Assembly: GCA_947568835.1 (NCBI GenBank)
Contig: OX387606.1
Location: 1,426,001 to 1,490,000 of the forward strand
Origin: Protonemura montana
Taxonomy: Eukaryota; Arthropoda; Insecta; Plecoptera; Nemouridae
Length of the DNA: 64,000 nucleotides
Direction of reading: 5' to 3'
Made by a program: the position numbers and the translations under genes. Below the pieces are notes generated by a model, which was given only the letters and a program-made list of their open reading frames with translations, ran no database searches and had not been told where the DNA came from. Below are positions 1 to 64,000 of this stretch, piece by piece (position 1 is the stretch's first letter; every line of letters starts with the position of its first letter).

Positions 1-339
1 TACTTTGTATGACGGCGTTTGATTAAAGTCACCAAAGAACGGACAACTAGCAGGTAATAGTTAGAAGGCAGATGGGGATGATGTGGGGATCGTCGCTCTT
101 GTGGGAGAAAAACATAACATTTTACAATGGATACTAAAAACAGCCACTTCCTTGCGTCTGAGGCTTTTTTCTAACCAACTCACTTTTAACTAATCAAGAA
201 GTTTCAGAAAGAAGAAGTGACGGCATCGAGAAGTCTGCAAGATTATCTGGACTATTTGATAGTAAGTTGAAACAACTAACTAGCCTCAATGACAGTCAAT
301 GACAGTCAGTGACAGTTTGTATAATTTAGCCACGCCTAC
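1..339. other. Intron of the ABCC4-like gene
   Basis: Intron sequence left of exon 10. Apart from a short direct repeat built on TGACAGTCA at 287-316, nothing is recognised. Confidence 0.6.
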
Positions 340-539
340 CTGGCCAGGTTGATTCGCGCGCGTTGGCCGCCAGAGAGCGACACTCCGCGCTCACCAACCA
401 TCGTCTGGTCGCCATAGGGGAACAGCTCCAAGTCCCGCTGCAACGCGCAGACCTTGATAACGCGTCGGTACCTCTGTGCGTCGTACTCCTGGCCGAACAG
501 GATGTTGTTCCTGACCGAACCCACGAACAGCCAGGGCTC
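340..539 (-). CDS. ABCC4: ABCC4-like exon 10 (NBD1 helical domain and signature)
   Basis: Reads [16 protein letters not shown], a helical region, then [19 protein letters not shown] with the ABC signature. Acceptor CCGCAG, donor GTAGGC. The next exon, which would carry Walker B, is outside the window. A 14-bp minisatellite begins about 20 bp upstream of the acceptor. Confidence 0.92.
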
Positions 540-3500
540 CTGCGGATAGTGCGAGGGGGCGTTTCACTAGGGGCGTTTCACTAGGGGCGTTTCACTAGGG
601 GCGTTTCACTAGGGGCGTTTCACTAGGGGCGTTTCACTAGGGGCGCTTCATTAGGGGCGTTTCACTAGGGGCGTTTCACTAGGGGCGTTTCATTAGGGGC
701 GTTTCACTAGGGGCGTTTCACTAGGGGCGTTTCACTAGGGGCGTTTCACTAGGGGCGTTTCACTAGGGGCGTTTCACTAGGGGCGTTTCACTAGGGGCGT
801 TTCACTAGGGGCGTTTCATTAGGGGCGTTTCACTAGGGGCGTTTCACTAGGGGCGTTTCACTAGGGGCGCTTCATTAGGGGCGTTTCACTAGGGGCGTTT
901 CACTAGGGGCGTTTCACTAGGGGCGTTTCACTAGGGGCGCTTCATTAGGGGCGTTTCACTAGGGGCGTTTCACTAGGGGCGCTTCATTAGGGGCGTTTCA
1001 CTAGGGGAGTTTCACTAGGGGCGTTTCACTAGGGGCGTTTCACTAGGGGCGCTTCATTAGGGGCGTTTCACTAGGGGCGTTTCACTAGGGGCGTTTCACT
1101 AGGGGCGTTTCACTAGGGGCGTTTCACTAGGGGCGTTTCACTAGGGGCGTTTCACTAGGGGCGTTTCACTAGGGGCGTTTCATTAGGGGCGTTTCACTAG
1201 GGGCGTTTCACTAGGGGCGTTTCACTAGGGGCGCTTTGACTAGGGGCGTTTCACTAGGGGCGTTTCACTAGGGGCGCTTTGACTAGGGGCGTTTCACTAG
1301 GGGCGTTTCACTAGGGGCGCTTTGACTAGGGGCGTTTCACTAGGGGCGTTTCACTAGGGGCGCTTTGACTAGGGGCGTTTCACTAGGGGCGCTTTGACTA
1401 GGGGCGTTTCACTAGGGGAGTTTCACTAGGGGCGTTTTGACTAGGGGCGTTTCACTAGGGGAGTTTCACTAGGGGCGTGGTTTTGGGAGGTGGACGATCT
1501 TTGACCACGCCGCACTGGATTTTATTATCTTCCTAATAACAATACACATTGTGTCTTGCAAGCATTTGTAATTTTAATCAGATTTCTCAACGCATCACTG
1601 GACTTTCCCCGTTTGGTATTCGGTTGGAGTCCTTTTTCCTTCTTTAGATAAAGTTTCAAGTTTCATTAAATATAAACTAACAGTTTTCCTGTAAATCGAT
1701 AACTCAAGACACCACAGGTAAGCTGAACAGCATCCAATATTTAAAATAAAATATAAATTATAATGAATATAGAAATTAACAAGAACATAGCGGTGCAAAC
1801 ATAGTATGGAACATCTTTCCTCCCTACTGAGTTTACAGTAAATCTAAAGAAACTTGTCTGTTGGGTGGGCGTCGATCACAACTTACCTGCGATGCGTAGG
1901 AGGCGCCGCCGCCGATGTGTACACTTCCCTCCGTCAACGCCAGCTCCCCGAGGAGCGCGTGGAGGAGGCTGCTCTTGCCCGAACCAACCTGCGAACAGTC
2001 AATGCGTTGGAAAGGTTCCGAGCAAGTGGAACGAAGCATATAGCTTCTGTTGTCAATAGCAACATCTAGCAAGCAGCTGCTTTACATGGCATGCATCCTC
2101 GCATCGAACAGTTTGACGTGTTGGAACACCGAAGTTAAGCAACACTGTGCTGGGTCAGGTATTGGATGGGTGACCATCATACACATGACCAGTTCTGTTT
2201 GGGAGAGAGGTTGGAGGGATGAAAGTTAAGCAACACTGTGCTGAGTCAGGTATTGGATGGGTGACCATCATACACATTACCAGTTCTGTTCGGGAGAGAG
2301 GTTGGAGGGATGAAAGTTAAGCAACACTGTGCTGAGTCAGGTATTGGATGGGTGACCATCATACACATTACCAGTTCTGTTCGGGAGAGAGGTTGGAGGG
2401 ATGAAAGTTAAGCAACACTGTGCTGAGTCAGGTATTGGATGGGTGACCATTATACACATGACCAGTTCTGTTCGGGAGAGAGGTTGGAGGGATGAAAGTT
2501 AGTACAGCAACATCACTCGCCTTGCTTATCAACCTCTCGACAGCATGGATTTGTGGAGGAATCCTGCTATTCGAGTTGTACCCAGGGACCCGAACCGGAA
2601 CCGAAACCGGAACCGGAACCCGAAAAAACCCGTATTTTCTTGGAACCGAAACCGGAACCAGAACCGTTATTGTTAATTTCCAAGAACCGGAACCGGAACC
2701 CTTATTAAATCATGGGTTCTTTTCGGTTCCTTAAAGGTTCCATAAAGGTTCCGAAGTTATATTGAGATTTCAGAAATTCAGATTTTAATTATTTGCTTAT
2801 TATGTTTACAACTTTTTTGTTTTTAATTTTTCCACACGAAAAAAAATGTTTCCCTGGTTTGTTCCGAAAACATCCATTGACTCATCTTGTATCCACGATT
2901 TTGTTTGGGGAAAACACAAGGCATTTTAAACAACATATACGTCTTATGTATCTAAAGCAACATTTTTAGGTACTATAATATTTACATTTACACTACAATT
3001 TTTCATTGTCTCTACCTTAGACAATAAAAAATCTTTTACAGTATAAAAACATTTTTCGAGTAGAAAATTCTTGAGCACAATTTTGAATTTCTTGTCCTTT
3101 TTGATTTGAAGATCCGCCGGCAATGCCCTATAAAGCTCACAACCCGCATAGGTGGGCCCCCTTTTATAATTTTGAAAAGCTGGTTTATCCAGTTTATAGT
3201 TAATTTTATGTCTAGTGTTAAATAACCCTTTGCCTGTCCCCATCAGAGTGTAACTGTAAATCCATTTCTTTACATTTTTTACTTGAAAGCCTCAAACAAA
3301 CTAACCCCTTGTCGTGCATGCTTTGTCTTATAGAAAAGGACTAGCCTGCCTTTTTTACTCCGTACATAGTAGTACTCTGTAACTCTACTGGTGCAGAGAA
3401 ATTGGATCAAAAAAATGATTACGACTTCGTTACACCCCTATCTTTTATGCAACTGGCTTCGTGTGCTTTGAAACCCAATGTGAGGAAAAAGACCTGTCCC

Positions 3501-6500
3501 TGGCAGATGGAAAAACAAAACTAAGTGTCATTAAAAACCACTAAAACTTGAACCTGTACAACAGCAAAATTTAAAAAAATAACGCTTTATTTATCAAGTG
3601 GAACCGGAACCTTTTTAAACTTAAAGCCGGAATCAGAACCCTTATTTGAGAAAATTAGGAACCGGAACCGGAACCGGAACCCCTCTCCACAATATGGAAC
3701 CGGAACCGAAACCGGAACCTTTAAAAACGTAAAACCGGAACCAGAACCAGAACCCTAATTTGAAAAAATTACGAATCGGAACCGGAACCAGAACCTTTAA
3801 TCATTTCGGTTCGGGCCCCTGGACTTGTACCGTCCTTCGGAAGGGACGTTAAGCCGGTGGTCCCCTTGGTGCTCTTCGACAGGAGTAGGCTACGTGCCGG
3901 CACCGGGTCCCCCCCCCCCCCCTCCCTTCTAGGCTAGGTTAGGTTCATCATCATCCACTCATTCACCGACGCTATAAGGCCAGTGCCGCATGACCAGATG
4001 TGAAAACAGTGCGTCGTTAAACACCACAAATAAATAAATCGGATCTTGGATCATTGACAGGCGCTCGTCGCCATTGTCGACCAGACAACTAACATTGCAA
4101 GGATCTAGTTCACTCTTGGTTCCGATTTCATCGAACTAATCACGTGGACCGTTGCGCCATTGTTTTCAGAAGCAAGCGACTGAACGCTAGCAGAGCTTTC
4201 TTGGTCACAACCACAAGGTAAACAAGACTGAAGTTGGATGGCAACTATGGTTACCTGTCCGATCACAGAGCACAGCTGACCGGGACGAACGCTGAAGGTG
4301 ACGTCACGCAAAGTGGGCGTGGCGAGGTCCTTGCTCCACCGAGCGGTGGCGCGCTCGACGGTGAGTCCCGAACTAGCGTCGTCCTTGGAAGGCGTTGCCG
4401 GCTTGATGGAGTCCCCGATCAGACTCGGCTGGATGGGTCCTTTTCCAGGCGCAGCCGACAACTGTTTCAGTTCGACTTCCTCGCGCAGCATGAACGCCTG
4501 GTAGACAGACAAATTTGGAGGATGAGATCCTGATATGCAAACACTTTCACATGCTAAGTGTTGGCACCATGACTTGAAAATGTTCCTCCCATTCAGTCAA
4601 AGTCACAGTAAGATCATATGACACTGGCACACTGCTGCCTAAAATGTTAGAAGTTTGTGTTTTGGAAGCGTTTGACCTTCTGATATTTATCAGGTTCGAA
4701 AAATGGGTTTTGAATCCTTGAAAATACCCTGACATTGATATTAATCTATCAATAAATATGACTTTACTTTCTTCTGTACTGTTGTGTGTGGTTTTTAATT
4801 GGTTCTTGGGTAGACCACCTAACATTTGAACGGGAGACACCTCGAGGAACCTCAGCCCAAGCGCCCCTAAACAATATGGCGTCCGTATGATGGATTTTAG
4901 ACTCATGTCTACTTGATTTAGTCTTTAGAAATAGTTTTTGAATGCTAAGTAAAGGACAACTAAATATCTCGACGTTTCGTGACATGTACCAGCTGTTACT
5001 TCTTCAGGGGTTAGAGCAGTTCTAACTCTTGAAGAAGTAACAGGTACAAGTTACAAAACGTTGGGAAATTTAGTTGTCCTTTACTTAGCATTCAAAACCC
5101 ATTTCAAATAGTTTTTGTTAATATGGCGTCCTAATTCGATAGTTTACCTGCATTCGTTTGATAGACACGCTGGTCTCCAGTGTAAGCGATACTGCGTTGG
5201 GGAAGTAGATCGCCATGGACTGGTTGAGTAGGCTGTAGAACGAAGCAAGAGCGAAGACTTTGTCCGAGGTGATGTCGCCCCCCATCAAAACATACGCAGT
5301 CAGCGTAGCGAACAGCGCCGACCGCTCGGAGAAGATCATGAAGCTCAGGTAAAGACCGCGCAGGTACGAGACCTTGGTCACCACGTCGATCTCGCGTCTG
5401 CGGGGCACAGGAAGACGTCAGAAGGAGGCGTTTGAAAGGCTAGAGACCGGGGTAACTAGCCGAGAAGTGGAGTCAACAAATAACCGCAATATGTGTTCAC
5501 ACCTTGGTCGATAATCTACTTTTATTTCAGTAGATTTGAGATCTTACTTTAAGCTTTTGGCAATATCACACGAGCTAGAATAAGGAAATATCTTCAAATT
5601 TGAAAATAATTTTTGTTTAAAATGTTTGCGTTAGAATCTCGTACGAAAACGAGGGTCGCCATTTTTTACGACATGAAGTGAAATCTGACGTCAGTATGAC
5701 CTCAAAAAACATAAAAAAAAAACAGAAGCGAACGCAAAGGATACAACAAAATGACGTCAGAACTACGTGTAGTTAATCACAGCCGGTTTTCATCCCGCCA
5801 CGAGAATTCATATTTTAGCCATTCTTAAAACAAATAGAAATAGAAAAGTTATGATCGGATTATATAAAGAAAAAATACGTCATATTTTATTTTGAATGCG
5901 TATTTGAACACAATGATAATAATTAAATAATAATCTTAAGGAGATTTCCCTATTGTCGGGCCCAGAAAATAAAGACCCACCTTCCGTAAGCTTCTTCACT
6001 CGATGCTACTGTTTGCATCTATTGAGGCTGAGGAAACAGATAGAAAACAATCGCTACCTTGCTAATAACACCGATGTTTAGTTGTTCTATCGTTTGAAGA
6101 GAAGGAAAACCTACGGTTTGTTTGGTGCTCTACGGCAACTGGACTCTAGACTTCTGGAGTAAACAAGTTTCATCATCAGCGTGCCACCACCAGACGCTGT
6201 TAGATCATTGTCCGATGGCGCGTTAGCAAGCCAGGACTTCAAAGACATCTGACTCACTTTCTGGCGGCCTCGACGAGGAAAGCAAACGGTTTCTCCCAGG
6301 CGTACATCTTGATGACCTGCACACCCTGGATGATCTCACTCATGAGACGCACGCGGTCGTCGGTGCGCAGCGCAATTCTCATGCGCAGCTTGGCAGTCAG
6401 ATTGCCGACCACGGCTGCAATATGAAGACACTTCACAGGTCAGAAGCCAGCCTTGGTCATCCTTGGTCTGGAGACCATGGCTGTCTTTCAGCATCCTTTT

Positions 6501-9500
6501 CATAACGTTTTCGTTAGAGATACCGAACGGTTTGGCGTGTTGGAATCACCGGTTCTCGTTAGATCACCGAAGTTAAGCAACACTTCGCTGAGTCAGGTAT
6601 TGAATGGGTTACCATTATACACATGACCAGTTCTGTTTGGGAGAGAGGTTGGAGGGATGAAAGTTAGTACAGCAACTTCATTCGCCTTGCTTATCAACCT
6701 CTCGACAGCATAGATTTGTGGAGGAATCCTGTTGTGCGCGTTGTACCGTCCTTCGGAAGGGACACTAAGCCGGTGGTCCCCTTGGTGCTCTTCGACAGGA
6801 GTAGGCTACGTGCCGGCGCCGGGTTTCCCCTCCTCCCTTCTAGGCTAGGTTAGGTTCATCATCATCCTCATCATCATCCACTCATTCACCGACGCCATTA
6901 GACCAGTGCCGCAGGGCCAGTTGTCAAAACATTGCGTCGTTAAACACTACAAATAATAATAATAATTCGTTAGAGCTAACGGACGTTATTTCGGTAAATT
7001 CCAGGGTTAATCCAAGTTAATCAACCAGATAACGTTCGTCAACTCTAACGGAAATGCTACATACTCGACATCCTGATTATGTAAGTATTCGGTGTTTAAA
7101 AGTCTCAGGACCGCACGAGCCGGGTCCGGGGAGCCGGGGAGTTTGTGGGTTCGTTTAGATAGAGTTAGTTTAAAGTTAGTTAGAGTTATACTAGTTTAGT
7201 TAGAGCTAAGTCATGAGTAACTTCACAGTTCCTGTTGTTTCAGAAGCGATTGAAGGTAATTTTAGTCACCCCAGAGGAATTCTCACAGAAATACAACTTG
7301 ATTCCATCTTAAAAAAACCTTTGCTAAGCCAATCTATATAACAGTACAGATAATATGTATATCTAACTAGTAGGTAGTATCTATATGCTTGTTGATATTT
7401 TCTGTGCTTGGAAGTGGACAAACCACTTGGCTGCGTGGAAAAGTTTAAGGGTCGAACCGTTGAATTTAGAAGAATTTCCTGCTCTCCTGGAATGAAATGG
7501 AAAACTTGAATTAGGGAATTAGGGAAGACGTTTACCTTGCACGGGCAGAGTCTGCGCAAAGATGAAGGCAAGTCCAATGAGCGAGGAGACCTGCACGTAC
7601 TGCCAGAGGAAGTATGCGATGACGGGGATCTGCACGGGCGTGATCACGAGGAAGATGAGATGCCAGGCGGCTTGGTCAAACCGTGCGACGTCGTTAGACA
7701 TGAGGTTCACGATCTGCCCCGTCGCCGTCTGACCCATCGACGCTTTGTTCAACCGCAGCACCTAGCAACCAGACAACAATGCAACTCTTTTAGATGAAAT
7801 CTTATTTCAATTACAAACTCTTGCAATGTGCGGGGTATTTTATTATTATCAACACTATAACCGTCTCAAATATAATATAACCGTTTGGGCATCAATTTTT
7901 GAGACGTTTATAGTGTTCATAAGAATAAAATACCCCACGCTTTGCAAGCGTTTGTAATTTTTATAAGATTTCATCTAAATTCAACAACGCATCCAACGTC
8001 AAATTGGAGTTACTCGAGATTGACAGGTTGTGACGTGATATAGCGTCACTAGAATCAGAGTGACTGTGAGTATTCACAGCCTCTTGGTTCTACTCCTTGG
8101 AGATCCGTCATTCTCATCAAATACACTAAAATCGTCTCAAAAAGCCAGTGTCCAAGTAGCTCAATGGGTTAGAGCAACACCCGCGACAGGTGGAGATCTG
8201 GATTCGAGTCCCCGTTTGGGCATCAATTTTTGAGACAGCTATAGTGTTCATAATAATAAAATGCAATTTTTGTTTAACTTTTCTTCGGGGATCGCAAAGG
8301 AACAAAATTAAAGGCTTTTCCATTTTCTTTTGCGCTTGTAATGCAACGACATTTTTGGATATCAATACTTTTTCAGGAAAGTTTTCAAAGTATTTAAACA
8401 ACTAGGTATGGATTGTCATGGATTGCAATTACCAGCCGTTTGTAGCTAACTTCAATGTTTAAAATGAACAAAACACACAAAAGTACTCAAAATTGATTTG
8501 AGCATACAGTGAAATAAAATGAGTTTGAAAGTGAATGCAGAGCTTTCGATGTTTCCAAGTTTAAAAACGATATTCTCACACGTCCATCTACGCTTTAACG
8601 CTTCCCCTCCCAAACTCGTCTTCGAGAATGACAAACGCCCTCACTCATCGGCTCACTTAACTTGGTTCACAAGGTCACGCAAAAACATCACCATTTAAGA
8701 ACCTTTAGCACCCAAGTCTCGATTTTAGCACCCCGACCTCCCCTCGGCTTACCTTCCTGTAGAGCAGCGAGCAGCAAGCGACGCGAGCTCGCATTCCGAT
8801 GAAGTAGGCACCCATCGCGAACTGGTGCATGAGGAACGGCATGATGAAGCCAAGAAGTGTCAGACCTCCAGCATAGTAGAAGGCTTGCTCCTTGGTCACA
8901 CCCTCAGCGTTGCGAAAAAATTGTAGCAGCTTTCCAAGCAGAAGAGGCTGACCAACCCTGCAGTGGGTCATAGGACAAGGGGTAAGTCTCTGTCAGTGAC
9001 CAAGGTAGGGTGGCTATAGGGGGTAATAATAATTGGGGTGATAATGACCTAGACCCGCAAACACAGGCTGGGCCCGCAAACACAGGCTAGACCCGCAAAT
9101 CCCCAAGCGAATTACGAAAGTAAGCTTAGCAGACATAAGAGCTAAAAAAAAATGAAAAAAGTATCTAATATTTCGGCTGCAACATTCAAGGCACCTCCAT
9201 CGACGCGAAAATATAAGTTTAAAATGGGACACATTGGTTTATTTAAACTGAAATGCTTATTTAAACATTATTTATTATGTTGTGCCATTCGATAATCAAC
9301 GATAATCAAACTTTACGCAAATAATTTATGAAACAGCCAAATGTATCTACTAGTTACTTGGGGTCAAAAATTCATTCGTTTTTTCTGTGCATAAAAGCCA
9401 AATATCGTCAAAATTTGATACTTTTTGCCCGGTTTTGTGGCAGCCTAGGTATTTTGCCAGCTACCTCACAATTATTAAATTGTAGGGCACGTATTTATAG

Positions 9501-12500
9501 AAAAAATTTAATATAATATGAAATAACCCCTTAACGCGCTATGCAAACAATGACCTAGACGGGTAATATTCAGGGTTTTAACGTCCTCCGGCTACCTAGT
9601 CTTAACATATACGATTGCATAGTTTTTATCCTCAATAACAAAGCGTTGACCCCCAGAAGGTTGCGCCGCCAAGAAACGAGGCATAAAGCAAGCTTTGAGC
9701 TTCCTAAACACCATCTAAATGTTTTAATCAAAGGAACAATTTACTCTGGCTGTAAACTTTTTCACTTCCTGAGCTGCTTAAACTAAACTGATATAATTTC
9801 AAAACCAAACTTAACGCCTCTTTACTGGAAAATTTCTTTTACAACCTCGACGAATTTTATTTCAAATGTAAGCAATTATGACCTGAACATTTTGTACCTG
9901 TACTTTTACTGAAATAATGACTGTCTGTATATCTATGTACTATCAATAAACTTACTATTATGCTGTTATAATGTCTTACCGTCACTCCAAGGTGTTTACC
10001 TTGGACAACAGCAATCTCCTCAGCTCCTTGACTTACTTGACGACGACCATGTTCAGGGTCATGATGGTGCCAAAGAACAGGTACCAGCCCCAGAAGGTGT
10101 GGGCAATTGCGCGAAACAGGCTGGGCTCGCGGTCGGCAGCCTGGGCTCGCAACACCTCCCTGTTCCAGTTCCTGTGCAAGCATTTTATCTTCAGCTACAT
10201 GATCAATATTTAAAAAATATATCAAACTATTTTAATAATACATCCATATATTCCTTACCGTTAACCTGTATGTAAACATATGTACGACCGGTATTTCGAA
10301 TAGAAAACTTGTCAATATTCATAAGGAAGTGATAACAAAGACATGGCATGTTTATTGCATGAATCAGTTCTCAATAAATTGATTGTTTCAAACTGATTTC
10401 CTCATTCCTTGTAATCCAGCTTAGAGTACAAGGACGTGTGGTTTATTCTAGACTTTGTTTCTGTGACTAATTCCTTTATTTTCTAGCGCGCATGTTATCT
10501 TTAATGAAGTATTTTTGCCAAGGGCTTAGTGTATCGTGGAGGGATTACCAAGAATCAAGTCTTTGATTCGGAAGTTCCTCTTCCTACGTTCCTTCGCTCC
10601 ATCCATTTTCACTCCATTTCACTCGCTTAGATCAGTGAACCTACTTAATCCAGTTCATGCTCTTATTTCCGGACATAGCCGAATAATTAGTGCTCAATTA
10701 GTGATATTACCCCCCAAAATTTTGGAATTAGTGCTTCAATGATTTCCGAGATAAATGCATTTAAAGTTTGGCGGTAGGTCTATGTTGAAGTCCCTCACTA
10801 AAAAGACTCTAAGATGACCAGTTCTGTTCGGGAGAGAGGTTGGAGGGATGAAAATTAGTACAGCAACTTCACTCGCCTTGCTTATCAACCTCTCGACAGC
10901 ATGGATTTGTGGAGGAATCCTGCTGTTCGAGTTGTACCATCCTTCGGAAGGGACGTTAAGCCGGTTCTCTTCGACAGGAGTAGGCTACGTGCCAGCACCG
11001 GGTTTCCCCTCCTCCCTTCTAGGCTACGTTAGGTTCACCATCATCCTCATCATCATCCACTCATTCACCGACGCCATTAGACCAGTGCCGCATGGCCAGA
11101 TGTCAAAACAGTGCGTCGTAAAAAACCACAAATGAATCAATCTAAATAGACTCACTTCTCTAGCGTCCCACCGACCCGCTCGGAACGGTCTTCCTGCAGG
11201 ATGTTGAACAAATCGGTCTCTTCCAACTCCTTCTTGTATCCTTTGTGGAACAGGCCCATCAACCATCTGCAAAGAAACAGACCTACGTCACATACCTTGG
11301 CACCAAGCTGTCAAATCTACAGCGATGACATTGCGATAAATCCGAGATCGAGATATCATTTACCAAATAAGATGGCATATTTTGATAGCTGGCCATTAGT
11401 GACACGAGTCTAAATAATGTCCAGTCTGCTGAAATGCAGTACTACCTTTATACTTTTAGCAAGCATTTTAAATGTTCTTTATAAATAGGTTACAACTGTT
11501 CTATCCCACCCGTCGACAAATTGTAATTGATGTATGTATTGGTATGACCAAATGTTGAGCAACTTTAATGGTGAGTTTGACATTCAACCAGATTCAAACT
11601 AATTTGTGTGCTATCAAATAACGAAGAGCATGCAATATGGCAGGTGAATCAGTTTCTATTCCAAAATCGTTGTTATCGGCATCGATCGGAAATAACAGAA
11701 ACTAATTATACGCATGTTCGTCCTAAAGCTAATCACGTGAGTGGAAATCCATTCCCACCGCGTCACTGCCGTCGTGATCAACTGACTTTCTACCCCACCG
11801 TTGAAAGGTTTCGGGTATTCTGTTCCAAACATGTGCGTTGCTGACAAGCATCAGCTGCCGTGATACCTGATACCTGATATCAGGGACGTGCGTAGACAAT
11901 GCGAACACGCACGCACGGTCCAGGCGCGAGCTGCTGACCACGCAACGTTCTACGCATTCGACGGACTTTTGTGTACGAACACATCAGAAATATATTGAAA
12001 GTGATCGATCCCATCCAAGAACAGAACAAAATGGCTGTATTTGGTTCCCGCTTATGGCGAAAAACATGCGGGACCACATATGATGCGCATATTTTAATAA
12101 ACCTTTGTTTAGGTAAAGAAAAATACTCTGACATTGTTGTATTTCAATGTTTTATTGCTCAATTTTAGAGCTAATTCAGGTCACAAGAAGCTGTGCATTT
12201 TTAAAAATCTGACAGCTTTGTTTTGTTTCGAAGAGTGAAATCTCTGCTTACGTATTTAGGAGGCTGTGACCATTAATTTAGCTTTAGATGTTTCAGTTTG
12301 ACACTCATTTTTATAATTTTTTTTTTATTTGCAAGGCAATTCAGCCCCTACACCATATAAACCCGTCAGTGCCAGCCGTAATAAAAGCCCCCATTTGTAT
12401 CAATTTGGCACTGAATTTCAAGTCAGATAAGGAAACAAACTTCGATCTAATCTTGTAGTCATTCATTTCTCGGCTTGGATTAGGTGGACAAGTTGTAGCA

Positions 12501-13206
12501 GCTCGAGTAGAGATAAAAACTGGATTCATTTTACAATTAACAATCACATCTCGACGGGACATATCTCTGTACTTGTACTCGGTGATTACAATAAAAAAAG
12601 CAAGACAATCGGCATCTGTACTTGACACCGTGCGATCCAGAAACAAAGTCACTTTGTATCTGGGTATCTTTGTATCTTCGGTTTTTCAGGAAGTAATACA
12701 GTTGAGTGTAGGTTCTAGGTAGAGTTTCAACGTCAATGTTACAGTCTCTGCGTGAAAGATGGCCGCCAAATGACTACCTTACCGACAAAAATGCAGAGTA
12801 CCGGAACATCACGTTAAGTGGAGCCACTGTCGTATGAAATTTAATTTCGATATTTCTCGTAGGTTACTCGCTTTTGAGACTTTTCATGCTCAAAAGATCT
12901 CCATCAATGTTTACCTCAACGATTGATATACACGTAACGATATTAAAAAGCGAGTAACCTACGAGAAATATCGAAATTAAAATTCATACGACAGTGGCTC
13001 CACTTAATGTGATGTTCCGGTACTCTGCATTTTTGTCGGTAAGGTAGTCATTTGGCGGCCATATTTCACGCAGAGACTGTAACATTGACGTCGTTTCTCT
13101 ACCTAGAACCTACACTCAACGGTGGTACTCACACAAAGAACAGCTTGGACAGCGGATTGGCGCCCTTCTTCGGGTTGCGACGGTCATGTTTCTTGCTGCT
13201 ATCCAT
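340..13206 (-). CDS. ABCC4: ABCC4/MRP4-like ABC transporter, 5' part (10 exons, runs off window)
   Basis: Subfamily C ABC exporter, expected in the plasma membrane, moving organic anions or conjugates with ATP. Ten exons are joined in phase (13133-13206, 11156-11266, 10037-10171, 8753-8957, 7536-7761, 6258-6414, 5148-5397, 4255-4497, 1887-1988, 340-539) and give about 567 residues: a short N-terminus, the first six-helix membrane domain, the linker, and NBD1 with Walker A (GSGKSS) and signature (LSGGQ). Walker B, the second membrane domain and NBD2 lie left of position 1. The short N-terminus without an extra TMD0 and motifs such as KMYAWEK and [11 protein letters not shown] fit the ABCC4 group; in insects the lethal(2)03659-type genes are the nearest named relatives. 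The paralogue cannot be fixed, so the symbol is by similarity. Confidence 0.9.
556..1480. repeat. 14-bp G-rich minisatellite
   Basis: About 65 tandem copies of AGGGGCGTTTCACT. Variants include a C-to-T change in the last CACT (GCTTCATT type), a 15-bp form with GCTTTGACT, and GGGGAGTTT. From about 1230 to 1430 the 15-bp variant recurs every second or third unit, a short higher-order pattern. It fills most of one ABCC4-like intron. Confidence 0.97.
1481..1886. other. Intron remainder with a tRNA-SINE relic
   Basis: About 1520-1600 resembles the outer part of the tRNA-derived SINE (CTTGCAAGCATTTGTAATTT and a CAACGCATC end). The rest is AT-rich and unassigned. Confidence 0.45.
1887..1988 (-). 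CDS. ABCC4: ABCC4-like exon 9 (Walker A)
   Basis: Begins [16 protein letters not shown], the Walker A P-loop and following helix, and ends GASYASQ with the Q-loop glutamine as its last codon. The exon is 34 codons in phase 0, acceptor TTCGCAG, donor GTAAGT. Confidence 0.93.
2581..3827. mobile_element. hAT-like TIR element with (CCGGAA)n ends, nested in a SINE
   Basis: Inverted ends: left CCAGGGACCCGAACC, right GGTTCGGGCCCCTGG. The flanks AGTTGTAC and ACTTGTAC form an 8-bp target duplication with one mismatch. Arrays of GGAACC/CCGGAA lie inside both ends. The interior contains a reverse-strand frame that looks like a LINE 3' end. No transposase was recognised. Confidence 0.7.
2944..3243 (-). 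pseudogene. LINE ORF2 C-terminal fragment
   Basis: A 99-codon reverse frame has the pattern seen at the end of many LINE reverse-transcriptase ORFs: a TRHK motif, a YRALPADLQ motif (compare WN.LP..I), then a basic [15 protein letters not shown] segment. It lacks the catalytic domain. Confidence 0.5.
4255..4497 (-). CDS. ABCC4: ABCC4-like exon 8 (linker and start of NBD1)
   Basis: Starts [10 protein letters not shown], passes through a low-complexity Pro/Ser linker, then enters NBD1: [20 protein letters not shown] and [17 protein letters not shown], stopping just before Walker A. The aromatic A-loop position is Trp (ARW). Donor GTAACC. Confidence 0.9.
4895..5118. mobile_element. MITE-family copy (intron)
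   Basis: Begins TTTTAGACTCATGTCTACTT and ends near AAATAGTTTTTGTTAA. Its inner halves are inverted (GAATGCTAAGTAAAGGACAA against TTGTCCTTTACTTAGCATTC). Related copies lie at 30632-30912, 37900-38010, 38528-38815, 43030-43440 and 59500-59895. Confidence 0.75.
5148..5397 (-). CDS. ABCC4: ABCC4-like exon 7 (TM5-TM6)
   Basis: Two hydrophobic stretches ([20 protein letters not shown] and a later [18 protein letters not shown]) end in SIKRMQ, the end of the first membrane domain. The Tyr-Phe-Pro-Asn/Ser-Ala pattern before the linker is typical of ABCC4. Confidence 0.9.
5535..5960 (-). repeat. Dispersed repeat, inverted partner of 40075-40520
   Basis: Contains CGAGGGTCGCCATTTTTTAC, several TGACGTCAG motifs, CCCGCCACGAGAATTCATAT and a GATAATAATTAAATAATAAT end. 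The same modules occur in reverse orientation at 40075-40520, so this is a mobile or dispersed repeat of unknown class in an ABCC4-like intron. Confidence 0.7.
6258..6414 (-). CDS. ABCC4: ABCC4-like exon 6 (intracellular loop 2)
   Basis: Reads [20 protein letters not shown] then [20 protein letters not shown], the strongly conserved coupling-loop signature of ABCC transporters. Acceptor ATTGCAG, donor GTGAGT; it splits a Lys codon with exon 7. Confidence 0.92.
6524..6965 (+). mobile_element. 5S-derived SINE, single head unit, near full length
   Basis: Nearly complete copy: 5S-like head (CGGTTCTCGTTAGATCACCG then AAGTTAAGC), one C-box-like block, the shared body (ACCTCTCGACAGCATAGATT), and a 3' end TTAAACACTACAAATAATAA. 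Useful as the reference unit without array growth. Confidence 0.9.
7536..7761 (-). CDS. ABCC4: ABCC4-like exon 5 (TM3-TM4)
   Basis: Contains the ABCC motif [15 protein letters not shown] followed by two hydrophobic helices ([19 protein letters not shown] and [17 protein letters not shown]). Acceptor TTGCTAG, donor GTAAAC. Confidence 0.92.
7795..8262 (+). mobile_element. tRNA-derived SINE, composite copy
   Basis: The outer part (TAGATGAAATCTTATTTCAA, CACTATAACCGTCTCAAA) is followed by a TTTGAGACG inverted partner, a middle part (GAGTTACTCGAGATTGACAG) and a tRNA-like segment at 8150-8222. It lies in an ABCC4-like intron. Confidence 0.85.
8150..8222 (+). repeat. tRNA-like head of a SINE (not called a tRNA gene)
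   Basis: Folds as a cloverleaf: acceptor arm GTCCAAG/TTTGGGC with GU pairs, D-stem GCTC/GAGC, and a B box GATTCGAGTCC. The anticodon loop has G in place of the usual U33. It is embedded in a repeat present several times in the window. Confidence 0.8.
8753..8957 (-). CDS. ABCC4: ABCC4-like exon 4 (TM1-TM2)
   Basis: Encodes [14 protein letters not shown], a loop, a second hydrophobic segment and [15 protein letters not shown], the start of the first intracellular loop conserved in ABCC exporters. Acceptor CTGCAG, donor GTAAGC. Confidence 0.9.
8958..10036. other. ABCC4-like intron, no feature recognised
   Basis: AT-rich. There is a small direct repeat near 9050-9095 (GACCCGCAAACACAGGCT type). 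No exon with family similarity and no known repeat was seen. Confidence 0.5.
10037..10171 (-). CDS. ABCC4: ABCC4-like exon 3 (first membrane helix)
   Basis: Continues [20 protein letters not shown] and then the first hydrophobic segment ([18 protein letters not shown]). The acceptor is GCACAG and the donor GTAAGT; it joins exon 4 to give [14 protein letters not shown]. Confidence 0.85.
10815..11142 (+). mobile_element. 5S-derived SINE, 5'-truncated
   Basis: Starts inside the unit (TGACCAGTTCTGTTCGGGAG), runs through the body and ends AAAAACCACAAATGAAT. It has no 5S-like head and ends about 15 bp from the ABCC4-like exon 2 donor. Confidence 0.88.
11156..11266 (-). CDS. ABCC4: ABCC4-like exon 2
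   Basis: Reads [20 protein letters not shown] followed by [16 protein letters not shown], the cytosolic N-terminal elbow typical of ABCC4 (a [K/R]xLEExD[L/M]xxxLxEDRS pattern). It has a TTTGCAG acceptor and a GTGAGT donor, and phases match exons 1 and 3. Confidence 0.88.
11267..12699. other. ABCC4-like intron 1, unassigned part
   Basis: No recognisable exon or repeat. Short frames here have no family similarity. Confidence 0.45.
12701..13120. mobile_element. Foldback element, about 420 bp with long inverted repeats
   Basis: The left half starts GTTGAGTGTAGGTTCTAGGT and includes GATGGCCGCCAAATGACTAC. The right half is its reverse complement and ends ACCTAGAACCTACACTCAAC. The arms are over 150 bp and nearly identical. 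A second copy is at 39340-39758 and a half copy at 28930-29095. Confidence 0.9.
13133..13206 (-). CDS. ABCC4: ABCC4-like exon 1 (start codon)
   Basis: Codes for 24 residues from the ATG at 13206 ([20 protein letters not shown]...), ending two bases into a Val codon at a GTGAGT donor (13132-13127). The basic N-terminus leading to an SKLFFVW motif matches the family start. The donor lies a few bases from the end of a foldback element. Confidence 0.8.
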
Positions 13207-15030
13207 GTCGCCGTGCAGCGCGCAGCGTCTGACTGCGCGATTCACAAAGCCGTGTCAAGTTCTGGTCGACCACGAAATGTTTCTCTGGGAAGAAAAAACA
13301 AAGCGCGCACGCACTTTGTCAGTGCGACATTGACGCTGCGACTGACGCGACCTGTCGAACGATCGGAGTGCAGCGATACCAGCCAAGAACACGGCATGAT
13401 GGATCACCTCGCTGCACGCCAGGCACCCAACCAGTATTCACACACTTGTTGCACCCTTGCAACGGTCGGGGATCGAACCCAGCAGTTTTACCACCCCTTA
13501 TGTTGACGCAATGTAGGGTGGGGCAACGAATATCTCCAAACATTACATCAGTTAGAGCTTTCAGACGGAATTACAAGTAAAAATCGATAATTTCCCCTGA
13601 ACAGAAACAAGCTCCCGCTCAACGGGGCTTGTAATCTATGCGCTAGGAGAGACAACGACGAACGGAGGTTTGGGGCTCGATGCAAAAACAGAATCCACAT
13701 GCCGTGCTCTGTTTGTTATCGCTGTCGTCTCTTCGGCAATTCTCGGCAATGCACTAAACCGGATGACGCGGAAACCGGAAGCAGGTGTGACGTCACGAGC
13801 AGCTCGGAGGGTCACCACTCACCTGCAATTGTCCACCACGTCTTGTCACCTCGGTAGCTCACTTCACACAGATCGACTGTTGTCGGTGTCTTATCGGCCG
13901 TGATTACAGCGTCCACCGATAAGACGCGGTCACGTGGTCAACGCCGTCTAGATGGCGTCGACCACGTGGTGGCGGCGACCAGACGTCGCGTGATCGGCGT
14001 CGTGGGCGTCGTCGTCGTCGCGGCGCCGGATGGGCGTCGTGCGGCGTCCGACTACAGCGTTACGAGAGCAAATCAATGTCCTACTTGACCTTGAGCTCGG
14101 CGAGATTGAGGCGAATCGGTTCAAGAGGGCCGTTATCGCGCGCTAAATGAACGCAAACAGATTGTGAGCTCCCCGACAACAGAATGCGTCGCTCTGCGGG
14201 TGACGTCATGGTGGCGACAACGCCTGCGCTGTGCTAAGTTTAGCTGGGTAGTCATGGTAGCAGGGTGCTATGTTAAGCTGGGTTGTCATGGAGACTAGCA
14301 GGGTGCTCCGGCAGACATCGTAGGAGCTCGGGGCAGTCGAACAACTGCTAATGTGATTGCGCGTGAAAGCCCTCGGCTTGCTAATCACCGCCTTGTAGAA
14401 ATCAAACTACCTGTCAATTAATTATAATGGTTTATTGCTTGTTATCTCTATGGCCCTGGAAACATGCGACTTAATGCAGCGATTTTTGTAAGTCTGACAG
14501 GGGCAGCCTGTTCTAGAAGAAGTCTAAGGGTGAACCCGGTGCCGGGAGGCAGTCTAGTCTAGAAGGGAGGCTAGGGTGAAGCCGATGCCGGCACCTGACA
14601 ACGAACCTAATGCTAGGCTTGCAACAACCTTCATACAGGTCAACAGGTCAACAGCCTTCACCTGTTGCAGCAGCACCCTTGTGTCTGCCAGGAGCAAGAC
14701 TCCCGGGGCTCATGGATGCCACAATCAACAGCTGTGACGCAACGGAAGTTAGGGATTCGACGTCGATGATAAGGAACCAGAGCAGGGCGTTGACTAAATA
14801 AGAAGTCTCGTGAGACGAACTGCGCGGCTTCAATCGCGACAAACGCCCTCGTCGCAGCGGCGTTCAAACAGCCTCGTTGTTTGTCAATATCGAAGCTGAT
14901 CAACAATTACACTCGAGAAGTTGCCTCGATGATGCCATCTCGATGTAAAGGTCACCAGACGTCCCCGGGGTTCGGCGTCCAGAAGACAGTGACTTTATTA
15001 GCGTATCAATTGGTCAGAGCTACAGCGCTA
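13207..15030. other. Intergenic region upstream of the ABCC4-like gene
   Basis: The start of this interval should hold the promoter and 5' UTR of the ABCC4-like gene. It is relatively GC-rich to about 14100, but no TATA box or other core element stands out. No coding frame has recognisable similarity. Confidence 0.45.
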
Positions 15031-15034
15031 ATTT

Positions 15035-15735
15035 ATTGTTTGTGGTGTTTAACGACGCACTGTTTTGATATCTGGTCATGCGGCACTGGTCTAATGGCGT
15101 CGGTGAATGAGTGGATGATGATGAACCTAACCAAGTCTAGAAGGGAGGAGGGGAAACCCGGTGCTGGCACGTAGCCTACTCCTGTCGAAGAGCACCAAGG
15201 GGACCACCGGCTTAACGTCCCTTCCGAAGGACGGTACAACTCGAACAGCAGGATTCCTCCACAAATCCATGCTGTCGAGAGGTTGATAAGCAAGGCGAGT
15301 GAAGATGCTGTACTAACTTTCATCCCTCCAACCTCTCTCCCGAACAGAGCTGGTCATGTGTATGATGGTCACCCATCCAATACCTGACCCAGCGCAGTGT
15401 TGCTTAACTTTCATCCCTCCAACCTCTCTCCCGAACAGAACTGGTCATGTGTATGATGGTCCCCCATCCAATACCTGACCCAGCGCAGTGTTGCTTAACT
15501 TTCATCCCTCCAACATCTCTCCCAAACAGAACTGGTCATGTGTATGATGGCCACCCATCCAATACCTGACCCAGCGCAGTGTTGCTTAACTTTCATACCT
15601 CCAACCTCTCTCCCGAACAGAACTGGTCATGTGTATGATGGCCACCCATCCAATACCTGACCCAGCGCAGTGTTGCTTAACTTTCATACCTCCAACCTCT
15701 CTCCCGAACAGAACTGGTCATGTGTATGATGGTAC
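15035..15735 (-). mobile_element. 5S-derived SINE, reverse, about 5 head units
   Basis: Reverse copy: the 3' tail is at the left (TGTGGTGTTTAACGACGCAC), then the body, then about five units with TAACTTTCATCCCTCCAACC junctions. The 5S-like 5' end proper is missing. Confidence 0.9.
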
Positions 15736-17113
15736 AGCGCTAATGTTACGCTTTCTGCGGGGATGCGAGCCTAAAACTCGTGGTTATGGCAGGTGCCACC
15801 CGACCGTCCTTTTTAACAAACATCTACAATTAAATAATTGCAATTTAAAATATCGGTAAAAAAGTGTATCGATTTCATTGCGGGTTTTAATGAAAATGAA
15901 AAGAGCAAAATCCAGTCTCGAAAGCAAATTAATCTGCGAGAAAGCGCAACTAAAACATCTCTGACCGCAAAACATTTTGCCGGTAAAGTAGGTGTCTTGA
16001 ATAAATACTTATTTTATTTTTTTGGTGCGTGAATGGAGGCGAATCACATAGAGACAATACTTTCCTTTAAATTGCATATTTGATATTACAAATAAAAGTT
16101 GAATGATACTGAGATTGACAGCGATTGACAGCTACTGAGGAACTGAGTGCTACTGAACGAGAGGAAGGTTTTTTTTTTGCCTGGCTCCCATCCCGCCCCG
16201 GCAGCATGGCGATCGTCACACACTACATCGCCTCTGCCTTACACTATCAAAGATTGTGCAGCCCGTTGCAAGCAACAGGAATCTCTGATGTGCGGATATG
16301 CTAGGATCAACAATGTCGTGGAGGTAGTATGCATTGTTCAGCTTTTCGGCTGGTATAATGCTGACATGCTTGGTAGTTATTTGGTTTGACATTCCAAGAT
16401 GGGATCGAGAAGAGAGACAGGGTGACGATCAAAAACTCTGCCGTCACATGCAGATAGAGAAGAGCAGGTTGCATTTCCACTAGAAGCTAGTTTGCTAAAT
16501 CTGCGATAGGGCTATCAATTTAGTCTACGTGGGAGTTGGAATTGAAGCTAGAGGAAGGAAAAGGCAGGTAATTTTATAGCTCCGGCTCAAGGGACCAAAA
16601 GTAATTAACTAATAATTGAACATACAGAATGCTTTGCCAAAATAGTACCTGCATCGTTTGCAACATTGCAACTTTAGAATATGAATTTAATTGTGGTACA
16701 TTTAGGAAAGAGGACATTAGGCTTCTCTAGATGCAAGGATCGACGTCTTGTGCCTTGCAGGTCACTACCAGAACCCATCAGCTCCTCTTCAGAGATAGCA
16801 CTTTGTTTCAAGATACAATTAAAATAATTTCAAATAAGTGCATGCAATCACAGCAATGACGAGTTGGTATTCGACAGATAACAGAGATAACAAAGCAAAC
16901 TTTTTACAACCGACCGGTCATTCGATCGGCGAGGCTGACAATTTTATTGAGACAATCTTTGGACAGACTCGATCATCATGTAACAGAACACAGCACCGAA
17001 GTTGCTTACAAAAATACCGTTACATTTTGAAAAAAATACATTTGACATTCGACAAAATTAGAGAATTATCTTCATCTCAATATGAGAATCTTTTACAAAA
17101 TCCAGTTAAACGC
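15736..17113. other. Intergenic, no gene recognised
   Basis: Contains the 3' flank of the Tyr/His-rich gene. A forward frame at 16147-16389 has a Cys pattern that faintly recalls a PAN domain but no supporting context. Confidence 0.4.
16943..16948 (-). terminator. Candidate polyadenylation signal, Tyr/His-rich gene
   Basis: AATAAA on the minus strand (TTTATT on plus), about 165 bases downstream of the stop codon at 17114. Confidence 0.45.
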
Positions 17114-17441
17114 TTATCCCTTTCGTGGTGGATATCCGTACCAGCCTTGAGGGTTTGTGTTGGGGTGTGGACCAGGGCCTGAAGGGTACCAGTAGCTTCC
17201 GTAATCGTAGTGGGTGGGGTTCCTCAGCGGATAGTTGTAGTAGTTCGGTAAGTAGTTGGTGGGTATATTTGGGGCGTACGCGTACGACGGGTGGTTCTCG
17301 GGGTAACGGTGCTCGTCATATGGAAGAGGGTAGTACGGGCGTCGACGATTGGGCTCGTAGTAGCCCTGATTGCCGTGGTAGTTGTTGTAGCCGTGGTAGT
17401 GGTGGTGGTATTCACGGCGTCCTCCGCGCAAATCGGCGCCT
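17114..17441 (-). CDS. Tyr/His-rich protein exon 2 (mature part, stop)
   Basis: Starts GADLRGGRREYHHHYHGY and ends GYPPRKG with TAA at 17116-17114. Tyr is about a quarter of the residues by eye. There are several NPT/NYP/YYP steps but no strict repeat. Confidence 0.75.
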
Positions 17442-18766
17442 CTGCAAAGAAGTCAATCGGGGAATGCTCGCTGTAGCGTTCTTTCATCGTTCATTTATGT
17501 ATTAAAGTTAATATTTGATGATGTATTGTTTTTAATTATTTAACAACATTTTAATGACTTTCCGACAAAGTGTGTCCATGATGTGTGAAATATTACTAGA
17601 AAGTAATTCATAAGTAAATGAAGTAATTCGATTTAAGTATCAATTAAATCGACACAATGTGATTAAGAGATTATGCAACAATTCAATTATTCGTATTGAT
17701 AAATGCTAGAACCATGAAATCAGAATGCAAAGATATCAGCGAGTAATTAGGAGCAGGAGTGAGATAAGACTCGTTGTGACCTTTGGATGCCACCTAGCGA
17801 GGTAGGCAACCCTCGAAACGTGCAATGCACGGCGCCGGGAAGGTATGCAACCCGTTGTACTATCGTGTACAACAAGTAGCATACGCGTCAGGCTTTGACG
17901 GAGTGACACATACGAGGCAAGAGTGCAGTGAATTGCAGGGAAGTTATTTTTATCTGATGCGGGAATTCTTCTGGTTAATAGATCTTTCTCCTTTAAATCG
18001 CTTGAAAAAACATCATTGGCTTTTTTTATAGAAACTGGATTTTAAATAATTGGCGCATCCAAGTAATGGGCAGTAAACGGAATTGAAACTGAGAGTTGGA
18101 TTGAGTTATCTGCATCTAATTCCGCGGCTTGGATTCAAACCAGTTCACACCAGACTAAACATGCATTCTGACCTTACCATACATTTAAAAAACAGACGTG
18201 TTTTTACCTGGCTCTGGCAGATCCAGCCACCTGTTATCACGACCGCAGATACCAATTTGTCACAGTTCGGTACCAAAGTTAGGAAAGAACAGAAGTTGTT
18301 AAAAACCCCCCACCCCCTCCCTACCACCTTCCTCCTGGAAAACTTTTGCTATCGTTTAGAGGATTTTTTTTTAACAAAATGTTATGATCGCCTTGTTTAC
18401 ACAAGTTTTCATTGATCGTCAAATATCTCGCCAAAAAAATGCCAATAAACTTAATAATTGTGAAATAACATAGAAAAACATAATATATTGTGGTAAGAAA
18501 GATGTGTGTTGGTAAAGATGAATTATATGTGGTGTGATTTGGAGATTGCAAATCACAAACGCTCATCACAAACAAATGAATACATATAAAATATATAACT
18601 ACTATGTTCTGATGTTGAAGATTCTGTTCAGCTTCCCTTTCTAACTCAACGTAGTGCACCCTCCAACTCACCCCGGCAGGACGCTGGTGAATTCCGCCGC
18701 GTAGTTGACCTGCGCGGACGCCGCAGCGAGGACGCCGCCGACCAACAGTAGCAGAGAGCAGTGCAT
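17114..18766 (-). CDS. Small secreted Tyr/His/Pro/Gly-rich protein (2 exons)
   Basis: Exons 18672-18766 and 17114-17441 join in phase to about 140 residues. A clear signal peptide (MHCSLLLLVGGVLAAASA) is followed by a mature region beginning QVNYAAEF and then a long low-complexity part rich in Tyr, His, Pro, Asn and Gly (YHHHYHGYNNYHGN, PYYPLPYDEHRYPE, GWYGYPPRKG at the end). There is no Cys after the signal peptide. Composition is compatible with a cuticle, silk-like, adhesive or antimicrobial Gly/Tyr-rich peptide, but no family was recognised and no function is claimed. Splice sites are GTGAGT and TTTGCAG. Confidence 0.75.
17442..18671. other. Intron of the Tyr/His-rich gene
   Basis: AT-rich intron. 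A region near 18160-18420 may be a diverged LINE end (PLPTTFLLENFCYRLEDFFL in the forward frame). Otherwise unassigned. Confidence 0.4.
18672..18766 (-). CDS. Tyr/His-rich protein exon 1 (signal peptide)
   Basis: From ATG at 18766: hydrophobic core LLLLVGGVLAA with an AxA-type cleavage site (ASA/Q). Ends two bases into a Gly codon at GTGAGT. The ATG is chosen because it starts the signal peptide and sits about 40 bases from a TATA-like box. Confidence 0.78.
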
Positions 18767-18803
18767 GGTCAAACTGTAGCCCCAACGTGTTCCTCTCGAC
18801 GCT

Positions 18804-18809
18804 CTTATA
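18804..18809 (-). promoter_or_regulatory. TATA-like box of the Tyr/His-rich gene
   Basis: TATAAG on the minus strand, within GCTCTCTATAAGAGCG. An initiation site about 25-30 bases downstream would fall at CTACAGTTTG, giving a very short 5' UTR before the ATG at 18766. Confidence 0.5.
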
Positions 18810-19164
18810 GAGAGCCCGGGCACTCGGTTCGTTGCCCGCCAAATGCGCCCGCGGGTGACCCGGGTCAACTCACTACGAGGTGGAGGACCCGTTTCCTCGA
18901 GCGGCCGGACCGCGCCGAAGAACGCCTGAAACCGCTTTTTATTGCTTGGGAAGCGATCTGGATGTGAAATGATTAGGTCTGTAACAGATTGCGAATAACT
19001 TATTGGAGGTTATTGGCGCTTTGGAATGCGTGCGATAGTTGGAGTGACGCAAGTTGAGTTCGTTGGATCTACAGATGACCAGCCAAAGGGGATAAACAAG
19101 TTTACAATAAAAATAAAGTAGTTTGATGCCAGGAAGACAACGTGTAGTTTTGTTGCGAAACTCT

Positions 19165-19202
19165 CACGCATGTTAGAACGCATGTTAGCACGCATGTTAG
19201 CA
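19165..19202. repeat. 14-bp triplet repeat
   Basis: Three copies of a GCATGTTAGMACGCATG-type unit just before an unrelated 10-bp array. Confidence 0.7.
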
Positions 19203-19316
19203 GAGGTCACGCATGAGAAATATCCGCTGAAAGTCTGAGCTCAAGATGGCTAAAACCTCCCCTGATGACAGCGCTAAAATTCAGCTAGACGTTGTCTCGT
19301 TGCGTCTCCTTCCTTG

Positions 19317-19560
19317 TACCTCCTTGCATCTTCTTGCATCTCCTTGCATCTCCTTGCATCTCCTTGCATCTCCTTGCATCTCCTTGCATCTTCTTGCATC
19401 TCCTTGCATCTCCTTGCATCTCCTTGCATCTCCTTGCATCTTCTTGCATCTTCTTGCATCTCCTTGCATCTTCTTGCATCTCCTTGCATCTCCTTGCACT
19501 CCTTCCTTGCACCTCCTTGCATCTTCTTGCATCTCCTTGCACTCCTTCCCTGCACCTTCC
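19317..19560. repeat. 10-bp minisatellite
   Basis: TCCTTGCATC repeated about 18 times with a TCTTGCATC variant, then degenerate TCCTTGCAC copies. It leaves several frames open on both strands; none is a gene. Confidence 0.96.
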
Positions 19561-21004
19561 TTGCCATCTGGTTTGGAAATCCCCAGACTTGTTTCAGATG
19601 TAGCTCACAGGGAAAGTGGGATGGCCACTGGGGATCCTCTCAGTGATAATAACCTGAATCTGAATTCCAAAGCGTGTCCTTTGCCAATAAACCAGCAATT
19701 TGTCGGGTGAGTTAGTCATGTTTGCAGCCAATTTACAGCTTAATATCCTTGTTTTCAGAATACGACTGGGACACTAAACATAATAAACGTCGTGTTAATA
19801 CACTGGTTAGTCGACACGGGTTGCTACCGACCACCTGTCTGGTCTTCGTTGCAGCTAGGGGCCAAAAACCCGTTTGATGACGATCTCGCCCAGTTGATAT
19901 GTGACAGAATAAAGGAATGGCGCAAGATCAATTAATTGAATTCAGTTAAAAACAAATATCCAGACTTGGCTGCATCAGCATGTGAAAAAATGTATACATT
20001 ATTTATTAAAGAAACTGCGAATATTTTAAAAGTCATGAAACTTTGAATCTAACTGTGCTTCTAGCACGTCATAAATCTTAAACTGGACTTTTTGTTTGGT
20101 GTGACCGCCCAGCCTCTTGGCTATGATAGATGCAAAGTCAGAAGTCGAGATGTTCAGCCTCCGCGATGGACAGCTAGTGCATGAATGTCACCTGCTACTA
20201 AAGTACCATTAATTGAAGACACCCACAGATCAAAATCCCTAATTAAGTAAACTCTCCTCATCACACCTTTAGTCTGCCTAGCCTCCTGTTTTCTTGGGGC
20301 ACGTTAATGCTCAACTGAAGGTACTGTGTCTTCTTCCCACCTTCGCCTCAAGACGTAGTCAACTCTACCAGCGATCTTTACCTGGTGAGATGTTGCTTGC
20401 TTGTACTTCCTGCTACCAAACCATTGCCACCTCTTCGTCCATCGCTAGTTCTCAAGTTTGCACGCGTACGTTCCACGCGTACTGCTCTGCCAGTGATAGC
20501 ACGTAACTGCATGGCAAATAGTGAAAAACCACTACAAACACGATTCTGCAATCGTTCAAATTAATGGCATCTCTCCTGAAGGTTCCTCGCCACTTACAAA
20601 CACATTCAGCTTTATAAAGAATTGAAATAATTAGAAGCATGATTTTTAGAATCGAGTCGTTCTGCACTCGAAGCTTTCTTCGATCTCCAGGTAACAATAA
20701 TAATAATAATAATAATAATAACAATATTTTTTTTATTGCGTTGATTAAATAGTAATATGACAATCGTCCTTAACTAAATAAACTTTATATCATATCGTCA
20801 TCTGTCGCCCAGATAATAAATAAAAATAATAATAAACAATTAGAAAACAAATAAGCTGATCTTAACAATCTGCAAGAAGTCACAGGGTAGCTACAAGTTT
20901 TAAACTAAAACATTTCTTAGTGCTACACTGAATACATTAGATGGACCCTGTTTAATTAGCAGAGCAAAATTCTTTAATATCACAAAAGCACTTCTCTAAC
21001 AGAT
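19561..21004. other. Intergenic, no gene recognised
   Basis: Contains a short (TAA)n run near 20695-20720. No coding similarity seen. Confidence 0.45.
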
Positions 21005-21455
21005 TATTATTATTATTATTTGTGGTGTTTAACGACGCAATGTTTTGACAACTGGCCATGCGGCACTGGTCTAATGGCGTCGGTGAATGAGTGGATGATG
21101 ATGTGGATGATGATGAACCTAACCTAGCCGAGAAGGGAGGAGGGGAAACCCGGTGCCGGCACGTACCCTACTCCTATCAAAGATCAAGGGGACCACCGGC
21201 TTCACGCCCCTTCCAAAGGACGGTACAACGCGAACAGCAGGATTCCTCCACAAATCCATGCTGTCGAGAGGTTGATAAGCGAGGCGAATAAAGTTGCTGA
21301 ACTAACTTTCATCCCTCCAACCTCTCTCCCGAACAGAACTGGTCATGTGTATGATGGTCACCCATCCAATACCTGACTCAGCGCAGTGTTGCTTAATTTC
21401 GGTGATCTAACGAGAACCGGTGTTTCCAACATGGCAAACCGTTCGGTCATCTATA
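21005..21455 (-). mobile_element. 5S-derived SINE, reverse, near full length
   Basis: One head unit plus body. The 5S-like end is at the right (GGTGATCTAACGAGAACCGG then TTTCCAACATGGCAAACCGT), and the (ATT)n tail is at the left. Confidence 0.92.
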
Positions 21456-21498
21456 ACAGATAAAGTTTGAGTTGAGATTGAAAGGCGCTACCTTTCTT

Positions 21499-21840
21499 TT
21501 ATTTAATTGCCTTGGGCAAGGCCTTCAGCCATTTTGAGCCGGCGTATATGGGGTTAGCTTTGAAGGATTCTCTATTGTGTTTTTGAAGACAGGGCTCGTT
21601 TCTTCTTCTGGTGTCGTGTGAGTTGTAGGCCCTGTTTGTAGTTAGCAGCTTTGGGTTATCTTTGATGAACACTATGCTGCAATATATGTACAGGTTTGGT
21701 AGCGTGAGCATTTGAAGTTTTCTGAAGAGTTCCTTTTTGTGCCCAATCGAAAGTATTGGCGACGTCTGCAGCATTACTTTGCTAGTAGTGGTAGCTTGTG
21801 ACGTCATCATTGAACTCTGAATGTCGGTGGGTACCATGAG
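21499..21840 (-). pseudogene. LINE reverse-transcriptase 3'-end fragment
   Basis: Reverse frame with the pattern LTLPNLYIYCSIVFIKDN, then NSHDTRRRNEPCLQKHNRES and GSKWLKALPKAIK, which is the usual end of non-LTR retrotransposon ORF2 (LP.LYIY, Y.TR.R, WN.LP..I). The catalytic part is absent. Confidence 0.7.
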
Positions 21841-22124
21841 GTGGGCTGATAGTGTATACTGGTTTTATGTTTTTCCAAATTAATCAGGCTATTTTCTGAA
21901 ATATATATTGCCAGCTTGAGGTCCGTTATCGATGCAGCTGACAAGATAACAAAGCCGAGATTAGAGCTGTATTCGTCTGCACACATTTTCAATTGCTATT
22001 CATTCATTGCACTTTGAGCTTTTGCAAGATTTACCTGGAGCAAGGAATCATCCGGTTCCAGAGCCAGGTGATTGAAGTCCAGAACCAGAACCAGGATTGA
22101 AGTACCTTAAAGAATATGCCACCG

Positions 22125-22845
22125 AACGGTTTGGCGCGTCGGAAACACCGGTTCTCGTGAGATCACTGAAGTTAAGCGACACTGCGCTGGGTCAGGTATT
22201 GGATGGGTGACCACCATACACATGACCAGTTCTGTTCGGGAGAGAGGTTGGAGGGATGAAAGTTAAGCAACACTGCGCTGAGTCAGGTATTGGATGGGTG
22301 ACCACCATACACATGACCAGTTCAGTTCGGGAGAGAGGTTGGAGGGATGAAAGTTAAGCAACACTGCGCTGGGTCAGGTATTGGATGGGTGACAATCATA
22401 CACATGACCAGTTCTGTTCGGGAGAGAGGTTAGAGGGATGAAAGTTAAGCAACACTGCGCTGAGTCAGGTATTGGATGGGTGACCACCATACACATGACC
22501 AGTTCTGTTCGGGAGAGAGGTTGGAGGGATGAAAGTTAGAACAGCAACTTCATTCGCTTTGCTTATCAACCTTTCGACAGCATGAATTTGTGGAGGAATC
22601 CTGTTGTTCGCGTTGTACCGTCCTTCGGAAGGGACGTTAAACCGGTGATGCTCTTGGAGCTCTTCGGCAAGAGTAGGCTACGTGCCGGCACCGGGTATTC
22701 CCTCCTTCCTTCTAGGCTAGGTTATGTTCATCGTTAGGTCTGTCATCATCCTCATCATCATCCGCTCATTCACCGACGCCATTAGACCAGTGCCGCATGA
22801 CCAGATGTCAAAACGGTGCGTCGTTAAACACCAGTAATAAATATA
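22125..22845 (+). mobile_element. 5S-derived SINE with 4 head units
   Basis: The head is well preserved (CACCGGTTCTCGTGAGATCA). Four 91-bp units lie 22165-22535, then the body, ending TTAAACACCAGTAATAAATA. Confidence 0.93.
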
Positions 22846-23152
22846 AATGAGAATATGCCACAGCGCACGCGTAGGACTAACACGCAGGTTATGTCAGAGA
22901 CACAGCGCTTTTACGGGACTCTTCGCAACCAATAACGACCTGCCAACTACTTTACCGACTTTGCCACCGGACGGAAACACCGTCTATTTTCACTTTCGTT
23001 CCGATCGCCGACCGCGGCGCTGTCGTCGACTCCAGCTGATCGCGAAGTCCGGCGACCCCGACCCCGGGGGTCAGGCCGAGTGATACCAGGGGGCAGTGGG
23101 CATGCGTAGTACGAGCACGCAGACAATATCTAGCCCAGTACTAAACAGTGAC

Positions 23153-23221
23153 ATGAAGACGATGGCGTCGTCGTTCCTCATCCTGCTCGTTGTCGGCGTC
23201 GGCGTCGGCGTCGCGCACGCA
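23153..23221 (+). CDS. Teq: Tequila-type exon 1 (signal peptide)
   Basis: [14 protein letters not shown] then a Gly-Val repeat and AHA cleavage motif. Phase 0, donor GTGAGT directly after GCA. The ATG is placed at 23153; a second in-frame Met is three codons on. The link to exon 2 rests on phase and the lack of any other signal exon upstream. Confidence 0.72.
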
Positions 23222-26200
23222 GTGAGTAGGTCCCGGAGGAAGAGGGGTGCTGTCAATCCCTCGTGGACGTAGCTGTCGCGGGGAAATGCACTGCAAAGAA
23301 GATGATTGACTGATTTGGGGACATTAGCGATGCACGGCTTGCTCTGAGGCTCTGGTCTAATGACGTCTGTCAATGAGTGGGTGATGATGAGAAAACCTAA
23401 CATAGTCTAGAAGGGAGGAGGGATAATTCGGTGCTGGCAAGCATCAACTTGTTAAGGATGGTACAACTCGAACAGCAGGATTTCTTCACAAATTTACGTT
23501 ATCAAGAGGTTGATGAGCAAGGCGAGTGAAGTTGTTGTACTAACTTTCATCCCTCCAACCTCTCTCCTGAACAGAACTGGTCATGTGTATGATAGTCACC
23601 CATCCAATACCTGACTCAGCGCAGTGTTGCTTTACTTTCATCCCTCCAACCTCTCTCCCGAACAGAACTGGTCATGTGTATGATGGTCACACATCCAATA
23701 CCTGACTCAGCGCAGTGTTGCTTAACTTTCATCCCTCCAACCTCTCTCCCGAACTGAACTGGTCAAGTGTACGATGGTCACCCATTCAATACCTGACTCA
23801 GCGCAGTGTTGCTTAACTTTCATCCCTCCAACCTCTCTCCCAAACAGAACTAGTCATGTGTATGATGGTCACCAATCCAATACCTGACCCAGCGCAGTGT
23901 TGCTTAACTTTCATCCCTCCAACCTCTCTCCCGAACAGAACTAGTCATGTGTATGATGGTCACCCATCCAATACCTGACCCAGCGCAGTGTTGCTTAACT
24001 TTCATCCCTCCAACCTCTCTCCCGAACAGAACTGGTCACGTGTATGATGGTCACCCATCCAATACCTGACCCAGCGCAATGTTGCTTAACTTTCATCGCT
24101 CCAACCTCTCTCCCGAACAGAACTAGTCATGTGTATGATGGTCACCCATCCAATACCTGATCCAGCGCAGTGTTGCTTAACTTTCATCCCTCCAACCTCT
24201 CTCCCAAACAGAACTGGTCATGTGTATGATTGTCACCCATCCAATACCTGACCCAGCGCAGTGTTGCTTAACTTTCAACCTCCAACCTCTCTCCCGAACA
24301 GAACTGGTCATGTGTATGATGGTCACCCATCCAATACCTGACTCAGCGCAGTGTTGCTTAACTTTCATTCCTCCAACCTCTCTCCCGAACAGAACTGGTC
24401 ATGTGTATGATGGTCACCGATCCAAAACCTGACTCAGCGCAGTGTTGCTTAACTTTCATCCCTCCAACCTCTCTCCCAAACAGAGCTGGTCATGTGTATG
24501 ATGGTCACCCATCCAATACCTGACTCAGCGCAGTGTTGCTTAACTTTCATTCCTCCAACCTCTCTCCCGAACAGAACTGGTCATGTGTATGGTGGTCACC
24601 CATCCAATACCTGACTCAGCGCAGTGTTGCTTAACTTTCATCCCTCCAACCTCTCTCCCGAACTGAACTGGTCAAGTGTACGATGGTCACCCATTCAATA
24701 CCTGACTCAGCGCAGTGTTGCTTAACTTTCATCCCTCCAACCTCTCTCCCAAACAGAACTAGTCATGTGTATGATGGTCACCAATCCAATACCTGACCCA
24801 GCGCAGTGTTGCTTAACTTTCATCCCTCCAACCTCTCTCCCGAACAGAACTAGTCATGTGTATGATGGTCACCCATCCAATACCTGACCCAGCGCAGTGT
24901 TGCTTAACTTTCATCCCTCCAACCTCTCTCCCGAACAGAACTGGTCACGTGTATGATGGTCACCCATCCAATACCTGACCCAGCGCAATGTTGCTTAACT
25001 TTCATCGCTCCAACCTCTCTCCCGAACAGAACTAGTCATGTGTATGATGGTCACCCATCCAATACCTGATCCAGCGCAGTGTTGCTTAACTTTCATCCCT
25101 CCAACCTCTCTCCCAAACAGAACTGGTCATGTGTATGATTGTCACCCATCCAATACCTGACCCAGCGCAGTGTTGCTTAACTTTCAACCTCCAACCTCTC
25201 TCCCGAACAGAACTGGTCATGTGTATGATGGTCACCCATCCAATACCTGACTCAGCGCAGTGTTGCTTAACTTTCATCCCTCCAACCTCTCTCCCGAACA
25301 GAACTGGTCATGTGTATGATGGTCACCGATCCAAAACCTGACTCAGCGCAGTGTTGCTTAACTTTCATCCCTCCAACCTCTCTCCCAAACAGAGCTGGTC
25401 ATGTGTATGATGGTCACCCATCCAATACCTGACTCAGCGCAGTGTTGCTTAACTTTCATTCCTCCAACCTCTCTCCCGAACAGAACTGGTCATGTGTATG
25501 ATGGTCACCGATCCATTACCTGACTCAGCGCAGTGTTGCTTAACTTTCATCCCTCCAACCTCTCTCCCAAACAGAACTGGTCATGTGTATGATGGTCACC
25601 CATCCAATACCTGACCCAGCGCAGTGTTGCTTAACTTTCATCCCTCCAACCTCTCTCCCAAACAGAACTGGTCATGTGTATGATGGTCACCCATCCAATA
25701 CCTGACTCAGCGCAGTGTTGCTTAACTTTCATCCCTCCAACCTCTCTCCCAAACAGAACTGGTCATGTGTATGATGGTCACACATTCAGGTTGCAATGTT
25801 TTCAACAATTGGCAGAGTTGCACCATCCTTGTCATGCAAACAAATGACTCGCTGCAACTTGAAGATTGCATAGTTGTGAAACTGACCCAACTGAAGTAAA
25901 CAAATCGCACGCAACTTCTTTCTAGCGACGCTATTTTGTAAGAGGCCCTAAAAATGCCAGATTGCTCAGCTGTTTTTCTTCTCGTTCAAAGGCGCCGTGT
26001 TGTGCGAGAATGTGTACGTGTTTTATATGCGTCTGACGGGAAATCTTTTCTTTTCTAGGAGATTGATTTCAGAAGCAATCACACTTTAAACTTGGGTGTA
26101 GAAGCTTCATATGTACAAGGCAGAGGCTAGATAGACGCGTCACACATTACGGTCGGAGCAATCAATCAATCAATCAAACCAATCATTCAATCAATAAAAA

Positions 26201-29200
26201 CTATAAAAGCATCTGCAAAAACCTCGGGACTGTGGCGAGCACATGCCATGTTTTTGGACTGAAACTAATGAAAAATTCGCTTTAAGAGTTTGAAAGACAT
26301 CGTGCAGAACCCAACTCCCTAACCACCTCAACTAACCCCTCGATATCACGGTGTTGTGGGGCAATCCTTAAGTTCAAGTTCAAGTCAACCAATAACACGC
26401 GAGTCCATCTCGCCCTTGCAGATCTACACCCCGGGCGAGGAAATCGTGAAGCCATCGCAACGCCGCGAGCACCTACAATGGCCGACACCGACGCCAACTC
26501 CGACGCCAACGCCAACTCCGACGCCGACGCCGGGCCCTGGATCGCGACGCTTTGTCGGCAGGGTGACCGGGTTGTGTCCGACAGGGGACGGCGTCGCACG
26601 ATCGCAACTACTGCCCCTGGCGGGTGATTGCCGTCGCTTTGTGTCATGCTGGCGGGGGAGGGCGTTTGTCCAGGCTTGTGCGCCTGGCACGTTGTTCAAC
26701 GCCGCTACCCGCGAGTGCGACCACCCTGCCAAGGTCAAGTGCATGCAGGATCATGGCTCAGAGATCGGTGAGTCACCAGGTGAGTTCAAGGTCAATGCAA
26801 GTTCGAGGTCGCTTATGTGTCCTTGACCAGGTAACATGGTTGACCTTCATGATATTCTACGTAAGGGAGGTCCAAAAAGAGTTCAATTCACAACCATATG
26901 TTCATTAAAACTGTCAAAATTATACAAAACGAAACAAATGTACCTTAAAATTGAACCTTTGGTCTCTTCTAGCGAACAGTTCTGTGAGTTTTCATTTGTA
27001 AACCCCGCTTTATAAAGAATCTCCGTGCAAAAACGAAACTTCTTTACAACTTACTGAGTTTCCACAGCAGCAAAAGAGGAGCCCATTGCAAGACCGGCAC
27101 CTCCATCGGCACCCTCGACACGACTTCAGCCCCCTTCAGCCCGGAGCCCGGTCCCACCACCCAACGATTTCGTCCAGGCGCGCCATGGAAAGTCCAGCCC
27201 ACCGGCATCGAACCTGCGACCTGCGGAACGCCGGTACCTCTTCGAACCCCCCAAACTACACCTGCAGCCGCCACCGATGCCACCCCCGCCGCCCTACCTG
27301 TTGCCTCCACAAGTAGCAAGTTCCCTACCCCCGCCCCCGCCCCCGTGCTCCATGCCAGGCGGCACGGGACAGGAGCCACACCCCACAGACTGCGCGCGCT
27401 TCCTCAACTGCTGGCGTGGCACTGCGCATGTGCAGCGCTGCGCAGCGGGCACGCTCTTCAGCGCACGCATGGGCCGGTGCGAGCACGCACGTGACGTCGA
27501 CTGCTCTAAAGGTACGTTATTTTATTTTTATTTTATTTTGTGGTGTTTAACATAGCACTGTTTTGACATCTGGCCATGCGGCACTGGTCTAATGGCGTCG
27601 GTGAATGAGTGGATGATGATGAGGATGATGATGAACCTAGCCTAGAAGGGAGGAGGGGAAACCCGGTGCCGGCACGTAGCCTACTCATGTCGAAGAGCAC
27701 CAAGGGGACCACCGGCAATTAACGTCCCTTCCGAAGGACGGTACAACGTGAACAACAGGATTCCTCCACAAATCCATGCTGTCGAGAGGTTGATAAGCAA
27801 GGCGAGTGAAGTTGCTGTACTAACTTTCATCCCTCCAACCTCTCTCCCGAACAGAACTGGTCATGTGTATGATGGTCACCCATCCAATACCTGACCCAGG
27901 GCAGTATTACTTAACTTTCATCCCTCCAACCTCTCTCCCGAACAGAACTGGTCATGTGTATGATGGTCATCCATCCAGTACCTGACCGGTTAGCTCTAAC
28001 ATTTTCTCGATTATTCCAGGTTTAAGCTCCACTCGACAGCATTTAACACCAGCTTCAGCCAGCACTCGGCAACCCTGGTCGCCCACTCGCCCGGGCTGGC
28101 AGCCAATTTGGGACACTTCCACGGCTGCTCGGCAGTCTCCGCAGCCCACTCGGCCAACTCCGCTGCCTACTCGGCCATCTCCGCTGCCCACTCGGGCGAC
28201 TCCGCCTACCCCTTGGCAGACCACAGAACCAAACCAATCACCTCCTAATTTTCAGCCATTCCCACCTCTTCCATCTTTCCCATTATTGCCACGATTGCCA
28301 CCGGCTCCATCCTACCACTTCAACTCCACTCCACCGCCTTCTTTAAACTCCGGTTTCTCCCAGCACCGACCCTATAGTTCTTATCAAACAACGCCAGAGC
28401 CCTCTAAACCCAAACAAAACCCACCGCCACCTGGCGACAGATGGCCACCTTCAAACTCCGACACGCTCCTGTCCAATCAGCGGCCGCGCATCCCCGAAGA
28501 ATGGGGTGACGTTGCGTCCCGTCCGGGCACCGCAGTCCGCGCTGTCGTCGACTCCATTCGTGTAGACGACGAGGTCCTGCACTTGCCGCCTTGGAACAGG
28601 ACGACGCTGGAGGGTAGAGGCATGACGACGTCGTTAATGCAGCCAAGTACGACGTCGATGTCTGGAACGACGCCGTCAACCGCTAGCACGACTTCGTCGG
28701 TGCCCAGTCGTTCGATAGAGTCCCCGGCCTCCAGGTTTCCTCCCACTGCTTTGCCGTGGAATCAAAAGGTGGACGAGAAGGCCGTGATCCCGGACGACCA
28801 AGAGGAGACGATGCCTACGGCACAGAGCCACCAGAGAGGCGGGAAGATCGTAAACTCGGGAATCCAGGACAGGTAAGCGATGATCGGATTGGGAGGTGAA
28901 TCTCTCTGGCTAATTCAGTACAACCGTTGAGTGCAGGTTATAGGTAGAGAAACAACGTCAATGTTACAGTCTCTGCGTGAAAGATGGCCGCCAAATGACT
29001 ACCTTACCGACAAAAATGCAGAGTACTGGAATATCACGTTAAGTGGAGCCACTGTCGTATGAATTTTAATTTCGATTTTTCTCGTAGGTTAACTTGCTCT
29101 ACCTAGAAACTGCACACTCAACGGTTTAACATTAACGTTCTGTCTCTACCTAGAACCTGCACACTCAACGGTTTAACATTAACTTTCTGTCTCTACCTAG

Positions 29201-32200
29201 AACCTGCACAATCAACGGTTTCACCTTAACGTTCTGTCTCTACCTAGAACCTGCACACTCAACGACTTAACATTAACGTTCTGCCTATACCTAGAACCTG
29301 CACACTCAACGGTTTAACATCAACGTTCTGTCTCTACCTAGAACCTGCAAACTCAACGGTTTAACATTAACGTTCTGTCTCTACCTAGAACCTGCACAAT
29401 CAACGGTTTCACCTTAACTTTCTGTCTCTACCTAGAACCTGCACAATCAACGGTTTCACCTTAACGTTCTGTCTCTACCTAGAACCTGCACACTCAACGA
29501 CTTAACATTAACGTTCTGCCTATACCTAGAACCTGCACACTCAACGGTTTAACATCAACGTTCTGTCTCTACCTAGAACCTGCACACTCAACGGTTTAAC
29601 ATTAACTTCCTGTCTCTACCTAGAACCTGCACACTCAACGGTTTAACATCAACGTTCTGTCTCTACCTAGAACCTGCACACTCAACGGTTTAACATTAAC
29701 TTCCTGCCTCTACCTAGAACCTGCACACTCAACGGTTTAACATTAACGTTCTGTCTCTACCTAAAACCTGCAAACTCAACGGTTTAACATTAACGTTCTG
29801 TCTCTACCTAGAACCTGCACACTCAACGGTTTAACATTAACGTTCTGTCTCTACCAAGAACCTGCACACTCAACAGTTTAACATTAACGTTCTGCCTCTA
29901 CCTAGAACCTGCACACACAACAGTTTAACATTAACGTTCTGTCTCTACCTAGAACCTGCACACTCAACGGTTTAACATTAACGTTCTGTCTCTACCTAGA
30001 ACCTGCACACTCAACGGTTTCACATTAACGTTCTGTCTCTACCTAGTACCTGCACACTCAACGGTTTAACATTAACGTTCTGTCTCTACCTAGAACCTGC
30101 ACACTCAACGGTTTAACATTAACGTTCTGTCTCTACCTAGAACCTGCACACTCAACGGTTTAACATTAACGTTCTGTCTCTACCTAGAACCTGCACGAAC
30201 CTACAAGAACCTGTACAAGAACCTACAGTGTGTACAACTTTTCTCCTAGGAAAACTAAACTAATCAAATCTTAGGGAAGGTTCGACAAACTGCCGTTGAA
30301 ACGCAAATACATTGCAGTGGACTGGCACTTCGACTGCGTGGCGGTCGGGATCCCTCGGAAGGCTTCGTGTGGGCTCGGGACCCGAGCCTGGGCTGGGGCA
30401 TCACGTGCGACGAGCCTGGCCAATGGACGCTCGCCGAGGCGCATGTCACGTGCCGACAGCTCGGCTATCCTCGGTAAATATCGGCGGTGGTCGGTAAGAT
30501 TCGGCTTTCAGCTTGGCAAGGCAACTATGTTGCTGTTTGAACATATAATCTGTTCACTAACACCAAGTCACAGACGCGATTTGAGCGTTGAAAGTAGATT
30601 TACTTTCAAACAAACCGTCGCTTATGTCGGTTTTTAGACTCATGTCTACTTGATTTAGCCTTAGCACTAGTTTAAACAAAAACTATCAGGGTTAGCTAAT
30701 AATCAGTTATTGACCCTGATTATTTTATTTAGATGCATTTAGGAAGCTTGAACTAGGTAATTGTTAAAATTTTTTGTGGTTCTTTTGTATCGGAAAATTG
30801 TCAGGACTGCTCTTACCCTTGAAGAAGTAACTAGTATAAGTTACGAAACGTTGGGAAATTTCGTTCTTTAGTTAGCATTCAAAACCCAGTTTAAATAGTT
30901 TTTGTTAAAACCGTCGGATTTATTTTCCTGATATTGTAAGAGAGAACTGAAGTCGACGAAGCAATTTCAGAGGCGCTGCACTCTCGTGGCAAGGCTCGGT
31001 AGCTTGGCCACCGCCCACCGACGCACGCGCAGCCTTCACCTCAGTGCGCTGTCACGGCAACGAGCATGCGCTCTCCTCGTGCGCAGTCAACACTACAGGC
31101 GCGTGCGCAGCCACGAGCGACGCGTGCGCAGTCCGCTGCCAGCAGGACGCACGCAAACATTGCTCGCGCAGCGGGGAACGAGCACACGCCGGCAAATGTT
31201 TGCGTGTAGTTCGGCCGGACGCCGCTGCCGCTCTGGGGGCGTTCTCACGCGCCGAGGCACTCGAGGATTGTCGCTCCAGTGGCGGACAATTGTTGGACAT
31301 CACCACGTCTGCGCAGCACCACTTCCTGACCGAGTGGCTTGCGCAGACGGCACCGGAATTGGAGCTGGTGCTGACTTCCGGTGTAGGCGTGCCCGTGCTC
31401 GGACGACTCGTCTGGCTCTGGGAGAGTTCGGGAGAACCGTTTCCGTTCCACGCCTGGGGTGCAGGTTAGAATGGGAGAGAGAGGGAACTCCCGAAAGCTT
31501 CCCAGTGTCTCTTAGGGACTCCTAAAGCAAGGAGAATTGTAGGGCAAGGAGCGCCGAGTCACGGAAAACCAGAAACTGGAAAGTAAAATCACGAGTTGGA
31601 CAAAACGGAACTAGAGCAATGATTAGACACAAGTCTATCAGCCAATTATTTACATTGCAAGCAAAGAACAGTACACTTAAAGCTAAACCTGGCATATCCA
31701 CAGGAAACAATTGGTTTGACATAAGACCTGGCAAACACCGTCAAACAAAAGCTAGTGTTAAATCTAATAATAAGCTGAGATTGTAGTACGATATTTGTAA
31801 CCAAGCACTGGAGGGAAGACCCGGGTTACAGTGAAAGTGTCAACTCCTGCCGCAGGATGGCGCGAGGCGACGCTGGCTCACGGGTCGCGCACGCGCTGTC
31901 TAGTGCTGCGCCGTGAGGGCCACGAGTTCGTCTGGGCTGCGCAGGACTGCGCAGAAGCGAAGGGAGCGCCGTACGTGTGCCAGCGGCCGTATGATGAGAT
32001 AGGTAGGGTGACAGAGAAAGTATTGACGTTACATTGGTGTCAGGTGGGTGGGCCGATGTATATTGCGTGGTGCAAATAATGATTGGGCTACTTCAAGTGT
32101 TTGATTCGATGGCTTCAGTTAACATAGACATATCGAACGGCTTGGCTGGCTGCAAAAACACCGATTCTCGTGGGATTTTAAAACTAAAGCAACATTGCCC

Positions 32201-35200
32201 TGGACCAGGTACAAGTGACCGTAATGTTCATGGACTGTTCTGTTCGGGAGAGGGGGTTGGGAAATTGAAGAAAGTTCAGGACCTTCACTCGCTTTGCTTA
32301 TCAACCTCTCGACAGCAACTTCACTCGCCTTGCTTATCAACCTCTCGACAGCAACTTCACTCGCCTTGCTTATCAACCACTCGGCAGCAACTTCACTCGC
32401 CTTGCTTATCAACCACTCGGCAGCAACTTCACTCGCCTTGCTTATCAACCTCTCAACAGCAACTTCACTCGCCTTGCTTATCAACCTCTCGACAGCAACT
32501 TCACTCGCCTTGCTTATCAACCTCTAAACAGCAACTTCACTCGCCTTGCTTATCAACCTCTCGACAGCAACTTCACTCGCCTTGCTTATCAACCTCTCGA
32601 CAGCAACTTCACTCGCCTTGCTTATCAACCTCTCGACAGCAACTTCACTCGCCTTGCTTATCAACCTCTCAACAGCAACTTCACTCGCCTTGCTTATCAA
32701 CCTCTCGACAGCAACTTCACTCGCCTTGCTTATCAACCTCTCGACAGCAACTTCACTCGCCTTGCTTATCAACCTCTCGACAGCAACTTCACTCGCCTTG
32801 CTTATCAACCTCTCAACAGCAACTTCACTCGCCTTGCTTATCAACCTCTCGACAGCAACTTCACTCGCCTTGCTTATCAACCTCTCAACAGCAACTTCAC
32901 TCGCCTTGCTTATCAACCTCTCGACAGCAACTTCACTCGCCTTGCTTATCAACCACTCGGCAGCAACTTCACTCGCCTTGCTTATCAACCTCTCGACAGC
33001 AACTTCACTCGCCTTGCTTATCAACCTCTCGACAGCATGGATTTGTGGAGGAATCCTGTTGTTCGCGTTGTACCGTCCTTCGGAAGGGACGTGAAGCCGG
33101 TGGTCCCCTTGGTGCTCTTCGACAGGACTAGGCTACGTGCTGGCACCGGGTTTCCCCTCCTCCCTTCTAGGCTAGGTCAGGTTCATTCTCATGTGTATTG
33201 TCTCTCACTCGTTCACCGACACCATTTGACCCCAGGGTCCGTTGTCAAAACAGTGCGTCGTTAGACACCACGAATAAATCGATCTGTACTTGCACAGAGC
33301 CATGATATATCGTCGGATCAATTCAACGCTCATGCGTTACTATCTTTTCAGAAAAGATTATAATTATTTAGATTTAACGACGCACTGCTATGACATCAAG
33401 GCACTGGTCTAATGGCGTCAGTGAATGAGTGGATGATGATGACCCTAACCTAGTCTAGAAGGAAGGAGGGCAAACCCGGTGCCGGCACGTTGCCTACTCC
33501 TGTCGAAGAGCACCAAGGGGACCACCGGCTTAACGTCCCTTCCGAAGGACGGTACAACACGAACACCAGGATTCCTCCACAAATCCATGCTGTCGAGAGG
33601 TTGATAAACAAGGCGAGTGAAGTTGCTGTAATAACTTTCATCCCTCCAACCTCTCTCCCGAACAGAACTGGTCATGTGTATGATAGTCACCCATCCAATA
33701 CCTGACCCAGCGCAGTGTTGCTTAACTTTCATAGCTCCAACCTCTCTCCCGAACAGAACTGGTCATGTGTATGATAGTCACCCATCCAATACCTGACACA
33801 GCGCAGTGTTGCTTAACTTTCATACCTCCAACCTCTCTCCCGAACAGAACTGGTCATGTGTATGATAGTCACCCATCCAATACCTGACCCAGCGCAGTGT
33901 TGCTTAACTTTCATACCTCCAACCTCTCTCCCGAACAGAACTGGTCATGTGTATGATAGTCACCCATCCAATACCTGACCCAGCGCAGTGTTGCTTAACT
34001 TTCATACCTCCAACCTCTCTCCCGAACAGAACTGGTCATGTGTATGATAGTCACCCATCCAATACCTGACCCAGTGCAGTGTTGCTTAACTTTCATCCCT
34101 CCAACCTCTCTCCCGAACAGAACTGGTCATGTGTATGATGGTCACCCATCCAATACCTGACTCAGCGCAGTGTTGATTAACTTTCATCCCTCCAACCTCT
34201 CTCCCGAACATAACTGGTCATGTGTATGATGGTCGCCCATCCAATACCTGACCCAGCGCAGTGTTGCTTAACTTTCATCCATTTAACCTCTCTCCCAAAC
34301 ATAACTGGTCATGTGTATGATGGTCGCCCATCCAATACCTGACCCAGCGCAGTGTTGCTGTGATCTCACTTCTGTGATGAACTTCTGTGATCTCACGAGG
34401 ATCCGTGTTTCCAACACGCCAAACCATTCAGTCTTTCAGAAATTAAAAGTTATGTGCAGAGAGCAAAAAAAAACCTTTATCGACACAACAAGCATTTTTC
34501 GTTTCCATGGCAACAGCGTGCGACGAGTCCAGCGCGCACGCATGCCGGGAACCGGAAGCTGACTCGATGACGGACATGGAAACCGGTCCGATGGAACCGG
34601 AAGCGGCAGTCGAACAGACCAGCACCGGCGAGAACGTCGTCTTCGTCACGGACATCGAAACCAGGCCTGTTGCGAAATGTGAATTATTTTTCGGGTGTGA
34701 TTCGTCAGTCGAAAGGTTAAAATAAGCATTCAATACCGATCCAACACAACAAAATAATTCCAGAATGTTTCTCCAGGCCAACCAACATTCCTGATCTGGA
34801 ATGGATGAAGCAAAGGGAGCCGAAGACAGAACCAAAGGTTGCTGACGCCGAACAACAACCGCCACCGACAACACAACGAGCTACTGCACAAACTTTCAAA
34901 CAGCCGATAGCTGCGCAAAGACCTTCTGCGCAGGCTGCGCCTCGTCCAGAAGCTGCGCAGAGGGTTGCTGCGCCGGTAGCGTGTGGTCCGCGCGAGTTCC
35001 GCTGCTCGCCACGGGAGTGCGTGCCCGCTAAGTGGCGCTGCGATGGCCACGCGGACTGTGCAGGCGGCCGTGACGAACTCGACTGCGCAGCCGTTGCGCG
35101 GCAACGCTTCGAGATGCGCGCAGGCCGACGACTGGAGCGACATGATGCGCAGAAGTGGCTGGGATCGAGTGCCGAGAGCTGCGCGCGCCGCTGTCTGGAG

Positions 35201-38200
35201 TCGAAGGACATCAAGTGTTTGTCGTTCAGTCACCAGTGAGTCTGGAAGATGGAATTATTGGCTCTCTATTTCAGGGCAAAGAGCGTTCAAAATTTAGATG
35301 AAATCTTATTTAAATTGCAAACGCTTGCAATGCGCGGGGTATTTTATTATTATCAACACTATAACCTTCTCAAAAACTGATGCCTAAACGGGGATCCCCG
35401 TTTAGGCATCAGTTTTTGAGACGGTTATAGTGTTGATAATAATAAAATACCGTTCAAAATGGCCGACCACTAAACCTTCTTTCAACATTAATCCATAAGA
35501 GCTTGTAGAGTGAATTAAGCAAGAAAGCCGCTATATCGGCCATTTTAACTGCTCGTATTTTAGTAAAGATGCTTTAAAATTTAAAAGCTTGTACAGACAC
35601 AACGGCTTAGGTTCTATTTTGTCATTTTTTCAAAATTTCATATTGCTTCCTATTCTCATATCGACGTTTGGGCATCATTTTTTGAGACGGTTATAGTGTT
35701 GTAAATAATAAAATACCCCGCGCATTGCAAGCGTTTGCAATTTAAACAAGATTTCATCCTAATACAGCAACGAATCCAACGTCAAATTGGAGTTACTCGA
35801 GTTTGACAGGTTGTGACGTGATATAGCGTCACTAGAATCAGAGTGACTGTGAGTATTCACAGCCTCATGGTTCTACTCCTTGGAGATCCGTCATTCTCAT
35901 CAAATACACTAAAATCATCTCAAAAAGCAAGTGTCCAAGTAGCTCAATTGGTCAGAGCAACACCCGCCATAGGTGGAGATCTGGGTTCAAGTCCCCGTTG
36001 GAGCATCAATTTTTGAGACGGTTATAGTGTTCATAATAATAATATAACGCTAACATAATTGGCTTTGCATGTTTAGATCAAACCTATATTGACAGGAAAA
36101 GCAAATGCGTTGTTTTGAAGCTTAAGCTCAATAAAAGTCTGTAACTCTAGCTTCATCCTTTGACTTATAATCTGTCACAAGTGACATTCTCGACACAGCC
36201 CCGTCGATGAGACTTGTCTGCTAAGCGGTGCCAATGTGGGCACGACCGGAGCGCTCGCCGTGGCCGAACCCTGGAACTACTACGAGCTGACGTCATCGAG
36301 CATAGACTGCACGCACTTGTTTCGCTGTGACAACGAAAAGTGCGTCAACAAGACGGCGGTGAGTTCGCGGCTTTAGCACAACTGGTCACAACAGAAGGAG
36401 ATTTCTTTGCAACATACCGAACAACCCCCATATTATCTTCTAGCTCTGTGCAACACTGCGCTGAGTCAGGTATTGGTTGGGTGAACATCATACACATGAC
36501 TAGTTCTGTTCGGGAGAGAGGTTGGAGAGATGAAAGTTAAGCAACACTGTGCTGAGTCAGGTATTGGTTGGGTGAACATCATACACATGACTAGTTCTGT
36601 TCGGGAGAGAGGTTGGAGAGATGAAAGTTAAGCAACACTGCACTGGGTCAGGTATTGGTTGGGTGAACATCATACACATGACCAGTTCTGTTCGGGAGAG
36701 AGGTTGGAGAGATGAAAGTTAAGCAACACTGCGCTGGGTCAGGTATTGGATGGGTGACCATCATACACATGACCAGTTCTGTTTGGGAGAGAGGTTGGAG
36801 GGATGAAAGTTAAGCAACACTGCACTGGGTCAGGTATTGGTTGGGTGAACATCATACACATGACCAGTTCTGTTCGGGAGAGAGGTTGGAGGGATAAAAG
36901 TTAAGTAACACTGCGCTGCGTCAGGTATTGGATGGGTGACCATCATACACATGACCAGTTCTGTTCGGTAGAGAGGTTGGAGGGATGAAAGTCAAGCAAC
37001 ACTGCGCTGGGTCAGGTATTGGATGGGTGACCATCATACACATGACCAGTTCTGTTTGGGAGAGAGGTTGGAGGGATGAAAGTTAAGCAACACTGCGCTG
37101 AGTCAGGTATTGAATGGGTGACCATCATACACATGACCAGTTCTGTTCGGGAGAGAGGTTGGAGGGATGAAAGTTAGTACAGCAACTTCACTCGCCTTGC
37201 TTATCAACCTCTCGACAGCATGGATTTGTGGAGGAATCCTGTTGTTCGCGTTGTACCGTCCTTCGGAAGGGACGTTAAGCCGGTGGTCCCCTTGGTGCTC
37301 TTCAACAGGAGTAGGCTACGTGCCGGCACCGGGTTTTCCCTCCTCCCTTCTAGGCTGGTTTAGGCTCATCATTATCCTCATCGTCGTACACTCACTCACC
37401 GACCCCATTAGACCAGTGCCGCATGACCAGATGTCAAAACAGTGCGTCGTTAAACACCATAAATAATAATAAATAATTCGGACACCTCCCATCTGTTAGC
37501 AACAAGTGGAGTCATGCTTTGTGCCTTCTGACACAAACGCACCGCCTTGTTTAGGTGTGCGACGGCAAGAACGACTGTGGAGACCGAAGCGACGAGTCCG
37601 AGTGCAACGCCATCTACAAAGACTACGAGATCCGACTGGCCGGGAGTAATGTTTCTCACGAGGGACGCATCGAGCTCAAGGGTGCGTAGGTTTCTTGGAT
37701 CTTTCATATCTTTGATCACAGAACAAAGGAAAGAAGTCCCGAGTTGGACGCCATCTTGTGACGTCAGTTGGCTTCTATGGAGACCAACTAAGGAAGCCAA
37801 TGACTTTCTTTAAATTAGCAAGTGTCCCTCAAAAAGGGTTCAGTATTTTGGAATTGTTTTGACAGTTAGAATCGTTTGACATAAAGTCACCTGTTGCCAA
37901 CAAAAACTATTTGAACTGGGTTTTGAATGCTAAGTAAAGGACATCTAAATTTCCCGACGTTTCTAAGTGCTAAGTGTTAAGTCTATATCAAGTAGACATG
38001 AGTCTAAAAACCATCACCTGGAACCCTTCAGAGGCCGCAGTTCCTGAGCAAAAGGGATGAATGTGAAAAGGCTAAATGAAATCAAATAACTAACTCAAGC
38101 GTCGTTCCGCAGTCGGTGGCCGGTGGGGCGTCGTATGCGATGACCTCTTCGACCTGCGCGACGCCGAGGTAGCGTGTCGCGAGCTGGGCTTCCCGTTGGG

Positions 38201-41200
38201 AGCGCGTGAGCTGCTGCCAGGCGTCGCGGCGCCTGACGCCGCACGTGGCCTCGTCTTCCTAGTCGACGATCTTCAGTGTCGTGGCGATGAGACGACGCTC
38301 CGCCATTGCGACTTTGATGGCTGGGGTGTCCACGATTGTTCGCCGGACGAGGTCAGCGCCGACCTTCAAATCTGGATGCGGCGACTGTCAAAGTTGACCA
38401 GAGAATGTGTTACTCTATCTAGAGTTGCGTTTACCTATAAAGTTATAAACGCTAGGGTCTGGGATTTTATTACTTATGCTAGTGACATTGACGGATCTAA
38501 AAATAGATGGTTATCATTTTTTTTAGAAAAACTATTTCAACTGGGTTTTGAATGCTAAGTGAAGAACAACTAAATTTCCCGACGTTTCGTTACATGTACT
38601 AGTTACTTCTTCAAGGGTTAGAGCAGTCCTGACAATTTTCCGATAACAAAAGAACCACATAAAATTATAACAATTACCTAGTTCAAGCTTCCTAAATGCA
38701 TCTAAATAAAATAATCAGGGTCAATAACTTAAAAACTAATGTATTATGTATTTTCTGAAATAAGATCTCGAAAACATTGGCGTTTTTTTTAACTAACTAA
38801 TTATGTGTATGGAATTATAGTTTGCCTTCGAAAATATTCAGTCAATTCAAAATCTAAATAAGATACATCCATTGGCGGAGACAGGTTTAAGATATCTGCT
38901 CTTCTTCTCTTCCCAGGACCCACATACTTTTATTTTATATTGGCGAAAAATACTCTTCTTTTGGGAAAGCTAGAGGCTTTATAACATAATAACAGAATAT
39001 GGATAATAAAAAAGTAATTGATTTTTTTAATCTTACAGTTCCCTGAAAGAAATACTGACATAAGAGTTATCTGACTAGACTCACATGGCTGACAAGAGGG
39101 TTTCACCGGCAGGTGGCGGGCATAGCGTGTCGCGTGGCCGGCCTCGAATGCTCGGCAGACCAGTGGCGCTGCGAGACGAGCTTAGAGTGCATCTCTGTCA
39201 CCTTCCTCTGTGACGGACTCGACGACTGCGACGACGCCAGCGACGAGGCCGACCGCCACTGCAAGGTGAGTGCCGAACGGATTGACGCGTTGAGAACACC
39301 GAAGTTAAGAAGCACTGCTCTGAATCAGTATATCACCGAATTGAGTGTAGGTTACAGGTAGAGAAACAACGTCAATGTTACAGTATCTGCGTGAAAGATG
39401 ACCACCAAATGACTTCCTTACCGACAAAAATGCAGAGTACCGGAACATCACGTTAAGTGGAGCCACTGTCGTATGAAATTTAATTTCGATATTTCTCGTA
39501 GGTTACTCGCTTTTTAATATCGTTACGTGTTTATCAATCGTTGAGGTAAACATTGATGGAGATTTTTTGAGCATGAAAAGTCTCAAAAGCGAGTAACCTA
39601 CGAGAAATATCGAAATTAAAATTCATACGACAGTGGCTCCACTTAACGTGATGTTCCGGTACTCTGCATTTTTGTCGATAAGGTAGTCATTTGGCGGCCA
39701 TCTTTCACGCAGAGACTGTAACATTGACGTTCAAACTCTACCTATAACCTACACTCAACGGTATCATCAGTCTCATGACCCGTTCTGTTTGGGAGAGAGT
39801 TTGGAGGAATCGAGTTCCTTGCTTATCAGCCTCTCGACAGCATGCCCTAAGAGATGTTTGACAGATGGTTCCTTTTTCCTGCTCTGGAGTGAGCTACGTT
39901 CCAGATCTGGACTTACCCTCGTTCTTGCAAGTCGTCATCGTCACCCATGCTTTCAGTATCGCCATCAGACCGCAGTAACGGTTGTCATAACAAATGGTTA
40001 AAACGCCACAAAACAAACGAATAAAAGACACCAAATCTAGAACCTATCACAGGCCGAAAGATCACTCAACTAATAGGGAAATCTCATTAAGATTATTATT
40101 TAATTATTATCATTGTGTTCAAATACGCGTTTAAAATAAAATCTGATGTATTTTTTCTTTTTATAATCCGATCATAACTTTCCTATTTATATTTGTTTTA
40201 AGAATGGCTAAAATATGAATTCTCGTGGCGGGATGAAAACGGGCTGTGACGTCAGAAATAATGTTCTGATGTCATTTCGGGTCACTTTTGCGTTCGCTTC
40301 TGTTTCTTGACGTTTCTTGACGTCATACTGACGTCAGATATCACTTCATGTCATAAAAAATGGCGACCCTCGTTTTCGTACGAGATTGAAACGCAAACAT
40401 TTTAAACAGAAATATTTTCTTCAAAATTGGATTTAGAAGAAAATAAAAAAATACATGTTCATTATTTTCTCACAAAAAAATAAATAAAAATAGTTTGAAA
40501 TTTAAAGAGATTACCCTGTTAGACAAAGCAACCTGACATCGCTCCTCCTCCAGAAGATCAAGTTTCCTGTGACAGATGCAAGTCACAGCTTCGTTCTGTG
40601 CAGGCGCCGGTGGCGCTGCGACTAGCGGACGGTCCGAGCAACTCGTCGGGTCGCGTCGAAGTGCGTAGACACGGAGTCTGGGGGACCGTGTGCGACGACG
40701 ACTTTGATGCGCGCGCAGCGAAAGTCATCTGCAAGTAGGCATAATTCTTCTCCACAAATTCTCCTTTATGGCCGACATTTTACATTATGAGCTACTGGGT
40801 TTCAATGTTGCATGTCGGCCATTTTGAATGGCGGTTAAAATTACTAAAACCACCCGCAAACCTGCACTGGAAACCTTAAAGAGGCAAACCTCACAGAAGC
40901 TTATTTGAATACATTGCAAAATGTTCGAAACCCAGTTGTTATTTTGTGCGTACGCTCACGCACCTTTTCTTGCAATAGTGAACGTCGATCACTAATTCCG
41001 GGAAAAGTTTGGTCTACTCTACATTTAAATTCAAGTAACACACGTTATTTTTACGTGTTGGTGAACATTTTATTTGGAAATGGCATTCAGCAGAACGTAG
41101 GTAAATTCACAGAATCTTATCATTCTGAAAAATAAAAGCCAAATACACTAGCTCATAATTATGACTACGCAAAGCGATAGCAAGGCTAATCTTAGCTAAG

Positions 41201-44200
41201 CTCAGGCAACGCTAGCCTTTGTCAGGCAGCGCCGACAAAGCATAGCGAGAGTATAGAAATTGTTTCAATGTTTTTCACCTTTTGGCACGGCTTCCTTGTC
41301 CCCCCCCCCCCCCCCCCCCCCAAATCACACGACCCTGATCGTCACCACCAACATGGCGGCTTGGAGTCTTCTCTAACCTACCACGCTAACGCATGCGTAG
41401 ATCGCTTGGCTTCCCGGGGACAGCGCAGGCGCTCAAGGGTGCCCCGTTCGGTGCCGGTGCAGGGCACATCTGGTTGGATCAGCTGGCGTGTGCTGGCACA
41501 GAGGATGCCGTGGATCTGTGCAGGCATGCGCCCTGGGGCGATCATAACTGTGCGCATGACGAGGATGCTGCAGTCGTCTGCGCAGCCGTCGAGTTGCCAG
41601 TGCAGAAGGTAAGTCTTCAAATCTAACGGTCATTTTAATAATGTGTGGTTTCAAAAGTAACTGCCAGTTTAATACTCAGCCAATCAGATAACCTCTCAAC
41701 CTCCAATTATCTCGAACCGAACGGTTTGCCGCGTTGGAAACACCGGTCCTCGTGAGATCACTGAAGTTAAGCAACACTGCGCTGAGTCAGGTATTGGATG
41801 GGTGACTATCATACACATGACCAGTTCTATTCGGGAGAGAGGTTGGAGGGATGAAAGTTAAGCAACACTGCGCTGGGTCAGGTATTGGATGGGTGACTAT
41901 CATACACATGACCAGTTCTGTTCGGGAGAGAGGTTGGAGGGTGAAAGTTAGTACAGCAACTTCACTCGCCTTGCTTATCAACCTCTCGACAGCATGGATT
42001 TGTGGAGGAATCCTGTTGTTCGCGTTGTACCGTCCTTCGGAAAGGACGTTGAGCCGGTGGTCCCCTTGGTGCTCTTCGACAGGAATAGGCTACGTGCCAG
42101 CACCGGGTTTCCCCTCCTCTCTTCTAGGCTAGGTTAGGTTCATCATCATCCTCATCATCGTCCACTCATTCACCGACGCCATTGCACCAGTGCCGCATGG
42201 CCAGATGTCAAAACAGAGCGTAGTTAAACACCACAAATAATAGTAATAATCCAGTTATTTGTTTTTCTAGGCACGATTTCTTTCTGCGACTCACGCAGTC
42301 GCAAAGATACTTAAAGTAAAAAGGAAACTTTAAACAAGCTTTTATTTCACCTTGTATTATGACAGGTAATGAAACGTCCAACTAAAAGATTGGATCCGTC
42401 CAGATTTCGGCGGTTCCTGGCAGGCAAACCGTCATATTGGGAGTCACTTTAGATACGGCTTGTAATTACTCTAAACTTGGCTAAAGATGCAACGTGTCTC
42501 CTGTCCCTTTCCTAACGTGCCATGCCTGTCCACGACCTTGACTCGAGTCCCTCGTCTGCCCCGACCAGTTCGCCGCCTCGCGCGTGGAGAAGGCGTCTGC
42601 CCCGGCCTCCATCAGCGTCCTGCCCACAGTTTGCGGCCTCCAACCCTTGCAGACGCCGCCCTTCTCCGCGGCACAGCCCCGTGTGGTCGGCGGTAGTGAG
42701 GTCACGCCCGGCAGTCAGCCGTGGGTCGCCAGTTTGCGAGTGCGATCTGCCGGCAAGTCCGTGCACTGGTGCGGGGCGGTCGTCATCGCCCCGCAGTTCG
42801 TGTTAACTGCTGGACACTGCCTCCAGGATTACCGCAAGGCGGCGTACATCGTGCGGGCCGGAGACCATGACACCGAGGTAACCGACGCTTAACGACGCAA
42901 TGCTAGGATGACAGCAATTTTGTAAACATTTGAAAACGGCAAAGTAAACTCCTGAAACGTAATAACAAGAGAACCGGTCAACTGTTCTGATTTAAAACAA
43001 AGGAAACTCGAAAGCCACAATATCTTTAAACTTATGATAGTTTTTAAACTCATGTCTACTTGATGTAAACTCAGCACTAGTTTTAACAAAAACTATTTCA
43101 ACTGGGTTTTGAATCCTAAGTAAAGGACAACTAAATTTCCCAACGTTTCGTAACTTGAACAAGTTTCCCAGTTCAAATAGTTTTTGTTAAAACTAGTGCT
43201 AAAGTTAAATCAAGTAGAAATGAGTCTAAAAACAATCATAGCAACTAAATATCGAAACGTTTCGTAGCTTGTACCGTAGCTTACTGTAACGAGTTCTTTT
43301 GTTATCGGAAAATTGTCAGGACTGCTCTTACCCTTGATAAAGTAACAGGTACAAGTTACAAAACGTTGGGAAATTCAGTTGTTCTTCACTTAGCATTCAA
43401 AACCCAGTTCAAATAGATTTTGTTAAAATCTTTGCACTAGTTTTAGAGTAAGCCACGAAAGTGTCAGGTAAATCCATCAGGTAAAGAGTGAGATGCACTT
43501 GAGCAATGTGACTTGTAAACGCGTTCCTCTACGATGATCCAGATGCCTGAAAACGGAGAACAAGAGGCACACGTGGCCGACATCTTCGCGCATGCCCAGT
43601 TCAACGCTGGGCTGCGCATGGCTAACGATATTGCAGTGGTCAAGCTCAAGGGCGCCGGCTTCCGTCTGGGCAGCCATGTGCAGCCGATTTGTCTGCCCCC
43701 ACCGGCCGTTAAGTCCACGCATGCGTCACGTGGTGACTGTACCACCTCGGGATGGGGGTCTGCTCGCGCAGCTGGATCGGGTATGATACATCAGCTGGCT
43801 TGGAAATGGAAGGTTTCTTGCTTGAAGTAGGTGCTGGGTTTTTTTTATTGTTATGAACACTATAAACGTCTCAAAAATCGATGCCCAAACGAGGACTGAC
43901 ATTTTTGAGACGGTTATAGTGTTGATAATAATAAGAATCCCAGCGCATTGCAAGCGTTTGCAATTTAAATAAGATTTCATCCTAACAGGTGCTGGGGATA
44001 GTTGGGGAAGGATCTTTTTAAAAGATCGCGATCGAATTTTCCACGATCCTTTTAAAAGATCGTTTTTCAACGTTTTTCAACTTCTTGCAAGGCATTTTTG
44101 TTCCTGTTAAGTCTTAACAGGCTGTACATTTTCTTTTTGTATGTTTGCATGTTAGTCATAATCCTCGTTGCATTGTATTCCTAGTATTTCTATATTAATA

Positions 44201-46542
44201 TTGCATTTCCCAGTACCTATAGGTGCTACAAACTACGTTTTTTTTTTCAGAGATCACATGATTTCTTAGAAAACGATATTTTTAATGAACTTTATCTTTT
44301 ATTGAAACGAGTTTGAGTTTGAACTTAAAAGAAACAATCGCGGACTTCGATCTTTTTAAAAAATCGTTTTTTGACGACGATCTTCCCCAACTCTGGTCAT
44401 GGGGCAGGACATGGGGCAGGACATGGGGCAGGACATGGGACAGGACATGGGGCAGGACATGGGGCAGGACATGGGGCAGGACATGGGGCAGGACATGGGA
44501 CAGGACATGGGGCAGGACATGGGACAGGACATGGGACAGGACATGGGACAGGACATGAGGCAGGACATGGGGCAGGACATGGGGCAGGACATGGGGCAGG
44601 ACATGGGGCAGGACATGGGACAGGACATGGGGCAGGACATGGAGCAGGACATGGGGCAGGACATGGGACAGGACATGGGACAGGACATGGGACAGGACAT
44701 GAGGCAGGACATGGGACAGGACATGGGACAGGACATGAGGCAGGACATGGGGCAGGACATGGGGCAGGACATGGGGCAGGACATGGGGCAGGACATGGGG
44801 CAGGACATGGGACAGGACATGGGACAGGACATGAGGCAGGACATGGGGCAGGACATGGGACAGGACATGGGGCAGGACATGGGACAGGACATGGGGCAGG
44901 ACATGGAGCAGGACATGAGGCAGGACATGGGGCAGGACATGGAGCAGGACATGGGGCAGGACATGGAGCAGGACATGGGGCAGGACATGGGGCAGGACAT
45001 GGGGCAGGACAAGAGGCAGGGCATGGGGCAGGACATGGGGCACGACATGGGGCAGGATATGGGTCAGGGCATGGGGCAGGACATAGGGCAGGACATGGGA
45101 CAGGACATGGTGCAGGACATGGGACAGGGCATGGGGCAGGACATGGGGCACGACATGGGGTAGGACATGGGTCAGGGCATGGGGCAGGACATGGGGCAGG
45201 ACATGCTGGGTTGTGCATAATACCGTATAGAGTAGGGCTGAGTCGTGCCAAGCGCAAAGGCTGAACGTCCCTTCCAAAGTGCCAAGTAGCATCTTAGCTT
45301 GAAGCTTGGCATCACCGTTTCAATGTTGAGTTTCCAGAATACAAATGAAATATTTCCAGGTTCCAATTTACTATACAGGCAACATTCCAACCTAACCTCA
45401 CATACAAAGCAAAACATTCCACGTTAGCGAATGCAAAGTTCATGCTTCCCTATATGACGCAACTGCGCGCGAACTGAACGCTTGTTACTGCGCAGGCTAC
45501 TCACGCACGCTGCGCACTGCGCGCGTCCCGCTGCTGCCCGACGCAACGTGTCGATCTGAGCATGTGTACGGGGCAGCCGCTGCGGGCGAGGGCATGCTCT
45601 GCGCGGGACATCTTGAAGGCGGGGCTGATGCGTGCCAAGGAGACTCTGGAGGTCCTCTTGTATGTCTGGACGATGGTAAGTTCATGCACCCCTGGACCAG
45701 TATTCCACTAAACAGCTGGTCCGTTGCAATACTCTGGGTTGGGTCGTCTGAAGGAAGTGGGAAATGAAACATGCAAACCGTTGAACCACTGGTAATATTG
45801 GCCTCGACTTATTTTTATTAGGAACACTTCAACCCTCTCAAAAGTGTATGCCCAAGCGGCAGTGCGAAGTAGTGAACTAGTAGTAGTTGTAGTCGTAGTA
45901 GGGTAGTGGTGTTCCTAGTAATAAAATACTTCGCCCATTGCAAGCGTTTGCATTTTAAATTAGTTTTCATACTGCAATTTCACCATTCCTCTTGTAGGTT
46001 ATTTTGCAAACAACTTAGTGGTCTGTTTGGTCAAAAAATGATCCGGTCCAAGGTATTTTCATTGACGAATGGGGACGAAGACGTCGTTACATCGTAAAAT
46101 AAGTTGACTTGTAATTTTTTATTACGAACACTATAACCGTCTCAAAAATTGATGCCCAAAAGGTGACTCAAACCCCGATCTCCATCTATCGCGGGTGTTG
46201 CTCTAACCCATTGGGCTACTTGAACACTGACTTTTGGAGACGATTTAAGTGTATTTGATTATATTTGTTCATTTTATTTTATTTATTTTTATTTGTTCAT
46301 TTCAATTGATTAATTGTATGTCATAGTGTATTTCATTGACTTGTAAGTTCTCTCTTTGGGTGGTTCTTGCATCTAACTCGCCGTGTGTGTTGCTTGTCCG
46401 TCCAGGCAAGTTCACTCTTCATGGAATCACGAGCTGGGGTCACGGGTGTGGGCGATCCAATAAGCCAGGCGTCTACACGCGTGTCGCCTTCTATCGCGAG
46501 TGGATCGACCAACAGGTTGCCGACGCCGTGCGTCTCAGCTAG
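23153..46542 (+). CDS. Teq: Tequila-type multidomain serine protease, complete (19 exons)
   Basis: Secreted chymotrypsin-family protease with extracellular binding modules, like insect Tequila/Graal, mosquito Sp22D and vertebrate neurotrypsin. All 19 exons join in phase to about 1,665 residues: signal peptide 1-23; chitin-binding type 2 domains 75-130 and 232-284 (six Cys each); Pro/Thr-rich 287-570; SRCR about 573-690; C-type-lectin-like about 692-830; LDLa about 945-980; PAN/apple about 985-1062; LDLa about 1071-1105; SRCR about 1112-1222; LDLa about 1225-1264; SRCR about 1268-1370; trypsin 1417-1660. Activation site R1416/VVGG; catalytic H1461, D1510, S1611; D1605 at the base of the S1 pocket predicts cleavage after Arg/Lys. 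C1400 should tether the pro-region to the catalytic chain. Introns hold many SINEs and minisatellites. The exon 8 donor is uncertain. Confidence 0.92.
23222..26421. other. Intron 1 of the Tequila-type gene
   Basis: Mostly the giant 5S-SINE array. From 25790 to 26421 it is otherwise unique, with a short (AATC)n run near 26160-26190. Confidence 0.7.
23300..25790 (-). mobile_element. 5S-derived SINE, reverse, with giant head array (about 25 units)
   Basis: The diverged body is at 23310-23545 and about 25 units of about 91 bp run 23545-25785. Each carries, on the minus strand, AAGTTAAGCAACACTGCGCT and GGATGGGTGACC, matching the box A and box C regions of the 5S rRNA internal promoter. The array right end breaks off at 25790 without the 5S 5' end. 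A 909-bp block is duplicated inside. Confidence 0.93.
26422..26767 (+). CDS. Teq: Tequila-type exon 2 (PT repeat, chitin-binding domain 1)
   Basis: [20 protein letters not shown] leads into a (PT)n stretch and a type 2 chitin-binding (CBM14) domain: [40 protein letters not shown], six Cys. Acceptor CTTGCAG. Two in-frame donors, after 26767 and after 26779, differ by four codons. Confidence 0.88.
27068..27511 (+). CDS. Teq: Tequila-type exon 3 (Pro-rich linker, chitin-binding domain 2)
   Basis: A Pro-rich linker ([15 protein letters not shown]) is followed by a second CBM14 domain: [42 protein letters not shown]. Acceptor CCACAG, donor GTACGT. The aromatic/Trp positions of the CBM14 fold (CARFLNCW) are kept. 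Confidence 0.9.
27538..27990 (-). mobile_element. 5S-derived SINE, reverse (intron 3)
   Basis: Tail at the left (TTGTGGTGTTTAACATAGCA), then body and about two truncated units. It starts about 27 bp downstream of the exon 3 donor and ends about 30 bp before exon 4. Confidence 0.92.
28020..28872 (+). CDS. Teq: Tequila-type exon 4 (Pro/Thr-rich mucin-like region)
   Basis: 284 codons, low complexity: [20 protein letters not shown], then a Pro-rich stretch and a Ser/Thr-rich stretch ([20 protein letters not shown]), likely heavily O-glycosylated. No Cys. Insect homologues also have such a spacer between chitin-binding and SRCR/LDLa parts. Acceptor ATTCCAG, donor GTAAGC. Confidence 0.85.
28930..29095. 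mobile_element. Half copy of the foldback element
   Basis: Starts CCGTTGAGTGCAGGTTATAG and runs to CTCGTAGGTTAAC, about one arm of the 420-bp foldback element. The second arm is replaced by the 47-bp array. Confidence 0.85.
29096..30200. repeat. 47-bp minisatellite derived from the foldback-element end
   Basis: About 23 copies of a unit built of CTCTACCTAGAACCTGCACA plus CTCAACGGTTTAACATTAAC and GTTCTGT. The first part equals the terminal sequence of the foldback element. It fills intron 4 of the protease gene. Confidence 0.95.
30318..30473 (+). CDS. Teq: Tequila-type exon 5 (SRCR 1, first half)
   Basis: [20 protein letters not shown] then [20 protein letters not shown] and CRQLGYPR: the SRCR pattern LRLxGG, WGxxCD, A.V.CRQLGY. 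Acceptor ATTGCAG, donor GTAAAT, two bases into an Arg codon completed by exon 6. Confidence 0.85.
30632..30912. mobile_element. MITE-family copy (intron 5)
   Basis: Runs from GTTTTTAGACTCATGTCTAC to AAATAGTTTTTGTTAAAAC. The best single-orientation copy of the family, with an inner CCTGATTATTTTATTTAGAT module. Confidence 0.8.
30971..31464 (+). CDS. Teq: Tequila-type exon 6 (SRCR 1 end, C-type-lectin-like start)
   Basis: Finishes the SRCR ([28 protein letters not shown]) and begins a C-type-lectin-like domain: [38 protein letters not shown], then [10 protein letters not shown] and [18 protein letters not shown]. The [16 protein letters not shown] step is the CTLD helix 2 region. Acceptor TTTCAG, donor GTTAGA. 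Confidence 0.85.
31856..32002 (+). CDS. Teq: Tequila-type exon 7 (C-type-lectin-like end)
   Basis: [20 protein letters not shown] then APYVCQRPY, the C-terminal CTLD half with the final two Cys (W..DC....YVCQR). The canonical EPN/QPD and WND sugar/calcium motifs were not seen, so calcium-dependent sugar binding is doubtful. Acceptor CCGCAG, donor GTAGGG. Confidence 0.85.
32130..33275 (+). mobile_element. 5S-derived SINE with expanded 36-bp body array (intron 7)
   Basis: Diverged 5S-like head (CACCGATTCTCGTGGGATTT) near 32160, a 36-bp array at 32284-33037, the rest of the body, and a tail at about 33275. Confidence 0.9.
32284..33037 (+). repeat. 36-bp minisatellite grown inside the SINE body
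   Basis: About 21 copies of AACTTCACTCGCCTTGCTTA followed by TCAACCTCTCGACAGC. Because 36 is a multiple of 3, frames stay open on both strands (for example repeated [11 protein letters not shown]), but these are not genes. Confidence 0.97.
33370..34430 (-). mobile_element. 5S-derived SINE, reverse, about 8 head units (intron 7)
   Basis: Tail and body at 33370-33625, units at 33630-34355, and a diverged head ending GTTTCCAACACGCCAAACCA near 34430. Confidence 0.92.
34517..34664 (+). CDS. Teq: Tequila-type exon 8 (acidic linker; end uncertain)
   Basis: Reads [20 protein letters not shown] then [16 protein letters not shown], a linker with two Cys. Acceptor CAACAG. The phase needed for exon 9 allows a GC-type donor (ACCAG/GCCTGT after 34664) or a GT donor after 34694 (TTCGG/GTGTGA). 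Both keep the frame. No domain match; RNA data would settle it. Confidence 0.55.
34777..35235 (+). CDS. Teq: Tequila-type exon 9 (linker, LDLa 1, PAN start)
   Basis: A Gln/Pro/Ala-rich linker, then LDLa: [35 protein letters not shown] (Ca-binding D..DC....DE pattern). A PAN/apple domain then starts at [14 protein letters not shown] with [20 protein letters not shown]. Acceptor CTCCAG, donor GTGAGT. Confidence 0.9.
35298..36048 (+). mobile_element. tRNA-derived SINE, composite copy with perfect hairpin (intron 9)
   Basis: Contains a near-perfect palindrome at 35337-35452, a second outer part from 35660, the middle module (CAACGAATCCAACGTCAAAT), and a tRNA-like segment at 35933-36004. Confidence 0.85.
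35933..36004 (+). repeat. tRNA-like head of a SINE
   Basis: GTCCAAG acceptor half, D arm AGCTCAATTGGTCAGAGC and B box GGGTTCAAGTCC. Embedded in the tRNA-derived SINE. Confidence 0.78.
36199..36358 (+). CDS. Teq: Tequila-type exon 10 (PAN end, LDLa 2 start)
   Basis: PAN end: [24 protein letters not shown]. Then LDLa start: [18 protein letters not shown]. The exon stops in the middle of the LDLa domain. Acceptor CACAG, donor GTGAGT. Confidence 0.9.
36440..37470 (+). mobile_element. 5S-derived SINE with about 8 head units (intron 10)
   Basis: Units at 36450-37170, then the body and a tail at TAAACACCATAAATAATAAT. The 5S 5' end is absent. Confidence 0.93.
37555..37681 (+). CDS. Teq: Tequila-type exon 11 (LDLa 2 end, SRCR 2 start)
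   Basis: [17 protein letters not shown] completes LDLa 2 with the canonical calcium-binding SDE. Then [19 protein letters not shown] starts SRCR 2. Acceptor TTTAG, donor GTGCGT. Confidence 0.92.
37900..38010. mobile_element. MITE-family fragment (intron 11)
   Basis: AAAAACTATTTGAACTGGGT through TCAAGTAGACATGAGTCTAA, with the middle deleted. Confidence 0.7.
38113..38351 (+). CDS. Teq: Tequila-type exon 12 (SRCR 2)
   Basis: [35 protein letters not shown], then [20 protein letters not shown] and [11 protein letters not shown]: a group A/B-type SRCR. Acceptor CCGCAG, donor GTCAGC; the last strand and Cys are in exon 13. Confidence 0.95.
38528..38815. mobile_element. MITE-family copy, inverted (intron 12)
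   Basis: Same modules as 30632-30912 in the opposite orientation (GGGTTTTGAATGCTAAGTGA, AATAATCAGGGTCAATAA), then extra sequence shared with 59500-59800. Confidence 0.75.
39113..39265 (+). CDS. Teq: Tequila-type exon 13 (SRCR 2 end, LDLa 3)
   Basis: VAGIACR closes SRCR 2. Then LDLa: [39 protein letters not shown]. Exactly 51 codons, phase 0 at both ends. Acceptor CGGCAG, donor GTGAGT. Confidence 0.94.
39272..40020 (+). mobile_element. Old 5S-derived SINE relic split by a foldback element (intron 13)
   Basis: Left part 39272-39339 (GCCGAACGGATTGACGCGTT, ACACCGAAGTTAAGAAGCAC) and right part 39759-40020 (CTGTTTGGGAGAGAGTTTGG). More diverged than the other copies. Confidence 0.8.
39340..39758. 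mobile_element. Foldback element, second full copy
   Basis: About 419 bp, arms as in the 12701 copy. Flanked by TATCA on both sides, a possible 5-bp target duplication. Confidence 0.88.
40075..40520 (+). repeat. Dispersed repeat, partner of 5535-5960
   Basis: TAGGGAAATCTCATTAAGAT end, TGACGTCAG motifs, AAAAAATGGCGACCCTCGTT. Class unknown. Confidence 0.7.
40604..40734 (+). CDS. Teq: Tequila-type exon 14 (SRCR 3, first half)
   Basis: [42 protein letters not shown] textbook SRCR first half. Acceptor TGTGCAG, donor GTAGGC. Confidence 0.94.
41301..41322. repeat. Poly-C run
   Basis: About 22 C in an intron. The length in the assembly may not be exact. Confidence 0.8.
41401..41608 (+). CDS. Teq: Tequila-type exon 15 (SRCR 3, second half)
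   Basis: [58 protein letters not shown]: complete SRCR end. Acceptor TGCGTAG, donor GTAAGT. Confidence 0.94.
41717..42250 (+). mobile_element. 5S-derived SINE with 2 head units (intron 15)
   Basis: Well-preserved head (CACCGGTCCTCGTGAGATCA), two units, body, tail ACACCACAAATAATAGTAAT. Confidence 0.94.
42569..42877 (+). CDS. Teq: Tequila-type exon 16 (activation site, catalytic His)
   Basis: A short pro-segment with the linker Cys (TVCGLQP), activation site [10 protein letters not shown], then [20 protein letters not shown] with the catalytic His in TAGHC, and VRAGDHDTE. Acceptor GACCAG, donor GTAACC. Confidence 0.95.
43030..43440. mobile_element. MITE-family cluster (intron 16)
   Basis: Two or more overlapping copies in both orientations (TTTTAAACTCATGTCTACTT, GTTTTGAATCCTAAGTAAAG, then inverted modules to 43440). 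Confidence 0.75.
43543..43780 (+). CDS. Teq: Tequila-type exon 17 (catalytic Asp)
   Basis: [31 protein letters not shown]: the NDIAVVKL motif with the catalytic Asp, then VQPICLPPP and TTSGWGS. Acceptor ATCCAG, donor GTATGA. Confidence 0.95.
43838..43990. mobile_element. tRNA-SINE outer-part hairpin fragment (intron 17)
   Basis: ACACTATAAACGTCTCAAAA and its inverse TTTTTGAGACGGTTATAGTG flank a short centre, then CATTGCAAGCGTTTGCAATT. The tRNA head is missing. Confidence 0.75.
44399..45207. repeat. 12-bp minisatellite (intron 17)
   Basis: About 67 copies of GGACATGGGGCA with GGACATGGGACA, GGACATGAGGCA and other variants. As 12 is a multiple of 3, five or six frames stay open (Met-Gly-Gln-Asp, Gly-His-Gly-Ala and Pro-Cys-type repeats); none is a gene. 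Confidence 0.97.
45496..45675 (+). CDS. Teq: Tequila-type exon 18 (catalytic Ser)
   Basis: [50 protein letters not shown]: catalytic Ser in GDSGGP and Asp six residues before it (trypsin specificity). Acceptor GCGCAG, donor GTAAGT. Confidence 0.96.
45815..45970. mobile_element. tRNA-SINE relic (intron 18)
   Basis: ACACTTCAACCCTCTCAAAA and a GCCCATTGCAAGCGTTTGCA end. No tRNA head; a GTAGTAGTTGTAGTCGTAGT insertion in the centre. Confidence 0.55.
46118..46262 (-). mobile_element. tRNA-derived SINE, reverse (intron 18)
   Basis: The tRNA-like part is at 46153-46225 (minus), diverged in the B box and with TTCAAG for TCCAAG at the acceptor. Flanked by the outer module (GAACACTATAACCGTCTCAA). Confidence 0.78.
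46406..46542 (+). CDS. Teq: Tequila-type exon 19 (end of protease, stop)
   Basis: [40 protein letters not shown] ends with TAG at 46540. SWGxGC and KPGVYTRV are standard trypsin-end motifs. Acceptor GTCCAG. Confidence 0.96.
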
Positions 46543-46794
46543 ACGCCACTTCGACGTCGCGACGCGCAGAAAGTCGAGTCTTCCTAAGTGACACTGCCAT
46601 ACAGCGACAATGCTCAAGAGTTGCATGGCCGTATCACGGCTCCAAGTACGCCAAACGGAAGTACCATATCGAGCGATGGCACCGCTTTACCAAAATCACA
46701 TCTTATTCTTACCAGTTTTCACAAAGCAAACTACGCTGAATGACAAACAAAAAGTTAACACATGGCAAAGCTCTAAGCTTGGAGAAGAAATAAG

Positions 46795-47290
46795 CCCGGT
46801 TTACACGGGAGCAGTCTTCTTGGATAATCTGCCGTGAAATGTCAGTTTTGGAGGTCATTTCTTACGGATACCTATTAGGTTGTTGGTGCGCGTCCAATAT
46901 AAGTAGCGCAATCAAATTCAAAGTGAAATTTCGGTACTAGCAACGTTAAAGCACACACATAATTGATGAAAAATGGACAAACCAAACGCATAACCTCAAA
47001 GTTCAGTCGCGATCTGCTCGGCAGCCATGTTTCTTTGTTTTCCCCCTCCATGACGCATGATGACCCAGAGTCAGGAACGTTTCTGATTGGTTGGTTTCAG
47101 CGGAGACTCTTGTTGAAATAGAACATGCGCTAATCGAACATCTCTGCGGCAGATATCTGCTACGGCTCTTGTGCCGACTTGTGGTGACACATGTTTGACA
47201 ATAGTTTCCGTTTACAAGGGACTAGTTTTCTCGCGCGGTAGACTGCGGAGGCAGCGAGCGGAGAAAAATGCTCTCGTGTTTACCGGGCTT
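46795..47290. mobile_element. Non-autonomous TIR element, about 495 bp
   Basis: Ends AGCCCGGTTTACACGGGAGC and, reverse-complemented from the right, AGCCCGGTAAACACGAGAGC. The flanks are about 38-bp imperfect direct repeats (ACACATGGCAAAGCTCTAAG and ACACATAGCAAAGCTTTAAG). Confidence 0.75.
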
Positions 47291-47358
47291 AACACATAGC
47301 AAAGCTTTAAGCTTAGACAAGAGATAAAGAAAGTACAGCTGAAGCGATAAGAGAGACA

Positions 47359-47550
47359 TTGAGGTCGGACCTAGGCTTTAAGAAAGTATGTACTGGATCG
47401 AATGTCGTAGAGGTTCAAACAGCTCTTTCCAAGTTCAGGTTACCAACGTCGAGCCCCTGGTACACAAACAAAACAGCAAGCTTTCACCTTTCTTTCAACA
47501 GCCATCTAGAAAATTATTTTTTTAACAAATCCGATTTGGTTAGAAAATAA
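47359..47550 (+). pseudogene. Possible LINE 3'-end relic
   Basis: The forward frame ends in a basic, aromatic stretch (SHLENYFFNKSDLVRK) similar in style to LINE ORF2 ends elsewhere in the window. Weak evidence. Confidence 0.3.
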
Positions 47551-47674
47551 AACACACGAGGTTCAACAAGGAAATGACCTCGAATTTACTTTATGATCAC
47601 TTTGCATTGTTAAAATATTAGATGTTTATGCAAAGCCAATGAAACATATTTTTTTAAATGTTAAACGAGTACCT

Positions 47675-48428
47675 CCAACCTCACTCCTGAAGAGATCTGG
47701 TCATGTGTATGATGGTCACCCATCCAATACTTGACCAAGCGCAGTGTTGCTTAACTTTCATTCCTCCAACCTCTCTCCCGAACAGAACTGGTCATGTGTA
47801 TGATGGTCACCCATCTAATACCTGACCCAGCGCAGTGTTGCCTAACTTCAATCCCTCCAACCTCACTCCTGAAGAGATCTGGTCATGTGTATGGTGGTCA
47901 CCCAAACAGTACCTGACTCAGCGCAGTGTTACTTAACTTTCATCCCTCCAACCTCTCTCCCGAACAGAACTGGTCATGTGTATGATGGTCACCCATCTAA
48001 TACCTGACCTAGCGCAGTGTTGCCTAACTTCAATCCCTCCAACCTCTCTCCCGAACAGAACTGGTCATGTGTATGATGGTCACCCATCCAATACTTGACC
48101 AAGCGCAGTGTTGCTTAACTTTCATTCCTCCAACCTCTCTCCCGAACAGAACTGGTCATGTGTATGATGGTCACCCATCTAATACCTGACCCAGCGCAGT
48201 GTTGCCTAACTTCAATCCCTCCAACCTCACTCCTGAAGAGATCTGGTCATGTGTATGGTGGTCACCCAAACAGTACCTGACTCAGCGCAGTGTTACTTAA
48301 CTTTCATCCCTCCAACCTCTCTCCCGAACAGAACTGGTCATGTGTATGATGGTCACCCATCTAATACCTGACCTAGCGCAGTGTTGCCTAACTTCAATCC
48401 CTCCAACCTCTCTCCCGAACAGAACTGG
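47675..48428 (-). repeat. 5S-SINE head array without body, reverse, about 8 units
   Basis: Units of about 90 bp with junction TAACTTTCATTCCTCCAACC. A four-unit block (including GAAGAGATCTGGTCATGTGT and ACCCAAACAGTACCTGACTC variants) recurs 361 bp later. No SINE body or tail: a free-standing array. Confidence 0.92.
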
Positions 48429-48451
48429 AAAAACACACAAACAGAAAAATG

Positions 48452-49762
48452 TCTCTGTGTTATTCTTATGGGCCATGTTTTTCCAAGCAGTCCAATGTAC
48501 TAGGTGCTAGTGGTTGAACAATGTCTCTGTGTTATTCTTATAGGCCATGTTTTTCCAAGCAGTCCAATGTACTAGGTGCTAGTGGTTGAACAATGTCTCT
48601 GTGTTATTCTTATGGGCCATGTTTTTCCAAGCAGTCCAATGTACTAGGTTCTAGTGATTGAACAATGTCTCTGTGTTATTCTTATGGGCTATGTTTTTCC
48701 AAGCAGTCCAATGTACTAGGTGCTAGTGATTGAACAATGTCTCTGTGTTATTCTTATGGGCTATGTTTTTCCAAGCAGTCCAATGTACTAGGTGCTAGTG
48801 GTTGAACAATGTCTCTGTGTTATTCTTATGGGCCATGTTTTTCCAAGCAGTCCAATGTACTAGGTGCTAGTGGTTGAAATGTCTCCGTGTTATTATTATG
48901 GGCCATGTTTTTCCAAGCAGTACAATGTACTAGGTGCTAGTGATTGAACAATGTCTCTGTGTTATTCTAATGGGCCATGTTTTTCCAAGCAGTCCAATGT
49001 TCTAGGTGCTAGGGGTTGAACAATGTCTCTGTGTTATTCTTATGGGCTATGTTTTTCCAAGCAGTCCAATGTACTAGGTGCTAGTGGTTGAAAAATGTCT
49101 CTGTGTTATTCTTATGGGCCATGTTTTTCCAAGCAGTTCAATATACTAGGTGCTAGTGGTTGAAATGTCTCTGTGTTATTCTTATGGGCCATGTTTTTCC
49201 AAGCAGTACAATGTACTAGGTGCTAGTGGTTGAACAATGTCTCTGTGTTATTCTTATGGGCCATGTTTTTCCAAGCAGTCCAATGTTCTAGGTGCTAGGG
49301 GTTGAACAATGTCTCTGTGTTATTCTTATGGGCCATGTTTTTCCAAGCAGTCCAATGTTCTAGGTGCTAGGGGTTGAAAAATGTCTCTGTGTTATTCTTA
49401 TGAGCCATGTTTTTCCAAGCAGTCCAATGTACTAGGTGCTAGGGGTTGAACAATGTCTCTGTGTTATTCTTATGGGCCATGTTTTTCCAAGCAGTCCAAT
49501 GTACTAGGTGCTAGTGGTTGAAAAATGTCTCTGTGTTATTCTTATGGGCCATGTTTTTCCAAGCAGTCCAATGTACTAGGTGCTAGTGGTTGAACAATGT
49601 CTCTGTGTTATTCTTATGGGCCATGTTTTTCCAAGCAGTCCAATGTACTAGGTGCTAGGGGTTGAACAATGTCTCTGTGTTATTCTTATGGGCCATGTTT
49701 TTCCAAGCAGTCCAATGAACTAGGTGCTAGTGGTTGAACAATGTCTCTGTGTTTTTCTTATG
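48452..49762. repeat. 72-bp minisatellite
   Basis: About 18 copies of a unit beginning AATGTCTCTGTGTTATTCTT and containing GGGCCATGTTTTTCCAAGCA and GTACTAGGTGCTAGTGGTTG. It starts about 25 bp after the end of the 5S array. Confidence 0.97.
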
Positions 49763-50448
49763 GGCTAAAATTTTTTTTGTCACCAAGCCGAAAAGTCAGT
49801 GTTAATTATTTTTGCTCTGGTTTGTGGCGACAAATGAGATATAAAAGTATCTACTAAATAAGTAGCTCAGAATTATAAATTAGTGTTACCGTTTAATTTT
49901 AATGGGTGAAGAATCCTCAAAAGAAATTTTCATCAATTTCGTACCTACTTCCATACGAAAAATCACGAAAAATATTTTCTGACTTTTCTTTAATTATTTT
50001 TTTTATTTGTACATTGCTGAAATCTGGAACCGTAGCCACGTGACCTGTTCACCCACGTGGTCCGAAACTCAATGCACTTCTTTCTATAGAGCTGACTTGA
50101 CCCTCGGCAACAATTAAATCAACCCTTAGTTTGATTATGTTAAGTAAGCACAATCTTTAGTATTGATGAGGAATGTTATGCAAAAAGATTCAGGTAGGAA
50201 ACCAGGGTGGCTGCAAGAAACTACAAGACGACGGCAGTAGAGTGACACAAACTACCACCTAAAGTTAGAGTTTGCATTGCATTACGTGTTGGTTGATTCG
50301 TGCGTTGGCACGGTAAGCTTGAAATGATTTACTCGAAGGCGTTTCTGTAATACGCAAATGACAGAGATGCGTCATTACAAAACAACCTCTACATGAACCA
50401 TCAAACATAGAAAATTCGAGACGCCAGTTGCATGTATAATATATTTCA
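49763..50448. other. Unique AT-rich sequence
   Basis: No coding similarity or known repeat seen between the 72-bp array and the 3' end of the cystine-knot gene. Confidence 0.5.
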
Positions 50449-50449
50449 G

Positions 50450-50464
50450 TTTATTTTGTTTATT
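50450..50464 (-). terminator. Candidate polyadenylation signals of the PTTH/Trunk-like gene
   Basis: Two overlapping-range AATAAA motifs on the minus strand (50459-50464 and 50450-50455), about 280 bases after the stop at 50741. Confidence 0.5.
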
Positions 50465-50740
50465 ATAATTTGTTGGCAAGAATGAAGCAAAAGTTTGTCG
50501 TTATCAAAGCAAATCTCCAGCTACTTGAAGTGAGTGCAAGCAAAATATTGAGCGAGCGATCGCCTTGTCATAAACCTCACGAGAAGGAAGTCTCTCGAGT
50601 TAGTTGACAGTAAATGAAACAATAAAGACTGCCAGAAAAGCAGCCGCCAAGTAAAAACAAAGTGCTGCATCCATTGGATATCCATGTTGTTAGCATTTAA
50701 TGGTACCGTCATCATTATTCGCCTGCCGAGAAGAAAATGA

Positions 50741-51271
50741 TCAATCTCTTGCTTGAATACACTTGCATCCAATGCTGATCGGTATCTTCACAAACTTCCA
50801 GCCCGACTGGAGCATCTGTGGCACGTCATTGTCAACGGGTTCTGCGCTCTCCTTGGTCGCGAGTACTTTAATCTCGTAGTTGTGCGGAGCGCACACGTAG
50901 GGTCTGCGACAGTTCGTGCAGCTGGCCGCAGTGCAGTTGATCTCGGTTACATTAGCCGGGTACAGACCCGCACTCAAATTGCGTACGTTCCATTTGTTCC
51001 AGTCGAGCATACATTCGCAAGTCTCCTGCATTTCCAAGTAGTTCTTGCGCATGCGTTTCATCTTTTGGATGTTGGCGCCAAGATGGTCGATCTCCTGGTA
51101 GCGCTCAGTCTCGTCGACCGCCACGCTGCATCCAGGGTTAACGTCGAGATCATCAATCGCCTTCATATGTTCGGGAGTCGAATGCCAGTCTCGGTTGACG
51201 CGTTGGCTGAAGGTGTGGTCTAGGAGTAGGAGCAGTGGAAGAGCGGCCAACAGCACCTGTAGACCGGGAAA
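50741..51271 (-). CDS. PTTH/Trunk-like exon 2
   Basis: Carries most of the signal peptide, the propeptide (RVNRDWHSTPEHMKAIDDLD) and the whole cystine knot, ending CIQARD with TGA. Two in-frame acceptors are possible: TTCCAG before 51271 and CTACAG before 51256, differing by FPGLQ. Confidence 0.85.
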   Translation of the reverse strand, partial: FPGLQVLLAALPLLLLLDHTFSQRVNRDWHSTPEHMKAIDDLDVNPGCSVAVDETERYQEIDHLGANIQKMKRMRKNYLEMQETCECMLDWNKWNVRNLSAGLYPANVTEINCTAASCTNCRRPYVCAPHNYEIKVLATKESAEPVDNDVPQMLQSGWKFVKIPISIGCKCIQARD

Positions 51272-51812
51272 CTGGAACAGAAGGCGCAAATTTCGGATAC
51301 CTTATGATACACTATGATACACTATGTGGAAAATACAATGTTCAAAGAATGATGCATCTTTTCACTAGACATGCCACAGACCGGCGGTAAAACTCCAGTG
51401 CAGCTAACAGCTAAAGCAAAACAAGAAACCTTCAGGTTATAGGCAAACGGTACTAACAGTTGAAAATAACTGGAGTTTCAAAATACCTTTTTTGGACTCT
51501 TTTTAGGTGGAGTACCTAACGTATTTGACGTATTTAAAAGTGCATTTCTCCACCTAAAATCTCAGTATAAACGGGAAAGTGTTGGGCTTAAATTAACTTA
51601 AGTACTTGGTTTCTAATTGCTCGTTTGCTCGTTTACTAGGAATCCAGCGAGACGGACGAGATTGTATCCCAGTTTGAAAGAAATCTGAAGTGGCTCTTCA
51701 CTCAAATTGGCGTTATGAATTTGTACCAAAAAGAGTGTGGAAACGCCACCAAGGAGGCAAACCTTGAGGAGGCGTGTAAACAACTCACCTGAAGTCGAAG
51801 GTTAGCTTGCAT
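50741..51812 (-). CDS. PTTH/Trunk-like secreted cystine-knot ligand (2 exons)
   Basis: Two exons (51789-51812 and 50741-51271), about 184 residues. N-terminal signal: MQANLRLQ, then VLLAALPLLLLLDHTFSQ. The C-terminal part carries the PTTH/Trunk pattern: TCECMLDWNKWNVRNL, YPANVTEINC, CTNCRRPYVCAPHNYEIKVL, WKFVKIPISIGCKC. The PYxCxxxxYxIxVL and GCxC end are the family hallmarks. Three N-glycosylation sequons (NLS, NVT, NCT); nine Cys after the signal. Known members are dimeric brain or embryonic ligands of the receptor tyrosine kinase Torso, controlling moulting hormone release or terminal patterning. PTTH and Trunk cannot be told apart here, so no symbol is given. Confidence 0.85.
51789..51812 (-). 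CDS. PTTH/Trunk-like exon 1 (start codon)
   Basis: ATG CAA GCT AAC CTT CGA CTT CAG followed by GTGAGT. Chosen because exon 2 has no ATG before the hydrophobic core and this is the nearest upstream ATG with a strong donor in matching phase. RNA evidence is lacking. Confidence 0.6.
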
Positions 51813-52808
51813 ATCGGTGCAGTTTCTCCACATTAGTGTAGTAGCTGATTTGTCACCAACTCAGGTAGGACTTCAAGTGTGGTGGCCACCCTCGACTCCA
51901 GCACTCTTTATAACAAGACAGCCCCAGATGGTGTCGCCAGGGGCAACCAGAAATCGTCATCAACGTGACGACAATGCTCTTATCAGGGCAAAGAGGTCCA
52001 TTCATGTCAGATCGCTTTTTATAAGGAAATCTTTTCTTTTTATCTTGGCTTTGTTACTATTCTACGAGGTGTGTTATTTTCTACCTCCATTAGCGGGATC
52101 AACGTGATCCAGAACGTGGTGACGACTATTTGCACTTCCAAGCTGGAACCCTTCGCCGAACATCACAGAAAGCCACCTGATAATGGGTTCTTAGAAACTT
52201 ATAAATAGTGAACTTATCCACAGGGATCAAGTTACTAGCCAAATGTCTCAGAGCTAAGACGTCACGTGACATGGGAGTTCGCGGCAAGGTTTCAAAAGTT
52301 GCCGACTATAGGTAATCCAAGAATGGAATTTTTATCGATTGATAATGTTTTTACTTTATTCAAACAACAATAAGTGTATCTTCATTTCTTGCGCCGGGAT
52401 TCAAACGATCGCTGACTTCCTGGATTTGTCCTTTGTTTGTGCTGTGATGAACAGACGATCCTCGAGGTCCACGATCATGAACTCCCAGAAAAAAAAAAAC
52501 ATTTCAAATGTAACTCAGTGATTTCTGACGTGTTTTTAAATACCAGACAACGCCAAAATAAACGAATGTCGAGAAATGCCAAAATGACCAGAGTTGTGAC
52601 CTATCTAAATCATCTTGACCATCATTATCTTTTATCTTTTTCTAGATAAAAATTTGCTATTTCTTTACTATTTATCGAAGATAAAGTATTCGTTATCTTT
52701 CAGTTTTGTTGTTCTGACTTTTGATCAAAATACAACCCCATAAAATGTAATTGTGGTTTGTAACTACCGATTCAAAAGTTTGCTTTAAGAAATCCAGAGA
52801 ATATGCAC
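51813..52808. other. Upstream region of the PTTH/Trunk-like gene
   Basis: Promoter side of the cystine-knot gene. No TATA box stands out. No other feature recognised. Confidence 0.4.
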
Positions 52809-53330
52809 TGAACGGTTTGTTGTGTTGGAAACACCGGTTCTCGTTAGATCACCGAAGTTAAGCAACACTGCGCTGGGTCAGGTATTGGATGGGTGACCAT
52901 CATACACATGACCAGTTCTGTTCGGGAGACAGGTTGGAGGGATGAAAGTTAAGCAACACTGCGCTGAGTCAGGTATTGGATAGGTGACCATCATACACAT
53001 GACCAGTTCTGTTCGGGAGAGAGGTTGGAGGGATAAAAGTTAGTACAGCAACTTTACTCGCCTTGCTTATCAACCTCTCGACAGCATGGATTTGTGGAGT
53101 AATCCTGATGTTCGAGTTGTACCGTCCTTCGGAAGGGACGTGAAGCCGGTGGTCCCCTAGGCGCTTTTCGACAGGAGTAGGCTAGGTGCCGGCACCGGGT
53201 TTCCCCTCCTCCCTTCTAGGCTAGGTTAGGTTCATCATCCACTCATTCACCGACGCCATTAGACCAGTGCCGCAGGGCCAGTTGTCAAAACAGTGCGTCG
53301 TTAAACACCACAAATAATAATAATAAGAGA
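52809..53330 (+). mobile_element. 5S-derived SINE with 2 head units
   Basis: Well-preserved head (CACCGGTTCTCGTTAGATCA), two units, body and tail TAAACACCACAAATAATAAT. Confidence 0.94.
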
Positions 53331-53846
53331 ATATGCATATTCCTTACTCCTCACTAGTACTTCCTCCTTAATTATTACTTATTACCAAAAAGTTAAATTA
53401 TTCCTTTAATATTTCTTGTTACCTAAAACCCATCCCAAAGTGTCGAGACCCATATTTTTTTTTAATTATCTTTCATCTTTTTTACGTTATCTAGAAAAAT
53501 GTCTGATCATATCTCATATTTATCTTTTATCTACATAAATATGTTTAACTTATCTTTTAGTGTTATCTAGATCACTTTTAAAAGTTACCAAACTCCACAA
53601 AAAGAGGCAGGATTTTAGACAACATGGCTCTGGTTTAGGCACTCTGTGCTTTGTCTAATTAAACAACATAATTGAACACTTTTCCTGAGCGATGAAACAA
53701 AAATCTGAAAATCTAGTATTGGGGACTTGCATTTATACCTTGATTTAAAGTTTGGAACCCTCTGATGCCCCTTTCCCCCCGCCTCAACTAGGGAGACCAC
53801 TGAGTTGTACGTCTAGGAATCTTTGACGATCAAGATTACGAGATCC

Positions 53847-53872
53847 CCCCCCCCCCCCCCCCCCCCCCCCCC
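53847..53872. repeat. Poly-C run
   Basis: About 26 C; assembly length uncertain. Confidence 0.8.
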
Positions 53873-54489
53873 GATTGAAATACCCTGTGTTGGGTAGAAA
53901 ATATGCACAACAGTAAATGATATGCTAAACTTGCAATAGATTGGCAAACCTCTACCAGCCAGCCCCAGCCTGGCCCCACTGAGGCTGGCTAGGTCATTAT
54001 GCCAATTTCAATAAAACATGGTATGTGTAAGTTTCGAGCCTAAAACATGAGGTATTTTTATGTCCTCTAACGCATTTCATTAAAAATCAGCGTCACAATT
54101 AGAGTTTCCATGATGAACAGATAGCCACCGAAGACCACTAAACAAAACGGGGAACATATCGGTTAGCTAAATAGAGGAAAGAATGTTGAATAAAAACAAA
54201 TTATTAAAGTTCCAGTAGGTACTGGTTTTAGATTTCTTATCAGTCAGAGTCTGAGAGCTTGAAATTGCGACCAGAACGGTGGACATCGTTTCAGGAGTTA
54301 AAAGTTTTGAATTTGTTATTTCTCACAGAAATTGATCATATTTAAAACTTGTTTACGCTCAATTAATAATTAATAAGGCTTACCTCAACGATCGATCTTC
54401 ATTTATTGATATTATCAATGGAAATAAACAAAATAACGTAATAAACACAGGAATGCAGGTAGAAACAATATTTCCCAACTTCTTCATGG

Positions 54490-55003
54490 TACCAAGGATT
54501 ATTTATTTATTTTTATTTTTATTTGAATGTTTAGCGTCAACAGGATCACATACATGATATGAGGACAGTCCAAAAGTCAATGTACAAATATACAATAAAA
54601 TATACAATTTTGCACTAATATGCACTGTACAATAGACATAAATGTTAAAATAGACATAAATGTTAAAACTCAAAATCAATGCTTAACTTCCGGTCAAAAA
54701 GCTGTCAATTGTGTAAAAGCATTTTGTTATTAGCCACTTTTTTAATTGGTTTTTAAAAAGTTTGTGGTCCTTAGTTTTTGCCACTTCTTTTAAATCTTGG
54801 GGAAGCGCACTCCAAAACTTATTTCCTGCTCTCAAAGGGCTTTTCATCGTCTTTTTTAAGTTTGAATAGCATAATATGTTATGAGCCCTGTCGTGACGTA
54901 AAAGGTAGGGGTTTTTGTCATTCACGGCCGGTAAGTTAAACATTTCGTCATTGGATACATAAAACAATATTGTTTGATAGATATAAACAGATGGCAATGT
55001 CAT
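54490..55003 (-). pseudogene. LINE reverse-transcriptase 3'-end fragment
   Basis: The reverse frame includes LLRHDRAHNILCYSNLKKTM, GNKFWSALPQDLKEVAKTKD and FKNQLKKWLITKCFYTIDSF, the typical ORF2 C-terminus (FW.LP..I then K.LK.WL). The downstream AT-rich tail reaches about 54490 (AAATAAAAATAAAAATAAAT on minus). No catalytic domain. Confidence 0.75.
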
Positions 55004-55638
55004 TATTTTAAAACTTTTAAAACATTACATACATTTTTAAACAATACAATTGCTTGTGAAAGTGGAAGAGACGAAGCAAATGGAAACAATGAAAGCATGG
55101 AAAGATATTTTACAGATGGCAATTCGAGAATGACTTGTGTATCGTAATGAACTTAAAAGTAAATAAAAGATAGAAATAAATCACAGATTTTTCTACAGTC
55201 ACAACGATTGAGCTAACATTTGTTAGCTCGAAAACTCCATCAACAGATAAATACGAAACCGTCCTTTCTGGAGAGTCCTTCAAATAGCAGAGCAGCATAG
55301 CTTCTATGCTACAGTGATTTTTATAACCACCACCTTGCGACTTCCTGCAAGCGCAAAGCAAAACTACAAAAACACTCGTTAAAGTCGAGTAAGATGCAAG
55401 CAGAAGTACAGCATTTCTTAGCTAATTATTAAAGAGCCGCTCATTAGCTGCATGGAATATTTAGGCTACAATTAACTTCATGTATCATTATGTGTATATA
55501 TTATTTTATTTGATAATCACAGACAGATATTTGGGTGACCATTCACATATCTGAAATCAGTGATTCTGATTTCTACGTCTTCTTTCCAGTCTCAAGCGGT
55601 CTGGTGCTTGTTTGGCTTCTCATTATCTAAAAAAACTG
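55004..55638. other. Intergenic, no feature recognised
   Basis: AT-rich, no coding similarity seen. Confidence 0.45.
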
Positions 55639-55646
55639 CTTGGACC

Positions 55647-57486
55647 CAGTGGCGTAATCACAGGCGTAACTATAGGCGGGGTGACAGCCCCCGGGCGATG
55701 GGGGGGGGGGCAAGGTTTGTGGGGCCAGGAGGAGAAAATGTGGGCAAATTAAACCCAAGTTCAATTAATTTTTTGTGTTTGCCAAAATAAGTTGCATTTT
55801 CAGGCACTCTCACTCACATTGAGGGCCGATTTGACCAACGCCATTTTAAATGGTCTTAAACGCCGCTTAGAGGTTTTTTTTACCGGCGCAGTAATTTGCT
55901 TTAAAACAATGATATTTTAATAATTGCAAACCAAAAATAAAGGCCTACATACAGAGAAGAAGAAAGGTTTGTTTCAACAATGTGTTTGCTTTGAAACAGA
56001 ATATTTGGTGACTTGGAAATACAAACAAAATATCAATGGGACTTCTTACTTTGACCTCCAAATGACAGTTGAGAAATTAAATCCCATTCTTCCAGATTCA
56101 AATATTAAACGGTGATTTGGCCAGAGAGAAAATAGTGACGGCTGCTAAATAAAATTTATTTTATGTGACAGGACAAAGCCTTCCTGAATCATTACCAAAT
56201 CCAAATATAAATTTGCATATTTTTTTGTGTATTTATCTAAAAGTCCTCTTTCAAATCTTTCTAAATTTCAGCTAAATAGGAAAATCAATTTTGCCCTGAA
56301 ACCTCCCTTAAGCGCCGATTAATCAACATTTAAACGGCGTTGGTGAAATCGGCCCTGAGACTGTGGCACTTGCTTACTCCTGGTAATGGTTTACTACGAT
56401 GCTACTACCTCACTCTTTGTAGGTGCAAATGACCGAACTCGCATTATTTCTGCAGGTAAATAGTAACTTATGTTTCCCTATCGTGAGAAAAAATGCTTTT
56501 ACACAACACAGTAAGTGGTTTAGTAGTAGTGAAGCCAGTCATCGCAGGGCTCAAAAATGGCTTAATTAAATATAACAATAACAAGAAAGTGAATAACTTC
56601 CTAAAATCACCAGCTTTTTTGTTTCTTCGAGTTTTCTGGTAGGCAGCGACTGTTTGGTCGTAACAAAATAAACTTCTAATCACACTTCTCAATCAAATTT
56701 GACGCAAGTTGATTTGTTCCATTTCCTCTCCTATAAAGTTTAGTGTGCGGTCCCTTGGATCTTAAATTTATATTACTTTCTCAATCGGTTGTCACTTCAA
56801 TGTGAATATCACTGCAAACTGAGTTTGATGAAGCTATCTTTCAGTTGTCTCAGGACGCACATGAGACTGGAATATTTGCGTTCTCGTCATGTCTAGACAG
56901 CCCAAATTTCCCGACACGAAGAAAGAATGAATAATCCAACTGCTCGCAAACATGACCCAGACATTGTTGCTGCCCATATAAAGAATGTCCTTGTTGACAA
57001 GGGTCCACGTCGTACTTCATGGCATTCTCCTACTTGTACTGAGTCGAAACTAAGCTTTTCTGCCAGCTTCTGTCAAACAGAATACAATACAGGGCTTGGC
57101 TAATCAACTGCACTCGACGTCACATATTGTCAACCGTGTTGGGTATTTGCTGACAGAAAGAAGACAGGGTTGCTGTTTAAACAAAGGGAAGCTACCCCCG
57201 GGGGCAGATGGAGTTCATGACTGGAAAAACATTTACGTTGTTTTTCACCTCGATTTGCTTTCGATGATCCCGATTATGTACTAAATCACAAAGAATTGTT
57301 TATTTTTAGTATCCATACATTTTTAAGTATTTTTTTCAGCGCTCGCAAGTGAAAATAAACAAATATGTGCGATACAGAAACAGCAAAACTTTTGTATTTT
57401 TTCAAACCCCTTACTTTGTGTTTAGGGGAAGGAGACCCAATGAAAAATCTTGCCCCTAGACCCAGGATTACCTAGTTACGCCATTG
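55647..57486. mobile_element. hAT-type DNA transposon remnant in the HPS1 3' UTR
   Basis: About 1.84 kb. Left end CAGTGGCGTAATCACAGG, right end (reverse complement) CAATGGCGTAACTAGG. Both sides are flanked by the exact 8-bp target duplication CTTGGACC (55639-55646 and 57487-57494). No intact transposase frame recognised. Confidence 0.85.
57299..57304 (-). terminator. Candidate polyadenylation signal of HPS1, supplied by the hAT element
   Basis: AATAAA on minus, about 215 bases after the HPS1 stop and inside the inserted element. Confidence 0.4.
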
Positions 57487-57518
57487 CTTGGACCCCCACA
57501 TTGAATGTCAAGCTATCC

Positions 57519-57699
57519 TCACAGCAGGTCTGCAGGACTGTGTGGTACTCCTGCTACCTCCCAGACAGTTGCCGCGAGCCTGCGAGAGTGTTCCAGGACG
57601 CAGGAGCCGGTGGCCAGACCAAGGTGAACGCACAAAAGCTCCAAGCAGCGAGACGCGGTGGATGCTGTACTTCGAGGGAAGCAAGCTCGAGTCAACGCC
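57519..57699 (-). CDS. HPS1: HPS1 last exon (stop)
   Basis: ALTRACFPRSTASTASRCLE, LLCVHLGLATGSCVLEHSRR, LAATVWEVAGVPHSPADLL, then TGA. Matches the conserved HPS1 C-terminus (RCxELLxxHL, ARRLWExxxxP). Acceptor CGTCAG. The stop is 25-32 bases from the hAT insertion. Confidence 0.88.
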
Positions 57700-60600
57700 C
57701 TGACGAGCAGGAGAAAATTGTGGTTACAAGATGTTACTGATCCTAAAATTGGTTTCATGAGCTGGGAATACATCATGTGCAAGTCCTCATAGGCATTGAC
57801 CAGTTTTCTGGTTGTTCCTAATAAATAGCATTTGAAAAGGAAAGTAAAACAAAAACTACTGGATAGTGAATTGTAGCTTCGGTTTACCATAGGTTACTCA
57901 TTTCCTCAAGATATGCTACATAGGTAGGTACATAAACATTTAAAAAGTTTGATGGAATTATCTTTTCAGCTGTAAATCATGTTCCCAGAGAGGCAAAAGG
58001 CAGATTTGTCCGAGTGACTGAGACAGCATTTGTGGAGTTTCAATGAAGTAACGATCTCATTGCTTTTTAAGTAATTTACGTGGCTAAATGGCGGTGACTT
58101 ACTGGTAAAAGTCCCCGCACATGATCCCCGGCAGCGGCAGGGACTTCTGCGTAGCTGTCGCGGGGCTCACCTTGGGTTTTAGAGGCGAACCCTACAAGTC
58201 GAGTGAATCGTCACATGATTGGCAAGGCAGCCGTTGAGTGCAGTCATCGTCGTACAAAATTTCATCTCATTTCTTCTTGCAATACTCGCATTTGAGACTT
58301 GTGCTCAAAATATCTTTTTACCTCAATATTTGATAAACATGTACTGATATTTTGAGTTGTAATTATTTAATTGTTGAGGTTTGTTAAAAAGGTTGGCTGC
58401 GTCAACTATTGGCCGGCTTGTTTTCTTTACAGAAAGTTCAACAATGAACAAGATTCAACAATGAATGCAAGGCAATTGTTTGTCGAACTGTACATCATCA
58501 ATTATCATGCATGGGAGGTCTGAACTATATGTTCTATCAACCACATTTTGGGATGTCCAATTATATTAGTTCAAAATTAAAAGACCATAAGAGAACTTTG
58601 TCCATTTCTTCAAAGCTTTTAAGAAAATTCTGCAAAAAGCTTGAATTTTTAATAAAAAAAAAAAGAGAAACTGAAAGCCTTTTTGGCTGTGAAATCTAAT
58701 TTAAAGCAAACGCTTGCAATGCGCGGGGTTTTTCTTTATTATGAACGCTATAACCGTCTCAAAAATGGATGCCCAAACGGGGACTCGAACCCAGATTTCC
58801 ACCTATTGCTGGTTTTGCTCTAACCAATTGAACTACTTGGACCCCGATCTCCACCTGTCGCGGGTGTTGCTCTAACCAATTGAGCTACTTGGACCCCGAT
58901 CTTCACCTGTCGCGGATGTTGCTCTAACCAATTGAGCTACTTGGACCCCGATCTCCACCTGTCGCGGGTGTTTCTCTAACCCACAAGCTACTTGGACCCC
59001 GATCTCCACCTATCGCGGATGTTGCTCTAACCAATTGAGCTACTTGGACCCCGATCTCCACCTGTCGCGGGTGTTTCTCTAACCCACTGAGCTACTTGGA
59101 CACATCAAGTCAGTATATCTAGATATCTAGATCTAGTCTAATATCTAGCGAGTCATTGAACACAACACAAATGAATGATCGCCGCTTACCGAGGCGTCCT
59201 CGAACCACAAGAAGTACGCGTAGTGGAACGTCGAGTCTTTCCACACGACCGACGTACGACCGGCAGCCACGTGTTGCCGCGACAACGCGACGGCAGCCCA
59301 CACGCGGCGTCGCGTCAGCGCCACCGTCTCCTCCGAGCTGAAGTCCAGGCCAGGGGCAGTCACGCGATGTCGAGTTCGATCCACGTACACAAAGTGAACT
59401 AGACCCGGAAACTCCTCCAAATAGCGGTTTATTGTCAGCGAAGCACGCGTTTCAATCAGTCAAGGATCATAGCACGACACATTCAAGATTACAACTCAGA
59501 GAACAAAAACTATTTCAACTGAGTTTTGAATGCTAAGTGAAGGACAAATAAATTTCCCAACGTTTGGTAACATATACTAGTTACTTCTTCAAGGGTTAGA
59601 GCAGTCCTGACAATTTTTAAATAACAAAAAAAAACACAAAATTATAACAATTACCTATGTCAAGCATCCTAAATGCATCTAAATAAAATAATCAGGGTCA
59701 ATAATAACTTACAAACTAATGTATTTTGTATTTTCTGAAATAAAATCCCGAACAAATTGGCGTTTTTTACTAACTAATTATGTGTGTGAAAAAAACAAGT
59801 TGTCCTTTACTTAGCATTCAAAGCCCAGTTCAAATAGTTTTTTGTTAAAACTAGTGCTAAGGATAAATCAAGTAGACATGAGTTTAAAAACAATTAGAAC
59901 TCAGGGAACTAAAGAAGGCAAGCTTTATCATGCAGCTGCTTCATTGCAAATGTTTTCAACGCAAGCCGTCCCTGTTTGTTTACTTTGGAACGGACATCCA
60001 ACTCTTTTAAACGGTATGGAGGACAGAACGGTTTGGCGTGTTGGAAACACCGGTTCTTATGAGATCACTGAAGTTAAGCAACACTGCGCTGGGTCAGGTA
60101 ATGGATGGGTGACCATCATACACATGTCCAGTTCTGTTTGGGAAAGAGGTTGAAAGGATGAAAGCTAAGTAACACTGCACTGGGTCAGGTATTGGATGGG
60201 TGACCATCATACACATGACCAGTTCTGTTTGGGAAAGAGGTTGGAGGGATGAAAGTTAAGCAACACTGCGCTGGGTCAGGTATTGGATGGGTGGCCATCA
60301 TACACATGACCAGTTCTGTTTGGGAGAGAGGTTAGAGAGATGAAAGTTAAGCAACACTGCGCTGGGTCAGGTATTGGATGGGTGACCATCATACACATGA
60401 CCAGGTCTTTGTTCAATTCATGTCCATCTTGTCAGGTGTCAACATTTCAACCAATCTCAACTCGACCATCTAAGCTGAGTTGCCAACTCACGTACCTACC
60501 CCCAACCATGTCTGGATGAAACATCAACATTCTATATTCCAATTTTTCTATAAAGGTAATTTTCCTTGCCAACTTTAAAAACAAAAAAACTTTCAAGCAT

Positions 60601-63600
60601 ATGAAATTCACTGATATATTCAACTTTTGGTAGCCATGGAGATGCTGAGATCACCTGACAGAGCTTCTCAATTCTGCTATCTAATGTTACCATGGGTATA
60701 TCATGGTCTAGCATAGGAGGTTCAATGGTAGATTCAACGTTTGGTAGCCATGGAGATGCTGAAATCACCTGACAGAGCTTCTCAATTCTGCTATCTTATG
60801 TTACCATGGGTATATCATGGCCTAGCATAGGAGGTTCAATGGTAGATTCATCGTTTGGTAGCGAAGGAGATGCCGAGATCGCCTGACAGAGCTTCTAAAA
60901 ATTACCTTCTTATTCTACCGGGACTATACATGTCCTCCATTTCACAGCATCTTAGATTACAAGATGCTTCAAAGGATATGATCCGAGAGTGAAGTTTCGC
61001 ATCGCCTTGACCTTGAGGAACGCAGAGCAGTGCTGCAGGTGCTGCCGAGCTGCGTCGCGGGCGGTGAGGGGGGCGGGGCTCATGTGGGCGTGGCGAGGCA
61101 GGAAGAGGGAGGCGGCTTGACGGAGCGACGCCCCCAGACCGGCTGCTCCCGCCTCGCAGCGGACTGCGCTGGAAAGCTCGCCGCTGCGCTGGAGATCAAT
61201 CAGCGCAGGACGCACACTCTCCCAGCTAAGACAAACAGAACACGCAACCAGTTTATTATCGTGAACATTATAACCGTCTCAAAAATTGATGCCCAAACGG
61301 GGACTCGAACCCTGATCTCCACCTATCGCGGGTGTTGCTCTAACCCATTGAGCTACTTGGACACTGGCTTTTTGAGACGATTTTAGTGTATTTGATGAGA
61401 ATTATGGATTTTCAAGGAGTAGAACCAAGAGGTTGTGAATACTCCATGAATAATAATAATAATAATATTTATTTATTCTCATACTTAGGCATGGTACATG
61501 TTTTATGATTGCCGGTTGTATGGTGTCCGGTTAGTGGTGTCCGGTTGGAGTTAGCTTAGTTATAGTGAGTTTAGTTATTTACAGGACTAGTCGTTTGGAT
61601 TATTCCGTCTTTGATTTTCTTTTAACCGGCATCTAAATTCCTTTGCGTTCTTGGGGAAGGGGGACATGACCAGGGTAGGGAGTTCGTTACACAGCCGTAT
61701 TCCGTCTGCCACCAGGGAGAACTTCCCAACTTTGGTTCTTGGTTGGATCGTCTGGATCTTCCATGTGTGGTAGTTTCGGCCAATGTAGGTAGGCTCGCGG
61801 AGCATCTTGCCTATCTCCCTCCAGGCCTCCTCGTCGATGAAGGATCGGTATATTGCAGTCACCTTCGAGGTTGCCCTGCGCTGTTCTAGGCTTTCCCAGT
61901 TGAGCGTCTTGATCAACTCGTTCGGGCCCGGGGAGATACCGAAGGAGTTTTCGACATACCGACCACCTTTACAATCTGTGGTTGCACCATATTGAGTTTG
62001 TAGATATTTGCTGTCGGAGATACGGGCTCCAGATGCTAGAACAGTACTCTAGTTGTGGCCTGACTAGGGTTAGGAATGCCAGTTCTTTGGCCTTTTTGGT
62101 TGCAACTTTCAGGTTTCTCATCACAAACTGGAGGGTTTGCTATCCATAATGCATAATGTGAAAACTCCATTTGTTTCATTTTCTCTGGTAAAAAAGTGAG
62201 GGGAATGCAAGTAAGTCCCCCCCCCCCCCACCTATACTCTCTAATTTATAATTTAATTATACAATACATTCTGGTTATATGTTCAAAATTTCAATTAGCT
62301 TATGTTCTGGATATAGGCAACATTTCTCCTCCATTTTTCCAGCAGTCTATTTTGCTGCATTATTTCTGATGTATTTTATCTGACTAGATTTGAAAAGGAA
62401 ATCCAACTTTTCCAACTCACCGAGCTTTCAAAGCTCTGCGGTGTGTGTCAGCAGCAGCCTGCCTAGCCCCGCCCACTTTCTTAAGTCCGTCCAATGAAAG
62501 CTTCAGGGCGGAGTCCAGCTGTGCAAAGCCAGACTTCAAACCTTCCGTGTCTTTTTGCACGTTGATGCTTTGCAGGGAGTTGAGCGCCTGCAGAGCATCA
62601 CAGAGTGCAGAATACAATCCGCCAGGTGCCACCTGGAACACAATGCACATTCCACTTCAGTTCAAATCATTTAAAAACATCACCTAACCTAACCTAACCT
62701 AACCTAACCTAACCTAACCTAACCTAACCTAACCTAACCTAACCCAACCTAACCTGTTCAGCAAACTTGGTTTGACTGTGTCCATAATATATCTATTAAT
62801 GAATGAATGAATACATTTTATTTAGCTATCAAGCTATTCCATCATATATAACAGGTTACACAACATTATAACAATAAAGGAACACACATATTGATAAAGA
62901 ATAAATATCAGTACATAATAGTACTGTTTTTGTACATAGTTAATGCTTATAATTTATTATGTTTATTTATTTCTGCTTTCATGTTTAAATTGTAAGCAGC
63001 AAATTCAGGGGGTGCTCCAAAAGTTGTTTTTTCCAGTATTTAGTGGTTTCCACTTTCTTTGGTTGCTAATTATTTTCAGGCATTTACTTCTTCAAGATTG
63101 TATATTAGTTGCATTCCTGACTTTATGCGGTAGTTTATTGAAAAGTAGTATGAAACAAATGAATGCACTGACAGCTAGCATGTGTTCAGGTGGGAGAGGG
63201 AGATGGTAAAGAGGATGACGCCATCGAAACGAATGTAAACCTGCCCTGATGCAGGTAAGTCGAAAACTCCAAACCTCTTTTGTCACTGTCGTTAGTTTGT
63301 AACTCAAGGGACATTGATTTTTCTGATGTTTTTAGATCAATTGCTTGATTGTTTTTGTGGTTTTACTGTGGTTCTGCTCTTTTACAAATGGTTTGCAATC
63401 CTAATACCAAGGATATCGTTGGTCCTTTTTTAAACTACAAACCCTTCTTAAAAGAACAACTTAAAATCACTAGTGACTTTATTATTATCAACACTATAAC
63501 CGTCTCAAAATCCATGCCGAAACGGGGACTTGAACCCTGATCTCCACCTATCGCTGGTGTTGCTCTAGCTCATTGAGCTACTTGGACACTGGCTTTTTGA

Positions 63601-63995
63601 GACGATTTTAGTGTATTTGATGAGAATGACAAATCTCCAAGGAGTAGAATCAAGAGGCTGTGAATACTCACAGTCACTCTGATTCTAAAGACGCTATACC
63701 ACGTCACAACCTGTCAAACTCGAGTAACTCCAATTTGACATTAGATACGTTGTTGTATTTAGATGAAATCTTATTTAAATTGCAAACGCTTGCAATGCAC
63801 GGGGTATTTTATTATTATCAACACTATAACCGTCTCAAAAATTGATGCCCAAACGGGGACTTGGACCCCGATCTCCACCTGTCGCAGTTGTTGCTCTAAC
63901 CAATTGAGATACTTGGACGTTGGCTTTTTGATTTTGGCATTTTTGGCCCAAACGGGGACTAGCGTGATCGAGACGGACTGTAAAGTGGACTCACC
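57519..63995 (-). CDS. HPS1: HPS1 homologue (BLOC-3 subunit), C-terminal half; runs off window
   Basis: HPS1 with HPS4 forms BLOC-3, the guanine-nucleotide exchange factor for Rab32/38-type GTPases in lysosome-related organelle biogenesis. Five exons join in phase (62421-62632, 60961-61225, 59190-59414, 58103-58191, 57519-57699) to about 323 C-terminal residues, and a donor at 63995 marks one more upstream exon. Recognised by FPGLVHFVYVDRTRHRVTAP, FHYAYFLWFEDAS, GIMCGDFYQ and the end RCLELLCVHLGL, ARRLAATVWEVAGVP-like. The vertebrate protein is about 700 residues, so about half is outside the window. The 59414 acceptor is the weakest point. Confidence 0.82.
58103..58191 (-). CDS. HPS1: HPS1 penultimate exon
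   Basis: GSPLKPKVSPATATQKSLPL, PGIMCGDFYQ. The GxMxGDFY motif aligns with the conserved Gly-Asp-Tyr-Tyr segment of HPS1. Acceptor TTGTAG, donor GTAAGT; its split Gln codon is completed by the last exon. Confidence 0.78.
58192..59189. other. HPS1 intron with tRNA-SINE array
   Basis: From 58192 to 58700 nothing is recognised except a LINE-end-like frame near 58540-58690 (YISSKLKDHKRTLSISSKLL). The rest is the tRNA-like array. Confidence 0.5.
58700..59105 (-). mobile_element. tRNA-derived SINE with tandem array of its 5' half
   Basis: The outer module (GCAAACGCTTGCAATGCGCG, CGCTATAACCGTCTCAAAAA) is at the left. Then, on minus, one T-arm/B-box region (58770-58795) and about six 52-bp units, each GTCCAAGTAGCTCAATTGGT...GATCGGG. 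Confidence 0.92.
59190..59414 (-). CDS. HPS1: HPS1 exon (FPGLVHF region)
   Basis: EEFPGLVHFVYVDRTRHRVT, APGLDFSSEETVALTRRRVW, AAVALSRQHVAAGRTSVVWK, DSTFHYAYFLWFEDAS. The strongest HPS1 match in the window. Donor GTAAGC. The acceptor (TTTGGAG before 59414, or three bases later) is a guess from phase. Confidence 0.88.
59500..59895. mobile_element. MITE-family copy (HPS1 intron)
   Basis: Both end modules are present in inverted orientation (TTTTGAATGCTAAGTGAAGG, CTTAGCATTCAAAGCCCAGT), with an inner part shared with 38528-38815. Confidence 0.78.
60023..60408 (+). repeat. 5S-SINE head array without body, 4 units (HPS1 intron)
   Basis: Starts with the intact 5S-like 5' end (GAACGGTTTGGCGTGTTGGA, CACCGGTTCTTATGAGATCA) and has four units, ending abruptly at ACACATGACCAGGTC. 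No body or tail. Confidence 0.93.
60605..60900. repeat. Three tandem copies of a ~123-bp unit
   Basis: Unit contains GGTAGCCATGGAGATGCTGA, ATCACCTGACAGAGCTTCTC and ATGTTACCATGGGTATATCA. The third copy is truncated. Confidence 0.9.
60961..61225 (-). CDS. HPS1: HPS1 exon
   Basis: WESVRPALIDLQRSGELSSA, GASLRQAASLFLPRHAHMSP, ARQHLQHCSAFLKVKAMRNF. The C.xFLxVKAxRN stretch just before the FPGLVHF exon fits HPS1. Acceptor TCTTAG, donor GTAATC (weak). Confidence 0.8.
61250..61448 (-). mobile_element. tRNA-derived SINE, reverse (HPS1 intron)
   Basis: The tRNA-like part is at 61290-61362 with intact A and B boxes (minus: GTCCAAGTAGCTCAATGGGT, GGGTTCGAGTCCCC). Followed by TTTTTGAGACGATTTTAGTG. Confidence 0.88.
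61449..61916 (-). pseudogene. LINE reverse-transcriptase 3'-end fragment with (ATT)n tail
   Basis: Reverse frame: LNWESLEQRRATSKVTAIYR (compare W..LE.RR...), then KVGKFSLVADGIRLCNELPT and FRCRLKENQ. This is the C-terminal zone of a CR1/jockey-like ORF2. The 3' side ends in TTATTATTATTATTATT on minus at about 61449. Confidence 0.78.
62421..62632 (-). CDS. HPS1: HPS1 exon
   Basis: VAPGGLYSALCDALQALNSL, QSINVQKDTEGLKSGFAQLD, SALKLSLDGLKKVGGARQAA. Acceptor GTTCCAG, donor GTGAGT; its final CG plus the next exon's C make Arg, so phase agrees. HPS1 identity comes mainly from linkage and phase. Confidence 0.72.
62683..62755. repeat. Interstitial (AACCT)n, TTAGG-type telomere motif
   Basis: About 14 copies of AACCT with one AACCC variant, about 50 bp upstream of an HPS1 exon acceptor. 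On minus it reads (TTAGG)n, the usual arthropod telomere repeat. Confidence 0.97.
62756..63470. other. HPS1 intron, unassigned
   Basis: AT-rich. A frame near 63090-63310 faintly resembles a LINE end. No exon seen. Confidence 0.4.
63478..63960 (-). mobile_element. tRNA-derived SINE, reverse, two tRNA-like heads (HPS1 intron)
   Basis: Heads at 63515-63587 and about 63845-63918, with the middle module between (GAGTAACTCCAATTTGACAT). The second head has GGGGACTTGGACCCCGATC, the same junction as the units of the 58.7 kb array. Confidence 0.88.
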
Positions 63996-64000
63996 TCGTA
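63995..64000 (-). CDS. HPS1: Edge of a further HPS1 exon
   Basis: Six bases (Tyr-Glu in phase) before a GTGAGT donor at 63994-63989. Only the donor supports it. Confidence 0.5.

Follow-up and report, generated by a model that had tools for sequence, protein, structure and literature searches.

A 5S rRNA-derived SINE of Protonemura montana whose promoter segment is usually tandemly repeated

Satellites built from pieces of short interspersed elements are known from squamates. The SINE-derived satellites described there (sSats; Vassetzky et al. 2023, PMC10702118) consist of tandem SINE portions, commonly with a longer terminal unit that reaches the SINE end, and the main snake unit contains promoter box B. 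Such loci show a subtelomeric preference, and long loci are more homogeneous (PMC10702118); SINEs have also been listed among satellite sources (PMC12692304). In insects, HaSE3 (PMC3272025) and PxSE4 and PxSE5 (PMC8010984) share a 5S-derived head, which contains boxes A, IE and C and is followed by body and tail. These three boxes are given as the promoter of 5S-SINEs, and the tails of PxSE4 and PxSE5 are simple repeats (PMC8010984). Target-site duplications (TSDs) are reported for HsSE3.1 and HsSE3.2 in the insect 5S-SINE papers (PMC3272025, PMC8010984), SINE3-1_TC is named among the insect 5S-derived SINEs (PMC3272025), and lepidopteran SINE3 families and further 5S-bearing LTR elements are described in PMC10886601. 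Retroelements of two other kinds combine a promoter with tandem repetition. In mouse L1 (L1Md; PMC6454616), tandem monomers that vary in number make up the internal promoter; they have been linked to promoter retention through truncation-prone retrotransposition, and unequal crossing-over has been proposed for very long arrays. The Cassandra TRIM element (PMC7215508) carries 5S sequence with a Pol III promoter and also forms tandem arrays.

The window analysed here, a 64-kb stretch of the Protonemura montana genome, had been credited in a preliminary description with at least sixteen insertions sharing a 5S-like head. We found 16 places that match the unit and/or the head of the element, at 2.1, 6.5, 10.8, 15.3, 21.3, 22.2, 23.5, 27.8, 32.1, 33.6, 36.4, 39.8, 41.7, 47.7, 52.8 and 60.1 kb, two of which (10.8 and 39.8 kb) hold just part of a unit, and the motifs quoted in that description are present in the window. 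The common head held for part of these places: a 5S head, whole, partial or divergent, was found at 9 of the 16 (2.1, 6.5, 21.3, 22.2, 32.1, 33.6, 41.7, 52.8 and 60.1 kb), but it is missing elsewhere, including the flagged array at 23.5 kb. Tandem Repeats Finder reported 91-bp arrays at 2.1, 15.3, 22.2, 23.5, 27.8, 33.6, 36.4, 41.7, 47.7, 52.8 and 60.1 kb. The unit counts agreed with the earlier ones within rounding, being 2 at 41.7 and 52.8 kb, 4 at 2.1 and 22.2 kb, 3.7 at 60.1 kb, 4.55 at 15.3 kb, about 8 at 33.6, 36.4 and 47.7 kb, and 24.6 at 23.5 kb. The individual features are as follows.

2105..2582, plus strand: 2.1-kb SINE copy with a partial 5S head, 4 units and the first 81 nt of the tail; the tail resumes at 3825-4033 after roughly 1.24 kb of intervening DNA
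6522..6962, plus strand: complete single-unit copy at 6.5 kb; TSD TTCGTTAGAG at 6510-6519 and 6966-6975
10814..11133, plus strand: 5'-truncated copy at 10.8 kb, about 0.4 unit and the tail; TSD-like match with p=0.0043
15033..15733, minus strand: headless copy at 15.3 kb with 4.55 units (of which 4 are whole; the copy begins 50 nt 5' of box A in a whole unit) and the tail; exact TSD ATTAGCGCTGT at 15734-15744 and 15022-15032
21010..21447, minus strand: complete single-unit copy at 21.3 kb; TSD with a ATCTGTTA core
22121..22846, plus strand: complete copy at 22.2 kb with a 5S head (62.5 bits), 4 units and the tail; TSD AGAATATGCCAC at 22111-22122 (last two bases within the head) and 22850-22861
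23345..23540, minus strand: decayed SINE tail of the 23.5-kb copy, 16.2% substitutions relative to the family tail
23541..25788, minus strand: flagged array at 23.5 kb, 24.6 units of 91 bp, without a 5S head
27528..27987, minus strand: headless copy at 27.8 kb, 1.8 units and the tail
32134..33277, plus strand: divergent 5S-headed SINE of the same kind at 32.1 kb, head 72% alike
33373..34432, minus strand: copy at 33.6 kb with the head and 8 units; 9-bp TSD TTTCTGAAA at 34434-34442 and 33346-33354 identified by eye, the automatic test giving p=0.79 with the 5' end placed inside the element
36450..37472, plus strand: headless copy at 36.4 kb, 7.9 units and the tail
39765..39844, plus strand: old fragment of unit and body at 39.8 kb
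41716..42246, plus strand: complete copy at 41.7 kb with the head, 2 units and the tail; TSD not significant (p=0.15)
47672..48428, minus strand: array at 47.7 kb without head or tail, 8.2 units
52807..53323, plus strand: complete copy at 52.8 kb with the head, 2 units and the tail; TSD AGAGAATATGCA at 52796-52807 and 53326-53337
60023..60408, plus strand: copy at 60.1 kb with a 5S head and 3.7 units, tail missing

Higher-order structure was seen in the 23.5-kb array, which contains a 909-bp (10-unit) duplication with a lag-909 self-identity of 98.1% (949 bp with 3 mismatches), and in the 47.7-kb array, which contains a 364-bp (4-unit) repeat with an identity of 99.0%. As to the other contents of the window, six of nine scanned frames, on the plus strand between 26 and 46 kb, matched Pfam families: two matched trypsin, one LDL-A with PAN, two SRCR (one of these falling below the curated cut-off) and one chitin-binding. 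An (ACCTA)15 repeat, i.e. TTAGG-type, is present at 62682, and together these features suggest an arthropod. A protein search with a window frame gave 101 candidates, none of which was significant.

The element begins with a 5S head of 48 nt, corresponding to about 5S positions 1-48 as read on the head strand. The head is followed by n units of 91 bp each, which start with AAGTTAAGC at box A, pass through GGTATTGGATGGGTGACC (box C) and end in a short non-5S linker, the box limits being those that we assume for the 5S-like region. In line with the earlier description, the tandem block starts at box A and holds box C. On the 3' side of the last unit follow AAGTTA and then a body and tail of about 284 nt, a part of the element that had gone unmentioned; it ends in the terminus CGTCGTTAAACACCAC, which in several copies is succeeded by (AAT)n and the TSD. 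The one-unit consensus measures 429 nt up to CACCAC, after which several copies continue with AAATAATAATAA..., and both the short length and the simple-repeat end are those of a SINE. TTTT is absent from the 429-nt consensus and was found in 4 of 265 units.

The presence of a 5S rRNA-derived SINE in the window was confirmed. With Infernal, six of the nine window heads scored above the Rfam gathering score for 5S_rRNA (RF00001), and the best of them (62.5 bits, E 9.8e-11) covered 5S model positions 1-120, which align to the head plus the first unit and so take in the box A/IE/C region that characterizes SINE3 elements. All of 17 further loci, which had been selected out of 46 for a good head, also passed the gathering score, with a best value of 67.5 bits. 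These matches identify the head as derived from a Pol III-transcribed RNA gene, as is required of a SINE, and uphold the 5S origin that the preliminary description had made dependent on significant 5S similarity of the head. Chance is excluded: Rfam E-values in the window go down to 9.8e-11, and reversed patterns, counted in the genome as controls, produced 0 matches. A query with an insect-type 5S pattern had 0 matches in the 258-Mb genome.

Multiplicity of the unit is family-wide and not confined to this locus, the confinement to which had been named as a result that would speak against the idea. Across the genome (258 Mb, 34 contigs), searches allowing up to 3 mismatches returned 5,205 head-unit, 21,828 unit-unit and 6,135 unit-tail junctions. 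These totals correspond to about 4.6 units per tailed element, a ratio that is rough in that the pattern lengths differ slightly, two of the three patterns carry G at site 22 and tailless arrays enter the numerator only. The mismatch-tolerant counts of repeats are possibly lower bounds and were used as totals; by simple arithmetic they amount to some 28,000 units, near 1% of the 258 Mb. No distribution was drawn from the matching positions, which appear incomplete, consecutive exact matches such as those at C1:31,841,565 and 31,841,656 being absent from them. Exact matches at C4:35,859-40,421 suggest an array longer than those counted below. In a sample of 224 kb not chosen by head, 19 of 23 counted copies were multi-unit, with a range from 1 to 24.6 units. 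The sample comprised the window, itself picked in the preliminary description, and the loci L001-L016, of which L007 and L008 adjoin the window; the count excluded locus-edge copies, copies of less than 0.9 unit and the divergent 32.1-kb copy.

The earlier statement that the promoter region "has become a satellite" needs to be narrowed. Some arrays do reach 15 to 25 or more units, but 21 of the 23 counted copies have fewer than 10, the longest having 24.6. Arrays lie scattered, most of them adjoining the head or tail of a SINE, and come closer to a VNTR carried by a SINE. SVA is a non-autonomous retroposon with an internal VNTR, and that VNTR is not a Pol III promoter segment. Copies such as those at 22.2, 33.6 and 15.3 kb and at L005, L008 and L014 repeat part of a SINE at least four times in tandem, the last repeat running on to the SINE end, which is the definition of a SINE-derived satellite.

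Tandem expansion is not promoter-specific. In the divergent SINE at 32.1 kb, a 36-bp segment of the body is repeated about 21 times (32283-33037), and 2,411 unit-unit junctions of this segment were counted in the genome. A tRNA-like SINE carries at 58789-59101 a 52-bp array of what we take to be its box A side, with 10,585 junctions in the genome.

Retroposition of the element was assessed by its TSDs. Of 50 3' ends found in the window and the loci, 38 belonged to copies with a traceable 5' end and sufficient flank, and for these we aligned each 5' flank with the 3' flank of the same copy and, for comparison, with the 3' flanks of the other copies (1,406 cross-pairs). At p<=0.01, 12 of the 38 scored copies carried a TSD, as is required of a SINE, and the other 26 had no significant one. 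Seven of the 12 hold one unit or less (L002, 6.5 kb, L024, L026, 10.8 kb, 21.3 kb and L025); the remaining five are multi-unit copies, at 15.3 kb (4.55 units, headless), 22.2 kb (4), 52.8 kb (2), L044 (3) and L010 (2). At 15.3 kb the exact duplication adjoins an array that breaks off within a unit, the form that a multi-unit transcript truncated at its 5' end would leave. The duplications bear out the claim that the element is a SINE spread by retroposition.

We propose, with a probability of roughly 0.7, that the multi-unit build is carried by source elements and that the arrays travel with the element, while truncation and in-place DNA change alter the unit number. Pol III-type transcripts with several units would be made from a source element and would be reverse transcribed by a LINE. 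Insertion would then proceed with TSDs, as observed for five multi-unit copies, and some insertions would lose their 5' end inside the array, as observed at 15.3 kb. The unit number could be changed thereafter both by the 5' truncation at insertion and by unequal exchange or slippage at the DNA level in place; such in-place change is backed by the higher-order repeats, by private variants and by an array that seemingly incorporates flanking DNA. As the probable seed of the first duplication we regard AAGTTA, a 6-bp direct repeat whose two copies border the unit exactly 91 apart. In the SINE consensus, the direct repeats AAGTTA at 91 and ACAGCA at 36 coincide with the two array periods, a match that speaks for seeding by microhomology; shuffled sequences had a 6-mer repeat at any one specified spacing in 5.4% of cases, and the element has 30 such repeats compared with 16 when shuffled. 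Alternatively, the AAGTTA at the 3' end of the array could be the remnant of a lost unit and not the seed.

If each insertion had landed with one unit and its array had grown by post-insertion minisatellite expansion only, arrays would be expected to be fixed at site 22, a G/A site outside CpG at which A was found in 68 of 225 units (site counts omit L020, with its mixed units, and unit 1 of head-selected loci). Both bases were found within 27 of 40 arrays, compared with 29.2 from random draws (Fst 0.04), none of the 40 was fixed for A, and the position of A within arrays showed no clear trend. Mixing at the level of random draws argues against one-founder growth per locus as the sole cause, and expansion from a single founder unit was rejected in that role. 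The simplest reading is that source elements already hold mixed multi-unit arrays, although arrays of separate loci could also have acquired mixed variants by gene conversion with one another. Also at odds with growth in place alone, 20 of 34 arrays with at least 3 units have a consensus identical to that of the family, and the difference is 1.1% in 9, 2.3% in 4 and 6.9% in 1, a comparison that retains L041 and the 23.5-kb copy and is partly circular in that these arrays make up the family consensus. Nor did unit number rise with tail divergence: it was uncorrelated with tail identity in 41 copies (rho -0.07, p=0.66) and in the 17 copies not chosen by head (rho -0.30, p=0.25), so that array growth with age is unsupported. 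Marks of local growth were also seen. Among ten sites examined, the rarer variants were locus-clustered at 47, 17 and 44 (Fst 0.45, 0.33 and 0.31; between -0.21 and 0.15 at the other six sites besides 22), which gives local expansion more weight than site 22 alone suggests. Exact 106-mers spanning adjacent units numbered 1,012 for GG, 235 for AA and 294 for GA genome-wide, so that, with AG taken equal to GA, neighbouring units differ at site 22 in 32% of cases versus 41% expected (r=0.22); this common variant is for the most part well mixed and shows a mild resemblance on the local scale. In 33 arrays with 222 units, the within-array distance was 0.047 versus 0.053 between arrays (6 of 1,000 label shuffles as low), and none of 1,000 shuffles of unit order reached the observed likeness of neighbouring units (L020 excluded). 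The same arrays held 154 variants, 80 of them in at least two loci and 55 seen once, and 19 variants were private to one array in at least two units, versus 1.24 expected. Growth in place is further favoured by the higher-order repeats at 23.5 and 47.7 kb, by the single-unit state of six TSD-bearing copies (6.5 kb, 21.3 kb, L002, L024, L025 and L026), and by locus L036, where a row of 12 units, each 91 bp long, links apparent 5' flank to a fragment of the head plus the first part of unit 1, beside a normal 10-unit array; this odd array formed, most simply, in DNA after insertion. At L020, 92-bp units combine the head with the first half of the unit. As the only process, in-place growth is in our judgement very improbable.

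A result that can be read in two ways came from comparing units with the tails of the same copies. In multi-unit copies, units diverged from consensus by 2.5% and their own tails by 5.3%, the units being closer in 26 of 33 copies (p 1.8e-5) and in 28 of 33 with site 22 removed; the comparison retains L041 and the 23.5-kb copy, whose tails are diverged by about 16%, and its second test omits unit 1 of head-selected loci. The single-unit control, a small sample of 9 copies, gave 3.8% for the unit and 4.5% for the tail. Units closer to consensus than their own tails are not predicted by pure inheritance, and exchange of units between loci is suggested. Taken to its full extent, such exchange would make the family a concerted satellite, in which ectopic gene conversion or recombination swaps units among loci and the SINE parts are no more than hosts. 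This would accommodate the closer units, the 23.5-kb copy (units 2.7% diverged, tail 16.2%, CpG sites masked) and the mixing of site-22 variants across loci. Yet the arrays mostly adjoin a head and/or a tail and several are flanked by TSDs, the neighbour correlation of 0.22 and the private variants indicate some local descent, and the contrast between single- and multi-unit copies is not significant (p=0.059; 0.084 without head-selected loci); we hold this explanation to be unlikely. About equally unlikely, in our view, is that extra units arise at each insertion during reverse transcription, by template jumping between units or second-strand slippage. Unit number does vary strongly among copies of similar tail identity, and both second-strand-priming expansion and unequal crossing-over have been proposed for the mouse L1 monomers (PMC6454616), but the 10-unit block repeats and the L036 array require later events.

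Arrays carried by source elements, the reading that we prefer, may in addition be a SINE adaptation in which redundant box A-IE-C units would preserve transcribability after 5' truncation and unit number would tune output, an idea that we consider doubtful. Within units (L020 and unit 1 of head-selected loci omitted), box A, at 2.0%, was somewhat less diverged than the linker (3.4%), and box C (3.1%) was close to the linker; promoter conservation is weak, and 130 of 265 units retain both chosen core motifs exactly. The 5' ends of headless copies lie approximately 50 (15.3 kb), 60 (23.5 kb), 70 (27.8 kb), 84 (36.4 kb) and 34 nt (47.7 kb) before the next unit, and that of the headless 10.8-kb copy lies 38-44 nt before the unit's end. 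With these differing phases, initiation at internal units is without support; phase-locked initiation would call for a common 5' phase, which the six headless copies do not have. Were the adaptation real, headless copies such as that at 15.3 kb would remain possible sources, and the array would be a Pol III counterpart of the mouse L1 monomers.

A SINE family in which the promoter segment usually forms an array, one that seemingly moves with the element, links SINE amplification to the birth of dispersed minisatellites, and a second SINE-like family of the same genome has promoter-side arrays too. Copies with anything from 1 to 25 type 1 Pol III promoter segments occur naturally by the thousand, and in them it could be measured how promoter number affects transcription and retroposition. 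Among the systems described, the squamate sSats have tRNA-related heads, occur in vertebrates, are presented as satellites and vary widely in locus number among species (PMC10702118), whereas the present SINE is 5S-derived, has a unit running from box A to box C, is multi-unit in 19 of 23 counted copies and bears TSDs on multi-unit copies. For HaSE3, PxSE4 and PxSE5, compared here by description, the main texts of PMC3272025 and PMC8010984 do not contain the word "tandem". The monomers of L1Md are about 200 bp long and lie in the 5' UTR (PMC6454616) of a LINE that is autonomous and has a Pol II promoter, and Cassandra is a plant LTR element in which the tandem unit is the LTR, with the internal domain as spacer, and not a promoter segment (PMC7215508). 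With the squamate satellites (PMC10702118) and the L1 promoter monomers (PMC6454616) published, the earlier remark that multiplication of the promoter block is "not a described feature" was too strong. Tandem promoter arrays in a 5S SINE were not found in the open-licence PMC literature (titles and abstract openings). Collectively, satellites from SINE pieces are already known, and what is new in the literature searched is the promoter array as the usual build of a 5S-derived family.

The units of the flagged SINE copy at 23.5 kb were 2.7% diverged, compared with 16.2% for its tail (23345-23540). In the plus-strand copy that starts at 2105, the tail was found to be split as follows:

2583-3824: an intervening segment of other DNA, about 1.24 kb long

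Tail positions 75-81 were present on either side of this segment, the pattern that an insertion duplicating 7 nt of its target would leave. Two independent SINE insertions had AGAATATGC in common at their target sites (22111-22122 and 52796-52807), which may reflect either chance or a target preference. Some reading frames of the window matched Pfam domains:

26323-45767, plus strand: domains of the chitin-binding, SRCR, LDL-A/PAN and trypsin types, all encoded on one strand

These frames perhaps belong to a single large mosaic serine protease gene, in which case the SINEs would be intronic.

The distribution of the 91-bp unit was assessed on contig C1 (33.1 Mb) by exact 106-mers spanning two adjacent units with G at site 22, and the counts at the contig ends were made by hand. 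Among the matches listed, 65 of 71 lay at most 3 Mb from a contig end, and the right end accounted for 60 of these 65. The arrays seem to concentrate towards contig ends. One sampled locus carried the following array:

L036:429-1527: twelve 91-bp units, in which apparent 5' flanking DNA is joined to a head fragment

This array and the neighbouring SINE array were equal in period but different in sequence, and our guess is that it was formed by an out-of-register exchange, shifted by one unit.

A 36-bp segment of the 5S SINE body was also tandemly repeated, with 2,411 junctions in a genome-wide pattern count:

32283-33037 in the window: about 21 copies
L039:2846-2923: 2.2 copies, adjoining a four-unit 91-bp array

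Dispersed minisatellites were abundant in the sampled loci, and three families were each common to loci far apart:

29097-30196 in the window, L012:1709-1940 and L030:2590-3055: 47-bp family
L001, L012, L020, L040 and L041: 41-bp family
60596-60896 in the window, L013 and L016: 114-bp family

Apart from these families, the window carried an interstitial (ACCTA)15, the TTAGG telomere-type repeat, at 62682-62755.

Tandem units were likewise found in a tRNA-like SINE:

58789-59101 in the window: array of a 52-bp unit derived from the 5' region, on the box A side
L003:3017-3430, L014 (four arrays), L032, L034 (two) and L043: 52-bp arrays in sampled loci

The genome-wide pattern count gave 10,585 unit-unit junctions for this unit; the tRNA-like SINE is a second SINE-like family having promoter-side arrays.
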